A stretch of DNA of 64,000 nucleotides from Pholiota molesta (taxonomy: Eukaryota > Basidiomycota > Agaricomycetes > Agaricales > Strophariaceae): positions 45,750-109,749 of the forward strand of contig JACGCK010000151.1 of assembly GCA_014925825.1 (NCBI GenBank). Reading direction: 5' to 3'. Below are positions 1-64,000 of this stretch, in pieces. How positions within the stretch are numbered: position 1 is the stretch's first letter; every line of letters starts with the position of its first letter. Below the pieces are notes generated by a model. The model worked only from the letters and a program-made list of their open reading frames with translations. It searched no databases and was not told the DNA's origin. The translations under genes and the position numbers were made by a program.

Positions 1-77
1 TAGCCAACGGGGGATGTGGTCAGCCACACGTTGCCGCTGTTCCTATGCGTGATCTCATATATATCCCTTATTTGCAG

Positions 78-1730
78 GCACTGTATTTCTCGGTGTGCAT
101 ACCGTCGCGGGGAAGGAAGTCGCCATCAAGCTCGAGCCTGCTGTCGCGAAGCACAGTCCGCTGAAGCAGGAGTCCAAAATTTACAAGACCCTCATGGGGG
201 GGACGGGCGTCCCGTGGATTATGTGGTCTGGGCGGCAGGGAGATTACAACGTCATGATCATCGACCTGCTCGGCCCCTCACTCGAAGATCTCTTCAAACG
301 ATGCAATCGCCACTTCTCGCTCAAGACAGTGCTGCAGCTCGCAGATCAACTGGTACGTAGCCTCTTCTCCTTGCATCCTACGCTGGCCTGCCGGCTGTGT
401 AGCCTAGCGGATATTTCGCGAAAGTTGTACATTCCTGCTGGGGAGTCATGCGGGTAAAGCGCTATAGAGACCCCTCCTGAGTTTCACACTGTTCGCAACT
501 CCGATTGTGTTCGTTCCAGTTATTGTCAAAATGCTAGGCCACCTCGAACTTCTCGTTCAAGTGGCGTTGTCCACTGTTCTGACGGCAAGTGGCACGGCGA
601 AGTGGGGCAGAGCAGACTTGCCACGCAAATAGGGTGATAAATCACATAAATTCTGCTTGAAATCTAGCATGGGATGCAGCTTGGATGCAGCCTCGTGCAC
701 GGCCATTGTCGAACGAGAAGGCGGCCTGTGTCATGCCGCCAAGCTTCATCCAGATGACCTTGCTTGCGACCCCACACCGCCACTTGAGCGAAAACCTCTA
801 GCGGTCTAGCGTTTTGACAATAGCTGTCATAAGTGGAATTCACAGCGCGTGAATGGGGTGTGACCGGGGTTCGCTGCCATTTGCGAGACGCTCAACCAAA
901 AAAAAAAAAATCCTACGCTGGACTTCTTTCATTTTTCATCGATGGGCTGATTCATTTCATCAGATATCGCGCATCGAATTCATCCATTCCAACTCGATCG
1001 TGCACCGTGACATCAAGCCTGCCAACTTCGTCATGGGCACCGGAAAAGCCGCACACATGGTCAACGTCATCGACTTCGGGCTCGCCAAAAAATTCCGCGA
1101 CGCGCGCACGTCCACGCACATCCCGTACAAGCAGGACGAGTTCCACGGTGTGGGCACGTCGCTCTTCGCCGCTATCAACACGCACCTCGGTGTCGGTTCG
1201 TGCTCCTTCCATTTCCCATTCCCGCAGTTTCTGACGTGCGTCGCCCCGCAGAGTCATCAAGACGCGACGACCTCGAGTCCCTAGCGTACATGCTGATCTA
1301 CTTCATCCGCGGCAGCCTCCCCTGGCGCAAGATCCGCGCGCCCGCGGAGCCGCCCCACCTCGACGGCCTCACGCCCTCCGAGCAGGCGCACGTCCGCGCG
1401 CACTACAACCCCGTGTCCACGACCTGGGACCTCATCCGCGACGCGAAGATCGCGAACGAGGAGCGCCTGACGCTCGGCCTGCCGCCCGAGTTCGACGTGC
1501 TCTATCGGTACGCGAGGGAGCTCGAGTTCGACGACCTGCCGGACTACGACGGGCTAAGGAAGCTGTTCAGGGGCCTCGCGGAGAAGGTGGGCGTGGAGTA
1601 TGACGGGGTATATGACTGGAGCGTGCCGGCGGCGGACGGGGCGGGGCGGCATCCCAGCCGGAGTGCGAGCGAGGGCAGCGTGGGCGGGGGGCATCGGTAT
1701 TGTGAGGCGTGCAATGCGCGCCGGAGGTAG
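78..1730 (+). CDS. Casein kinase 1 family Ser/Thr protein kinase (5' end not resolved)
   Basis: Three exons are readable: 78-352, 964-1195 and 1252-1730, joined in phase. The first begins inside the glycine-loop region, so at least one upstream exon is missing; the 3' splice site is at 75-77. Seen: VAIK with the ATP-binding lysine, HRDIKPANF catalytic loop, DFGLAKKF, then INTHLG and [22 protein letters not shown], a run specific to the CK1 family. Family knowledge: CK1 kinases phosphorylate acidic or primed Ser/Thr sites and act in vesicle traffic, DNA repair and nutrient signalling. The substrate-loop stretch before INTHLG (GVGTSLFAA) differs from the usual GTARYAS. The C-terminal tail is short and ends CEACNARRR. 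The first intron is unusually long (611 nt) because of mobile insertions, described separately. Confidence 0.88.
376..921 (+). mobile_element. Poly-A-tailed retroposon-like insertion in the CK1 intron
   Basis: The 11-bp sequence TCCTACGCTGG occurs at 376-386 and again at 911-921. The second copy is directly preceded by 13 A residues (898-910). Removing one copy plus the intervening DNA leaves a normal-size intron of about 75 nt. This is the arrangement expected of a SINE- or LINE-type insertion with target-site duplication and 3' poly-A. TAGCCTAGCGG at 400-410 resembles a pol III A box, and GGTTCGCTGCC near 868-880 is a weak B-box match but lies far away, so a tRNA origin is only a suggestion. 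No coding sequence is visible. A MITE sits inside it. Confidence 0.65.
523..820. mobile_element. TA-flanked MITE nested in the CK1-intron insertion
   Basis: The ends are TTGTCAAAATGCTAGGCC and, reverse-complemented, TTGTCAAAACGCTAGACC. The imperfect inverted repeat continues inward for more than 40 bp and includes TCAAGTGGCG on both sides. TA dinucleotides flank at 521-522 and 821-822. At 298 bp with no reading frame it fits a non-autonomous Tc1/mariner-type element. It lies wholly within the poly-A-tailed insertion, so it arrived later or was carried in with it. Confidence 0.7.
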
Positions 1731-2803
1731 GGGTGGTGAGGGGCGGCGTGCCCGGGCGCATCGGGGGACGGTGTGCATTGCCTGCCGGACTGGGGTCTAC
1801 GTGTGTCTGGCCCCCGGATCTCTGCGTCGTCAGATACCGCCGCGCCCATCCTGGGGCACCCCGCTCATAGGCTCTGTCCCTCGGTGCATGTGGCCTGCGA
1901 AAATACTTCACCCGTCCACGACGCGTCGGCCGCTCCGACCCTGCGCCGTCCATGCTCCGGGCGGCTGCTCCGTTTTCCCCCTCGTGTGGGCTCCGCGTTG
2001 GGACCCACCCTCCTCCGTTGTCTTTGAGTCAGAACAAGCAAGCGTCTCACCCGTTCGTGGTCCGCATTTTGTCGACCGTCGGATGCGCAATCAAGTCGGA
2101 TGGCGCGCTTGTGAGGTGGCTGGCTCGCCGGGCTTCCCTTATGTTTTTCTATTAGGTGTGTCTTGAAAGGTCCTTTAATGTTTTGCTGCATCGCTGACGT
2201 GGTTTGGTGTCTGCTTCTTTTTTTTTTTTTGCGCAGCGCGAGTGCGATTGGGTTTCTGCTGCGCTTGCGATTATCTTCCACCCGACTACCTACTGGCGTT
2301 TCTGCGCTTGTTGTTCCGCCGCGACCGCGTCCTTGGGTGGGTACTTTCGGGCCGTCTTTTCACTTTTTACATACCTAGCTCCCTCGTTGAACTGCTGTGT
2401 ATCTTGCTGTGCTTGCTTCTTGCTCTTGTTGCTTTCTTAGCTTCTTTTTCTCTTTCCTTCTTTCCTTCCTTTGGTCTTTCTTGCTTCCTTTGGATTTTTT
2501 TTGACTTTTTGACTTTTTCTTCTTGGTATGGATGGATGATTGGCCCTTGGGAGGTGGTATTTGCTATAAATATTTACGATCACCCTAATTTGTACGAATT
2601 TATGAGGTTATGTATGTACGTAGATGCTGTATATAACATATGTGTGTGTGTGTTCTATGACTGACTGGTCTTCTGGATCACTGGTGCAACGAGGTAGAGG
2701 CGGACAGCCGGGCCGGCAGCCCCACTTCCGATTTTGGACTCCGATGTACGTGGCGACCACCACCACCGCTTGCCCACCGACGTTGACGTCCTGCTGGCGA
2801 ACT
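1731..2803. other. Intergenic region, pyrimidine-rich
   Basis: This is the 3' flank of the CK1 gene followed by the probable promoter of the p24 gene. A T- and C-rich stretch (about 2380-2525) and a TATAAATA-like site near 2564 precede the p24 start. Reading frames here are low-complexity and lack codon structure. No gene is supported. Confidence 0.5.
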
Positions 2804-3795
2804 ATGCCGTCGCTGCTCCATTTCCTCTCTTCTTTCTTCGTCTTCCTTTCCCTCTCGGTTGCGGTTAAGGCCTCAGCGCTGACGACGACCATCGCGCCCA
2901 ACGAGCGGATATGTTTCTTTGCGGATGTTGATAAAGTTGGGGAGAAGATTGGGGTAATTATTCGATGTTTTTTGGATGTGGTGGGGATGTGGATATGTGC
3001 TGACACTTTTTTTTTTTTTGGCTTTTGGAACGTAGTTCTATTACGCTGTACGTCAAATCACTTCCCTCTCGCTCTGTCTAAAAGCAACCACTCACCCTCC
3101 CCCGCCCCGGCGCACAGGTGCAATCCGGCGGCTCCTTCGACATCGACTTCGACATCAAGGACCCGAACCAGAAGGTGCTCCTCGACGGCGAGCGCGAGCG
3201 GCAGGGCGACTACGTGCTGACCGCGAACACCGTGGGCGAGTACGCCTTCTGCTTCGAGAACGACATGTCGACGCTCACGGACAAGCTCGTCGACTTCGAC
3301 ATCATGGTCGAGAGCGAGCCACGGCGCGAGCCGCCCGCGAAGCCCGGCCAGATCGCGGAGCAGACGAGCGCGCTGGAGGAGAGCGTGTTCCGCCTGAATG
3401 GGATGCTGCTGAATATTAAGAGGATGCAGAAGCAGTGCGTGAAGCGTTTCTTTTTTTGTGTGTATGTTGGGCTGATGGTGGTGCAGTCATCATACGCAGG
3501 AGAACCGCGGGTTCTCTATCGTCAAATCGACACAAAAGTGCGTTTTTGTTCTCGCCCCGGGCCTATCCCTCTCAATTCTAACCGCCATTTCTACAGCCGT
3601 CTCTTCTGGTACGCCATCCTCGAGAGTCTCGGCGTTATCGCCATGGCCGTGTACGTCTCCCCCTCCCTATCCCCCACCCTTCCTTTATGTTCCATCTTGC
3701 CTCCTGGACGCGTCTGACCTCCATCTGTCCCCAGGCTCCAGGTGTACATCCTCCAGACGTTCTTCACGAAGACGGGCCGGCGGTACAAGGTGTAG
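2804..3795 (+). CDS. p24 family (EMP24/GP25L/TMED) cargo receptor
   Basis: Six exons (2804-2953, 3036-3047, 3118-3434, 3487-3537, 3597-3650, 3735-3795) give 214 aa with phase kept throughout. The start ATG opens a hydrophobic signal peptide (LLHFLSSFFVFLSLSVAV). The GOLD domain follows, with paired cysteines in ERICFF and EYAFCFEND. A membrane-proximal coiled coil (about residues 115-160) leads to a transmembrane segment (FWYAILESLGVIAMAVLQVYI) and a short cytosolic tail FFTKTGRRYKV with the FF motif used for COPII binding. Family knowledge: p24 proteins form oligomers in COPI and COPII vesicles and select cargo between ER and Golgi. Exon 2 is only 12 nt and encodes FYYA, residues needed to complete the conserved KIGFYYAVQSGG stretch. 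Confidence 0.88.
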
Positions 3796-4480
3796 AATTG
3801 CGCCCTGCTTCATGTATTTATGCCATTTTTGTTCTCTCCCTCTCGGATCGCATTATATTCAATCTATCATTATGGATCTCTTGTTTCCCGCGGAAAGTCG
3901 CCTGGGCTGTGCGCGGGGTACATTGAACTTGCATGTGAGGCGGTTTCTTGCGAACGATGATTACTGCCTTCAGGATCACTGCTGGACACTGAAGCGATAA
4001 CGTCCTTGACTTGGGCGGCCGGAATTTTAGAATAGTAGCTGCTTGCCCACATGGGAACCATAAACTGGCGAGCAATATTTCGAAACAGCGAGGGTACTGA
4101 CCTGCTTGCGTCAATGCATATGAGCGCAGCACCGAATGTTGAATGAGGGTCAGTGACGCTCGCACAGGCGCGAAAGCTGCTTGATTCTGTTTGATTCTGC
4201 GCGTATTATGTGAAAATCTGAGCGGAGCTATGGACTTGCCACTCCGCTCATCTCGGCGGTCCTCATGTGGAGATACCCTCCTTGCGCACGCTACGTCTCA
4301 TACATGCTCCCCGTTCTTTAATCGCGATTTTATCTGGCATCTATAGTTGAAGTTTGGTCAGAACGGATATGCAGTGACAGAGGGTAAGTAGAATATCTAT
4401 CCGAGAGACATCGCTAGCTAGTACGTAGAAGTCAGTTAACCCGCAAGAAACACCAGTGATTGGCTACCAAAGCGCGTCAT
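3796..4480. other. Intergenic region
   Basis: No open frame here has recognisable protein features. A short GTTTAAC tandem (about 4490-4508) lies just beyond its right end. Confidence 0.4.
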
Positions 4481-4524
4481 GTCTACAGGTTAACGTTTAA
4501 CGTTTAACCCCAAGCCGACCCCAA

Positions 4525-4610
4525 GCTCACGTAGCGGCCCTCGCCAGGAGAAAAAGCCTCTACAGCATTGACGATCCGATATCCAGGGCTAGCGCTGACT
4601 TTCCTGTTCA
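4525..4610 (+). repeat. Diverged copy of the phosphotransferase 5' flank
   Basis: The run around GCCCTCGCCAGGAGAAAAAG and the following GATATCCAGGGCTAG match, with scattered changes, the sequence just upstream of the AIM9-like genes at about 16615-16680 (+) and 30515-30570 (-). It is a detached fragment, not followed here by a phosphotransferase coding region. Confidence 0.5.
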
Positions 4611-4641
4611 ATACACAAATGACCCCTGTTGCTGCGCTTTC

Positions 4642-5310
4642 ATGACATCTACGGACTCGCTCGCCCCTCTTGAGCCTTTCAAATGGACCTCTAGATCTCT
4701 TGATGGACGAACTATCATTCGAGAAATTGTCGAAGCAGCAGTTCCGCAATGGCCAGCCCCTCGCGACTCTCAAATAGACTGCTGCGCACACGCTCTTCAA
4801 GGCATTCTGACGATTCTCATTGCGTCGACTGGCTAGGGAAAGACCTCCGCCTTTTTCATTCCGATACTTGTCCTAAAACACTTCCAAAAGCACCCACATC
4901 CCCGAGTCAAAGCACCGTATGTTTCTCCAGTTGCTCTAGTAGTGACACATCTCATAGAGCTTGGAAATGTTCATGTATGTTCTATTTCTTATTCTTCATT
5001 TGATTAATGTTCAAATCTTACTTTTAGGTTGTCGAAATCTCTCAATATTTTATTTGGCATTAGTGCGATCTCTCACAGCGCCGAGAGCCTGGAAGCGGCT
5101 CAATCACAGGGAGCGACCTTCTGAAGGAAGTCCGAGCAGGCAAATGGTCTGTCGTCTTGCTCTCAGCAGAACGACTTATCTCATACCAAATCGATGCGAT
5201 CATTCGCAATGAACGCGATAACCTCGACTTGCTCAGAATCGACGAAGCGCATGTCTTGGTGCCATGGGGAAATGATTTCCGTCAATCAAATCTATTATCA
5301 TTTGATTTAT
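4642..5310 (+). pseudogene. RecQ-like DEAH-box helicase remnant
   Basis: The frame opens MTSTDSLAPLEPFKW and runs into a nucleotide-binding motif ILIASTG-stop-GKT, where TGG appears to have become TAG at about 4834. In shifted frames the expected helicase order continues: SAFFIPILVLKHFQKHP, a PYVSPVALVVTHL-like segment, then VLLSAERLISYQIDAIIRNERDN and a motif II RIDEAHVLVPWGNDFRQSNL. A stop follows and the downstream helicase domain is not recognised. This matches the N-terminal half of RecQ-type helicases common in agaricomycetes. The stop in Walker A, the frameshifts and the truncation mark it as dead. The mariner-type element begins about 100 bp further on. Confidence 0.6.
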
Positions 5311-5341
5311 AAGGCCTATTTTAGGAGACTACTGTCTCCCG

Positions 5342-5404
5342 CACACACGGCGGACATTCAACTGTCAAGTCGGGCCGGTTCTTGCGCTGTTATGTTATGC
5401 AGAG
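5342..5404 (-). repeat. Inverted match to 11378-11437
   Basis: About 60 bp containing GGACATTCAACTGTCAAG and TTGCGCTGTTATGTTATGCAGA recur in reverse orientation at 11378-11437 with small differences. The block ends at the insertion point of the mariner-type element, so it is probably part of the pre-insertion target sequence. Confidence 0.5.
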
Positions 5405-5649
5405 TTACAGCTGATTCCGAAAACTATGTCAGTCGCACTTTTTTTTTGCTCGCTCGAGCATTCATATGTAGCCAATATACGATATTGAGGTACAGCCGCA
5501 TTTGGGAAAAGGCATGATAAACGGCTGATATGACTCCAATCCCATGTGCATGCTGCTCCCGCGCGGTAATTATTCGAGAGCCCGGAGGACTCTTCAATGT
5601 TGAAGCTTCAAGCTTCAAGCTGTCTTTGGCATCGTACACATTCACTTCC

Positions 5650-7671
5650 ATGTATCCTAACAATTCAAACCACACTCCTTACAACTTTGATAATTTCTCT
5701 TATACTAATTCTGATAATGTCTTTCAAGACTTTTCACCGGCGGAAGACCTCTATTCCGAGCAAAATCTCAGTGACCTTGAAACTGAGGTATTAGGTTTGT
5801 GTTCCATCGTTTATGGTGACAGCATTCAGATCATACGAGAGCATGAAGACTGACATTGTGGCTTTCCATCAAATAGGACATGCTCTTGGAGAGATTCCGC
5901 GGCCAACGTCCTCAGCGAACACCGCCGTTGCTGATGCCACGGTTCCCGCGGCCGGTGCACACAGCATTTCTGGCGCTTTCGAGCCACATCAACCCGCGCC
6001 CGACTTGTCAACCAACTTCGACGACGCGCATTCCCGATATCTGACCTCCCATAATGCCACTCCCTTGTTCCCAATCCCACCATCCGTTCCCTCTCAACGC
6101 ACCTTGCACAAGGTTCCGACACGTCCAATCTTTCCAAATTTAGATCGTCATGAAGACCAGTTTGCCGCGGCTGCACGAAAAGTACCACGACGAGACAACA
6201 CCCCGCCTGCCAGTGGCAAGACCCTCAAGCGTGACTCTTCAGAAGTGGTCTCACCGACTAGCACCTCAGCCCCGAAGCCGCGCAAGGTGAAGCGTACGAT
6301 GGGAAAGGCAAGGGATTCATCTGATGATGAGGTCGGGTCTGAAGTAGTTGCTGCCGAATTCGAGCTCGTCATCCATGTCCACAGACCTCCCAAACCTACC
6401 GCCACTTCTGCAGGTCGTCGAAAGATGAGCGCTAAGCCTGCAAAAGTTGAACCGGTCATTTTTGGTCCAGCAGCATCGAATACGGATGCCTCGTGGAAGG
6501 ATTTTCTTCGCATCTTGGCTGAGCTTCTGGACACAACAACAGCACTCCTAGCTACACACTCATTCCAGTGGAAGTATCTCAAACCTGGAAACTGCCCATG
6601 GCTCCCTCTTGGGAACGAGAACGCATACCGTTCACTTACACGCCAGTTGCGAGAGCCTCCCAAGAATGTCTCTGGGTCCTATATCGTTGTCAAGATGGAT
6701 GCGCCGGTTCAGAAACCAGTCGATCGCTCAAAGGTATGGTTCTCATTATCTAAAATCTCCACGCTGAAGCTGATTACTGAATTGGAAAGCCTTGGGCCCT
6801 TTCGGATGCTCAAGACCAAACTCGACGGATTGATGATGAGGATGATGAAGACTTTGATGATGCTCGCAAAGGAAAGAAGGTATTTTTTGTCATTCAAACT
6901 GAATGCTCCTTAACTCATGCTTTCTTTTCAAGACAAATTTTGACAATGGTGTGGCTGAGCTTCTCGCAGCACTTGAAGAGAAATATGCTGCTGGCAACTG
7001 CCTGGTCCACCCCAATGTTGAATGTTTTCATCATCGTACAACTGATCACCATTTTGAACTCACACGTGCACGCAAGGTTTTCTGGGCTGCCAAGATTGTG
7101 AGTTCAAGTTGTATAACTTTTGAAACAGACCTTACTTATGAGCAATCAGCAAGATGGAAAGGCATCACTCTTTGTTCCGCCACTATCAACAAACCTATTC
7201 AATGTAAAGGGCGCAACAAAGACACCCAAAACACCTGCCCCAGTTACACCGACTCCTGCTCATTCTACGATGATGGGTGGCCACCCACTCGGCCCATATA
7301 CTCCTCAACCTTATGGCTATCCTCCTCCAATTCCTTATCCAAATTACTTATACCCACCTCCTCCTCCTCCATACTATGCCAACCCTCCTCAGGCTGGTCC
7401 ATCTAATACTACCCACCGCTCACATCATCATGACTTTTCGCCTCCTCGCTCTTCCCCTCCTTTGCCAGGTGGATCAATTGAAGAGTTCTGCGAGCAGTAT
7501 GGGCTGAGTGATTTGGTCAGTATGGGTCTCAAAGATCTTGGGTTTGAGATCGGTGATGATCTTTCATTGGTTAAGGATGCCCAATGGGCAAATGTTAATA
7601 TTCCACCTCTCACTGTTCACCATATCATCCGATATTATTGCAAGTACAAAGAGCTTTTGCGTAGAAATTGA
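5650..7671 (+). CDS. Transposon passenger protein with His/Cys and C-terminal SAM-like regions, function unknown
   Basis: Five exons (5650-5787, ~5840-6733, 6790-6879, 6933-7097, 7150-7671) all join in phase 0 and give about 602 aa. The first 3' splice site is the least certain, and an upstream in-frame start at 5530 is possible. In order: a disordered Ser/Thr/Pro-rich part with basic patches (PRKVKRTMGK); an acidic tract DDEDDEDFDD; a CLVHPNVECFHH...HFELTRARKVFWAAKI segment with spaced Cys/His; a Pro/Tyr-rich linker; and a C-terminal helical region from IEEFCEQYGL to KYKELLRRN resembling a SAM domain. Proteins with this Cys/His plus SAM-like layout are, from memory, repeated in agaricomycete genomes without known function. 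Its place between the inverted repeats makes it transposon cargo. Confidence 0.65.
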
Positions 7672-7790
7672 TATCACTCTATTTTCTTGATATTTCACTG
7701 ATAATTATACCCAGATACCCATCCACCTTATTCACATATATTTTACTTATACTTTGCTAACTCTTTTAATACAACTAATTTCTGCAAATT

Positions 7791-8927
7791 TTATACATAA
7801 CCAGAGTGCGCAAACCAACCTTTTGCCATCTCTGGAGTGACATGGCCACATGCTTCTAGTAAATCGAGTTCAGGTGTATCACTATGCATCATATGCTTCC
7901 AATGTCTTCTGATCCATGCTTTGACTGAACTGAAGGATTCTTCAATTGGGTTCAAGTCGGGAGAATATGGAGGAAGAAATAGAAGCATACATCCTATTGA
8001 ATATTGAGTTTACAATTGCAATAGAGAATGAGTTGTAAATCTAACCATGCGCTTCAACCATTTCAGCTAAAAATTTGCTTTTATGAATAGCACAGTTGTC
8101 CAAAATCAAAACACTCCGATCTTGAGGGTACGGATTCATCTGAGGCAGCTAAGCAGAATTAGAAATAAGCTAGCATAAAGTCATCAATCAACATTGAACT
8201 GACATACAATTTCATCAACAATAAAGTCAAAGAATTCATTACCGTCAACAGATCCATGGACTGCCCGAGTTCCAATAAAACCTTGAACACTGATGGCTGC
8301 AAGGAGACTGTAACGTTCCCCTCGCACAAAGTTAGCTTCTGTTATTGCACGATGCCCTGTCGGTGCACGTCCACGTTTTCGAAAGATCGTACGTTCATCT
8401 TTGCTCGACTCGTCTGCCGTAATAATCATGGATGCAACAAGGTTCTCCCTCACGAACTCCCTAAATTTCTCCCTTGCCACTTCATCTCTTTCAGACGCAG
8501 CTTTCCGCAGGATCTTGTATGAGATGCTGACATCGCGCAGTAGAACATGCAGAGCCGTCTTGGATATAGATAGTTCGTGCGCGATGGCAATCCAGTCTTG
8601 AATTTCGTCGAGATACATTTCAGGTGCCTCTTGAAGGAGCGTGAATAGATCATGAGTTTGGTCAGCATTGAGAATACGGGGACGTCCTCGAGAGGGATTG
8701 GGAGGCCGAGTAATTGAGCCGTAGTTTTCCAGACTGTGTCTCCAACGGTAGATACTGCGCTCGGAAACCCCGAAGATTTTTGCCACATCACATGCATCCG
8801 GTAGATCACCATGGTCAAGTAGCCATAACACTCGAAACTTCAAGTCTTCACTGATGAATCGATAAACCATTGTCTTGTGGTGAGAATGGGTCAAGAATGG
8901 GTTGTCCGATGAAGCGTCGTCGTCCAA
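7791..8927 (-). CDS. Tc1/mariner-like DDE transposase (DD34E)
   Basis: Three exons (8927-8208, about 8146-8045, about 7992-7791) read in phase from MDDDASSDNPF to AHSGYV. The N-terminal half holds a helix-turn-helix (DVAKIFGVSERSIYRWRHSL) and a GRPRILN linker typical of the pogo/Tc1-type DNA-binding region. The catalytic core shows ITADESSKDERT (first Asp), SVLILDNCAIH (second Asp) and YSPDLNPIEES (Glu); 34 residues separate the second Asp from the Glu, as in Tc1-like enzymes. No internal stop is seen outside the two small introns, so it may be active. It would cut at the TA-flanked inverted repeats of its own element. Confidence 0.87.
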
Positions 8928-9179
8928 TATCTTATCATAATCTGATCAAGCGATCAGTGGCACAGATCCACTTAGCGACGGCGGTCGGCAACGGTCTTCC
9001 AAATGCGGGTGTACCTCAATATCGTATATTGGCTACATATGAATGATCGAGCGAGCAAAAAAAAGTGCGACTGACATAGTTTTCGGAATCAGCTGTAATC
9101 TATGAGTCATATAATGTCAGCTTTCCCGTCACACTTTAGCAGATGTCACGCTACAAACTCGGACGCGACAAATGGACCT

Positions 9180-9345
9180 CGGACTCGACAAACATCGTTC
9201 TGTGCGAACGATGTTTGACTCGGAGGAACTGCTCGAACATCGTTCCCTGTGCACGACGTTTGACGCTGTTTGACGATATCGTCCCGTGCGCACGATATTT
9301 GACGCACTTATTTGACGAGTGCGTCAAATATAGTGCCGTGTGCAC
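9180..9345. repeat. Cluster of short hairpins with a shared GTTTGAC motif
   Basis: One perfect 11-bp stem (9190-9200 with 9206-9216, loop TGTGC) and one perfect 8-bp stem (9301-9308 with 9318-9325) flank two imperfect ones built around ACATCGT...ACGACGT and ATATCGT...ACGATAT. Loops contain variants of CCGTGYGC, and each hairpin is followed by TTTGAC. No coding role is visible. Confidence 0.55.
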
Positions 9346-9434
9346 GCATCAGCAAATCTTGGTTTTGGCATTAGCAACAACTAACCCTCACGGCCAACGC
9401 CAAAGCAGCGGAATCCCAGATTAATAAACTAAAG

Positions 9435-9764
9435 ATGGAAAACGACGACCTTCGCGAAGCTCTCGCACACTCCGAGGCTGCAGGCGCCAACGAGGCCCGC
9501 CGTCTACAGGACATCCTCGCGCTCGAGCACACGGAGCACGACGAGAAAACCGTCGAGCTCCAGGAGCAGGTTCACTAGCTAACCACCAAGCTCAATGCGC
9601 AAGATGATCGCATCCGACGCCTGGAGCGCGAGATGAACGAGGTGCAAGAACAGGCGCGCGAGGTTGATGCACGCAACTGCGATCTCAAACAGCAGCTCTC
9701 GCGGCACGACGACGTCATCGGAAAATCCGCTGCGCAGGTCGAGGAGAAAGACGGGCACATCCAG
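9435..9764 (+). pseudogene. Coiled-coil protein remnant
   Basis: One frame reads MENDDLREALAHSEAAG through a long charged heptad-like region to VEEKDGHIQ, broken by a TAG at about 9576 (QEQVH-stop-LTTKLNAQ). The heptads continue unchanged after the stop, so the TAG is probably a lesion. A GTGTGTGT donor-like site follows at 9765, but downstream sequence does not resume a convincing protein. The family cannot be named from a coiled coil alone. Confidence 0.4.
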
Positions 9765-10279
9765 GTGTGTGTATCTTCACTCGTCTCCCCTCTCTCAGTA
9801 GTACGTTTACAGCAGTCAGCTAGGCACCACGGCGCCGTACGGAGGCTACTCACGGCGTGGTTCGGACGACAACAAAAGCACGCGCGGCTGGCAAGGGAGG
9901 AGGAGGATCGGGCCACGTCTGTGTCGCTGCGCGAACAGCTGCAGCTGTGTGGCGCCTGTGGGTACTATTGCAGTCGTTCAACCCGGGCGAGGCGAATGAG
10001 GGTTGGGCGAGACACTCGAGCACGAAGGGAACGCCGCGGGTGGTGTTCCAGGATTCATTTACTGTAGTTACAATCTTTGTATTATAGACTTAGTGAATGA
10101 AATCCAGTTTTTAATATATGATTGAATTATGATGATTGATCTAATGTACTAGCTCGTTCCCTTGCGTTGCATGGCCATGGTGTTCAATGTATTTGTTTTT
10201 ACAGTTTTTATATACTCTTTCATAGTTCAATAATGTAACAATAATCGGATCGCATTAACTGAACCTACAAAGATTGTAA

Positions 10280-11028
10280 CTAAATAAAACCAAACGCGAC
10301 CCGCGACGCTCCCTTCGTGCTTGACGTAGTCAACGACACCAATCTCCGGTATCCTCTTCCGCGTTCACGGACGAGTGCTGGAGTTACGATACGAACTGAA
10401 AAAGGGTAAGTGTTAGTCGAGAGCTTCGAACGGGTGCCGGACAACATATGTACCTGCTAGATCACATCACCATGAAGACCTGAGTTCTTGCGCGGTCAAA
10501 TCATCGCCATACTCACGGACGCCCGCCCTCGCAGATGGCCCGCCGTGTCCTCTTCCGCCTTCGCGGGCAAGTGCAGGAGTTACGACATGAACTAAGGAGG
10601 CGTACGTGTTACTCGAGAGCTACGAATGGGGTGCCGAACAACATACGCACCTGCTTCGCCTTCCATTTCTGACAAGCGCGCTGGAATCTCCTGGCGGTCG
10701 TCGTCCTCGATGTCGTCGACGGCGGCTATGCTCTGGCGAATCGTATCACGCGCGTGCGGTTCGAGGGGTTTGGAAGGAGCAAACGCCGTTTGAATTGACT
10801 GCTGGACTGGTATGGCCAAGGTAAGTAAATAAGAATTCATACCAGAGAAAGAGTACTTACGTTGATATTGGCTGGCAGCTGCCAGGAATCCACTAGACCT
10901 CCCGCGACATCAATCGTCGGTCCGCACTTGGTAGGTTGCCCATCTCGTCCTCGAACGCCATCGGTGCGTTGCTGACAAGCATTTCCATATCTCCGTGCTC
11001 CCGTGTGTTGCAGTGACGCGTCGCTCAT
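10280..11028 (-). CDS. Hypothetical 169-aa protein with a duplicated exon
   Basis: Four exons (11028-10861, 10801-10651, 10591-10517, 10395-10280) splice in phase from MSDASLQHTGARRYGN to a TAG. Exon 2 encodes QSIQTAFAPSKPLEPHARDT...IPARLSEMEGEA. Exons 3 and 4 are paralogous: HVVTPALAREGGRGH in one and RIVTPALVRERGRGY in the other, each preceded by a similar intron. No conserved domain is recognised. The consistent phase over four exons favours a real gene, but the tail could be a repeat-derived artefact. It has no clear functional link to its neighbours. Confidence 0.4.
10351..10457. repeat. Diverged direct repeat, copy 1 (copy 2 at 10549-10656)
   Basis: About 107 bp beginning TCCTCTTCCGCGTTC and ending TATGTACCTGCT recur about 199 bp downstream as TCCTCTTCCGCCTTC...TACGCACCTGCT with scattered substitutions. 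On the minus strand the unit is an intron plus the following exon start of the hypothetical gene at 10280-11028. Confidence 0.65.
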
Positions 11029-11512
11029 GAAGATCCAGGGGCTCAGGCTATCGTGATCAAAGCTATATCACCGTCAGTAATTTGTATACGATGAACCCAA
11101 TGTAGCGCTCACTGAAAGTCCCGAATGCTTGGCTGCGACGGACTTCAAAGCTTCACAAGCTTCACATTTGACCCTACGTCATGTCAATGCTATCTGCGAA
11201 AATTCGGTACCGAACATGCACTGGATCATTATCCTCAGAAACGGAAGGGTGTAGGGTACAAAATTTCGCTCAGGCGTCTTGATATGAACGGAAGAAAGTG
11301 AGTAGGAGAGCAGAAACAGAACAGCTTGACAGCTATTATTATTGTGACCTGGCAAATGCATGCTCGCCGGAAATATCTGCATAACCTAACAGCGCAAGCG
11401 GCGGCCCGACTTGACAGTTGAATGTCCGCCGTGACACATTTGCATGCACTGCTCCCTCGGGCGCGCGAGGCTCTTCAATTTGCTACCAGTCTCACCCTCG
11501 TCCGTCCGCAGG
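11029..11512. other. Intergenic, with a phosphotransferase 5' fragment at its right end
   Basis: No gene is supported. The part at 11378-11437 is the inverted match of 5342-5404. The part at about 11440-11500 (TGCATGCACT.CTCCCT.GGGCG, GAGGCTCTTCAAT) resembles the first coding exon of the AIM9-like gene at 16724-16790, and ends right beside the edge of the inverted duplication. Confidence 0.5.
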
Positions 11513-11708
11513 TTGCATTTCGACCTACCTTTCTTGTTCTAGCACTCTCTGAGCTTTGATCCTTCTCCACAAAAATGTCAGGGTATAAGTATATTGCGAT
11601 GGTAGAATATACGCGGCGGAATTATGCTTCTAAATGCAAGTTATAAGGATCTACTGAATATTATATGATTAGGGTATAAAGCGAAAGCGAAATTTATGCG
11701 GACAGACT

Positions 11709-13363
11709 CTATAAAATGAAAGAAGTAGCCCAATGTCTAATAACACTCTCCCCTTGTCGATGTGTCGGGAAATGCTTCACGTCACGAGAAATGATCATTC
11801 CATGCGCATTCCTTACCGCCGGGAAAAACACAAGCTCCTTATCGATAGGAAGCTTATTTAACCAGCTTGCAATGATCTTGTGTGTCGGGCTGATAATGGG
11901 ATGCCCCTTGGACACAGATGAGGGTGGATACATTGGAGAGCGATTGGGGTCGTCGATGTTATCCACAACAGCCTCTTCCATCTCCAACTCAAGTTGCTCA
12001 ACGAGGTCGAGAAGTGCTCTGCGGCCACCGCCTTGGTCCTCTGCTTCGAGCGCCTCTATTCTTGCCCGCGAAGAGCGGGTGGCAAGAGAACAGTGAACGA
12101 CCAGTAGTGAGAGAGCCGCTGGTACGAGAACAGGTAACAAGGTATAGAGAAGCTAAAATAACAATGTAGCATATCAGAATAGGTCTGTCTGAATTTTTTT
12201 GAGGTACTCACGATATTGATGGGGAAGCGGAATTGAAGGAATGGGTTTATGAGAGGTCTAGTAGGGACTACTCCTTTAAACCAGTCGGGGCTCAGAACGG
12301 TAGGCGGTGGAGGCCTTGCCTGAGGGACTGTTGGGAGGGAGTACTGGCTGATCATGTGGGCATATTCCTTCTGGAAATCGCTGCAAAAAAGACGATATTG
12401 ATTAGATGCGTCGTCGTGTTTGCAAGATCACCGACGTACACCTCAAGACCATTTGTTTCGTAATCGATAAATGGATCTGATGTTTCAATTGCCGCTGTTA
12501 CATAGGGGACTGTCGAATCGTTGATCCTGGAGAGTAAATGATAATGAGGATAGATTGTACACTTGTAGTCTCCAGCTAAAACATACGCATTAGCATATAT
12601 CCTGATGTGCTTAAATTTAGCCAAAGCCTTGTAGAAAATGAGATCTGCCACAGACATGACTCGATAAGCCACAGCACTTGGAAGGCGGGGAGAATTTTGA
12701 CATACCAGGATCCGCCATGACAACAAGCAGTGGTCGTCCTGTCGGAGACCACTTGTCAACAGCGAAGAACTGTTCCCCGGTTCTTGATAAAAGTTTTGGC
12801 CCGAGAGACGACGTAATCCAGGACAGCAAGGATTTGCATCGAGGCAATCCGCAATGCGGAGTGGCGATGGTGTTGAAATTTATGCGTTCAACATTTTCGA
12901 AGAAACCTCGCTGATCCAGGACTCTGCAGTGATGTACTTGATTAACGTCAGAAATTACTGAGCGACACCTATAACACCTACCCAAGGCAGTATCGAGCAA
13001 TCAATCCGCCCAGACTATATCCTGTCACGGAGAAGCGGATGACCTGGTCGCCTTCACTTGCTAGTTCTTTGACAGTTTCCACGACCTTGAGAACGAAGGA
13101 TAGTCAAAATTGTCATTTTGTGAGGGAATAATTATAGGATCATCAATCCTGCTACACACCTCTTTCACAACCTGTTCACCGCACCAGTCGACACCATCGT
13201 ATGTTAACTCTTTTTGTATCCTCCGCGCCACTAATAGATGGAGTCGCGTGCCATCAGAGCTTGGGCTGGAGTGGGTCTCACGAGCAATGCGGGCAAGCTC
13301 AGCAAGGTTGCTTGAATTGCCCCACATTCCGTGAATAAGTACGAGAAGATGAACTGGAGCCAT
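11709..13363 (-). CDS. ROG1-like putative lipase (DUF676 alpha/beta hydrolase), left copy
   Basis: A multi-exon gene starting MAPVHLLVLIHGMWGNSSNL, a typical first strand and oxyanion region of ROG1/DUF676 serine esterases. Further signatures in order are DWCGEQVV, the nucleophile elbow VTGYSLGGLIARYCLG, then INFNTIATPHCGLPRC and INDSTVPYVTAAIETSDPF, the usual place for the acid residue. The C-terminal part carries a hydrophobic stretch (LLPVLVPAALSLLVVHC) that may anchor it to a membrane, followed by a charged helix and ISPTHKIIASWLNKL; a histidine further on (NAHGMIISRDVKHFPTHR) fits the family's catalytic His. Yeast ROG1 is a monoacylglycerol lipase; substrate here is not known. The near-identical partner is at 33804-35455. 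Confidence 0.8.
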
Positions 13364-13734
13364 TCCTGGGGATGGGGCCTTGCTGCAGTCGCAAATTCGA
13401 AAGATGATATGGAGAAATAGTTGCACAGCCATAGCCCAATTATAATCGTAATAGTGCACACAATGCACATTGCCGCACAATAAGCGCTGTGGATAGTAGA
13501 TACCCATATCAGGAAATATCAGGAAGGGTACACAGGGGAACACAGGGGTGTTGAAGTGCATGAGATGATGGCTTCGGAGAAATAGGAGCTACGCTTGAGC
13601 TGCCCTGATTCGATGCGCTTGTAGCCACACAAAAAAAAATACACGATTATTGCCAGATATGGTCAGAGTTTTTATTAGCTGTTCCGCTATGTATGTAAAC
13701 CTCAAAACGGGAAAAAATTTCTCGTTTTCAACCT

Positions 13735-14660
13735 GAAGGTGACGAAACAATCTGTTTTAAGATCTGATCGATTACGGCACGCAGCAGAAAACGTACCAAT
13801 TGAAAGCCGAGAACTTCATCGCAAGCCAGAGTTTCTTCTTCTCCCCTCCTCGCTCCGGAGGCTCAATACAGATAGGACACAGCCTGACTATTTCTGTGCC
13901 TTCAGCCTTTACAAGTCGGGCCGGCTAAAAGCATGTGAGTCAACCGTAGGGAAGGAGTGTCGACGAGCAGCCAGTGAACGAGTCTAACTATATCATACGG
14001 TCATGCTCGTTGAACAGAGTTGGTTCGCTAGGTGCCCAATCCAAGCTGTTGACCAGAGCATTTGGCAGACTCGATCCAAGAACTGATATAATTCAGGGAG
14101 TATTTCATCCGACAGGTGAAGATTCCAGAAGTTATCAAGTAGATACACAAAATCATTTGTGTTGTTCATATCTATACAGCTCGGGAAAGGTCGGGCTGAC
14201 GAGCGACCACGAGCTTGTACGTAGACAATCACGAGCAGTCCCCGCGAGTTGTTGCGTCTTCAAACACCCAAGGCTAGTATGTTTGTTGCAGGTTTGGTCA
14301 TGAGACAAGGGGTGGCCAATTCGCCTCCGAATCGTACGGATGCTGGCAATGGCTTCCATGTTGCCTCAGAATCCTGAAAGGTATACTAGCCTAGTCATCT
14401 TCAACGTTTATGCTACCAGAATCTGTAGCAACAGAGAGAGTCGCATGAGCATACAGTGTTCGTGGATATGGTTGAGAGCGAAGGTGGGATGACTCCGTGG
14501 AGTGGCCACTGTCCCTTGTTCCGATGGACGAATAGTGTACACCACGTCCACATGTAGAACATTGAATAGAAGATACAGTTTCTTGAAGTCGTGACATCTG
14601 ATTGATGTAGATATGCATGTCAGAGCCATCCAGAATTGAAAGGAGCACGGCGAGGAACGG
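13735..14660 (-). pseudogene. Rearranged Rua1-type gene fragment, left arm
   Basis: Read on the minus strand, 14060-13735 matches an internal part of the gene at 22116-24646 joined directly to its later CPICIEPPERGGEKKKLWLAMKFSAFNW segment, with the middle deleted and stops in frame. The more upstream part (about 14660-14150) matches 21110-21545, the sequence preceding that gene in the spacer. The same fused fragment is in the right arm at 32500-33450. It keeps an intron donor, so it is not a processed copy. Confidence 0.6.
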
Positions 14661-14940
14661 TATGGTCATGAGATGGGAGATCTGTAAGTTGATGAGTGAA
14701 CTAGTGACGAGTCAGTTCCCAATCCACAGAATCATAATAAATCATACATACCAAATAAATATTCAAGATATAAGGATATGCATACTGAGGCCGGAGAATT
14801 TGGCTTTTACATAGTGCGAGAAAGGTGAACGAAGACAAAGAACAAGCGCTGAGCGCTGAGCGACGCTGAACAGCGCGCGTGAGCAATTGGTTCTCACGAT
14901 CCCGAATGCCGACAAGCAGACTAGTGTTGCGGCGGCCACC

Positions 14941-16366
14941 ATGAACTTGAAGTTACTCAAGAGGTTCAGACCCACTGCCCACTTTCGTTCTGCGTCTGGG
15001 ACTCCGACCGTTGCTCCTCGCCTATTCCCTGCTACTGGTTTCACCACTATCCCTGCCTCAAAAAAGCTCGAAGAAGAGAACTGGCCATGGTACACACCGC
15101 AATCCTTCTACCCAGTCCGTATTGGAGACGTAGTTCGTTCCAAGTACCAAGTACTCTATAAACTCGGTTATGGAACCACCGCTACTACTTGGCTGTGCCG
15201 GGATCTTCAGTCAGTACCTTTGTTCTTTATCGTGACACAAGCTGAGCGCTTCCAGTCGCGATGAATACGTTTGCATGAAGTCCATGGTCTGCGACTATAC
15301 CTCCGCCCACCGCGAGACCACAGCGTACAAAGCTTTATCCAAAGCAGGCAAGACTAGCGGGTCGACCGGAAAGCGGTATGTTAGGCAGGCATTAGATCAC
15401 TTCGAACTTCGTCACGGCGACCGCAACTACCATTTCCTCATTCATGAGGCTCTCGGTCTTAGTGTGCAATTCTTTCTCGACTACTCTCGCGGACGTCTTC
15501 CTATCTACTACGTTAAGGATTTGGCGTCCCAGATGCTACATGCTTTGGAGTTCATCCACAGCGCCCAAGTCATTCATGCAGGTCTGACCTCTTCTGATAA
15601 TATGCTCTGTCCTCTCACCTTTGACTCTAGACCTACAACCAAGCAACATTCTCCTTCACATTGATGACGAAACTGTTCTCAAAGACGGCGAGGAAGCGGA
15701 AATCGAACATCCTAGCGCGAGGAAAATCATAGGAGAAACTGTGGTCTTCGAATCCAGGGAATTTCGCGTACCCGTGCGTCGCTGGATAGGTGGGAAGAGC
15801 GGACCTGTTCTGTGTGATTTCGGCGAAGCACGTACGGGGAAGAAATCATACACAGAACACATCCAGCCAGCTGCCTATCGTGCGCCAGAGGTCTTCTTAC
15901 ACCTCCCGTGGGGCACTCCCGTGGATATCTGGAATCTGGGCTGCATGGTGCGTGTGGTCATCATCGCCTCCTCCCCCACGTTGTCATTAATCAATTAACA
16001 TAGGTATGGGGCCTTATTTTCGGTCGACATCTCTTCTCCCGGAAAGGTGCGCCAGATGCGGAGACTGCTGACAAAAACCAGCTCGCGCGGATGGTGGCTC
16101 TGCTTGGACCGCCCCCAGAAGCGCTCCTAGCCGACTCGGGGCCACGCGCTCTCGAACTTTTTCATGAGGATGGGTCTGCCAAAGGGGACGTTCCGAATGA
16201 GACGCTCGAGTCGGTTCTTGCATCGTCTCTGGAACATGCTAAACCGAAGATGACGGACGAGGAGTCGGCAGCGTTCCTCGCTTTTATTAGACGAACTTTG
16301 ACGTGGACAGAGGAAAAGCGAGCCTCTGCCTCAGAATTGCTCAGTGATCCCTGGATTGCAAAGTAG
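14941..16366 (+). CDS. SRPK-like protein kinase, left copy
   Basis: Four exons (14941-15209, 15256-15581, 15631-15947, 16004-16366) give 424 aa in phase. Seen: KLGYGTTATTWLCRDL glycine loop, VCMKSM with the probable ATP-binding Lys, HADLQPSNILLHI catalytic loop (HAD in place of HRD, as is common in SRPK relatives), LCDFGEAR, and YRAPEVFLHLPWGTPVDIWNLGCM. SRPK-type kinases phosphorylate Arg/Ser-rich proteins; expanded fungal members are mostly uncharacterised. The N-terminus (MNLKLLKRFRPTAHFRSASG) is basic and hydroxylated, possibly a mitochondrial presequence. The first intron is 46 nt. It is followed co-directionally by the phosphotransferase gene. Confidence 0.82.
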
Positions 16367-16726
16367 TTTAGTTTGAATATTTAACTATGTTTTTCTCGCA
16401 TTACCTTAAACTTATGTATGCCCTCAATCGTACATGCTTTCTTTGTTCAACTTCCATACTTACAGATGCTTACTCTGATGTTCTCTTCCCATGGCAATTT
16501 GGACCGTGACCTTTTGTGGGTGCCATGCTTATTTTAATATTTAGAAAACTGATATAGAACATATGAATAAGTATATTTATCAGTCATTAGCTACCACGGC
16601 GCGTCAAGTCTAAGTGGCCCTCGCCAGGAGAAAAAGCGTCCACAGCAATTGACCATCCAGATATCCAAGGCTAGTGGAATCGTCACCGCTGCAAAGACCT
16701 CAGGTTGGCGGCCCCCTCTTCCTTGC

Positions 16727-18605
16727 ATGCACTACTCCCTTGGGCGTGCGAGGCTCTTCAATTCGTTATCCGTTTCACTCTCTCCGCCTCTTCGCCGTCC
16801 ATTCTCCTCGCTGCGTTCAGCATATCTTTCCTCCTCGACCTCTAACTTCACTCGGACCTGCTGGAAGCTGCAACGTCGTGCTTTCTCAAGCATATCGTAC
16901 TCTCCTGACGATGTCTTCAACCATACATCAGCACGTTGGCTGTGCGTCTTCTTATACATGGTTCTCTGGCTTATAATTACGATTAATCCGTCACCTTGCA
17001 CATTCAGCGTCAACAATGATCTTCGCGTCGCAGAGCGCAGACTTGAGTTCGACGTCGACGCGCTCTGTCGCCTCGCGGCGCAGTCTGTTGGCCGGAGTGC
17101 TCAAGATATCGACACATTCGTGAAGCTCGCCGAGGGCGGCTTCAACCGGACGTTCCTTATCACCATGCATGACGGCTTCGAGATGGTAGCCCGCCTCCCA
17201 TACCCCATCACAGTCCCCAAATTCTATGCCACCGCCAGTGAAGTGGCCACAATGCGTTTCCTCCGTGACTTTGGACTGCCTATTCCCGAGGTCTACGATT
17301 ATTCTCCTTCGGCGGACAACGCTGCGAAGACGGAATATATTTTTATGGAGTTCGTGAAAGGGACGAAGCTTGCCGACGTGTTCCAGGAGCTGGAGGAACC
17401 GGATATCGTTTCGGTCTTGCGCCAATTTGCGCAACTCGAGTCGGGACTGATGTCGATTCCGTTCCCGGCTGGTGGAAGCCTCTACTATACCAGCGACCTG
17501 GAGAAGGTGGGAGGGAGGAAGGGCATCCCGCTCGACGACGGGCGCTTCTGCATCGGTCCAGAGGTTAGGCTGGACATGTGGCGCGGAAGGAGGGCGCAGC
17601 TCGACGTGGACAGGGGACCATGTACGGCACTCCATTCCTTTTTCTTTTCTGGAACTCATCGACACTATAGACGAAAATGCGGAGGCGCTGCTCTTAGCAG
17701 TGGCTCGTAAGGAGCTGGCGTATCTGGAGCAGTTCGGCCGGCCGATGCTCCCATTCCAACGTGAAAGATGGGAGACTTATGAATACAAAGAGCAGCCCCC
17801 GGCGGACCACATTAGGAATCTCGAACGCTACCTCCTCATCGCACCCACGATCGCCCAGAAGCCATCCCTGCGTCATTTCCGTATCCGCCATCCCGACCTC
17901 CAGCCGAGCAACGTCATCGTGTCGGACGCTAAGCAGCTGAACATCGTGAGCCTGCTCGACTGGCAACACACCGTGATCCTGCCGCCCTGTCTGCTCGCCG
18001 GTATACCCCGTGAATTGGCGAACTACAACGACCCCGTCTCGCAGGCGCGCACCCCGCCCTCCCTGCCGCCGGACATGGACACGCTCGACGAGGTCCAGCA
18101 GCACAACGCGCGGTGGCTCTACCACCGCCAGCTCGTCCACTTCCACTACCTCGACAGCGCGGCGCAGCACAACTTTCTCCACTACGCTGCGCTGTCGGAC
18201 CCCGCGGTCACAACCATATCGCGCCTGTTCGACAGCGCCGGGGCGCCGTGGGAGGGCGAGACGCACGATCTGCAGAGGGCGCTGATCCAGGCGACGGACA
18301 TGTGGGACCGGCTCGCAGGGGAAGGTGTGCCGTGTCCGATCGCGTTCGACGCCGAGGAGCGTCGCGCGGCGGCGGCGCTGGAGGAGAAGCTGGAAGGGGC
18401 GGACGAGTTTCTGGACCTGTGCCAAAAAATCATTGGGTTTGGGCCGGATATGCGGGTGCCTGCGGACCACTACGAGGCCGCCGTCGCCAAGGCCGCCTGG
18501 TTCAAGCAGGAGTTATTGACGAGGATGGAGGACCCGGAAGTGCGGGCAAGGTTCGACGCGCATTGGTTCTTGAATGATTCTAGGGACGAAACGAATTACA
18601 TCTAG
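16727..18605 (+). CDS. AIM9-like aminoglycoside-phosphotransferase-fold protein, left copy
   Basis: Three exons (16727-16941, 17008-17621, 17671-18605) give 587 aa. The N-terminus is rich in Arg, Ser and Leu without acidic residues (SLGRARLFNSLSVSLSPPLRRPFSSLRSAYLSSS), a good mitochondrial presequence. It is followed by AFSSISYSPDDVFNHTSARWL, similar to the start of yeast AIM9 relatives. The kinase fold shows KLAEGGFNRTFLITMHDG, VARLPYP, YIFMEFVKG, the catalytic HPDLQPSNVIV and metal-binding SLLDWQHT. Family knowledge: AIM9 loss alters mitochondrial inheritance; the substrate is unknown. The paired copy lies at 28521-30402. High GC in the last exon is typical of host coding sequence here. Confidence 0.82.
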
Positions 18606-19446
18606 GGAAGCGATCGACATATTCCGTGGTTTGTTAGTTTACAAAGCCTCGCAGAGCCGCGCCACTACGACGCCTTGCTATTTGTCATTCAATATGTTAC
18701 CACTGGCAGGATGTTTGCAGGATGTGTATAATAAGCTTTCGAGACTCATTAGTGCCCATTGATCTAGTATCAGTTTTGACGACACTAGTCGGAAATTGCC
18801 AATAACGGTGGTATAAAACAATCAATTTTGACACAGAGAATTTGCCCTGCAGGACAAGGGAATGAGCTATGACATTGCTAAGACCTCATAATGTTGTGAA
18901 CAGGAGCTGAGGAGGAGCAGACTCCAGTCCAAGTCCAGTCATACGTGCACCACACAACAAGAAATCGGCACCGCCGTTTCACCTGCAGAGGTTCAAGCGG
19001 CTGCGCGCTATATTCTTCCACCTCACCTCGACGCACACACACAATAATATAGATAGGGTTCCCGGAACAGGGGAGTCCACATGCGTGGCATTGATATCAT
19101 GATTTATCTTGAATCATTCGTATTATCATTCATGTCGCTGGAGACATATTGCTGACTCTGGTCTTCCAATGAGCACGCTAAAAGAACTGAATTAAAATGA
19201 CCGCCATGAGCCGCCAGAGTGCGTGACAGCTACACGACCCACTGTGCAGTGTACTCCTTTCAGTCATAGTGGAAAGAGCTCTACATCATCTTACCGCTTC
19301 GAGACATATCAGAAGACTTGGGGGCCAGTGAACAGCAGCGAACAGCTGTAACATTACGACGCTTCACGCGAATAACATAAAAAGGAGAAACAAAAAAGAA
19401 ACGACACGAAACAAAGAACAAGAAGGCATCGATAGGGCGGGGCGTA
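18606..19446. other. Intergenic region at the inner edge of the left arm
   Basis: Similarity to the right arm persists weakly to about 18660 (GAAGCGA, ATATTCCGTGG, CGCAG). The rest shows no gene. Confidence 0.4.
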
Positions 19447-20895
19447 TCACGACCTGATGATGTTTTGGTAATGCAGAGGCGTGTTCTCATACTCCCGCTG
19501 GAATATCCTGTCCTTCTCTTTCACCATCCACCTTCATGCGTAACGTCAGAAAGCCAGCAAAAAAAGAAACATGACACGAGATGGACGTACACCATGAGCT
19601 CGTTCGAATAATCGCGGATAAGCGCAACAGACTCGGAATCGAGCGACGTCTGCGCGATCAGTTGCGGCAGACTCACTGCAAAACGACCGCGGGGTCAGGA
19701 CAACACAACACACGACAGATAGATACAGAAGGTGTAGACAGACGCACCGAGCATGCGCAGCAGATGCTCCGCGCCGTAGATCAGACTCATCTCCTTCTCC
19801 TGCCCGACGATCACTTTCGGGCCCGTCCAGTATTCTCTCCTCACGTGGGCGTACTGCGCGCGCTCGAAGCGGTACAGGAGGTTGCTGCCGAGAGCGCGGT
19901 CGAAGTAGCATTGGAGTCCGTCTACGACGGTCTGTATAACGAGCGCCGGCTCTTTCAGGCTGGGAAGAAGGGCGGATGAGATAAACATCGATGTGAGGTT
20001 GCGCAAGCATCATGCATGGGAGAAGGTCGACCTACTGAGGTGGCTTTGTCGTCCGCACGTACTCGGCGAATTCTGCCAGCACGTCGGCGACGTTGGGGGT
20101 CCGTGGTAACGTCACCAGCTAAATTTTCGGCATAACACAAGTAAGACAAAGGGCGACAGGAATGGCAGCGCCGTCGACGCACCTGGTTGTTCTTCGTCAC
20201 GACCTCCCAGTCGTCCACCAAGACCGCCTTCAGCACCTCCGGGACGTTCAGCTTCATATCCGGCTTTTTGGCGTTGTCATCCTAAGAAAAAGGCGGGTTG
20301 AACCGAATCCGTAAGCCACAGCGAGGAGCATGAAGAAGAAAAAGCGCGCACCTCTTCCCGCCCCCGTTTCGTCCCCCGCGTCCCGTCCTTCCTCGCCCCG
20401 GCCCGCGTGCTGACGTTCTCTTTGCTGTACCCCGCCGCGGCCTTGCTCTGCGCCTTGGACGCGGTGGAGCCGCCGTGGATGCCGGGGGCGTTGGTTTGCT
20501 GCAGGGTCTTCTGAAGCGCGAGGTTGGACTCAGAGAGCTTGAGCAGGCGGCTCGCGGGGACCCATTCGTCCCACCTATACAACAAAATAGTAGGGTTAGC
20601 ATCCTCGTTGAGTGGAGAAAAGGGGGTAACGCCGTCGAAAACAAAGGAATAGCATGAGGGAGCAGAACAGCAACGGGAAGAGCAAAAACAACATGCAGGG
20701 CAAGGAGAGGACGTACGTCTGCTTCCATCCTTTGTAGTGCACGAGATAGCGTGGGCCCGGGCCACCGTTGGCGGCGGAAGTGTCGTCGGAGCTCTTGGTT
20801 TTCAGCACTTTCGCCTCATAGATCAGCGGTCCGTGATAGCACAGGACGCGTTCTTGGGCGTTAAAGATGGGGGATGGAGCCGTGGGTGTCGACAT
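19447..20895 (-). CDS. eaf3: MRG15/Eaf3-like chromodomain protein
   Basis: A multi-exon minus-strand gene. The N-terminus (MSTPTAPSPIFNAQERVLCYHGPLIYEAKVL) and [28 protein letters not shown] form the chromo-barrel domain with its aromatic cage residues. A Gly/Ala/Ser/Lys linker contains TKRGREE, a likely nuclear signal. The MRG domain follows: KLNVPEVLKAVLVDDWEVVTKNNQ, LPRTPNVADVLAEFAEYV, VDGLQCYFDRALGSNLLYRFERAQY, and the final LPQLIAQTSLDSESVALIRDYSNELMVWMVKEKDRIFQREYEN. Family knowledge: Eaf3/MRG15 binds methylated H3K36 and is shared by NuA4 acetyltransferase and the Rpd3S deacetylase. The gene is single copy in the spacer of the inverted duplication. Confidence 0.88.
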
Positions 20896-22115
20896 GGATG
20901 TTTATTGCCTAGATTACAGATAGAATTCAAAAGCTGGGGGTCGTAGGCAGGCAAAAAGTGCTAAAATGTTGGATCTACGAGACATGGTTGATGTGAATCA
21001 ATTTCGATGAAACCGTGTTCGAGTGTTTATAAGCTTACCAGAGCTTGAACAATACTCGCAATTTGAGACTGGATAATATACACTGAGCGCAGAGATCTTG
21101 CTGGGCCTTGTGGATGGCTGCAATGGTGGTGGTGAAAGACAAAACCGAATATGGCGTCGGAGTTCCAGCACGCGCCACTTCACGGAGTCATTCCCCCTTC
21201 ACCCTCAACCATATCCACGAACACTGTCTGCTCAAGCCACTGTCTCTGTTGCTACAGATCCTGGTAGTATCAACGTTGAAGACGACCAGGCTAGGTTATC
21301 TCTCAGGATTCTGAGGCAAATTGGAAGCCACTGCCGCCATCCGTACGATTCGGGGCACAATGGTCACCCCTTGTCTCATGATTGGCTTGAGCCCTAGCCT
21401 TGGGTGTTTAACGACGCAACAACTATCGGGGACTGCTCGTGTTCCCGGCCTCGCCACTATGGTCTACGTACAAGCTCGTGGTCGGTCGTCAGCCCGACAT
21501 TCCCCGAGCTGTATAGACATGAACAACACCAATGATCTTGTCTAGAGCATCGCCAGAGTTTTATACCAAATGGTGCGGAAGTATCTTCTAACAAAAGCAG
21601 AGCACCTCGCCGCAACGCCTACTTTCATGACTTTTCTCCGATCTTCCAGATATCGCTCAAATCTGTGCTTATCTACTCGATGACTTCTGAAAACCTCGCC
21701 TTTCGGCGTTGCATGTATTCTACAGGATTGCTGCCATCCTACTTCATAATTTTTCTATTGCGAGCTCTATGCATAGAAAGTCTCTCGTTTTTACTCGGTC
21801 TAACTCATTATCTGTTCGGCCTGGATCTGGAATGTTCTTGATTTACCTCAGTACACTATCCTTTCGTGGGTTTGCTATCCTGTGTAATTTTGCCTCGAAA
21901 AATTCGATGCTCATGTCGGGCAGAACTGTTTTCCTTCACGGCCTCGAAGAGCTAGTAGCCGCTTGTATTTCAGCCCTCCGAGTGGTAACCAATGCCGTCG
22001 TCCCAATCGAAGCTTTTGCCCAAGCTCGACACTAAAAATTTAACCACCCCCGCCCAAAAGTCAGAATTATTTTCTCTTCAACGTCAAAAACCACTGCCCA
22101 ATTCAAATCCAATAT
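20896..22115. other. Intergenic with sequence shared by both duplication arms (21110-21545)
   Basis: About 430 bp (21110-21545) resemble 14150-14660 (minus) and 32500-33040 (plus), including CATCCGTACGATTCGG, CCTTGTCTCATGA and ACGTACAAGCTCGTGGTCG. The frames are interrupted. This is the third copy of the composite fragment found in the arms and may be the source, since it lies directly upstream of the intact Rua1-type gene. The remainder (21550-22115) shows no gene. Confidence 0.5.
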
Positions 22116-24646
22116 ATGGCACCTGCCTCTGTTTCTAATTATTTCCCCAAATTATTCAAGGCGTTCGAGACTCGGGGCCTGATGTCATCCGAGTGGAAGA
22201 GCATCGTGCGAACTTGTGACAGGGTCCGTGCACAGGGAAGAAAAAGGGACGATGTCTGCGTCGGGATTCCCGGATTACCTCTCTGCCCCATGTCGACTAC
22301 TGACGCTGCCCTCGACTGGCTGCTTTCCCTGTCTGCGACGCTCACCAGCTCTCCAGTGCCCAACTCTGACTCTCCTGACTTTACTGACTGGCTGCGCGTC
22401 TCTCCGGCAACGAGCTCGCCAACTACTTCGGAGCCGCTATCGAGCTCGCTGACTTCGCCACCGTTGCAGGACGTCACGTCGTCTTCTCGTATCAATGCTC
22501 AAGCTAGAGATCTCCTGGACCTGCACTATTTCTACGATCCTTCTCACTTCTTCAGCTCCGAAATCAGCTCGACATCTCGGAGTCAAAATGGACGTGTGCT
22601 CGAGGATGCTCTCGTCGACGGCCTGGATCGGGCACCTAACGAACCAGCTCTATTCAACGAGCATAACCGTATGATCTCGCTAGATTCAGTGACTGCGACG
22701 CTCGTCAACACTCCTTCTCCGCGATCGACTAACATGCTCTCGGCCGGCCCGACTGGAGTCCTTCGGAACGAGAACGACAATCGATCGCCATTCTCTTCCT
22801 TGTTTTATTCTCCTGCTACAAAATATTTGCAAGACTTGCAAGGCGCTACCTTTGGAAGCTACCTCAATGATCTAGCCGCTCCTGCTCTTCCTTCACACAC
22901 TCTGGCAGATGTGTCTCCGGTAGTTCGTGCATCCAAGCTAGAGGCGCATACCTTATCTGACGACAAAGAGAATCATTCCAAGTCGAAGTCGAAATTGAAA
23001 GCGAAAGCGAAGAGAGGCCGCCGAAGCAAGCATGCCAAGCCTGCTCCTCCTCTATCGTTTGTCGAGAAACTTCGAGCTGTCGAGGCGCCTGCCAATGTCC
23101 CGTCGACCTCTGCTATTGCATCTCGAGACGATATGGTCGCAGCACCTCTCTCTGGATTATCTTTCGACGCACCGCTAGTCTTACCCTTTTCTGAAAACAT
23201 CTTAATGTCTCCCTGCCGCCTTGAAACGACGCGCTCTATCTCTGCTCAACACGAAGAAGATCTACCGCTTCCTATCCTACCTATGTTACCCTTCGAAAAT
23301 CCAGTTGCTCAGGACTCCCATCAAAATGCCCCTTCTACACCATCACTCATAACTGCGCCCATGGAGGCGCTCTCACCACTAACTCCTCTGACCTCCCTTG
23401 CAAGCTCACCTCCCGAGCAGCGACCCCGCCTCAAGATTATTCTCAATATCAAACGTCTGCGTGATGACTCAACCGAGGCCGCTACCGTTGTGCGACGTAG
23501 CAAGCGTCCCCGGAGGAATGCTGTTTTGGTTGATTCGCCGACCTTGCCTACAATGACAAGTCCAACCCAGTCTTCGCAGTCATCCCTGGCGCAGAACTCG
23601 TTCGAAGATCCGACGCCTGCGTATATGAACCGTACTTTGCCGAGTACGATCGAGGTGTCGGATAACTTCCCTCTGTTCTATCGCCGCTTTCCCGCAAGTT
23701 CGTATTACATGCCCGGAAGTGCCGAGTACGTTATATCTTTCGCCTCTTTTCCTCTTCATTTTGCGTTATATTCTGATGTCTGATATGTTCCGTAGGTCAC
23801 CGTGTACGCTTTTCGGAGTTGTACACTGCGGCGGTGTGTACAATCCCCCGCGGACGGCGTTGGACCTCTATACGCCCCGTTTTGTGAAGGGTAAAGGCAC
23901 CGAAAAAGTGGGGCTGTGCCCTATCTGTGTTGAGCCTCCGGAGCGAGGAGGAGAGAAGAAGAAACTCTGGCTCGCGATGAAGTTTTCGGCTTTCAAGTGG
24001 TATGTCCTCTCAGCTCTGCTCCGTGCCGTAATCGATCAGATTCTAAGAAAGATTGTTTCGTCACTTCTAGCGTTTTTACCATTTTTCCATTTTTGTTGTC
24101 CCCACTTACGCGTTGGGTCCAGTTACCACATGCAGTACGCGCACGGTATGTGTCGCCTTGGCCTTTTCTTTCTTCTCGTTATCTAATCATTGCCATCTCT
24201 TTGTAGGTATATCCGCGTCCACCGGCCGCCCTTTCTCGCCTCCCATCGCATTCCGTATCATTCCAAGACCAAACCCCGGAAAGAAGGAGAAGCACCAGAT
24301 TCAACAAGGAAAATGCCACAACTGCGGCAGGTGGGTCGCCGTCGAAGGCGTCAAGGACATGGAAAGCAAGGTACTTTCACCGCGTTACACTCTGTATCTG
24401 GTTCCAGCTAAGTGATTGTTTGTTGCTTCGACGAATAGGTGAAGGAATTGCATTGGTGCGTGTCCTGTGTTCTGGTGTTCCTTGTGTGCGAGGCTTATGG
24501 TGGGTATCGGATGGGTACTTAGGTGGAAGCACGCTGCGGCCTGCCATCAGGAGTCTTCCTTGGAAGGCGAGGGCGACTACTTCGAGGATGACCATGTTCT
24601 CGCGACGCTTCTGGCGTTGACGACAACGGACCATGTTGTCGTCTGA
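22116..24646 (+). CDS. Rua1-type transcription regulator (C-terminal zinc-binding domain)
   Basis: A long first exon (22116-23728) opens MAPASVSNYFPKLFKAFE and encodes a Ser/Pro/Leu-rich, mostly disordered region with basic patches (KSKSKLKAKAKRGRRSKHAK; RRSKRPRR), probable nuclear signals. Short exons then encode the conserved C-terminal domain: CTLFGVVHCGGVYNPPRTALDLYTPRFVKGKG, GLCPICVEPP, WLAMKFSAFKCYHMQYAHGIS.STGRPFSPP.AFR, GKCHNCGRWVAVEG and HWWKHAAACHQ. The paired Cys and His match the domain described in the Ustilago maydis regulator Rua1. The inference is a nuclear transcription factor; target genes are unknown. Truncated relatives lie in both arms of the inverted duplication. Confidence 0.78.
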
Positions 24647-25441
24647 AAGCTTGCCCAAACTTGAGCTGGCTTGTCTTTGGGCCCATCAATGATTAGGATG
24701 ACTATCAATAAACGTCTAAATCCTTGGGTTCTATTTTCATCTTTCATCCCTTCGACTTCTGTGTCTCATTTTCTCAACATTTTTCTTGAACCAACGAACG
24801 CCTCTCATGTTTTTTATTTTTATGTTATTCGTGTATTTTATGTGTGAGTTATTGTAATGTAGTAGATGTGAGTGTAAGTACAAGTGCATCAGTGATAGAA
24901 ATGTATCCCGTGGTTCCCAATGCAATTTCCGTTTCGTTCGCGTCTCTGATAGCGTATCTTCCAGAACGTGTCGCGATAAGTCATCTTTAATCAACATATC
25001 TATGGCACGCTGCACGATACGGTCCACTGCTCCTCATTCTTGTTCTTATTCTGGACGTTATCGATGAGAATATGTGGTAAGGGGATTCAGATGGTTTGCT
25101 TGACATCATCTGGGTCCGTTATAAAAGTTACGGGCGGGGTTTCTGTTTCGGAGTTTGTGATTATTAATATCCACCGTTGTTCAACTTGTTTTGAACTTGA
25201 ACCACATCGCCTCCCGCGAGGCTACTGCGAAATCCCCTCACGGTCATCTTCTTCGTCGTTGTAGCTGTGTTGGACGGCTTTTCTTCGACTGCATCACTTT
25301 CCCGCATGCCCGCCTGGGAGTCGTGATCGCTCACCTTGGTTTGAGTGGCCCCTATCCGTGTCCTCTATCCGTGACGCGTCTTGGGACTTGGCCCACGCGT
25401 TCGCGCATTCGTTCCGTCTCCCAACCTACAATTGGAGCTCC
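24647..25441. other. Intergenic region
   Basis: This is the 3' flank of the Rua1-type gene and the promoter side of the pseudokinase gene. No conserved reading frame is seen. Confidence 0.4.
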
Positions 25442-26889
25442 ATGGGTGCAAACGCGAGCCAAATATCGCCCCACTACGACCAAGCGCGTCGTACGTGACT
25501 TTCAACGCTCTTTCCTCTCCAATTTAGGCTGATAGCGCTGTAACAGGGCTTGGGAATCCAGATGAGCCTCTGTACTACCATCCAGATCTTGAAACCCCCG
25601 ATGCCTTCTACCACGGCATCACCACGCTCGCCACATCCTTCGGGCCCACTTGCTATGACACCCCGGACGGCACTGGTATCTTTGGATACCAAATTGACTT
25701 CACGCGCTTTGACACCGGGCGCATATTCATCGTCCACTTCAAGCGTAATCATGACGAACGCCAATGTCTGGAGAACCACATTCTAAACCACCCGGAATCT
25801 TTCTTGACGCCCGCCGACTTTCACGACGGGTGCTTTCCCGACATACTGAACTATCGCCCGTCCTCGTACATCACTGCAGTGGACTTCCGCACGGAAGATG
25901 GGATCAGGCTATTCGAACCGGTGAACTCTATGACAATCGATGACCTACCATACAACACCATCCCCGCAGAGCTGAGCCACCTCCCGCGCGTGCAGATCTC
26001 CGAGCTGGTCGCCCCGCCGGAATTCTTCTCGCACGAGCTGGACCTCGCGGTCGTGCGCTACGCCGATACCTTATACGTGTTCAAAAACCACTCCATCTGC
26101 CCCTCACCGGAATCCATCAGCTGGGACGATCGTGTCCTCAAGGAACTGCTTCATATTTCTAAATTCCAGTCTGCGTCTATCTTATCCCCTTCTTACGTCG
26201 TCACTGGGACAGGAAAGTCTGTGTCCAAGTTTCGTGGATTCCTGCGCCCGTACTATCCGGCCGGGTCTCTCTTTGACGTTATTCGTCGGCTCAATAAAGG
26301 GAAGGCGAAGGAACAGGAAAAGGCACGGGCGGCCAACGCGCAGACGCCAACGTCCATATGGAGCTTCACTATGGGCTCATGGGCCACGAATCCATCGACA
26401 CCGACCTCTTTCGCCTCCGATTCTCTAGCCATCACTTGGGCCGTAAAACACCAATGGGCGATCGACATCACTACCGGACTGGCAACGCTACACAAAGCTG
26501 GCTCTTACATCGGCGCGCTTGGCCTCTGCAATCTGCTTCTCGGACGGGACGGCCACATCAAGCTGATTGACATATCGTCCTTCATGGGGTTCAGCATATA
26601 TACCGCTGCACCAGAGGTCAATGACGGCTTGAACCTCGCGTTGACAGGCCCTCGCGACGTGTTTAGCTTAGGTCTTATATTTTGGCAGCTCGCCGAAGAG
26701 ATGCTGTATTTTGGGCGGGAGACTACCCGGCATATCCCAAGGCTCTCCTGGAACGACGGGCGGAATAGGGTGCCCGAGTGGTTTCGCGTTCTTGTCCAGA
26801 ACTGCCTACGGGAAGACCCTGCTCGGCGACCTACTACAAACGCTGTCCTGTCCACGTTAATTGGTCATATTAAGTGTCCCGGCGTGTAG
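25442..26889 (+). CDS. Protein-kinase-like protein, probable pseudokinase with N-myristoylation signal
   Basis: Two exons (25442-25490, 25547-26889) give 463 aa. The start MGANASQISPHY has Gly2 and Ser6, the classic N-myristoylation pattern, suggesting membrane attachment. After a ~200-residue unique region comes a kinase-like fold: FRGFLRPYYPAGSLFDVIRRLN (hinge), QWAIDITTGLATLHKAGSYIGALGLCNLLLGRDGHIKLIDISS (catalytic-loop and DFG positions), TAAPEVND, DVFSLGLIFWQLAEE, and NCLREDPARRPT. The catalytic HRD is replaced by IGALGLCN, lacking the base Asp, and DFG reads DIS, so catalysis is unlikely. The final Arg-containing motif confirms the fold. Partner and pathway are unknown. Confidence 0.7.
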
Positions 26890-28093
26890 CATCAAATTTC
26901 AATACTAAAATGTAAAGAAGAAGATTGTAATATGTAGGATGTATGTTAGCTTGAAAATATCAAGTTGCTTTATGCTGATCTTATGTTCAAGATTTGTAGT
27001 AAAATGGTTTTTACCAACTGCGTATGCTTAGCATCGGTGCTCCGCGTCAGACCTGTGCTATACACAGAAAATTTTTGAGCGAAAAGGTTTGAGCTCGGTC
27101 GATGCAGGGAAAATCAGAGATCCGCCGCCAAGGGGAAGCGAGGCTTACAATAATCATGCAGCTTTTATGTACATCGGTCGGATCTGTTCCTGATTGCAAT
27201 CACTGTTACAATCAACGATGTAAACCTCACATCGTGCTTCGGTTGAATAAATTCGTAGCTGTTTGTCGCGTTCACGTTCTCAGAGAATTTCGTTTGCTTG
27301 TGTCATGGCTGCCCATGGCCCTAAGCGCCTGTATTGTCCCAGTAACCACTAAATTGAGTAATATGGTTCTCCCGAATCATGGTCCCAGCGGAATTGGTGT
27401 AATGTAGCGCAGCTTTCCTAAAAATTGTAACGGTTTGCGCTTATTGCTGATCGTTATCCGCTTGTATGCCCCAGGAGGTGAAACAGCGCTGATCTTCTCT
27501 AAGCTGCTCATTTCATGTTGTCAATATTCTTTACTATTTCAGCCAATATAATACAAAAAAGGAAAAGCTCATGTATAGAGCCAGGCAACTGACCCACTGC
27601 CCGCAGATTATCCGTTGAATAAGAATAATGCCAGTCGGTAAGGGACAGGTACAGTTGGGTGGCCGTTGCTTTCCAACGCAGAAAAAATTTCCCGCTACCA
27701 TTGTCAGAAATTGCAGCCAAGAAGCCATACTAAATAAATTTCCTGAAATGGACGTCTGTAAGCCATCTCGGGAATATTTGCATCCATTGAAGCTGTAAAA
27801 AGGGACAAAAGCGCGCCATCCTCGAGGACGCTTGTGGCCCGCGCGATTTTAGTACATGCGCATGCTTCAGGTGAGATTACCGGTTATGGCGAAGAGTAAA
27901 CTTTTGCATTGTGTGCCATCTCAGAGGGGCCAAACCCTTCAAAGTGTATATAACATAGCCATGAAGTATGTCGATCCGCACAATTTCAGGATACCTGCCT
28001 CAGCCCCAGCGACGGTAAGTCACCACGCACTTTTGTTTCTTATTCTTGTACTTACGTTTACGTACTAGCGCACACCTTTCACAAAATCTACGA
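26890..28093. other. Intergenic region, no gene recognised
   Basis: Several short frames are present on both strands but none has domain, splice or composition support. The frame at 27856-28020 could be a 5' exon of the small Cys-rich gene (a GTAAGT donor is at 28015 and a TAG acceptor at 28069), but this is unproven. Confidence 0.35.
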
Positions 28094-28315
28094 ATGTGCT
28101 CGACCAAGAAGATCGTTTTCGCTTGCGGAGCAACCCACATCAGACATCTTTGGTGCAGAGCTGCCGTTACGACCACGAAGAACGGCGTCATGACAAAATC
28201 ACCCTGCACCAATGGGAAACTCGATGCCTCCGCCACAGAATTGTCCATGACATTCTGCGGAAGTGAATACTGCACTAAACTTCCAGGAACACCGGCGAAC
28301 CCTTCGCATGTATAA
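28094..28315 (+). CDS. Small Cys-rich protein (73 aa), copy A
   Basis: The frame starts MCSTKKIVFACG and ends KLPGTPANPSHV. Cysteines fall in the order MC, CG, WC, PC, FCG and YC. The same spacing and the CG..(Y/T)C..LPGT ending recur in the protein at 37017-37229, about 9 kb away. Conservation of cysteines between diverged copies supports real coding. No secretion signal is seen. Small proteins starting MC...CG are common in fungi and of unknown role. An upstream exon cannot be excluded. Confidence 0.5.
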   Translation: MCSTKKIVFACGATHIRHLWCRAAVTTTKNGVMTKSPCTNGKLDASATELSMTFCGSEYCTKLPGTPANPSHV

Positions 28316-28520
28316 ATTAATGGACTTGCTTTCCTGGAAAATCGTTCTCTTGTTTCTGACCTTTCCCTGTACTACAATCTCTCTTGTCTATCTTCTAGAT
28401 ATATTTCCTTATTCCTGGGATTAAAAAGGAACTAAAGTCATAATTTTAGATTAATAATTAGAGCCTGCGACGCTTTATAAAATAGCAACACCGTGAAATA
28501 TCTAGCTCGCTTCATTAATA

Positions 28521-30402
28521 TTACTTGTAATCCGTTTCGTCCCTAGGATCATTCAAGAGCCAGTGCTCATCGAACTTCGCCCGCATTTCCGGGTCCTCGA
28601 TCCTCGTCAATGTCTCCTGTTTGAACCAGGCGGCCTTGGTGACGGCCGCCTCGTAGTGGTCCGTGGGCACCCACATCTCCGTCCCAAACCCAATGATTTT
28701 CTGGCACATGTCCAGAATCTTGTCCGCCCCTTCCAGCTTCTCGCCCAGCGCCGCCGCCGCGCGCCGCTCCTCGGGGTCGAACGCGATCGGACACGGCACC
28801 CCGTCCCCCGCGAGCCAGTCCCACATCTCCGTCGCCTCGACCAGCGCCGTCTGCAGAGCGTGCGTCTCAGCCTCCCACGGCGCCGCGGCGCTGTTGAACA
28901 GGCGTAGTATGGCCATGGCCGCGTCGTCCGACAGCATGGCGGAGTGGTGCGCGTTGTGCGCCGCCGTGCTGTTGAGGTAGTGGAAGTGGACGAGGCGGCG
29001 GTGGTAGAGCCACCTCTCGTTGTGCTGTTGGGCCGGGGAGAGCTCGTCCATGTCCGCCGGCAGGGAGGGCGGGATGCGCGCCTGCGAGACGGGGTCGTTG
29101 TAGTTCGCTAATTCACGCGGTATACCAGCAAGCAGACACAGGGGCAGGATCGCGGTGTGTTGCCAGTCGAACAGGCATACGATTTGTAAATGGTTAGCGT
29201 CCGACACCATGATGTTGCTCGGTTGGAGGTCGGGATGGCGGATATGGAAACGATGGAGGGACGGGTTGTTGGCGACGAGCGAGGGTGCGACGAGCAGGTA
29301 GCGCTCGAGATTCTTGATATGGTCCGACGGGGACTGCTCCTTGTATTCATAGGACTCCAACCTTTCCCGGTGGAATGGCAGCAGCGGCCGGCCGAACTGC
29401 TTCAGATACGCCAGCTCCTTATGAGCTGCTGCCACGAGCAGTACCTCGGCATTTTCGTCTATAGTGTCGATGAGTTCCAGAAAAGAAAAAGGAAGGGAGT
29501 GGCGTACATGGTCCCCTGTTCACGTCGAGCTGCGCCCTCCTTCCGCGCCACATTTCCAGCCTAACATCTGGACCGACGCAGAAGCGCGCGTCGTCAAGCG
29601 GGATGCCCTTCCGCCCTGCCACCTTCTCCAGATCGCTGGTATAGTAGAGGCTCCCACCAGCCGGGAACGGAATCGACATCATGCGCGACTCGAGTTGTGC
29701 CAGTTGGCTCAAAACCGAAACGATATCCGGTTCCTCCAGCTCCTGGAACACGTCGGCAAGCTTCGTCCCTTTCACGAACTCCATAAAAATATATTCCGTC
29801 TTCGCAGCGTTGTCCGACAAAGGCGAGTGATCGTAGACCTCGGGGACAGGTAGCCCAAAGGCACGGAGGAAACGCATTGTGGCCACTTCACTGGCGGTGG
29901 CATAGAATTTGGGGACTGTGATGGGGTATGGGAGGCGGGCTACCATCTCGAAGCCGTCATGCATGGTGATAAGGAACGTCCGGTTGAAGCCGCCCTCGGC
30001 GAGCTTCACGAATGTGTCGATATCCTGAGCACTCCGGCCAACAGACTGCGCCGCGAGGCGACAGAGCGCGTCGACGTCGAACTCAAGTCTGCGCTCTGCG
30101 ACGCGCAGATCATTGTTGACGCTGAATGTGAAAGGTGACGGATTAATCGTAAGTATAAGCCAGAGAACTATGTATAAAAAGATGTACAGCCAACGTGCTG
30201 ATGTATGGTTGAAGACATCGTCAGGAGAGTACGATATGCTTGAGAAAGCACGACGTTGCAGCTTCCAGCAGGTCCGAGTGAAGTTAGAGGTCGAGGAGGA
30301 AAGATGTGCTGAACGCAGCGAGGAGAATGGACGGCGAAGAGGCGGAGAGAGTGAAACGGATAACGAATTGAAGAGCCTCGCACGCCCAAGGGAGTAGTGC
30401 AT
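28521..30402 (-). CDS. AIM9-like aminoglycoside-phosphotransferase-fold protein, right copy
   Basis: The same three-exon layout as the left copy, with the same Arg/Ser-rich presequence, KLAEGGFNRTF, YIFMEFVKG, HPDLQPSNIMV and CLFDWQHT motifs and an uninterrupted C-terminal domain to DETDYK. It differs from the left copy at many positions (for example LPVPEVYDHSPLSDN against LPIPEVYDYSPSADN; GTEMWVPTDHYEAAVTKAAW against GPDMRVPADHYEAAVAKAAW). Both look functional. Mitochondrial location is inferred from the presequence. Confidence 0.8.
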
Positions 30403-30809
30403 GCAAGGAAGAGGGGGACGGTGATCCAGGCAGCGGGTCTGAAGGATGTGAATGTGCAACCCGGCCAACCTGAGGTCTTTGCAGCGGTGACGATTCCACT
30501 AGCCTTGGATATCTGGATGGTCAATTGCTGTGGACGCTTTTTCTCCTGGCGAGGGCCACTTAGACTTGACGCGCCGTGGTAGCTAATGACTAATAAATAT
30601 ACTTATTCATATGTTCTATATCAGTTTTCTAAATATTGTAATAAGCATGGCACCCACAAAAGGTCACGGTCCAAATTGCCATGGGAAGAGAACATCAAAG
30701 TAAGCATCTGTAATAAGTATGGAAGTTGAACAAAGAAAGCATGTACGATTGAGGGCATACATAAGTTTAAGGTAATGCGAGGAAAACATAGTTAAATATT
30801 CAAACTAAA

Positions 30810-32117
30810 CTACTTTGCAATCCAGGGATCATTGAGCAATTCTGAGGCAGAGGCTCGTTCTTCCTCTGTCCACGTCAAAATTCGTCTAATAAAAGCGAGG
30901 AACGCTTCCGACTCCTCGACCGTCATCGTCTCTCTAGCATGCTCCTGAGAAGACGCAAGGACCACCTCGAGCGTCTCATTCGGAGCGTCCCCTTTGGCAG
31001 ACCCATCCTCATTAAAAAATTCGAGAGCGCGCGGACCCGAGTCGGCTAGGAGCGCTTCTGGGGGCGGTCCAAGCAGAGCCACCATCCGCGCGAGCTGGTT
31101 TCTGTCAGCAGTCTCCTCATCTGGTGCACCTTTTCGGGAGAAGAGATGTCGACCGAAAATAAGGCCCCATACCTATGTTAATTGATTAATGACATCGTGG
31201 GGGAAGAGGCGATGATGACCATACACACCATGCAGCCAAGATTCCAGATATCCACGGGTGTGCTCCACGGGAGGTGCAAGAATACCTCTGGCGCGCGATA
31301 GACAGCTGGCTGGATGTGTTCTGTATATGAGTCCTTCCCCGTACGTGCTTCGCCGAAATCACACAGAACAGGTCGGCTCTTCCCACCTAGCCAGCGACGC
31401 ACGGGTCCGGGAAGATCCCTGGTTTCGAAGACCACAGTTTCTCCTATGATTTTCCTCGCGCTAGGATGTTCGATTTCCGCTTCCTCGCCGTCTTTGAGAA
31501 CCGTTTCATCATAAATGTGAAGGAGAATGTTGCTTGGTTGTAGGTCTAGAGTCAAAGGTGAGAAGACAGGACAGAGCATGTTATCAGAAGAGGTCAGACC
31601 TGCATGAATGACATGGGCGCTGTGGATGAATTCCAAAGCCTGCAGCATCTGGGATGTAAATTCCTTAACGTAGAAGATAGGAAGACTTCCGTCAGCGTAG
31701 TCGAGAAAGAATTGCACACTAAGACCGAGCGCCTCATGAATGAGGAAATGGTAGCTGCGGTCGCCGTGACGAAGTTCAAATTGATCTAATGCCTGCCTAA
31801 CATACAGCTTTCCGGTCGACCCGCTAGTCTTGCCTACTTCGGCTAAGACTTGATACGCTGTGACCTCGCGTCGGACGGAGGTATAGTCGCAGACCATGGA
31901 CTTCATGCACACGTATTCATCGCGACTGGAAACACTCAGTTTGTTTCAAGACGAAAAATAAAGGGACTGACTGAAGATCCCGGCACATCCAGGTAGTAGC
32001 GGTGGTTCCATAACCGAGTTTATAGAGAACTTGGTACTTGGAATGAACTACGTCTCCGATACGGACTGGGTAGAAGGATTGCGGTGTGTACCATGGCCAG
32101 TTCTCTTCCTCGAGCAT
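30810..32117 (-). CDS. SRPK-like protein kinase, right copy with lost upstream start
   Basis: Catalytic parts match the left copy: KLGYGTTATTWMCRDL, VCMKSM, DLQPSNILLH, LCDFGEAR, YRAPEVFLHLPWSTPVDIWNLGCM and the C-terminal WTEEERASASELLNDPWIAK. The left-copy start region (CCACC-ATG-AACTTG) is replaced here by CCACCCTGCATTACTC, which removes the ATG and shifts the frame of the following codons. The next usable ATG is at 32117 (MLEEENWPWYTPQSF), which would drop about 40 N-terminal residues including the basic leader. The kinase domain itself would be complete. Confidence 0.75.
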
Positions 32118-32499
32118 TTCTGAGGTAGGGATAGTGGTGAAACCAGTAGCAGGGAATATGCGAGGAGCAACCGCCGTGGTCCAAGACGCAGAACGAAAGT
32201 GGGCAGTGGGTCTAAACCTCTTGAGTAATGCAGGGTGGCCGCCGCATTGCTAGTCTGCATGTCCGCATTCCGTATCGTGAGAACCAATTGCTCACGACGC
32301 GCGCTGATCAGCGTCGCTCATGATCAGCGCTTGTTCTTTGTCGTCGTTCACCTTTTCCGCACTCTGTAAAAGCCAAATTGTCCGGCCTCAGTATGTATAT
32401 CCTTATAACTTGAATACTTATTTGGTAAGTAAGATTTATTATGATTCTGTTCTGTGGACTGGGCACTGACTCGTCACTAGTTCACTTATCAACTTACAG

Positions 32500-33450
32500 G
32501 TCTCCCATTTCATGACCATACCGTTCCTCGCCGTGCTCCTTTCACTTCTGGATGGCTCTGAAGTGCATATCTACATCGATCAGATGTCACGACCTCAGGA
32601 AACTGTATCTTCTATTCAATGTTCTACATGTGTGGACGTGGTGTACACTTCGTCCATCATTCAAAGACAAGTGGGGACAAGGGACAGTGGCCACTCCACG
32701 GAATCATCCCCCCTTCGCTCTCAACCATATCCACGAACACTGTCTATCAGAATCTGGTAGTATAAACGTTGAAGATGACTAGGCTAGTATACCTACCAGG
32801 ATTCTGAGGCAACTTGGAAGCCACTGCCAGCATCCGTACGATTCGGAGGCGAATTGGCCGCCCCTTGTCTCATGACCAAACCTGCAACAAACATACTAGC
32901 CTTGGGTGTTTGAAGACGCAACAACTCGCGGGGACTGCTCGTGATTGTCTACGTACAAGCTCGTGGTCGCTCGTCAGCCCGACATTTCCCGAGCTGTATA
33001 GATACGAACAACACCAACGATTTTGTCTATCTACTCAATAACTTCTGGGATCCTCACCTGTCAGATGAAATACTCCCTGAACTCTATCAGTACTTGGATC
33101 GAGTCTGCCAAATGCTCTGGTCAACAGCTTGGATCGGGCGCCTAGCGAAGTTCGAATCAACTCTATTCAACGAGCATTACCGTATGATATCGTTAGACTC
33201 GCTCACTGGCTGCTCGTCGACACTCCTTCTCTACGGTTGACTCACATGCTTCTAGCCGGCCCGACTTGTAAAGGCTGAAGGCACAGAAGTGACAGTCAGG
33301 CTGTGTCCTATCTGTATTGAGCCTCCGGAGCGAGGAGGGGAGAAGAAGAAACTCTGGCTTGCAATGAAGTTCTCGGCTTTCAATTGGTACGTCCTCTGCT
33401 GCGTGCCGTAATCGATTAGATCTTAAAACGGATTGTTTCGTCACCCACAG
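32500..33450 (+). pseudogene. Rearranged Rua1-type gene fragment, right arm
   Basis: The mirror of 13735-14660. From about 33040 it resembles coding sequence of the spacer gene (for example GCGCCTAGCGAAG, CTCTATTCAACGAGCAT) and then jumps to the CPICIEPPERGGEKKKLWLAMKFSAFNW segment, with in-frame stops. Confidence 0.6.
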
Positions 33451-33803
33451 GTTGAAAACGAGGAATTTTTTCCCGTTTTGAGGTTTATATAGCGGAACAG
33501 CTAATAAAAACTTTGACCATATCTGGCAATAATCGTGTTTTTTTTTTTGTGTGGCTGCGAGCGCATCGAATCAGGGCAGCTCAAGGGCAGCTCCTATTTC
33601 TCCGAAGCCATCATCTTATGCACTTCAACACCTGTGTTCCCCTGTGTACCCTTCCTGATATGGGTATCTACTATCCACAGCGCTTATTGTGCGGCAATGT
33701 GCATTGTGTGCACTATTACGATTATAAATGGGCTACGGCTGTGCAGCTATTTCTCTATATCATCCTTCGAATTTGCGACTGCAGCAAGGCCCCATCCCCA
33801 GGA

Positions 33804-35455
33804 ATGGCTCCAGTCCATCTTCTCGTTCTTATTCATGGAATGTGGGGGAATCCAAGCAACCTCGCCGAGCTTGCCCGCATTGCTCGTGAGACCCACTCTA
33901 GCCCAAACTCTGATGGAACGCGACTCCATCTATTAGTGGCACAGACGATCCAAAAGGAATTAACGTATGACGGTGTCGACTGGTGCGGTGAACAGGTTGT
34001 GGAAGAGGTGTGTAGCAGGATTGATGATCCTATAATTATTTCCTCGACGAAATGGCAATTGACTATCTTTCGTTCTCAAGGTCCTGGAAACTGTGAAAGA
34101 ACTAGCAAGTGAAGGCGACCAGGTCATCCGCTTCTCCGTGACAGGATATAGTCTGGGCGGATTGATTGCTCGATACTGCCTTGGGTAGGTGTTATAGGCG
34201 TCGCTCAGTAATTTCTGACGTTAATCAAGTACATCACTGCAGAGTCCTGGATCAGCAAGGTTTCTTCGAAAACGTTGTACCTATAAATTTCAACACCATC
34301 GCCACTCCGCATTGTGGATTGCCTCGATGCAAATCCTTGCTGTCCTGGATTACGTCGTCGCTCGGGCCAAAACTTTTATCAAGAACCGGGGAACAGTTCT
34401 TCGCTGTTGACAAATGGTCTCCGACAGGACGACCACTGCTTGTTGTCATGGCGGATCCTGGTATGTCAAAATTCTCGCTGCCTTCCAAGTGCTGTGGCTT
34501 ATCATCTCTGTGGCAGATCTCATTTTCTACCAGGCGTTGGCTAAATTCAAGCACATCAGGATATATGCTAATGCGTATGTTTTACCTGGAGACTACAAGT
34601 GTACAATCCATCCTCATTATCATTTACTTTCTAGGATCAACGATTCAACAGTCCCCTATGTAACAGCGGCAATTGAAACATCAGATCCATTCATCGATTA
34701 CGAAACAAATGGTCTTGAGGTGTACGTCGGCGATCTTGCAAATGCGACGACAAATCTAATCAATATCGTCTTTTTTGCAGCGGTTTCCAGAAGGAATATG
34801 CCCACATGATCGGCCAGTACTCCCTGCCAACAGTCCCGCAGGCAAAGCCTCCACCGCCTACTGTTCTGAGCCCCGACTGGTTTAAAGGAGTAGTCCCTAC
34901 TAGACCTTTGGTACACCCATTCCTCCAATTCCGCTTCCCCATCAATATTGTGAGTACCTCGAAAAAAATCAGACAGACCTATTCTAATACGCTACATTGT
35001 TATTCTAGCTTCTGTATACCTTTTTACCTGTCCTTGTTCCCGCGCTTCTCTCGCTACTGGTCCTCCGCTGTTCTCTCGCCACCCGCTCTTCGCGGGCAAG
35101 AATAGAGGCGCTCGAAGCAGAAGTCCAAGGCGGTGGCCGCAGAGCACTTCTCGACCTCGTCGAGCGACTTGAGTTGGAGATGGAAGAGGCTGTTGTTGTG
35201 GATAACACCGACGACCCCAATCCCTCTCCGATGTATCCGCCCCCATCTGTGTCCAAGGGGCATCCCATTATCAGCCCGACACACAAGATCATTGCAAGCT
35301 GGTTAAATAAGCTTCTTATCAATAAGGAGCTTGTGTTTTTCCCGGCGGTAAGGAATGCGCATGGAATGATCGTTTCTCGTGACGTGAAGCACTTCCCGAC
35401 ACATCGACAAGGGGAGAGTGTTATTAGACATTGGGCTACTTCTTTTATTTTATGA
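33804..35455 (+). CDS. ROG1-like putative lipase (DUF676 alpha/beta hydrolase), right copy
   Basis: Starts MAPVHLLVLIHGMWGNPSNL and keeps the nucleophile elbow VTGYSLGGLIARYCLG, TIATPHCGLPRC, INDSTVPYVTAAIETSDPF, the hydrophobic C-terminal anchor-like stretch and ISPTHKIIASWLNKL to the shared ending. Introns fall at the same places as in the left copy; one intron near 34460-34515 is a few bases shorter. No disabling change was seen. Confidence 0.8.
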
Positions 35456-37016
35456 AACTTGTACGCATAAGTTTCGCTTTCGCTTTATACTCTATTGATA
35501 TAATATAAAGTAGATACTTATAATCTGCATTTAGCAGCATAATTCCGCCGCGTATATTCTACCATCGCAATATACTTATACCCTGACATTCTTGTGAAGA
35601 AGGATCAAAGCTCAGAGAGCGCTAGAACAAGAAAGGTAGGTCGAAATGCAACTATCCATCTAAATAACTACATTTCACCAGAACACCGACTCGTTGTTTG
35701 CTACAGGTTCTTCTGCCTTTCTGGCCGAGCACAATGAGACTCGCGCAAATTATACTCCAAGTCATACCGTTCGATGGGTCAGCTCGTTTTGTGGACGTGC
35801 TTACTGCACTGAGGCCGTTGGGACGAGGGAGCAGCCTTCGCACACATAATAAATCACTATTCTCAGTTCTAACTCGCCACTCAATGTCAGATCGGATTTC
35901 TACGTAGGAAATGGGTTTATTGCAATTGGTTACAACCTATCCGGCTTATTGCTATTGTAACTTCTTATCCTACATATCCACCGATTGACCGCGAGCTGGT
36001 TATTGGTCAATCACTTCCATTGTCTAGTCAGCTCCAGTGGACGTTTCGGGTAATCGACGAATCATCGTGGTAGCGAAACATAGATATTTAAATAATGATA
36101 GAAGGTAGTATGTGGAAGATTGAGGGCCTTTAAGCTTTAAGCAGCCTTCCGGGACGAAAAAATGCTTCGTTTTACACAAGTTTCATCTAACTTTCACCCG
36201 ACTTTGGCTGAAGTGCATTGACCATTTCCAATTATAGTAATATATTTGCATATCCAGGCGAGCTGATTTACCGAGGCTCCTGATTGGTCCATCAATTCCA
36301 TTGTCCTTCGCTCTCTTTCGCTCTGCGCGATTGAAGATAAACGAGAAAAGATTTCGGACCATCGACATACCGACATAGAAAGACATAGACGGGAGATCAA
36401 TCGATCAAGCTCAAGGACCATTCCCGCACGAAGTTTTACACCAGTTTCGCCCAATTTGGACAACAAAGACGCCGCTCATCTACCATTGACCATCTGCTCC
36501 CTAGACATATGTTCTTAGCTTTTTCACCAGCCTACGGTGTAAGCACCAGAATAAGGTGCATGTGATATCCCGAGCTCCGGTCTGCTGTGTTGTGTGCAAT
36601 CAAGTAGTTTTCTCCGGAACTTATGGACTAAGAATTGTATTCAAAGATAGCAGCTTTGAAAGTGCCTGTTCATCTGAGGAACCTTAGAATGGGCCTGGAC
36701 CATCTCAAGATTCAGTTATGTGGACGACGTATCCTTTAGACATACACGTTGCTTTGCAACATGTTTTTGGGAACAATGATACTACAGAATCTCGATTCTG
36801 AGTTGGATCGCAGGAGTCAGTGCAATGCAAAAATTACTATAACTTGAATACCTCTCCAAGATTAATCAAACTTTCGCCACCTCAAATCCGAGTGCTTGAT
36901 TTTTTTTAGCGACAGTGAGTGGCAAGATAAACTTTGGCGTCATTCTTGTGGCTAACAATTTACACTTAGATCCACTACCTTCCAACCAGCTAGCATTAAG
37001 CATCGTCGCAGATACG
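35456..37016. other. Intergenic, with a loose tandem similarity
   Basis: Beyond the arm edge at 35651 no gene is recognised. Two stretches, about 35980-36190 and 36240-36460, share an ordered series of short matches (GATTGRYC, TTCCATTGTC, TTTTACACMAGTTTC) and may be an old tandem duplication. Confidence 0.35.
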
Positions 37017-37229
37017 ATGTGCACGACCTATGAAATTATTTTCACATGCGGATTCACTAAAAAGCGGATTTCATACTGTGAATATGCCACCCTCAGTCAC
37101 ACAACGCTGAGTGGTTTGAACCCTTGCAGCATTTTAACGTCCAAGCCACCGAAAGGTATTCCTGACTATTGCGGACGCCCCACTTGCACTGGACTCCCAG
37201 GAACACGACTACTCCCTTCCCACAGATAA
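37017..37229 (+). CDS. Small Cys-rich protein (70 aa), copy B
   Basis: Starts MCTTYEIIFTCG and ends GLPGTRLLPSHR. The cysteine order and the closing YCGRPTC.GLPGT stretch match copy A at 28094-28315, while most other residues differ. Such conservation of cysteines with drift elsewhere suggests a structural protein family, perhaps metal-binding. No signal peptide is visible. Confidence 0.5.
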   Translation: MCTTYEIIFTCGFTKKRISYCEYATLSHTTLSGLNPCSILTSKPPKGIPDYCGRPTCTGLPGTRLLPSHR

Positions 37230-37685
37230 TGAGATGAGTTTAGTTATGTAGGGTGTCGACGTCAATAAGCCTGTTGTCGCGTTCTGTATTGTAACAAGTT
37301 GGCGATCTCTTTCGATAATTTGAATTTTGGAGGTCTTTTCTGCTCTTTTCGTCTGGGTCAATCTCGGTTACTATAACTCGAACAGTTGTATTAGATTTAA
37401 ATATATCACTGTTTCGGAGGATGTCGACGTCGCTCAAAAGCGCAGTGGCAATGTCGGACCAGACACTAGTTGAGATCAAATTGAGCAAGGCTCCTCCATT
37501 GTCCGAGAAGGGCTGCGCAGCCTCCCGCGATGAAGATATATGGTGCTACGCTGGCAGCCTTCGATAACCGCGCCCAAAGGACAGAAAAGGATTTATCTAC
37601 ACATGCCAATCGAAGGTGACAGCAAGATAAGCTGATAGCTATAAAAAAGAATTGACAACGCGCGCACCAACGCACCACGACACAT

Positions 37686-38490
37686 TCAGACCGCAGGCCC
37701 CAGTACAGTGCACGAAAACCGCAGATCCCCGCCCGCATCCGCCTTCCCGATCTCCATGACCCGCCGCAGCCCCAGGTCCAGCGCGCGCTCACTCAGCACG
37801 TCCTCATCCGCCGCCAGCACGCCCCTTTCCAGCGGGCCCTTCCGCGCCCCCTCCAGCTCCCACAGCCGCCCGTCCGCGCCCTTCACAAACGCCACGAAGT
37901 GGTTCCCAAGATGATGGCCCGCCTCATGCGACGGCACCGCGGACTGCCCGAGCCGCGCGGCGCGCTCATGCGCCGCCTCGAACGCCGCGCTCTCCTCGAG
38001 CACGCGCGCGCGGTCGCGCATCGTCTTCGGCAGCGCCGCCGCGCGGATGCGCGCGAGCTCCGTCTCGGGGGCGATGCACGCCGCCCGCACCTCCTCTGGC
38101 AGGTTCAGGAGACAGTGCAGCAGCCCGATCGAGCCACACGCGTTCCCGATCGTCTGCGTGAACCACAGCACGGGCTCGTCGGGGCCCGCGCCGGCGTACG
38201 CGGGGCGCCCGGCGTCCTCCGCGGCGCGCTCGCGCGCCCACGCGGGCGTCAGGGGGATGGTGACGAGCAGGCCGAGGGCCGGGCGCGGGACGAGCGCGAG
38301 CAGGGCGGGCTCGGTGAGGGAGTAGACGTCGTGGAACGCGAGCGCGGGGGAGAGCCCGAGCTCGGCGGCGAGCTGGTTCATGACCTCGGGGTTGTTTTCT
38401 GTGGAAGAGAGTGAGGAGGTTAGCTTATGGCCGTTCCTGTTATGGGTGAGGAAAGGACATACCGAGTACATTGAATGTTTTGCCCGCCAT
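37686..38490 (-). CDS. Ubiquitin C-terminal hydrolase, UCH (C12) family
   Basis: Two exons (38490-38463, 38398-37686) give 246 aa, beginning MAGKTFNVLENNPEVMNQLAAELGLSP. The oxyanion Gln and catalytic Cys lie in WFTQTIGNACGSIGLLH and the catalytic His in GNHFVAFVKG. The third position, usually Asp in a LYELDG context, is Glu here (LWELEGARKGPLERG). Length and order match UCH-L3/YUH1. Family knowledge: these cytosolic enzymes release ubiquitin from small adducts and precursors. The last exon is very GC-rich, as in other conserved host genes of the window. Confidence 0.88.
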
Positions 38491-39139
38491 GATGGTGGTG
38501 GTGAATGATGATCGATTGATGACGCGGCCAATCTACATAGAGAGAGATAATGTGACCGTTAGCGCAGCATTTGTGGGACCCCGTGTTTTGCGTGGTCTTG
38601 CACCTGTCGCAAGTCAGCTTTGAGCGCTTGAGCTCCAACCCTAATTGAATGTGCTTTTGTCTATTTGAATCAGATATAATGGTGTCATTTTATCTCATTG
38701 CAAAGTAGGCGACGGTCGCAACATGTGTAGGCGCGCAACATACCCACTCGAACGAGACCAACCGGACAAGGATATGTCAATCAGGGATGATATGAACACG
38801 AATAAGAACGCAGAATGGATAATTCTGTCCGGTGTGCTTTCTTTCTCAAGACGAATCAGGCCCGAATCTCAGATACTTGCCGAGGAAGAACTGAAGCCCG
38901 AAAACATAGAAAGCGGGGTAGACTCAGAATCAAGAGGGCTAAGTTACTAAAGGAATGTTAATGTTATAAGCGATTTCCCGAAATGAAATGAACATACTAG
39001 TAAGAAATTAGACCTTCGTCCATGTTTCCTTGCACTGGATGGCGATGAGAGAGCTAACAAGTTGAAGCCGTTCGACAATTAAATGTTTATAAATTACTTA
39101 ACGGGAGTCGACATCTCGAATCTAAAACATATCCACCCT
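38491..39139. other. Intergenic region
   Basis: Promoter side of the UCH gene and 3' flank of the S10 gene. No further gene is seen. Confidence 0.4.
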
Positions 39140-40137
39140 TCATGGCTGTGCCTCCGTTTGAGAAACAGTTTCCTCCACCACGATCTTCTTGCCTAAAGCC
39201 TCGATCTTCTTTGAAGGCGTCAACGCCTGCCCCCTAGCCTCCTTTTTCAGATGCGAAGCACCAATTCCAAGCGGCGCCCGCTCCCATGTAATGACCTTCA
39301 TACCCACGCCCGGCATCGCATGCGTGCGGAGGTACGTGATCCAGCGCTGCACGACCTGCGGGTGCGCGTCCCACGCCTTGATCGCGCGCTTATGCACCTT
39401 GCGCTCAAAGTTCTCCTGGCTCTTCTTGTGCGCGAACGGGCTGCGGAGCACGGTCCAGAGGCGACGCTGCGTGGGCAGGGCGACGACCTGCGAGGCGGGG
39501 ATGCCGAGCGCGGAGGCGGCGTGCGAGGCGAAGTGCGTGAAGAGGTTGAGGAACCGGACGTGGTGCGAGCGGAAGTGGATGTTCGCGACGGGGATGTCGT
39601 GCGTCCGCGGGTGGAAGAAGGGCTTGTGCACGCTGCGGCCGTGGATGAGCGTCATCGCGTAGTCCTCCTCGGTGAAGGGGGCGAGGTTGGGATCGAGGGT
39701 CTGCACGACGGGGAGTGTATCTGGGTCATATTTTAGCCCGAGCTCCTTCCAATCCTTTTGGGGCCTGCAAACGAGCGTATTAGCTTAGGAATGGGCCGGA
39801 AGGATACAAGACACACCTTGCCACCACAACATCCTGTACAGCGTTCGCCTTTGCTTTCGCGCGTCTCCTTCCCCGTGTTGCAGCAGGCCTACATTAATAT
39901 GCATCATTAGAAAGCTATGCATAAGAAGGTAGGAGTATGCCTTACACGTCGCCCTCGGCTGGTGTTGGTGGCAGCTCCGAGGTGGTCGCTATCGTCGTCC
40001 TGTTAAAACACAGTTAGTTTCGGCAACACTTGAGCACAGAACTGGACCCACGTAGGCGCTGTACTCTCGAATCTACTCCATCTTACGGTCGCCGGTGCGT
40101 ATCTACGCGTCGAGCGGACAGCAGCAAGCCTGAACAT
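39140..40137 (-). CDS. RSM10: Mitochondrial small-subunit ribosomal protein S10 (uS10m)
   Basis: Four exons (40137-40087, 39988-39948, 39888-39817, 39764-39140) give 262 aa in phase. The leader MFRLAAVRSTRRYAPATRPPRS is Arg-rich and acid-free, a mitochondrial presequence. The uS10 core shows DYAMTLIHGRSVHKPFFHPRTHDIPVANIHFRSHHVRFLNLFTHFASHAASALGIPAS with the later VLRSPFAHKKSQENFERKVHKRAI, the family's characteristic FVHKKSQENF stretch. A lysine-rich tail follows. It is a component of the mitoribosome small subunit. The second exon uses a TAG acceptor at 39989-39990; using the upstream AG would bring in a stop. Confidence 0.87.
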
Positions 40138-40459
40138 GTGGTGGTCGTGGTTCGGAGTAAAAAGATTCGGACTTTCCCACGGCGCCTATCCGGTCTTCAT
40201 GCTCTCTTCGCTTTCGCCACTTCAGATCCAATATTCAAGCTCAAGCTCAAGACAACCGTCTAAAAAATCTGTAATTGGAACAAATGCCTTCAACCCGGCT
40301 TCCAATTGCAGTTATCCTGTGCGCAGCATCAGTTTTTGAATTTTAAACTGTCTGCACCCAGTGGCCACGTTTGAAATGATTTCCAGGATTATCTCCTACT
40401 TACCTTTGGACTCAGCATCGTCTCCTATATTATTTTCGCTCGAACGGCGCATTAATATC

Positions 40460-41681
40460 ATGCCCAGAATCTTCACACAGGTAGGTCAGCCTGTCACTTC
40501 TCAACACAGCATGCTGTTCGGATGCAGTGCCGGCAGTGATCCCAGAGCATCTTGCCCGCATCTATCAAGCGCCCATCTGTTTTGAAGTCTGACCACCATC
40601 TCCGTCGTCCTTCTTCCGACTTGAACTCGCGATACCGCTATATATCCGAGATGCTCCATGCTGCCCTCGATGCGTCTGGTCGTGCTCATCTGCACTCGTG
40701 CTACGATTCATCTGTGGTCAGTATATATCTGCTGTGCTCGTCGTCGCTTTGACTCACCGTTCTCTCCGTGTAGAATCTCATCCACGTCCCCCCTAATGAC
40801 CCAGAATACCACATAGGTGAGTGCGCGAAAGTTGAAACAGTTCCTCTTCGAACCGTCATTCACACATAGTGCCAGTGTCGCAGAAGTTTCTTGACGGCTG
40901 GAGCCACCCCCACAAAGCCGTGCCAACGGTTCGGCGCGTCTTCTACGTCGCCTATTCCACAGCCGCCGGCCTCGAACATCTGGGCAAATTCAGCGATTAC
41001 TGGTGTGTACTTCAATCGCACTTTCCGCTGCCATTTCTGAAGAGCGCGAATGGCGGTCGTGCAGTAATCGGGTGGGCAACGTGCAGATGCTCTTCCACGG
41101 CACGCAGCGCGCGTGCCGGATCGGCGAGACGTCGACCAGCGTCACTGCGTGCACTTCCCAAGAATGTAACCTGTGTAACATCCTGAGAGGCTCGTATAAT
41201 ATGGAGAGGGCGAAAGGTCGTGCGTGACATTTCCTTTCCTTTCCGTCCCTGGATCTTGACATCGAAAATAAATAATCCTCTTCTCTCTCCCACTTTTTCT
41301 AGGCCGCATGTTCGGGCCAGGGATATACTCGACGCGTGTATCGTCCAAAGCGGACGACTACTCGAACACCTCAGATCCAAGCGTGTATACACGGGTGATG
41401 ATCGTCAACCACGTCGCACTGGGCCGCTCGAAGACGATGTACGAGGCGTCGCATGATATGCAACACGCGCCGCACCTATACAACTCTGTAAGCCATTGTC
41501 TTGTTTTTTTCCAGTGCACACACTCTCCTTTGCGCTTCTCTCCCTGAATTAATGCTGATGGATTGTGTGTATGTAGGTCACTGCTGCTACGTATCCTGAA
41601 GGTGGGAAGGTGAACTACCACGAAGCCGTGGTATATCGGGAGGATGCGATATGCGCAAACGCGATCGTGGTCTACTCATAG
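40460..41681 (+). CDS. PARP-like ADP-ribosyltransferase
   Basis: Seven exons (40460-40480, 40546-40716, 40774-40816, 40870-41002, 41065-41216, 41303-41487, 41577-41681) join in phase to 269 aa. The first exon is only seven codons (MPRIFTQ). The catalytic fold shows NVQMLFHGTQRACRIGE (His), GRMFGPGIYSTRVSSKADDYS (Tyr) and NYHEAVVYREDAI, where Glu aligns with the NEYIVY glutamate, so the H-Y-E set is complete. A Cys cluster (CTSQECNLCNIL) between the first two motifs is typical of fungal stand-alone members. Such proteins are numerous in agaricomycetes; targets are unknown. No DNA-binding or WWE domain is present. Confidence 0.75.
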
Positions 41682-43000
41682 TACCTATGGCAAAGTCAAA
41701 ATTTTCGCTACGACATCATGGAGTAGAAGGCCCTGTACGCACAACTCGTCACCCTTTGGCAGCCTTCCCCGATTCTATGGAGCTCGTTACTGTCCTGTGC
41801 TTGCTGTCGCCTGTAACCTGTCTGGAATAAACTTTGGTATAAAATTTTTGAGGATGGCTCCTAGCGAAGGCTGTTCTTCACTCTATCCTATGATCAATGC
41901 CTTTCTATAACAAGCGCCACCGTTACCTGCCTGCTGTCTGAGCCAATCTCGGAGCCCCTCGCTTTTCGCGTCGCTTTGAGACGCTGGCCCCTATGCTTTC
42001 ACTTTTATTTATCATGTCTGTGCTTGGGCTTGTGATACGAATTATGTTTCTGTTTCTTGTCAATAATAAAAGGATGTTTGGGTTGAGCACGGTTAACCGG
42101 CGAAGAGCTGTATCTTGTATCTTTTTTTGTTCATATACCAAACTGTACCGATGCACTGAACCCCCTTTTTTGTAGAGGTCACTGCGCCACGGCGGCTTGC
42201 TCAACATCTAACACTGAAGGGCCTTGGTTGCATCGCAATGCGAAGTTAGAACGAGAAGACCTTAATGAACTTGTAGATTTCCTCAAGCGCTCTCATGGAA
42301 GCCCGTCAACGATTGAGAGTTTCCAGATCAATTGCACGCGAATATTGGAGGAAATTTGCAGTCGTCTGGGTTAGTTCTAAGAACAGAAGTTTGGGAAAGT
42401 ATCGCGTAAGACCATGAGAATGGGCGAATTTGTTGTAATTGTATGATCCAGCGGTACGACGTGATATCAGATGAGCCCTATTGGCTATAAATGGAGAGTG
42501 CACCCCGTTGGAAGTTGAGTATGGAGGACTCGAGAGGATCGGTAAGGATGTAAACGGAAGTCAGGATCTTTCTTTTGGATGATGTCGTGAAAGTGGAAGC
42601 AGTAGGTAGCTAGAAGTTCTGAACGATTCAGAGAGGAGTGGTCGAAAAGGGTTGCGCTAGCTTACCAAAAATCTAAAGCCGAGCGCTGAGCGAATTTCCG
42701 AACTTAATGAAGGAGAAAATTGGCAGAGGAAGAGCAGGAATGCGCTGGAATGCGTCATACGGTCTAAAGCTTGTATTTTGCGTCTCAGGATCCATCCGAA
42801 TTTGCCGAAGATGATAAGATTAGATTATGTACATGATCATTGCTGCTGGTGCTCTCATTTTACGTATACTCAGATTTTACTACATACTAGTAAGTAGTAT
42901 CTACCGACGTTCCCTAATCAGCGCTCAACCATGATGAGTACTTAAGCGGGTATAGCAATTCCACAACCGTTTTTTCTGCTTTTTTGCAAATTCTGCTGAC
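41682..43000. other. Intergenic region, no gene recognised
   Basis: A/T-richer sequence with only short, composition-driven frames. Confidence 0.35.
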
Positions 43001-43089
43001 TGCCTTCCTTGAATAATTGAATTATAGGGGCAGGTAGAAATTTGCGCTTCTACTTGCGCACTTTCACTACCCTGCGGTGCATGGAGGCA

Positions 43090-43760
43090 TGTGGTGACGG
43101 CTATCAGACCAGGCCCACGACCACGACAAACGCATACGATGACAAGCACCCTTGTGAGCCACGATGACAACGAACGAGCAGGGCGCGCACCCCTCCATCT
43201 GCCCTTCGCAAGCCCTCGTTCGTTCACCCACCGCCACTCTCCTCCATCCGTCGACGACGAACAAGCTTTGGAGCTCGTTCGCCTGTGGACGGGCTCACTT
43301 CTGTCGCTCCCGCTGCCCACGTTCGTCCACCCGCCACCACTCTCCTCCGTCAGTCGATGACGAATGAGTGATCGTTCGTCCACCTTCAGGCCTTCAGGAC
43401 TCAGCCTTTTTACACCCAGCATTCTCCTTCGTTTGTCCCGTCCGGGTTCGCTTCCACGCTACCCTCGCGAGCCACGTCGACGACGCTCGGTCATCCACCC
43501 GCCGCCACTCACCTTCGTGTCCGGGCCTGCTTTCGTCGTACGCACTATCCTCGTGGGCCACGACGACGACAAACCACCGCTGTTCTCTGTCCATCGGGCC
43601 CCGCCTCCATAGCCTCCTTCCATCGCCCCGCTACCCCCGCGGACCATCTGCCTGTCGCCGCCCGTTTCCCCTGTCCCTCTTCTCTGTACCGCTACCTGTC
43701 GCCCTCCTGACTCCGGCGTCTTCTAACCCCGCCAACCCTCGAAGCCACCGCCCGCATCCA
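43090..43760 (+). repeat. Degenerate CCACCGCCACTC-containing repeat region
   Basis: Variants of TTCRYCCACCSGCCRCCACTC recur at about 43215, 43325 and 43490, each near an ACGACGAN or GTCGATGAC motif. Both strands are open for long stretches, which reflects the repeat and GC bias. No protein family is recognised. Confidence 0.4.
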
Positions 43761-43879
43761 ACCCATCCATCATCAGGGTACGTAGGCTGACCTCCTGATT
43801 CATTCATTTGCACTCAAACTGATCTGCATTGCTACTCTTTACTGCATGTCGCGAACAACAATGTACAATACAGGCACCT

Positions 43880-44030
43880 TGCAGGAGGAGTGCACGAGTT
43901 TATTTCTGCGATCCCGACTTCTCCGAGAGGGAAACTTCTCAGGCGCGTGTTGCGTGACCGTGCAAAGGAGCCGCGAGCCCCGTCGTTGAAGGCGAAGGTG
44001 ATGTTATAGTTTCTAAATCTTCTTCTATTG
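43880..44030 (+). repeat. Direct repeat copy 1 (copy 2 at about 45655-45810)
   Basis: AAACTTCTCAGGCGCGTGTT, GGAGCCGCGAG and GAAGGCGAAGGNGATGT occur in the same order at both places, enclosing the hAT-like element and the gene at 44825-45474. Confidence 0.65.
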
Positions 44031-44178
44031 TTGTCGCATATGTAGTATAATAACGTCGGTGTTTACAATCAGAAGGTGCAATTTGAACTATGTAAGATAA
44101 TTCTCTTCCTATAGGATTCCTGAATGTTGAACGACATGATTCGAATTCAATTGTAAATTACCGAAATCTCCTCAAGCT

Positions 44179-44792
44179 TAGTGATGTTATGGTTTGGCCT
44201 GGAAGCCAGAAGCCAGGCCAAACCAGGCCATGGTAGTCAGGCCAAAGCCAAGCCATGGACTTGGCTTAGGTTGGCCTATGGCTCTGGCTTGAGATTTCCC
44301 AAGCCAGAAGCCATGGCTCAGGCCATGGCTTCATAGACAATGAAGTCATGTGATTTTGGCACAAATATTGCCCAAAATCATGTGATTTTGGTACAATTTT
44401 TGGCCAAAATCTTGGTAAAAAAAGTCAAATAGTCTGCATTACATTGGTTTGGGATTTTTTAAAATATCAAAAAGGCTCTTTTGGCAAGAATCAAATTTTA
44501 TCTTGAGGTCACTGATTGAAATCTTATCCAATTCTACTCTAAAATAACTAATAAATGGTTGAAAAGAACTAAAATCAGTATAAGTTATTTTAAAATCTAT
44601 TATTTGTTAATATATTTTGGGGGAATAGTAATAGGGGCTGATTTGCCCACAGGCCATGGCCTGAGCCAGGCCAAGCCAAGACCAAGCCAAGGCCAAAGTG
44701 TTTGGCTCTGGCTTGGAAAAAGTCAAGCCAAAGCCATGAAAAGCCAGGCCAAAGCCATGGTTTCTAGGCCAAGCCAAGCCATAACATCACTA
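44179..44792. mobile_element. hAT-like non-autonomous element
   Basis: The ends are TAGTGATGTTATGG and its inverse CCATAACATCACTA, continuing as a longer imperfect inverted repeat rich in GGCYTGG/AAGCC. An 8-bp target duplication CTCAAGCT flanks it at 44171-44178 and 44793-44800. The 8-bp duplication and TAGTG start fit the hAT superfamily. The interior is A/T-rich between two blocks dense in AGCCA/TGGCT and CCATGG motifs. No transposase is encoded. Confidence 0.75.
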
Positions 44793-44824
44793 CTCAAGCT
44801 TGATCAAGCTTAACCTCTCCATCT

Positions 44825-45474
44825 TCAATGTACAAACCTCCATTCTTGGTTTTCTAACGTCATAGTCACCCCGCTCTGCATGAAGTACCCATTTCCATTA
44901 TCTTCAATTGACCGGCCTTGAATATCGCAAGCGATCACATTCTGGTACGCAAGCTCGAATACACACCGCAGCGACTGTATTTCCTCCAGAGCTGAATCTG
45001 TTTCCTCCGGATCTGAATCTGTTTCCTCCTCTATTGTGCAGACAAATATGCAGCTGTCGTCCTCTATGCTTTCCTTGTCAAGCACCAGGAAGCACTGTGA
45101 CGTGAAATTATCCGCGCCTGGCTGGTTGATATTTGTGATGAACCAATCATGCACTTCCTTGAGAGAGAGGCCGAGAAAGGCGGTAGGAGACGAGCTCATA
45201 ATATGACTCATAGGATGAGAAGATCCTTGGGTGATAGTAGCGATATCTTTGGTGTCCATGATAACAAGATATTCGGATGCTTCAAAAATGTCGTCGCTTG
45301 GCGAATTGATTTCCGAGAGATACTCTTCGGTGCATTGTAAGAGGAGATCTAGGGTCTGTAGAGCAAGAATGGAGGAAAATGACACTTTACACAGCAATAA
45401 ACCAGTAATTTTCTCTGACTTACGGTAAGTGGGATATCAGCGATACAGAACACGGGGCAACGGTCCATGGTCAT
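44825..45474 (-). CDS. Hypothetical protein (193 aa)
   Basis: Two exons (45474-45424, 45355-44825) splice in phase from MTMDRCPVFCIADIPLT to ENQEWRFVH. The protein is acidic, with an EEETDSDPEETDSALEE tract and a mixed alpha/beta look (EYLVIMDTKDIATITQ; CFLVLDKESIEDDSCIFVCTIEEE). No family is recognised. The reading frame is clean and lies between a hAT-like element and a direct repeat, so it may have moved as part of the repeated block. Confidence 0.5.
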
Positions 45475-45654
45475 GGTGGCAGGAGGTGAACCGGTGAAAA
45501 CTTAATAGAATGGACCCACAGATCAATGATACGAACCTCACGTGCATATTATTCCACGCACTTCATGTTAAACTTGTGTTAAACGCAATTATGCAGGACA
45601 AGTCGAACGCAAGTCGAGCGCAAACGCAGCTTTGCGCAAGATAAAGTGCGAATG

Positions 45655-45810
45655 CAGGAGGGGTGGAGTTTATCTCTACGATTTCGTCGAGTGCGAAACT
45701 TCTCAGGCGCGTGTTGCGCGGCCGTGCAATGCCTAAGGAGCCGCGAGGCCTGTCGTCGAAGGCGAAGGCGATGTGATAATGTCTAAGTCTTCTTCAATGA
45801 AGAGCTCGTG
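45655..45810 (+). repeat. Direct repeat copy 2 (copy 1 at 43880-44030)
   Basis: See copy 1. This copy includes the same GCGCGTGTTGCG and AAGGAGCCGCGAG segments with a few substitutions. Confidence 0.65.
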
Positions 45811-47066
45811 GAGCGAAAGGCTTTTGGCGATCTATTGGCCAAGTCTTTCGGCGGGATTTTGGAGGTATGATATGATCCATCATGTCCGCAATTTTTAATG
45901 TAAGTATACTGCTAGGCTGCCTATATAATTTACTGCCGTCTGCAAGGCTACTTATCGAATTTGAGGTTTACTTCACAAACGAAACGATCAATCTAAAACA
46001 CGCCTCAAACGATGCAAAGATTGCCCGAAAGATTGGGTGGTTGTTCTTATTTAACAAGTATCTTTGCAGAGTGCTTCAAAGATCTCTCGCGTTCTAGGTC
46101 CAACCATTGCTTGACTCTGGCAGGGCCATTTCCCTACTCCGAGAGTCCGAGAGGCTAGGCCTATCAGCAAGTTTTGAGGAATTGCATATATATAACATAT
46201 ATCGAGGAACTATTCTCAATTGAATCGGTAGCGCGAGCTTGGCGCAAGCGCGCAACTAGCAGGAGCGCAGATTCCTAGGTTCGGCAGGCGTTTTTTGAGG
46301 CGTCCACCGACTTCTCCATTTGCTTTCCTTTCCCTATACATGTGAAGGCCTCCGTCCGCAAATTAAGAAATCGCAAGGAAATTGAATGGATTTTCTGAGT
46401 TTATGAAATCACGGGCTGCAGAACCAAACGACTGGTTTCTTTTCAATAAGTACATTGATCTGGTCTTGATCTGGTCCTTCACCGGCAGCCTGTGAATGTG
46501 TGGGGCTTCCAATGACTTGATCGATTGATCAATTTAAAGTATATCCCTTCAACGTCAACATTTGCCAATTATTGGACGAAATACAGCTACCTGCAAAACG
46601 AAATCTGTATATGTGCATCTTCATCTTCTCTATAATATAGAAGAAAGTATCAAGTCTGACTCTGCCTCGGATTGCCTCGGCTTTTGCTTCCAACCTTCAA
46701 GCTTCAAGCTTCAAGTTTCACCGTTTGCTCTATTGCTAACATTGATTCAGGCACCTCTACCTCCGAAGCGCTACACATATACTTATGGCGTCAAACTAGT
46801 GGTTACTAGGCCGGAGGTCCAGTGTTTGACAACATTACATATAATGTCACTTGAACGTTAATTGAACGTAAGCTGGTAATTCGAGCAGCGTTGTTCCTGA
46901 AGGCAGGGTCGCACCGAATTATCTGACAGCTGGTGCGCCAGCCATCTGCAGGCCCAGTCGACTGTCCACCATTCAAGTTGGATCGCAACCACCTTCTATA
47001 TAGCCCTCTTCCTTGCTGGCGGTCCTCCGCCAACACTCGCCCGACAATTTAATGACTAGCCAACGC
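45811..47066. other. Intergenic region, no gene recognised
   Basis: Only short frames. A CTTCAAGCTT tandem lies at about 46694-46715. Confidence 0.35.
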
Positions 47067-48903
47067 ATGAATTCGAACGAAATGAACACTTCAGTAAATC
47101 AGATACTGTTCCCTGGTGATACGGTTCTAGCATACCTTGCGCGTAAGTTGTTCTCAGTCAGCTTCCTAGCCAGTCAATTAATCATTTGATTTTTATCTCT
47201 GCCAGTTGCAGGAGCTACATGTCTGATCTACGACCATCGTGCGTCTTTTTCTTGGCTTTTGGACTTTACTCAATCATTGTATGCGATGTCTCTATCATCA
47301 TAGTGACAACGCTTGATATTGAGGTTCGTAATCTTTTATTGCACTCTTGGTGTAGCTGTCACTCATACCTTTTCGACTTTGTAGATTGAGATAATTTGGG
47401 AACGTCTTTCCTTCTAGAAGATGTCATTGTACTTACCTAGTGGGACTTCAGAACCGACCGCGATGGCAAGTTCCTCAAGCTCTATTCATCATAGTAAGCG
47501 GTGCATTTGCGCGCGTTTGTAATGTCCAGTATTCATTTATCTCATTCTATGGACAATCAGAATCGATATGTCGGCCTTGCCTTGCAAATGTACGTCCTCG
47601 TTTGTAAAACCGCTTGTTGGGACGTTTACCAGAGGTTCATACAGCTACATTGCTTCATGTGCGTCCTTCTTTGTTGCGTCGCGTATCATCAAACTCATCA
47701 AAACCCTTCAGTCTTTATCAGTAATTTGCTGGGCGAATCTACCGAGGTCAGAATTACATCTCGTTTGCCTCCATCTCTCTCCTTTCATGATTGATCTCTT
47801 CTGGTGTACTATCAGAGATACGAGTAAGTAAATTTGCGTACTTAAGAAAGCGAGCATTGATATAATTTTACTCACCCCTTCAGCTGTAAGTCAACTTCGG
47901 TTCGCATTTAAACACTACCTTATATGAATTCCTGTGCTACGTTAATCAAGGTGCAACCTTCAACCTTATTAGCGGGTTCCTAACAGCTGTGATATTCTTC
48001 GCAATGCATGGTATGAAATCAGACTTGAACTATTTCTGATTCTTTGAGTTCTAATATTGTGATAGGTATTATGGTATATCGTATTTCGAGCATGTACACG
48101 CATGATCGGAAAATTCTGCGGATCCTCATCGCGGCCTATGTGATAGAATTTCTCTCTGTCATCTTCATTCAATTGGTACAAAAGATGTACGGCGCAAATG
48201 TCAATGACATAGGTAAGCTTTTGCAACGTATATCCGCTGAATAATTAATGGATTTGCATCCCAGAAACATTCATCCAGGTTTCTGTTGCCTTCTGTGCGA
48301 AAGAGAAGAATACGCCCTGGATCTTCGTTGTTTGGATTCCCTTGATTTTATTTGAATTCCTCATATTCGGTCTTGCTTTGGCGCTCGGGATCGAGTACTA
48401 TCGTGTAGTTGGGAACCGCTGGATGTTCTCGGAGTATCGAAATTCTAAGAGGAAAACACCTCTGCTGTATATACTTGTCAGGGATAGTATAACCTTTCCC
48501 TGCATGTGAGTCCTGTCCTCTTCAATTATCACGTAGCCTCGCTTATAATTCTACAAAAATGTAGCTTTTCATTTTCATGTATTGTCAACTTAATTATCTG
48601 TTTACTGGCTGCGCACGGGCTGAGGGTACGTTTAGACGCTTTTTTCATTATCAAATTCTCGTCAACCTTTCTTATCTATCCTAATTTAGCAAGTCATAGC
48701 TCACATAGCTTCTCTGTTTCCTTCCGTCCTATCCGTCATTTTGGGATCGCGACTCATTCTTAACTTACGAGAGGCATACTACGAATCGTACGATTCAGAA
48801 TTCAGCATTCACATAGACACCTCAATACTCTTGGAAAGCAATGGAGGCGGCATCCCATTTCCTACACTAATACCACTTTCAAACCTCCGCATACCCACTA
48901 GAC
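47067..48903 (+). pseudogene. DUF6533-type multi-pass membrane protein, probably degenerate, with its 3' end at the KDZ element
   Basis: The start MNSNEMNTSVNQILFPGDTVLAYLA splices to AGATCLIYDH and then LTTLDIEIEIIWER, the signature opening (YDH..TLD.E...IW) of the DUF6533 family. A TAG follows soon after (about 47416) in the natural frame. Later exons keep family features: MVYRISSMYTHDRKIL, WIPLILFEFLIFGLALALGIEYYR, LLYILVRDSITFPCI and LFPSVLSVILGSRLILNLREAYYE, i.e. several membrane helices. The terminal frame runs on into the repeat of the KDZ element from 48904, so the native C-terminus may be replaced. The stop suggests inactivation, although an unrecognised intron could remove it. Confidence 0.5.
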
Positions 48904-50127
48904 CCAGCCACTTTCGTGCAATAACTAATACTATAGTAGTAGCTGTCTATTGCAGTTTCCACTACAGCTGTAGCGCGCGTCTTGGGGTTGTGCAAGATGT
49001 ATGAGTTGTGCAACAATAACTCAGGTCACTCCCACTACAGCTGTAGCGCGTACTGGAGGGTGTCTTGGGGTTGTGCAAGACATATGAGTTGTGCAATAAT
49101 AACTCAGGCCACTCCCTTTGCGGTTGTGCAATACTAGCATCCCAGCCATGCTGCTTGCCGCCGTGCGCACAGCCACGCGCCCTTGATGCGCCTTATGTTT
49201 TCCTCCCTAGCTTATAAATAATCCAAGTTGGCGCCGGTTCATGACACTGCTTTGGGAACCAAACTGTTCATTGCACATAGCGGGCCACGTTATGCCGCCC
49301 ACATTGATGCCGCCAGTCCGCCTGTATTTCTATTCGCATTCCCCATCCCTTCCCCTCACTCCAACCATGTGTTTAACTAGCACCTTGGTTATGCTTTAAT
49401 AATCAGTAGTACTTAGATTGAATAATAGAGAGAGAAAGAAAGAAAATGCTGTGATATTTTGAACAGGATCTAAATATAACAGGTAACCTGACAATTGTGC
49501 AATACCCGGGCGAGTGAGATCGATGAGAATTGTGCAAGACTGATGTACTGTCATGCGCCGCGCCCCCTAGCCGTTGTGCAATAACTGTCCGGGCAGTTGT
49601 GCAAAATGTACTACAGTGTGCGAGCATGCCGTACCGTTGTGCAAGACTACCTGTACTGTCATGCGCCGCGCCCCCTAGCCGTTGTGCAATAACTGTGTGG
49701 ACAGTTGTGCAAACTGTACTGCAGCGCGCAAGCGCACACAGCATTTGTGCAAGACTGCCGTACTGTTATGCGCCGCGCCTTCTAGCAGTTGTGCAATACT
49801 GCAACACTGGCCGTAATGCCATGCGCCGTGCCCCCTAGCCGTTGTGCAATAACTGTCCAGACACTTGTGCAAAATGTACTACGGCGCGCGAGCACGCTGC
49901 GCAGTTGTGCAAGACTGCCGTACTGTTATGTGTCGCGCCCCGTAGCCGTTGTGCAATAACTGTCTGGACAGTTGTGCAAAATGTACTGTGGCGCGCGAGC
50001 ACGCTGCACAGTTGTGCAAGACTGCCGTACTGTTATGTGTCGCGCCCCGTAGCCGTTGTGCAATAACTGTCTGGACAGTTGTGCACACTGTACTGCAGCG
50101 CGCAAGCGCGCACAGCATTTGTGCAAG
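48904..50127 (+). repeat. Left terminal inverted repeat of the KDZ element
   Basis: Collinear with 62777-64000 in reverse. The outer ~580 bp hold two copies of a CACTACAGCTGTAGCGCG unit and AAATAATCCAAGTTGGCG-type sequence; the inner part enters the TTGTGCAA array. Confidence 0.85.
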
Positions 50128-51190
50128 ACTGCCGTACTGTTATGCGCCGCGCCTTCTAGCAGTTGTGCAATACTGCAACACTGGCCGTAATGCCATGCGC
50201 CGTGCCCCCTAGCCGTTGTGCAAGACTGCCGTACTGTTATGCGTCGCGCCCCGTAGCCGTTGTGCAATAACTGTCAGGACAGTTGTGCAAACTGTACTGC
50301 AGCGTGCAAGCGCGCACAGCATTTGTGCAAGACTGCCCGTACTGTCATGCGCCGCGCCCCCTAGCCGTTGTGCAATAACCGTCAGGGACAGTGGTGCAAA
50401 ATGTACTGCAGCGTGCAAGCGCGCACAGCATTTGTGCAATACTCCAGTGTTGCCATGCGCCGCGCCTCCTAGCAGTTGTGCAATAGTGAAATACTGCCCG
50501 TAATGCCATGTGCCACACCCCGTAGCCGTTGTGCAATAACTGTCAGGACAGTTGTGCAAACTGTACTGCAGCGTGCATGCGCGCACAGCATTTGTGCAAG
50601 ACTGCCCGTACTGTCATGCGCCGCGCCCCCTAGCCGTTGTGCAATAACCGTCAGGACAGTGGTGCAAACTGTACTGCAGCGTGCAAGCGCGCACAGCATT
50701 TGTGCAAGACTGCCCGTACTGTCATGCGCCGCGCCCCCTAGCCGTTGTGCAATAACCGTCAGGACAGTGGTGCAAAATGTACTGCAGCGCGCAAGCACGC
50801 ACAGCATTTGTGCAATACTCCGGTGTTGCCATGCTCCGCGCCTCCTAGCAGTTGTGCAATAGTGAAATACTGGCCGTAATGCCATGCGCCATGCCCCCTA
50901 ACAGTTGTGCAATAGTGAATTACTGCCCGTAATGCCATGCGCCGCGCCTCCTTGCTGTTGTGCAATAACTGTCCAGACAGTGGTGCAAAATGTACTGTGG
51001 CGTGCGAGCACACTGCATAGTTGTGCAATACTCCCGTACTGCCATGCACCACACCTTCTTGCCGTTGTGCAATAACTGTCCAGACAGTGGTGCAAAATGT
51101 ACTGTGGCGCGGGAGCACGCCGCACAGTTGTGCAAGACTGCCATACTGTCATGCGCCATGCCTCCTTGCTGTTGTGCAAGACGTGTACCT
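49490..51190 (+). repeat. Left subterminal tandem array of TTGTGCAA units
   Basis: Repeats of roughly 105-110 bp. Each contains several copies of TTGTGCAA in one orientation, spaced by conserved segments such as GCCCCCTAGCCG, TGTACTGCAGCG and ATGCGCCGCG. Long frames on both strands (Cys-rich on one) come from the repeat structure and are not genes. Confidence 0.85.
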
Positions 51191-51254
51191 GCCTGAAGCC
51201 TGGAGACGTCATCTCTGTAGACAACCTCTGTAAACACTTCAAAGGGCCGCGTAA

Positions 51255-51420
51255 CTATTAGAAGTCAAGATAAACAAACACTTTCATTAGTACAACATAC
51301 AGATACTGACAAGATAATACAAGATAAGTAACATCAAGATAGCGGAGAGATATTACATGAAAATAAGATAGCGTCCATAGATCTACAAGATAAACAGAAG
51401 ATAACATCTACAAGATAAAG
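51255..51420. repeat. Cluster of AAGATA motifs
   Basis: CAAGATAA, AAGATAG and close variants occur about eight times in some 165 bp between the TTGTGCAA array and the 3' end of the 854-aa gene. No frame is present. Confidence 0.45.
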
Positions 51421-51515
51421 AAGGCGTCAAGCAGTCACAGTCGAGTCAGATTCATAGCGTTCGAGCACTATAGATTATGACAATGAGCTGAGGAAAACCC
51501 AAAACAAGACAGAAC

Positions 51516-54415
51516 TTACCGCTTTGAGCTGCCTTCCTTTCCTGCTGTCGTCGCTTTTCTTTTCGGTATAACCAATGTTGCAGCAGCAATCGCATGCAGA
51601 GATTCCTTGACATCCAGCACCATTTTCTCCCACTTATCAGTACTATCCTCCTGATAGGGTGTGCGGTCAGAAAGGGCTTGCCCCCACCACACCACTAATG
51701 TCATAACAGAAACTAAGCCGTTTGGACCACTCCTTTTTAGAGCATCCCAAAGTGAATCGTTGCTGGCCACGTAAGAGGGGGAGGGCATGTCATCGGCGCT
51801 CTGACGGAATTCCGGTTGCATCGCATGCCACCACTTCACGACCGCAACTCCAAATTCAGCAGAATCGGCGATGAGCGGAATGGCGTCATAGCGACGATTT
51901 CCACTGCGCGATTTGGCCACCCACTTTGTCCACTCATCCGGACGAACAGATACAGCAGGTAGGGCACCCTACAGAGGAATAAGTTATCGCTGATCATCCA
52001 AACCAAATGCTGTGACTTACCTTAGTGTCACCGTTAGCCAGGGTCATTTCCAGCGCAAACCACTCTTCAACGCATGCTTTCCAATCCTCCCCGAGATCTC
52101 GCGAGAGAAGATGGGCTTTTGCAAGTAAAGCCCATGGAGCAGGTTCCAAAGGAGAGACGTTTTCTTTACCGGGCACCACGACCTTCCCATTTTCACCGAT
52201 CATGTTCGACAGTTCGGCGCGCTTTGAAGGAACAACTGCCCGTCCAGATCGAGAGCGACGGGCAGCCTCTGCACCCGTGTTGTGCAAATCAGTGACGTCC
52301 CCTGGGCCCGGTGGTGCTGAAGGTGGAATGTCCATGGTGGTAATGTCTACGGAAGCAGCCTGAGCAGACGCTGGCACAGATGGTGTTGTAGGAGTCGGTT
52401 CTGCTTCGGTCGGAGCTGGCATACTTGGCGCAGGACCCGTGTAGGTTCCTGTTCCATCGACTTGGTTGACGGGGGGAAGGACGAGCTGACCTGGGTAGGA
52501 TCCTGTTGGCGGGCTTGGATGAGAAGACATAAAGATGTCTAAAGCGTTGCTAGGCTGAGTGTCGTCCATAGCGGGCAGAAAATTTGGGTCAAACGGCGGC
52601 TGAGAAGTGTTATCCCAGATATCTACCAAAAACCAGTGTTAGATATACATCAATCGATCTAAATTGCCAGACGTACTAGGGTTGCCCATAGACTCAAGCC
52701 CAGATTGAGTCGTGCCATCCCAAGGGGTAATTTTGGCAGCTAAAAGGGCTGCATAATTGTTCGTGAACTGAGTCAATTGAGGTCCGCCATTCCAAGAGGT
52801 GGTTCCACCATCCACCGGGCCAGCATATGCACTGGCATTGCCATACTCAGCAGGGTTACTGTTACCGTACCCGTACCCCATCGAATTAATGTTGAGCTGT
52901 GGGAAGGGCTGTGAGATCCCATTCCAAGTGGTGGAAGTTCCACCCGCTAACGAGCCTGCGAGAGGATTCCAGGGTGTAGGTGTCGACTGAAGCGCGGAAT
53001 GGGGTACAGCACCCCAAGGCATGGTTCTCGGTGCTGTTGATGTCGCATGAGGGTGACCCTGCAGGGCCGAAGCCACCGATCCGCCGACGTGTTGTGCAGA
53101 ATGTGTATGAGGAACGGTGGAGCTCTGCACGATAGTAGGAGCTTGGAGGCCAGAGGCCTGGAATGGTGATGTGGTGGCGGTGGAAGAGACTGTGTACGGG
53201 ACAACACGGCCCGCATTCAAGTTGGGCATTCCTTGTGGCGAGGTTAATAAACATAAAATGCAAAGAATAGAATAGGTAATGTACCTGTGTCGCGGGATTC
53301 GTCGATCTCATCGTCGCCACTGTCAGTACCTTTGAAGGCAGGAGCGTCACGATAGACTGATTCGAGAAATTCCTTGAAAGGCGCGATACAGTTCACATTG
53401 AAATTTGGGGTCATCTCAAAGGTCGAGCCAAGGGGGGTCATTCCTTTGTGGTAACTGGTAAAGAAACTAATGAATTTTGTGGTCCACAACTCCAGAACGC
53501 AATTTACAAACCTTGCAACCGCTATTTTCCCATTAGCGCTAGGATGGGGCCCACCCATCAAAACTGAAAATGACCATCCAGTTCGTTCGGCAAGTATACC
53601 CATGTGCGTGTTAAGATAATCCCCGGCCGCCTGAATAGCCCTTTGTGCGATAGTTTAATATAAGAGCAAAAAAACACGAATAGATTTCCTCGCTTACTTG
53701 AGATACTGCTCCGGAGTCTTGTTCTCAATTTGATTGAGTGTTTCTTCCTCCTTGACTCGTGCTTCCTCCTGTATCATCGCCAAGATTGCAGCCTTGATGT
53801 CGTCAGGTTCTGCGTCGTACAGTTCCTTGGATGCTTGCTTAACGGCTATAAGAACACCACCCTTGGGAAGCTTGCCGTCGATCGCCGCTGCCTTCATCTC
53901 TGCAAGTAGCTGATCCTTACGTTGCTTTATCTTGATCGTATATAGACCGCACTTAGAATACATCTCAACTGGTTTGAGAGCACGTTTATTGTCCTTGGGC
54001 TCTTTGAATATCGTCTCCGAGCGACCTGTGCGTCCCTTTCTGCCGCCTACTTTACCAATCATGCTGGCTTTCCATTGGTACCATCGCTTGAGTTGCTACA
54101 TTAAATTGTACGCATCAGTACCAATTGAAACAGTGAAGGCAAGAATACCACACATACATCGAACCGAGCTGCAATCGCTTCTGAAAGCTTGCATGCTTGA
54201 TCATCGCTCAGATCTGATGCTAAGGCTATGTTGGGAAACAAGGTCTTGATCTCCGGATATACCTTAAACCAAGCCTCTTTCAGCTGGGCCCAAAAAATGT
54301 CGTATTTGGATATAGGCCTGCTATGAATCTCAAAATATTCAGGCCAACGCGCTGCTAAAAATTCTCGCTGCTCTGTGGTTGTCCAAGTACTTGCATTGGA
54401 GTTGTTGTCGCACAT
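51516..54415 (-). CDS. KDZ-element accessory protein (854 aa), function unknown
   Basis: Seven exons (54415-54158, 54095-53698, 53640-53512, 53454-53285, 53231-52677, 52622-52021, 51968-51516) join in phase. The N-terminal ~130 residues (WTTTEQREFLAARWPEYFEI, FWAQLKEAWFKVYPE, RWYQWKASMIGK) are rich in Trp and aromatic residues in a Myb/SANT-like spacing, perhaps DNA-binding. A Lys/Glu helical region follows, then a long Pro/Ser/Thr/Gln linker with RRSRSGRAVVPSKR. The C-terminal domain has DWKACVEEWFALE, WTKWVAKSRSG, VVKWWHAMQPEFRQ and GPNGLVSVMTLVVWWGQAL. From memory this C-terminal pattern recurs in agaricomycete hypothetical proteins. It is transcribed divergently from the gene at 54764. 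Confidence 0.7.
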
Positions 54416-54763
54416 CTTATAATAATAAATTAGGACATTGTTCACATAAAACCATAGATATATCTATATCATATGTGCTCACCGGTACGGCCGAGTGACT
54501 CAATGGAGTTCGGTTAGATTAGGTTCCATCGTGTTGCTCTTGTGCAAGAGATCAATCAGTGCCGTGGTTCGGCATCCACAATTTGTCGGAGATTGTTGTC
54601 TTGTCCAATAAAATTTGTTCGAGTCGCCTCACGCTGCTAATTAACTGTACAGTACATTGCGTATTTATAATCAAGCCACCGAACTCTATAATCCTGCACA
54701 TGGTAGTGGCCAATAATAGCCAGTTATTTTTCAAATTACCAGCTCACTGTAGACGTATAATCT

Positions 54764-55745
54764 ATGTCTTCCAGCTCCGTAGCTCCCGAGGCCGACATTG
54801 TTGCCGAACCTTTTTGCATCGTTGGTGAGTATTATGATATTTATGATCTCCGATTCCATTCTAGATCTAAGCGATGCCCCCCCAGGATGCCCGATGGAGA
54901 CATCACTCTCCATTAGGGGCGTTTACGGTATGTTATTTATAAATGACATCAAACATATGTGCTAATGTTGATATGTAGTTCCCGGTTGTCCGAAGCATGA
55001 CTTCCCCTTTGAAATCGTCACCGACAACGATCTTGCATCTCTTCCCATATACCCTACTGTCCATGGTACCCCCACTATCTTGCAGTGTGCTCTAGGTACT
55101 TGCATCGTCCTCGCGGGCAACACACATGTCCCTGACAGCGAAACCACTGTCTTCCGTACCCCTCCCGGGACCGTTGTGTTCCTCAGGAACCTTTCATTCA
55201 CGCCACCAGCTACCCCAGCTACCCCAGTACGGAGGAGTCGTGTACCCTCTCCTGAAAACCCTCCGACCGATGCTGCCGCCGTGCTAGCCACTTCTGGTAG
55301 AGGAACCCCTCCAAACAGTCCAGGCATGCCTCTTTCTGTGCTTTCGGAGCCTCCAGACAGCCCACTCACCATACTTTCAGCATTGGGTGGCGAAGCGCCA
55401 ACAGCGGCCGAGATCGAAGCAGCAGAAATAACAGCTGCACTAAAAGCCGCAGAAGAGGAGCAGCAGGAATGGTGCCGCCGAGGTGAACTTGCGCTAGATG
55501 ACCAAAACCATGAATCCGCACTCAATGTCGAAGCGGCTGAGGAATTCTGGGCCGCAATCGAAGCTGGCCCTCCCTGTCGCCCCAACTGGTACGATGGGAG
55601 TTGGGGCGCTGGTCCCGAACTTCGTGACTCCGAAGAAACAGAATCGGAGTATATGCTTCGCATGGTTGATGAGATGGAAGCTGAGCGCGAAGAGATGGAA
55701 GCTATGGCAGCTGTCGAAGCTGAGCGCGACGAGACGGGAGCCTAA
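54764..55745 (+). CDS. KDZ-element accessory protein with Ala/Glu-rich helical tail
   Basis: Three exons (54764-54824, 54886-54927, 54979-55745) give 289 aa, all in phase 1. The N-terminal part (MSSSSVAPEADIVAEPFCIVGCPM, PGCPKHDFPFEIVTDND, TILQCALGTCIVLAGNTHVPDSE) has spaced Cys and looks beta-rich. A Pro/Ser-rich linker leads to long Ala/Glu helices (AAEIEAAEITAALKAAEEEQQEW; MVDEMEAEREEMEAMAAVEAERDE), probably coiled coil. No known domain is recognised. It shares a 349-bp divergent promoter region with the 854-aa gene. Confidence 0.6.
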
Positions 55746-56711
55746 AATGTTTGAATTCTAGTTGTAATCTATATAATTTCTTGTAATATTTATCCCGCAA
55801 ATACAATGTTCATGTGGTACAAATTCAACCAATTGAGAATAGCGAACCTAGTGTAATAAATCTGTCAAAGGTGTCTTTCATGAAATTTGTCGGAGTTGTC
55901 TCATGACGTTCCAAAAATATCAAAACATATCGCTGGTTGCGCAATTCAGAAGTTGGAATTGAAGTTTGAAGTTTAAGATTACAATGAGTCGAAAATCTGC
56001 TTCTTCTGCGGCAAGTTGTAGGGTGTTAGAAAATGTTTTTATAATAACAACCCAAAGGTTACTGAAATACGCATAAAGTGGCTCTGGAACAGCTAAGGGA
56101 TCTTAGACGAATACTACACTCCAGCAAGCGCTTCCCGAGATTATGCTATATGTTATGTGTTAGCTCCTAAAAACTACATATTTATGTAGAGGATTGCATT
56201 ACCTACCATTCTCCATAATATAAGAGGATGGGAGGTGATAATACGGACGCTAGATAACATTCTTATGTCTGATCTACTATTTTCAGTATCTTTCTATTCA
56301 CTTTCTGATTGGCTGCTGAGGGCGGCAGTTTCGAAATATGAGTATTGTGGCAGTTTTATAATTATTCTGACTACCCAGGAAGTTAGGTAGTGCACTTCAT
56401 AGGCTTCGTGCAAAATTTCAAGGCCTAATGCCTTAAAATGAGTGGTGTACATTGCTGGTATTGGTTTTTTCAGCAGATATCTATCAATTCACTGATTGGT
56501 CAAGTCGCGGTTCTGTGTGCCAAATTTAGATTCCTGAGTTGCTGGCTGGGGACTTCGACGATTCTTCAACTATACAGTTAATTTCGGGGCTGCCGCCGGT
56601 GGGGCTTAAGCCTTTTCGTAACTGTCTACCACGCGCACTGAGAGATTAAGAAATTACGGTATGCTCATATATTTTTATTGCCGCTGAATTACATTCATTA
56701 CAACTTTAAAG
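55746..56711. other. Non-coding interior of the KDZ element
   Basis: A/T-rich, without a supported gene. Confidence 0.4.
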
Positions 56712-57031
56712 ATGACTTTCACTGCGCAAGAAATCCGTGCGCTCAAACATTTGGCGCCTATGTACAAGGCTATTGCGCATGAAGGGGAAGAAAAAAGGAA
56801 GACTTTTTTCGAGTGTGCATATCATATCTGGTTTGACTATTGTCCGATGCCCCGCCCTATTGACATGGACAAGGAAGAGTTTGAGCGGCTTAAGGAAAGG
56901 AGGAAAAAAGTGTGTATTTTGATTTCTCCACAGCTGACGAGCTCGGCGCCATTCTAACAAACATTCAGTATATTAGGCATTCTTTGATCTGGGCAGATTT
57001 TGCATCGATGAGACGTTTGACAGAAATGTAG
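56712..57031 (+). CDS. Small KDZ-element protein (86 aa), function unknown
   Basis: Two exons (56712-56909, 56969-57031) splice in phase: MTFTAQEIRALKHLAPMY through ERRKK, then YIRHSLIWADFASMRRLTEM. The protein is helical and charged. The intron is 59 nt with a GTGTGT donor and CAG acceptor. It converges on the minus-strand gene that ends at 57050, only 18 bp away. It could be a truncated relic, but no lesion is seen. Confidence 0.45.
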
Positions 57032-57049
57032 CTTTTCATTCCGAGACAT

Positions 57050-57768
57050 TTACCATCGAGCAGTATATAGACATGTGAAGGCATAATCTACACGTCCCTT
57101 TTTGACTGCTTTCCAATCTTCCAATAGATCAACAACTCGTCGGGCTTTCCATTGCATCTGGTGTTCCCCCATTTTCCGATCAACATGTGAAAGGTTCGTG
57201 CCATCGAGAATATGTTTGAGCTCTTCCCATGATGTAAGGTAGGTATGGATATCGCGGTCAATCTCTTGCAAGATTTGTGTGTCGGTAGATTTCTCGTAGC
57301 GTTGGAGGCGGCAGGCTTCGTACTGATACTGCTCACGTAGGCGCCTACCATGAACACGATCAATGATAGCATCCAATCCTCCACCACCAATTGAACCGTG
57401 GGGTATATGATAAGGGGGATAAAAATCCCATTTTGCAAGCACATCATCATCGGAGATTTCTTCGCGGGTACGATATTCTAAGAGAAAAAAATGGGATTGG
57501 CGTGGAAGAGGAAGGGCAGCCTGCTGACGGAGAGCGCGAGGGATAGCAGGCCATGTCGGTGCCAGTTTACTCTTGTTTTCTGTTCGTCGCTGATATGCGC
57601 GCTTGTTCTGCTCGCGTCGAAGTAATTTAGCTCTGTATTAATTTTTAGGTTGTGAGACACCAAGATATGGACTACAACATACCGCTCTGTCTGAGAATAT
57701 TTTTGTTTTTGTTCTTGAGATGCTTTAAGTCGTTCCTCTACGGTTGCATATTTAGATACACGTCCCAT
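57050..57768 (-). CDS. KDZ-element protein with basic N-terminal region
   Basis: Two exons (57768-57683, 57632-57050) give 222 aa; an in-frame ATG at 57795 would add nine residues. The N-terminus MGRVSKYATVEERLKASQEQKQKYSQTER joins RAKLLRREQNKRAYQRRTENK, a strongly basic helix that resembles a bZIP basic region in composition, without a clear leucine zipper after it. The rest is helical (AIIDRVHGRRLREQYQYEACRLQRYE; MGEHQMQWKARRVVDLLEDWKAV). Transcription diverges from the transposase gene with about 100 bp between starts, so the two probably share a promoter. DNA binding is inferred only. Confidence 0.6.
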
Positions 57769-57869
57769 TGTCTTGGAGGAAGGAGATTGAAACACAAAGG
57801 ATCGATCAGCTGTCAGTTGCAGACACGCATCAACAACTTCAACCCTGCCACAAGCTCTGAATTGCTACC

Positions 57870-60800
57870 ATGCCCAAGGCGTCCAAACTGTCATTTTATC
57901 ATGCGCCGCATATCCAGGAGGAGCCTAAAGAGAAGTACAAATACACTTCTCTCTCTGCAGATTCCTCAGGAAACCTGATGCGGAAAACATCAACACTAAT
58001 AACTGCTACACCTACACAAGCAGTTTCAAATCCCCCAGCCGATTTCAGTACCAGCGCCACGAGTTACAAGGTCTTTGATATTGACGAATCGGGCATGTCT
58101 GCTTTCCCCGACCCATTATTCGAACCAGCATACATTCAACATTTGGAGGAAATGGGCACAGACGAAACGATAAAAAGAGTTCGGCCGAAAGGGGTACGCA
58201 GATCTGTTTTTCTGGGATCATCATTCCTAACCGACTTATATATCTACAGGATGAATCACTTCGTGAATTTTTTCCTCAAATAGACATGTTTCTCGAAGAG
58301 CTGCTGTCGCTTGAGAGCCGCGGATGCTGGCCTACTGACGCATGTGCACGCTGTCAGGGTCATGGAATGGGCAGATATCAATGTTTTGAGTGTTGGGGGC
58401 GTGAAATGCTGTGCGCTGAGTGCATTGTAAAAGGCCACGAACGTTTATATCTTCATCGAATTCAAGTATGTTCTTCCTACATCTTTCGCTAACACGATTC
58501 TTATAAAAACGAACATTAGAAATGGAATGGGACATACTTTGAAAAGATATCCCTCAAGTCTCTTGGTCTGCGTAAACAACTGGGACATCCTCCTGGCGAG
58601 CGATGCCTAAATGCAGTTCATTGCTCTAATGATGATTTCGTTGTTCTTCATTCGAACGGGATGCATGAGATTGGCCTAGACTTTTGTGGATGTGGAGCAG
58701 GAAATCAATTAGCAAGTGTCCAATTGCTTCGTGCACGCCTCTTTCCTGCCACGCTCGTCAATCCCAAAACGGCTGCTACGATTGAGGTCTTGGATCTCTT
58801 TTCAATTCTGTCTTATGAATCCAAGATGTCGGCCTTTCAATTTTATCATTCTTTAAGTCGCTTAACGGATAACACGGGCATCAATACGCCGAAGGTAAGA
58901 TATTTTTCACTCATTGGATAGTCATCTCAACTTTGTTTTAGGATCGGTATCCTGCATTTCTTCGGATGGTCCACGAGTGGCGACACTTACTATTGCTTAA
59001 GCGAGCAGGTCGTGGCCATGACCCCACAGGAGTGGCCACTACAAAAGAAGGCGAATGTGCCGTGCTGTGTCCGGCCTGCCCTCAGCCAGGAAAAAATATG
59101 GCCGAGAATTGGAAGGAGCGTCCGGAGCATTTACGGTGTGTATATATTCGGGTATTCGGATTCTATATGCCTAACCCAAAGCCTGAGTAGATTCCTCGAT
59201 ACACTATTCATAGCAATCGATGCAAATTTTCGTCTGAAGCGCAAGAATGTTTCGAGTCATGAAGCAGATCCAGGTCTCAGCAATGGGTTTTCGTATTTTG
59301 TAGAAGACACGGATTACCGAACACATCTCAAGAATTATTCTTCTGAGATTGAACCCGTGAGTATTACGGTTGTGGTATTCTTCGCAGTTAAACTCATACT
59401 AGCTTCAGAAAAGCTCATGCTCACGTCATGATGCTGTGAACCTCTCGGAATCTAGGCCTGGGCAAGGGCATGCAGCAACTGGGGTTGGAGCTGTCGTATG
59501 TTCACGCCACGATATGAAACGGCCAAATGGGGTGGCTCAGCTCCAGAAGGGCGAAAGGTAATTGCTCTTTTATCATTGAGGTGCATTATTTTATCTCACA
59601 TCTATCGTAGGTATTGCAATATGGACTATATCTTCTACTCCACCTTGAAAACAACAGATGTCGAGAGATTTGTAATCTCGTACGACATCGCTTGCCAGTG
59701 GTCAATTCACCTACGGGCGCGGATGGCACGTTATAGTTCGGACTTTTTTATGTTCCAAGAGGGGCGTCGCATAACATACCTGGTTCCTAAATTCCATCTG
59801 CCGGCGCATGTGGCTAAGTGCCGGACCCAATTTTCTTTCAACTTCACAAAGAACGTTGGACGGACAGATGGTGAATCGCCTGAACGTGGGTGGGTCGGGC
59901 CTAATGCGCTGGCACCGAGCACCAAGGAGATGGGACCCGGCACATGTCGCGATACATTGGATGTCCATTTCGGCGACGAGAATCATAAAAAAGTTATCGG
60001 ACTAGGTGAGCACCATAAATTGTCACCAACAATACATTGCAGTAACACTTTCCTACTATCTTACTAGGTGATAGCTTGCTGCGAAAAATCTCGGCCGCAG
60101 CACGCGACATGACTGAACACATCACCGCCCATCGGCAGCTGGAAAGCACCCTTTCTAAAAGTGATATTGAACAATGGACGCTGGCTGTCGAAGCCTGGGA
60201 AGCTGATTCCTCTCTACCCAATCCGTTCGAAAACACCGTGTCAGGTATAGTTGTTGCTTTAGCTGTAGTTTGCTATACTAATTTGTATACTTGAAGGCCC
60301 TACTCAGGTGTCAGTTCGACGTCAACTGGCTGAAGAGGAACGACGTCAGCTTGAGCAAGGCAGAGACTTCTCGTTGGATGAGAAGGTGACGCCGAGCGTC
60401 CTGATCTCTATGGGAATCGACTTGGAAAACGAACAGTGAGCTCTTGTTTGGCTTATCGATGTCAATCCCCCATACATTCTCTATCTACAGACACATTTAC
60501 AAGGAAGCTTGCTCAAAGCTGTGGGAACACGCACTCGATCGGCAACACACAAAACTAGTACTTCGTGGGAGCACCTTGTTGCGAAAAATCGAGGCTTGGT
60601 CAAAATACCAGCTACTCTACCTTCCTGGGGTTTCAAGATTGCGGGAAAACTCTCTTCGTAGCTTGGATCCTAGCGTGGAGCTCAAAGCCCATGAACTGCC
60701 GCTCTGGTTACCCTCCCAAATCCGAAGCCAAATTCCAGTTCCACATGAATATCGTCGATTGGAGTTCGACCTACGAATTCCTCAAGCTGGCGAAGCACTC

Positions 60801-61588
60801 GACACTCTTCGAGCCCAACTTCAAGTGCGCGCTCATGTTTTCAAGTTCAAGGATCGCTTTGTTCGAGGTCAAGGTGCCAACACGCGTGCACGAAACACTT
60901 TGGAAGGGATCCAAAACCGAATCAACATGGCCGCGAATGAGTATCGTGTTGCGTATCAGGCTCTGTGTTGTTTGGGAGCATTGCTGGGTGAATCAGCATG
61001 GAAAAATGTGTTTTTGCCACTCAAAAACGATGATATTCGCGATCTTTCTGAAGGTAAGGCGAAGCAATCAGAAGGGAAGCGGGAAATCTCTTGGATATGG
61101 AGAACTATAGCTATCGATCAAGGCGACAAGCCTTATGAAGAACATTTCCGCGAAGGTTTGGGCATTTCTTTGTCGATAATTTTGTTTTCAATGACATTGA
61201 CTTGTTTATCTTGTTGGCTCTGTGCACTGTAGGTGTCCGGATCGAATGGGCAAAGTCTCGAGCCCGGGCTGATCGATTTACTGAAGAAGTCTCGCTGTTG
61301 ACAGAGGAAATGATGCGGGTACAGCGGTTCTTTGCGTGGAAAGCTAACGATTGGGACTCCAAGGGTGCGATTGTCTTAGAGTCTTCTCGTATGCCAGAGT
61401 CACCAATGCGGACTGAGGGGTGGATTGCCTATGCAAAACGTCAGGCAGCCATGTATAGAGCGCTGATCTTGCATTTTTCTTCTCTTTGGAAAGATGTTCC
61501 TGCTTATGTTGCCCGTATGGATGCTATTGTAAATGATCCAAGCATTGCACTGCCCGGTGAATTTGATACAACGAAGTCTGGTGTATAG
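57870..61588 (+). CDS. KDZ-family transposase
   Basis: Eleven exons (57870-58193, 58250-58465, 58520-58894, 58942-59135, 59191-59356, 59409-59557, 59611-60005, 60068-60244, 60297-60435, 60491-61155, 61233-61588) keep phase and give 1051 aa. A Cys cluster (CARCQGHGMGRYQCFECWGREMLCAECIVKGHERLYLHRIQ) and GLDFCGCG form the zinc-binding N-terminal part. The RNase-H-like core shows FIAIDANFRLKRK (first Asp), VISYDIACQWSIHL (second Asp), HVAKCRTQFSFNF and GESPERGWVGPNALA (Glu with the WxxxN pattern), all diagnostic of KDZ enzymes. A helical C-terminal region follows. The acceptor before exon 9 is AAG, less usual than CAG/TAG. No stop or frameshift was found. Confidence 0.88.
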
Positions 61589-61781
61589 ATAATTTGTAAC
61601 ATTGTCTACTCTTCTGATAAACTACAACTGCGCGACATGTATACAATGGCTCATATCAATTATATATTCATTTATCTTGACTTTAAAATCTTACGAGGCC
61701 CGACACAAGCAACATACAACTGGCGCGCCTTGGGTGCACGCATATAATATTGCACAACTCTAGAAAATAGACGTATGGTAA

Positions 61782-62171
61782 CTAAGGGTCTTCAGCTAAG
61801 CGGGGTTTACGAGTTCCAGCACCCAATCTTTTGGGACGGGTGGAGAAGGGTTTCCTTTCAATTTGGGGCTGGGTATTCAAGGCGCTGTCGGTTTGGATAT
61901 GTGAGCGACTTTCAGTCTGAGCATTGACGCAGAGACGGGCAATTTCTCTGCATAAAACAATTAGCTAAATCTTTCTAATAATAAAATGTGTACTGACTCA
62001 CTCGATCTGCTGGTATGTTAGAAAACTTTTGAAATCCCCAATCTCAATTCCAATGCCTATGTCCGACTCGATCACAGAAAATGGGATGGCTCCCAATGCG
62101 TCGTACACAGCATCATTGACATCTGCTTCAAAATCATATTGAAATGCATGGCAATAAAGACGAACAATCAT
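61782..62171 (-). CDS. Small KDZ-element protein with basic tail
   Basis: Two exons (62171-62002, 61947-61782) splice in phase to about 111 aa: MIVRLYCHAFQYDFEADVND...GDFKSFLTYQQIE, then EIARLCVNAQTES and a basic end (KPFSTRPKRLGAGTRKPRLAEDP). An upstream exon is possible (CTTTTCAAG acceptor at about 62178). No family is recognised. It converges on the transposase gene and lies between it and the right repeat array. Confidence 0.5.
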
Positions 62172-62274
62172 GAATACCTTGAAAAGACATGGGTGACGGT
62201 ATATGTAGTATATCAAAAGTAAGGAGAAATGGGGTACGGCCTACAATGGATGCAGGAAATGGTTTATTTCCATG

Positions 62275-63430
62275 TTATTGCACAAGTCTTATTGTGCGCG
62301 TTCACGCACCATAGTAAGTACACTGTAGTACATTTTGCACAACTGTCCTGACGGTTATTGCACAACGGCTAGGGGGTGTGGCGCATGGCATTACGGGCAG
62401 TATTGCAGCATTGCACAACGGCTACGGGGCATGACGCATAACAGTACGGCAGTCTTGCACAACTGTGCAGCGTGCTCGCGCGCCGTAGTACATTTTGCAC
62501 AAGTGTCCAGGCAGTTATTGCACAACGGCTAGGGGGCGTGGCGCATGGCAGTACGGGCAGTCTTGCACAAATGCTGTGTGCACTTGCGCGCTGCAGTACA
62601 GTGTGCACAACTGTCCAGACAGTTATTGCACAATGGCTACGGGGTGCGACGCATAACAGTACGGCAGTCTTGCACAACTGTGCAGCGTGCTCGCGCGCCA
62701 CAGTACATTTTGCACAACTGTCCTGACAGTTATTGCACAACGGCTAGGGGGCACAGCGCATGACAGTACGGGCAGTCTTGCACAAATGCTGTGCGCGCTT
62801 GCGCGCTGCAGTACAGTGTGCACAACTGTCCAGACAGTTATTGCACAACGGCTACGGGGCGCGACACATAACAGTACGGCAGTCTTGCACAACTGTGCAG
62901 CGTGCTCGCGCGCCACAGTACATTTTGCACAACTGTCCAGACAGTTATTGCACAACGGCTACGGGGCGCGACACATAACAGTACGGCAGTCTTGCACAAC
63001 TGCGCAGCGTGCTCGCGCGCCGTAGTACATTTTGCACAAGTGTCTGGACAGTTATTGCACAACGGCTAGGGGGCACGGCGCATGGCATTACGGCCAGTGT
63101 TGCAGTATTGCACAACTGCTAGAAGGCGCGGCGCATAACAGTACGGCAGTCTTGCACAAATGCTGTGTGCGCTTGCGCGCTGCAGTACAGTTTGCACAAC
63201 TGTCCACACAGTTATTGCACAACGGCTAGGGGGCGCGGCGCATGACAGTACAGGTAGTCTTGCACAACGGTACGGCATGCTCGCACACTGTAGTACATTT
63301 TGCACAACTGCCCGGACAGTTATTGCACAACGGCTAGGGGGCGCGGCGCATGACAGTACATCAGTCTTGCACAATTCTCATCGATCTCACTCGCCCGGGT
63401 ATTGCACAATTGTCAGGTTACCTGTTATAT
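62275..63430 (-). repeat. Right subterminal tandem array of TTGCACAA units
   Basis: The reverse-oriented counterpart of the left array, but shorter: after the shared part ending near 62777 it has its own order of units and stops at about 62275, where the left array runs to about 51190. Confidence 0.85.
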
Positions 63431-64000
63431 TTAGATCCTGTTCAAAATATCACAGCATTTTCTTTCTTTCTCTCTCTATTATTCAATCTAAGTACTACTG
63501 ATTATTAAAGCATAACCAAGGTGCTAGTTAAACACATGGTTGGAGTGAGGGGAAGGGATGGGGAATGCGAATAGAAATACAGGCGGACTGGCGGCATCAA
63601 TGTGGGCGGCATAACGTGGCCCGCTATGTGCAATGAACAGTTTGGTTCCCAAAGCAGTGTCATGAACCGGCGCCAACTTGGATTATTTATAAGCTAGGGA
63701 GGAAAACATAAGGCGCATCAAGGGCGCGTGGCTGTGCGCACGGCGGCAAGCAGCATGGCTGGGATGCTAGTATTGCACAACCGCAAAGGGAGTGGCCTGA
63801 GTTATTATTGCACAACTCATATGTCTTGCACAACCCCAAGACACCCTCCAGTACGCGCTACAGCTGTAGTGGGAGTGACCTGAGTTATTGTTGCACAACT
63901 CATACATCTTGCACAACCCCAAGACGCGCGCTACAGCTGTAGTGGAAACTGCAATAGACAGCTACTACTATAGTATTAGTTATTGCACGAAAGTGGCTGG
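62777..64000 (-). repeat. Right terminal inverted repeat of the KDZ element (cut by the window edge)
   Basis: Exact inverse of 48904-50127 in all parts compared. The match runs to the last base of the window, so more may lie outside. Confidence 0.85.

Follow-up and report, generated by a model that had tools for sequence, protein, structure and literature searches.

The window analysed here is a stretch of 64,000 nucleotides of the genome of the mushroom Pholiota molesta (Strophariaceae, Agaricales), positions 45750–109749 of contig C59, in an assembly of 65,580,286 bases on 625 contigs. At its right side lies an element of at least 15.1 kb, which spans from position 48896 to past the contig end and is composed of two inverted arms, at least 1.7 kb long, and an 11.1-kb core between them; the other DNA in the window amounts to 48.9 kb. 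The arms match as an inverted repeat at 48904–50133 (plus strand) and 62771–64000 (minus strand), with 0 mismatches and no indel in 1230 bp. This base-by-base comparison bears out the first-pass annotation, which had paired 48904 with 64000 in an inverted match without indels; its limit for the perfect match, about 50127/62777, was near the exact value of 50133/62771. BLAST carries the inverted match on to 50574/62320 at 95.4%. Inward of the perfect stretch, tandem arrays with a unit of approximately 107 bp continue in both arms in a different unit order, and through them the left arm (48896–51180, plus strand) reaches approximately 51180. The right arm (62320–64000, minus strand) is cut by the contig end. 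Because C59 (109,749 bp) stops at window base 64000, the pairing of 48904 with 64000 is dictated by the contig end, and neither the right terminus nor its flank is seen. The element is present as one copy in the assembly, and its best relatives show 69–73% DNA identity: contigs C311, C123, and C16 carry colinear sister copies in other flanks, and C66 holds a further relative.

The arms share a repeated motif, TTGTGCAA, with a strict polarity. It occurs 44 times in the left arm, all forward, and 33 times in the right arm, all on the minus strand (forward:reversed, 44:0 and 0:33), with 4 copies in the 11.1-kb core and 1 in the remaining 48.9 kb of the window. In 500 dinucleotide shuffles the left arm averaged 0.32 copies, with no more than 4 in any one, and the abundance observed is not due to chance. 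Since the array units arose by duplication, counts inside one arm are not independent, and the polarity common to subfamilies is the stronger argument. Three subfamilies share it (those of the window, C311, and C66), with matched DNA approximately 70% alike: in the C311 copy the forward:reversed counts are 17:1 for the first 1800 bases, 0:8 for the last 1500, and 1:1 for the stretch between them, and the right end of the C66 relative has 7:0 within 1.5 kb. Sixteen other loci (53,861 bases) contain one TTGTGCAA in total.

The core encodes a transposase (gene E, 57870–61588, plus strand), for which the end of the 1046 aa model was set at 61588. The model contains a CxC2 domain (133.9 bits versus a cut-off of 27, 3e-39) and a KDZ domain (PF18758; 215.4 bits versus a cut-off of 26.6, 1e-63), and is 99% identical to the deposited P. 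molesta protein P0001 over 89% of its length. These domains agree with the earlier claim of a KDZ element, and the transposase is apparently intact. The catalytic motifs that had been claimed have candidates in two aspartates and two glutamates, D260, D380, E443, and E446 (P0001 numbering), which are invariant across the aligned homologues (38 of 38). When the whole transposase was compared by Foldseek, no match was obtained at E ≤ 0.001 and the top entries were long-helix proteins. The catalytic region gave weak structural matches, and among the matches listed those to integrase and Tn7-type proteins were few relative to helical ones; a sequence search of the PDB with the transposase profile reached a best E of 0.47.

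Besides the transposase, the core holds up to four companion genes. Gene A (51516–54415, minus strand, approximately 814–840 aa) has an exon model based on conservation with the C311 copy, against which dN is 0.36 and dS approximately 1.8 (524 codons); no homologue of gene A was found at E ≤ 0.001 among 7997 scored candidates, sister copies included. Gene C (56712–57031, plus strand) has two exons encoding 86 aa, with 66% identity on 80 codons, a dN of 0.22, and a saturated dS. Gene D (57050–57768, minus strand), the divergent neighbour of the transposase, encodes 222 aa with a basic N-terminal part in two exons, a splicing pattern supported by the identity of the model to the deposited P. molesta protein P0121 over all 222 residues; its dN is 0.16 and dS approximately 1.8 (216 codons), and five homologues were found at E ≤ 0.001, two of them from P. 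molesta. The predicted fold of gene D is mostly helical at low confidence (mean pLDDT of 59) and has no PDB match at E ≤ 0.001, and the best E in a profile-based PDB sequence search was 0.25. The Pfam scan detected no domain in A, C, or D. Judged from the coding sequences, genes A, C, D, and E are under purifying selection. Candidate gene B, the main open exon of which lies at 54972–55745 on the plus strand, has no Pfam match and is 49% identical over 69 residues in the C311 copy. Accordingly, of the five spliced genes counted by the first-pass annotation, four (A, C, D, and E) have conserved counterparts in the sister family and B is weak.

Two introns of the first gene models, 52347–52424 and 61373–61417, are probably not genuine, and the selection analysis left both unspliced; the 814 aa version of gene A lacks 52347–52424, and the 1046 aa transposase keeps 61373–61417. 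Many small extra gene models within the element were dropped as noise. In the matched stretches of the C311 copy, gene D is in pieces across frames, E contains a single stop, and A contains two; these stops and frame breaks may be real, or may reflect intron read-through or consensus indels.

The left terminus was placed at 48896 (CACTAGACCC) by homology to the right terminus of the sister copies and by the break relative to uninterrupted sites. The left arm reads CACTAGACCCAGCC from this position, so that the left end begins with CA, and the putative left copy of a 7-bp target site, GCATACC (48889–48895, plus strand), lies directly before it. On contig C113, the counterpart GCACACC leads into host DNA without interruption. 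In reverse orientation, this contig is colinear with window 36500–48895 at 88–93%, with the exception of 42311–45796, and this homology stops at 48895; C113 also matches window 1–5347 at 86–97%. The two queried blocks lie on either side of 11501–36499 and together make up 23.9 of the 48.9 kb of host DNA. The C113 counterpart and five related tandem sites on the same contig are all uninterrupted (6 of 6 aligned sites), and the uninterrupted C113 site indicates that the insertion is derived. On the two blocks compared, C59 and C113 are probably, and most simply, two haplotypes of a dikaryon; they may instead be related by a large duplication. The insertion lies beside a tandem gene family (window approximately 46980–48895, C113:374432–392608), copies of which are 68–97% identical on C113, C50, and C623. 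Window segments 42311–45796 and 5348–11433 are absent from C113 and match repeats elsewhere in the assembly, and they are probably other insertions in the window haplotype; the latter looks like a further insertion because window 11434–11499 matches C113 directly beside the 1–5347 block.

The sister copies supply the ends that the window copy cannot. The three copies are near-identical and have CA..TG termini (CAGCCGTACC..GGGTCTAGTG); comparison of C311, C123, and C16 in pairs, over 13,961–13,981 columns, shows 2, 4, and 6 substitutions along with 18, 37, and 43 indel events, each 1–4 bp long. The contigs C311 and C123 end 25 bases short of the right terminus, at one shared position of the element, and C168 and C129 start with those 25 bases. 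Pairing of these flanks gave target site duplications (TSDs) of 7 bp, ATCGCCA..ATCGCCA and ATAACCA..ATAACCA, in two copies. As the flanks of the two copies were paired by the TSD match itself, the support lies in the exact agreement of seven bases in both. For the pattern CACAGCCGTACCAGCC, two mismatches gave 29 matches versus 26 for the reversed control, and only the 3 exact ones were used. A 5-bp TSD with CAC..GTG ends was tried and rejected, as the longer right flanks show 7 bp. C16 has the left flank of C123 (ATAACCA) and a different right flank (CGATGTT), and thus no TSD; since its left flank is that of C123 and the right 7-mer is unlike it, we take C16 to be probably a chimeric contig. 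The stretch C16:142281–156428 is indel-rich at the contig end. Across the assembly, 128 KDZ domain matches were counted exon by exon. Another KDZ group, at six sites on C332, C226 (two sites), C259, C612, and C62, scores almost equally throughout and carries a single TGA within the domain match; it is possibly another recently spread family.

The search for other copies and empty sites proposed by the first-pass annotation thus yielded the sister copies on C311, C123, and C16, the further relative on C66, and the uninterrupted site on C113. These bear on whether a transposon is present at all. The inverted match reaches the contig end with its right boundary unseen, as it would in a segmental palindrome of host DNA or an assembly artefact; however, the left boundary coincides with the break relative to 6 of 6 aligned sites, one of them the counterpart locus in the same assembly, and colinear relatives with 7-bp TSDs sit in other flanks. 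The host palindrome, which the earlier annotation had itself named as an alternative, is ruled against by these observations, and we consider it extremely improbable that the locus holds no transposon.

We searched for the right flank of the transposon in three ways. A homology search with the C113 continuation hit C113 and relatives of it (15 matches), in no case at the start of a contig. The pattern SKSYWGTGATACC, built on the rejected 5-bp TSD, gave 47 matches, the lowest at position 1022 and none at a contig start. The pattern KWCKRSTGGCATACC with 1 mismatch gave 103 matches versus 104 for the reversed control; among the 100 of 103 matches listed, the lowest position was 791 and none was at a contig start. 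A telomere as the cause of the contig end was rejected, as the 23 overlapping TTAGGG-array matches are spread over 10 contigs, C59 not among them. Because the right terminus and the right TSD are missing from the assembly, the element cannot be called complete with defined ends, as had been claimed.

Terminal inverted repeats (TIRs) of DNA transposons are copied as they stand and are not made identical upon insertion. The very recent insertion that had been read from the undiverged repeats is therefore not borne out, since TIR identity is no insertion clock for a DNA transposon; finding 0 differences in 1230 bp tells when the arms were last homogenised, or else results from a consensus that the assembly gave to both. 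This point is illustrated by the sister family. Judged by its copies it is recent (2–6 substitutions per approximately 13.95 kb), yet the arms of C311 are only 88% alike over 1013 columns within a single copy, so that the step from arm identity to insertion age fails. We therefore rejected TIR identity as an age estimate, and the case shows why it is unfit for dating DNA transposons. Recent movement holds for the sister family and is not carried over to the single window copy.

The origin of the perfect identity itself can be read in two ways. We lean toward arms that are truly identical, either because one recently converted the other or because the copy that inserted, also recently, had matching arms beforehand. 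At its left end the element carries the terminus type that the sister copies have on the right, which would fit overwriting of one arm by the other, although the real right terminus is unseen and the copy is single in the assembly. Alternatively, the element is real but its 1.23-kb identity was largely made by the assembly, which would have pooled reads from the two arms and ended the contig where the repeat is exited. C59 ends within 8 bases of the expected terminus, just as C311 and C123 stop at a common point of the element and C168 and C129 start at the next base; moreover, the sister copies show many 1–4 bp indels, as consensus noise would, and the window arms show none. Against this, the arms differ sharply inside 50133/62771, which implies that reads were told apart there, and we regard an assembly origin as somewhat unlikely.

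In the accessible part of one report, two Kyakuja families of Laccaria bicolor (Kyakuja-1_LB and Kyakuja-2_LB) have 7-bp TSDs, 5'-CA..TG-3' termini, and no TIRs, and Zisupton and a Dileera element have 8-bp TSDs (PMC12730594). The 7-bp TSDs and 5'-CA..TG-3' termini of our sister copies, the mushroom host, and the KDZ transposase resemble the former. In contrast, Kyakuja-1_LB and -2_LB, as described there, lack TIRs and encode a TET/JBP dioxygenase (PMC12730594), whereas the window element has a perfect TIR of 1230 bp and the scanned ORFs and gene models gave no Pfam match to TET/JBP, profiles that divergent PE-type enzymes can escape. As far as the available text goes, KDZ1, KDZ2, and KDZ3 of Cryptococcus neoformans were shown to move and are 9.2–11 kb long, with TIRs of 139–241 bp, TSDs of 4–8 bp, and CxC1 (PMC12810828); they share a cysteine cluster adjoining the KDZ transposase with the present element, which differs by an inverted repeat of at least 1230 bp, CxC2, and a length of at least 15.1 kb. 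In the portion of the report at hand, a CxC2 cluster precedes intact KDZ elements of Pleurotus ostreatus (PMC7641404), an arrangement similar to that seen here. We found no description of kilobase KDZ arms with motif arrays in the literature as available to us, supplements aside (e.g., the Marasmius KDZ TIR motif figure, PMC8290104). We conclude with good confidence that the window contains a KDZ-superfamily DNA transposon inserted in one of two P. molesta haplotypes; from the TSDs and termini of the sister copies, it most likely belongs to the Kyakuja lineage. Its arms and companion genes depart from known KDZ elements, and it is otherwise probably Kyakuja. KDZ elements are numerous in mushrooms, yet few seem to be described end to end in the literature accessible to us. 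The present case supplies a left terminus, 7-bp TSDs of sister copies, an uninterrupted site, a polar array in three subfamilies, and companion genes under selection.

In a cut-and-paste scheme, the transposase would cut both ends and join them to the target with a 7-bp stagger. The TTGTGCAA arrays would be putative sites bound by the transposase or by a companion protein, with gene D as a candidate binder, and may confer the inward polarity on each end. Conversion or unequal exchange would keep the arms alike, in which case their identity does not date the insertion. In the En/Spm (CACTA) elements of plants, a short motif is repeated beside the termini and bound by an element protein, and a soybean study has reportedly described subterminal repeats in such elements. 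The likeness would be one of working only: the En/Spm transposase is unrelated and the TSD is 3 bp, whereas here the transposase is KDZ, the TSD of the sister copies is 7 bp, and the repeated motif is a putative binding site. A comparable two-component recognition, in which the gene D protein binds the one-way TTGTGCAA arrays, the CxC2–KDZ transposase cuts the CA..TG ends, and the arrays turn over and are homogenised together as one unit, is a speculative and quite unlikely proposal. Direct binding and excision tests can now address end recognition by a KDZ transposase and the roles of the companion genes.

Elsewhere in the window, a 7.2-kb inverted repeat with 90.9% identity lies at 11512–18654 and 28465–35652. 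Its ORFs show weak kinase-, APH-, and DUF1679-like Pfam matches, and it may represent a gene block duplicated in inverted orientation.
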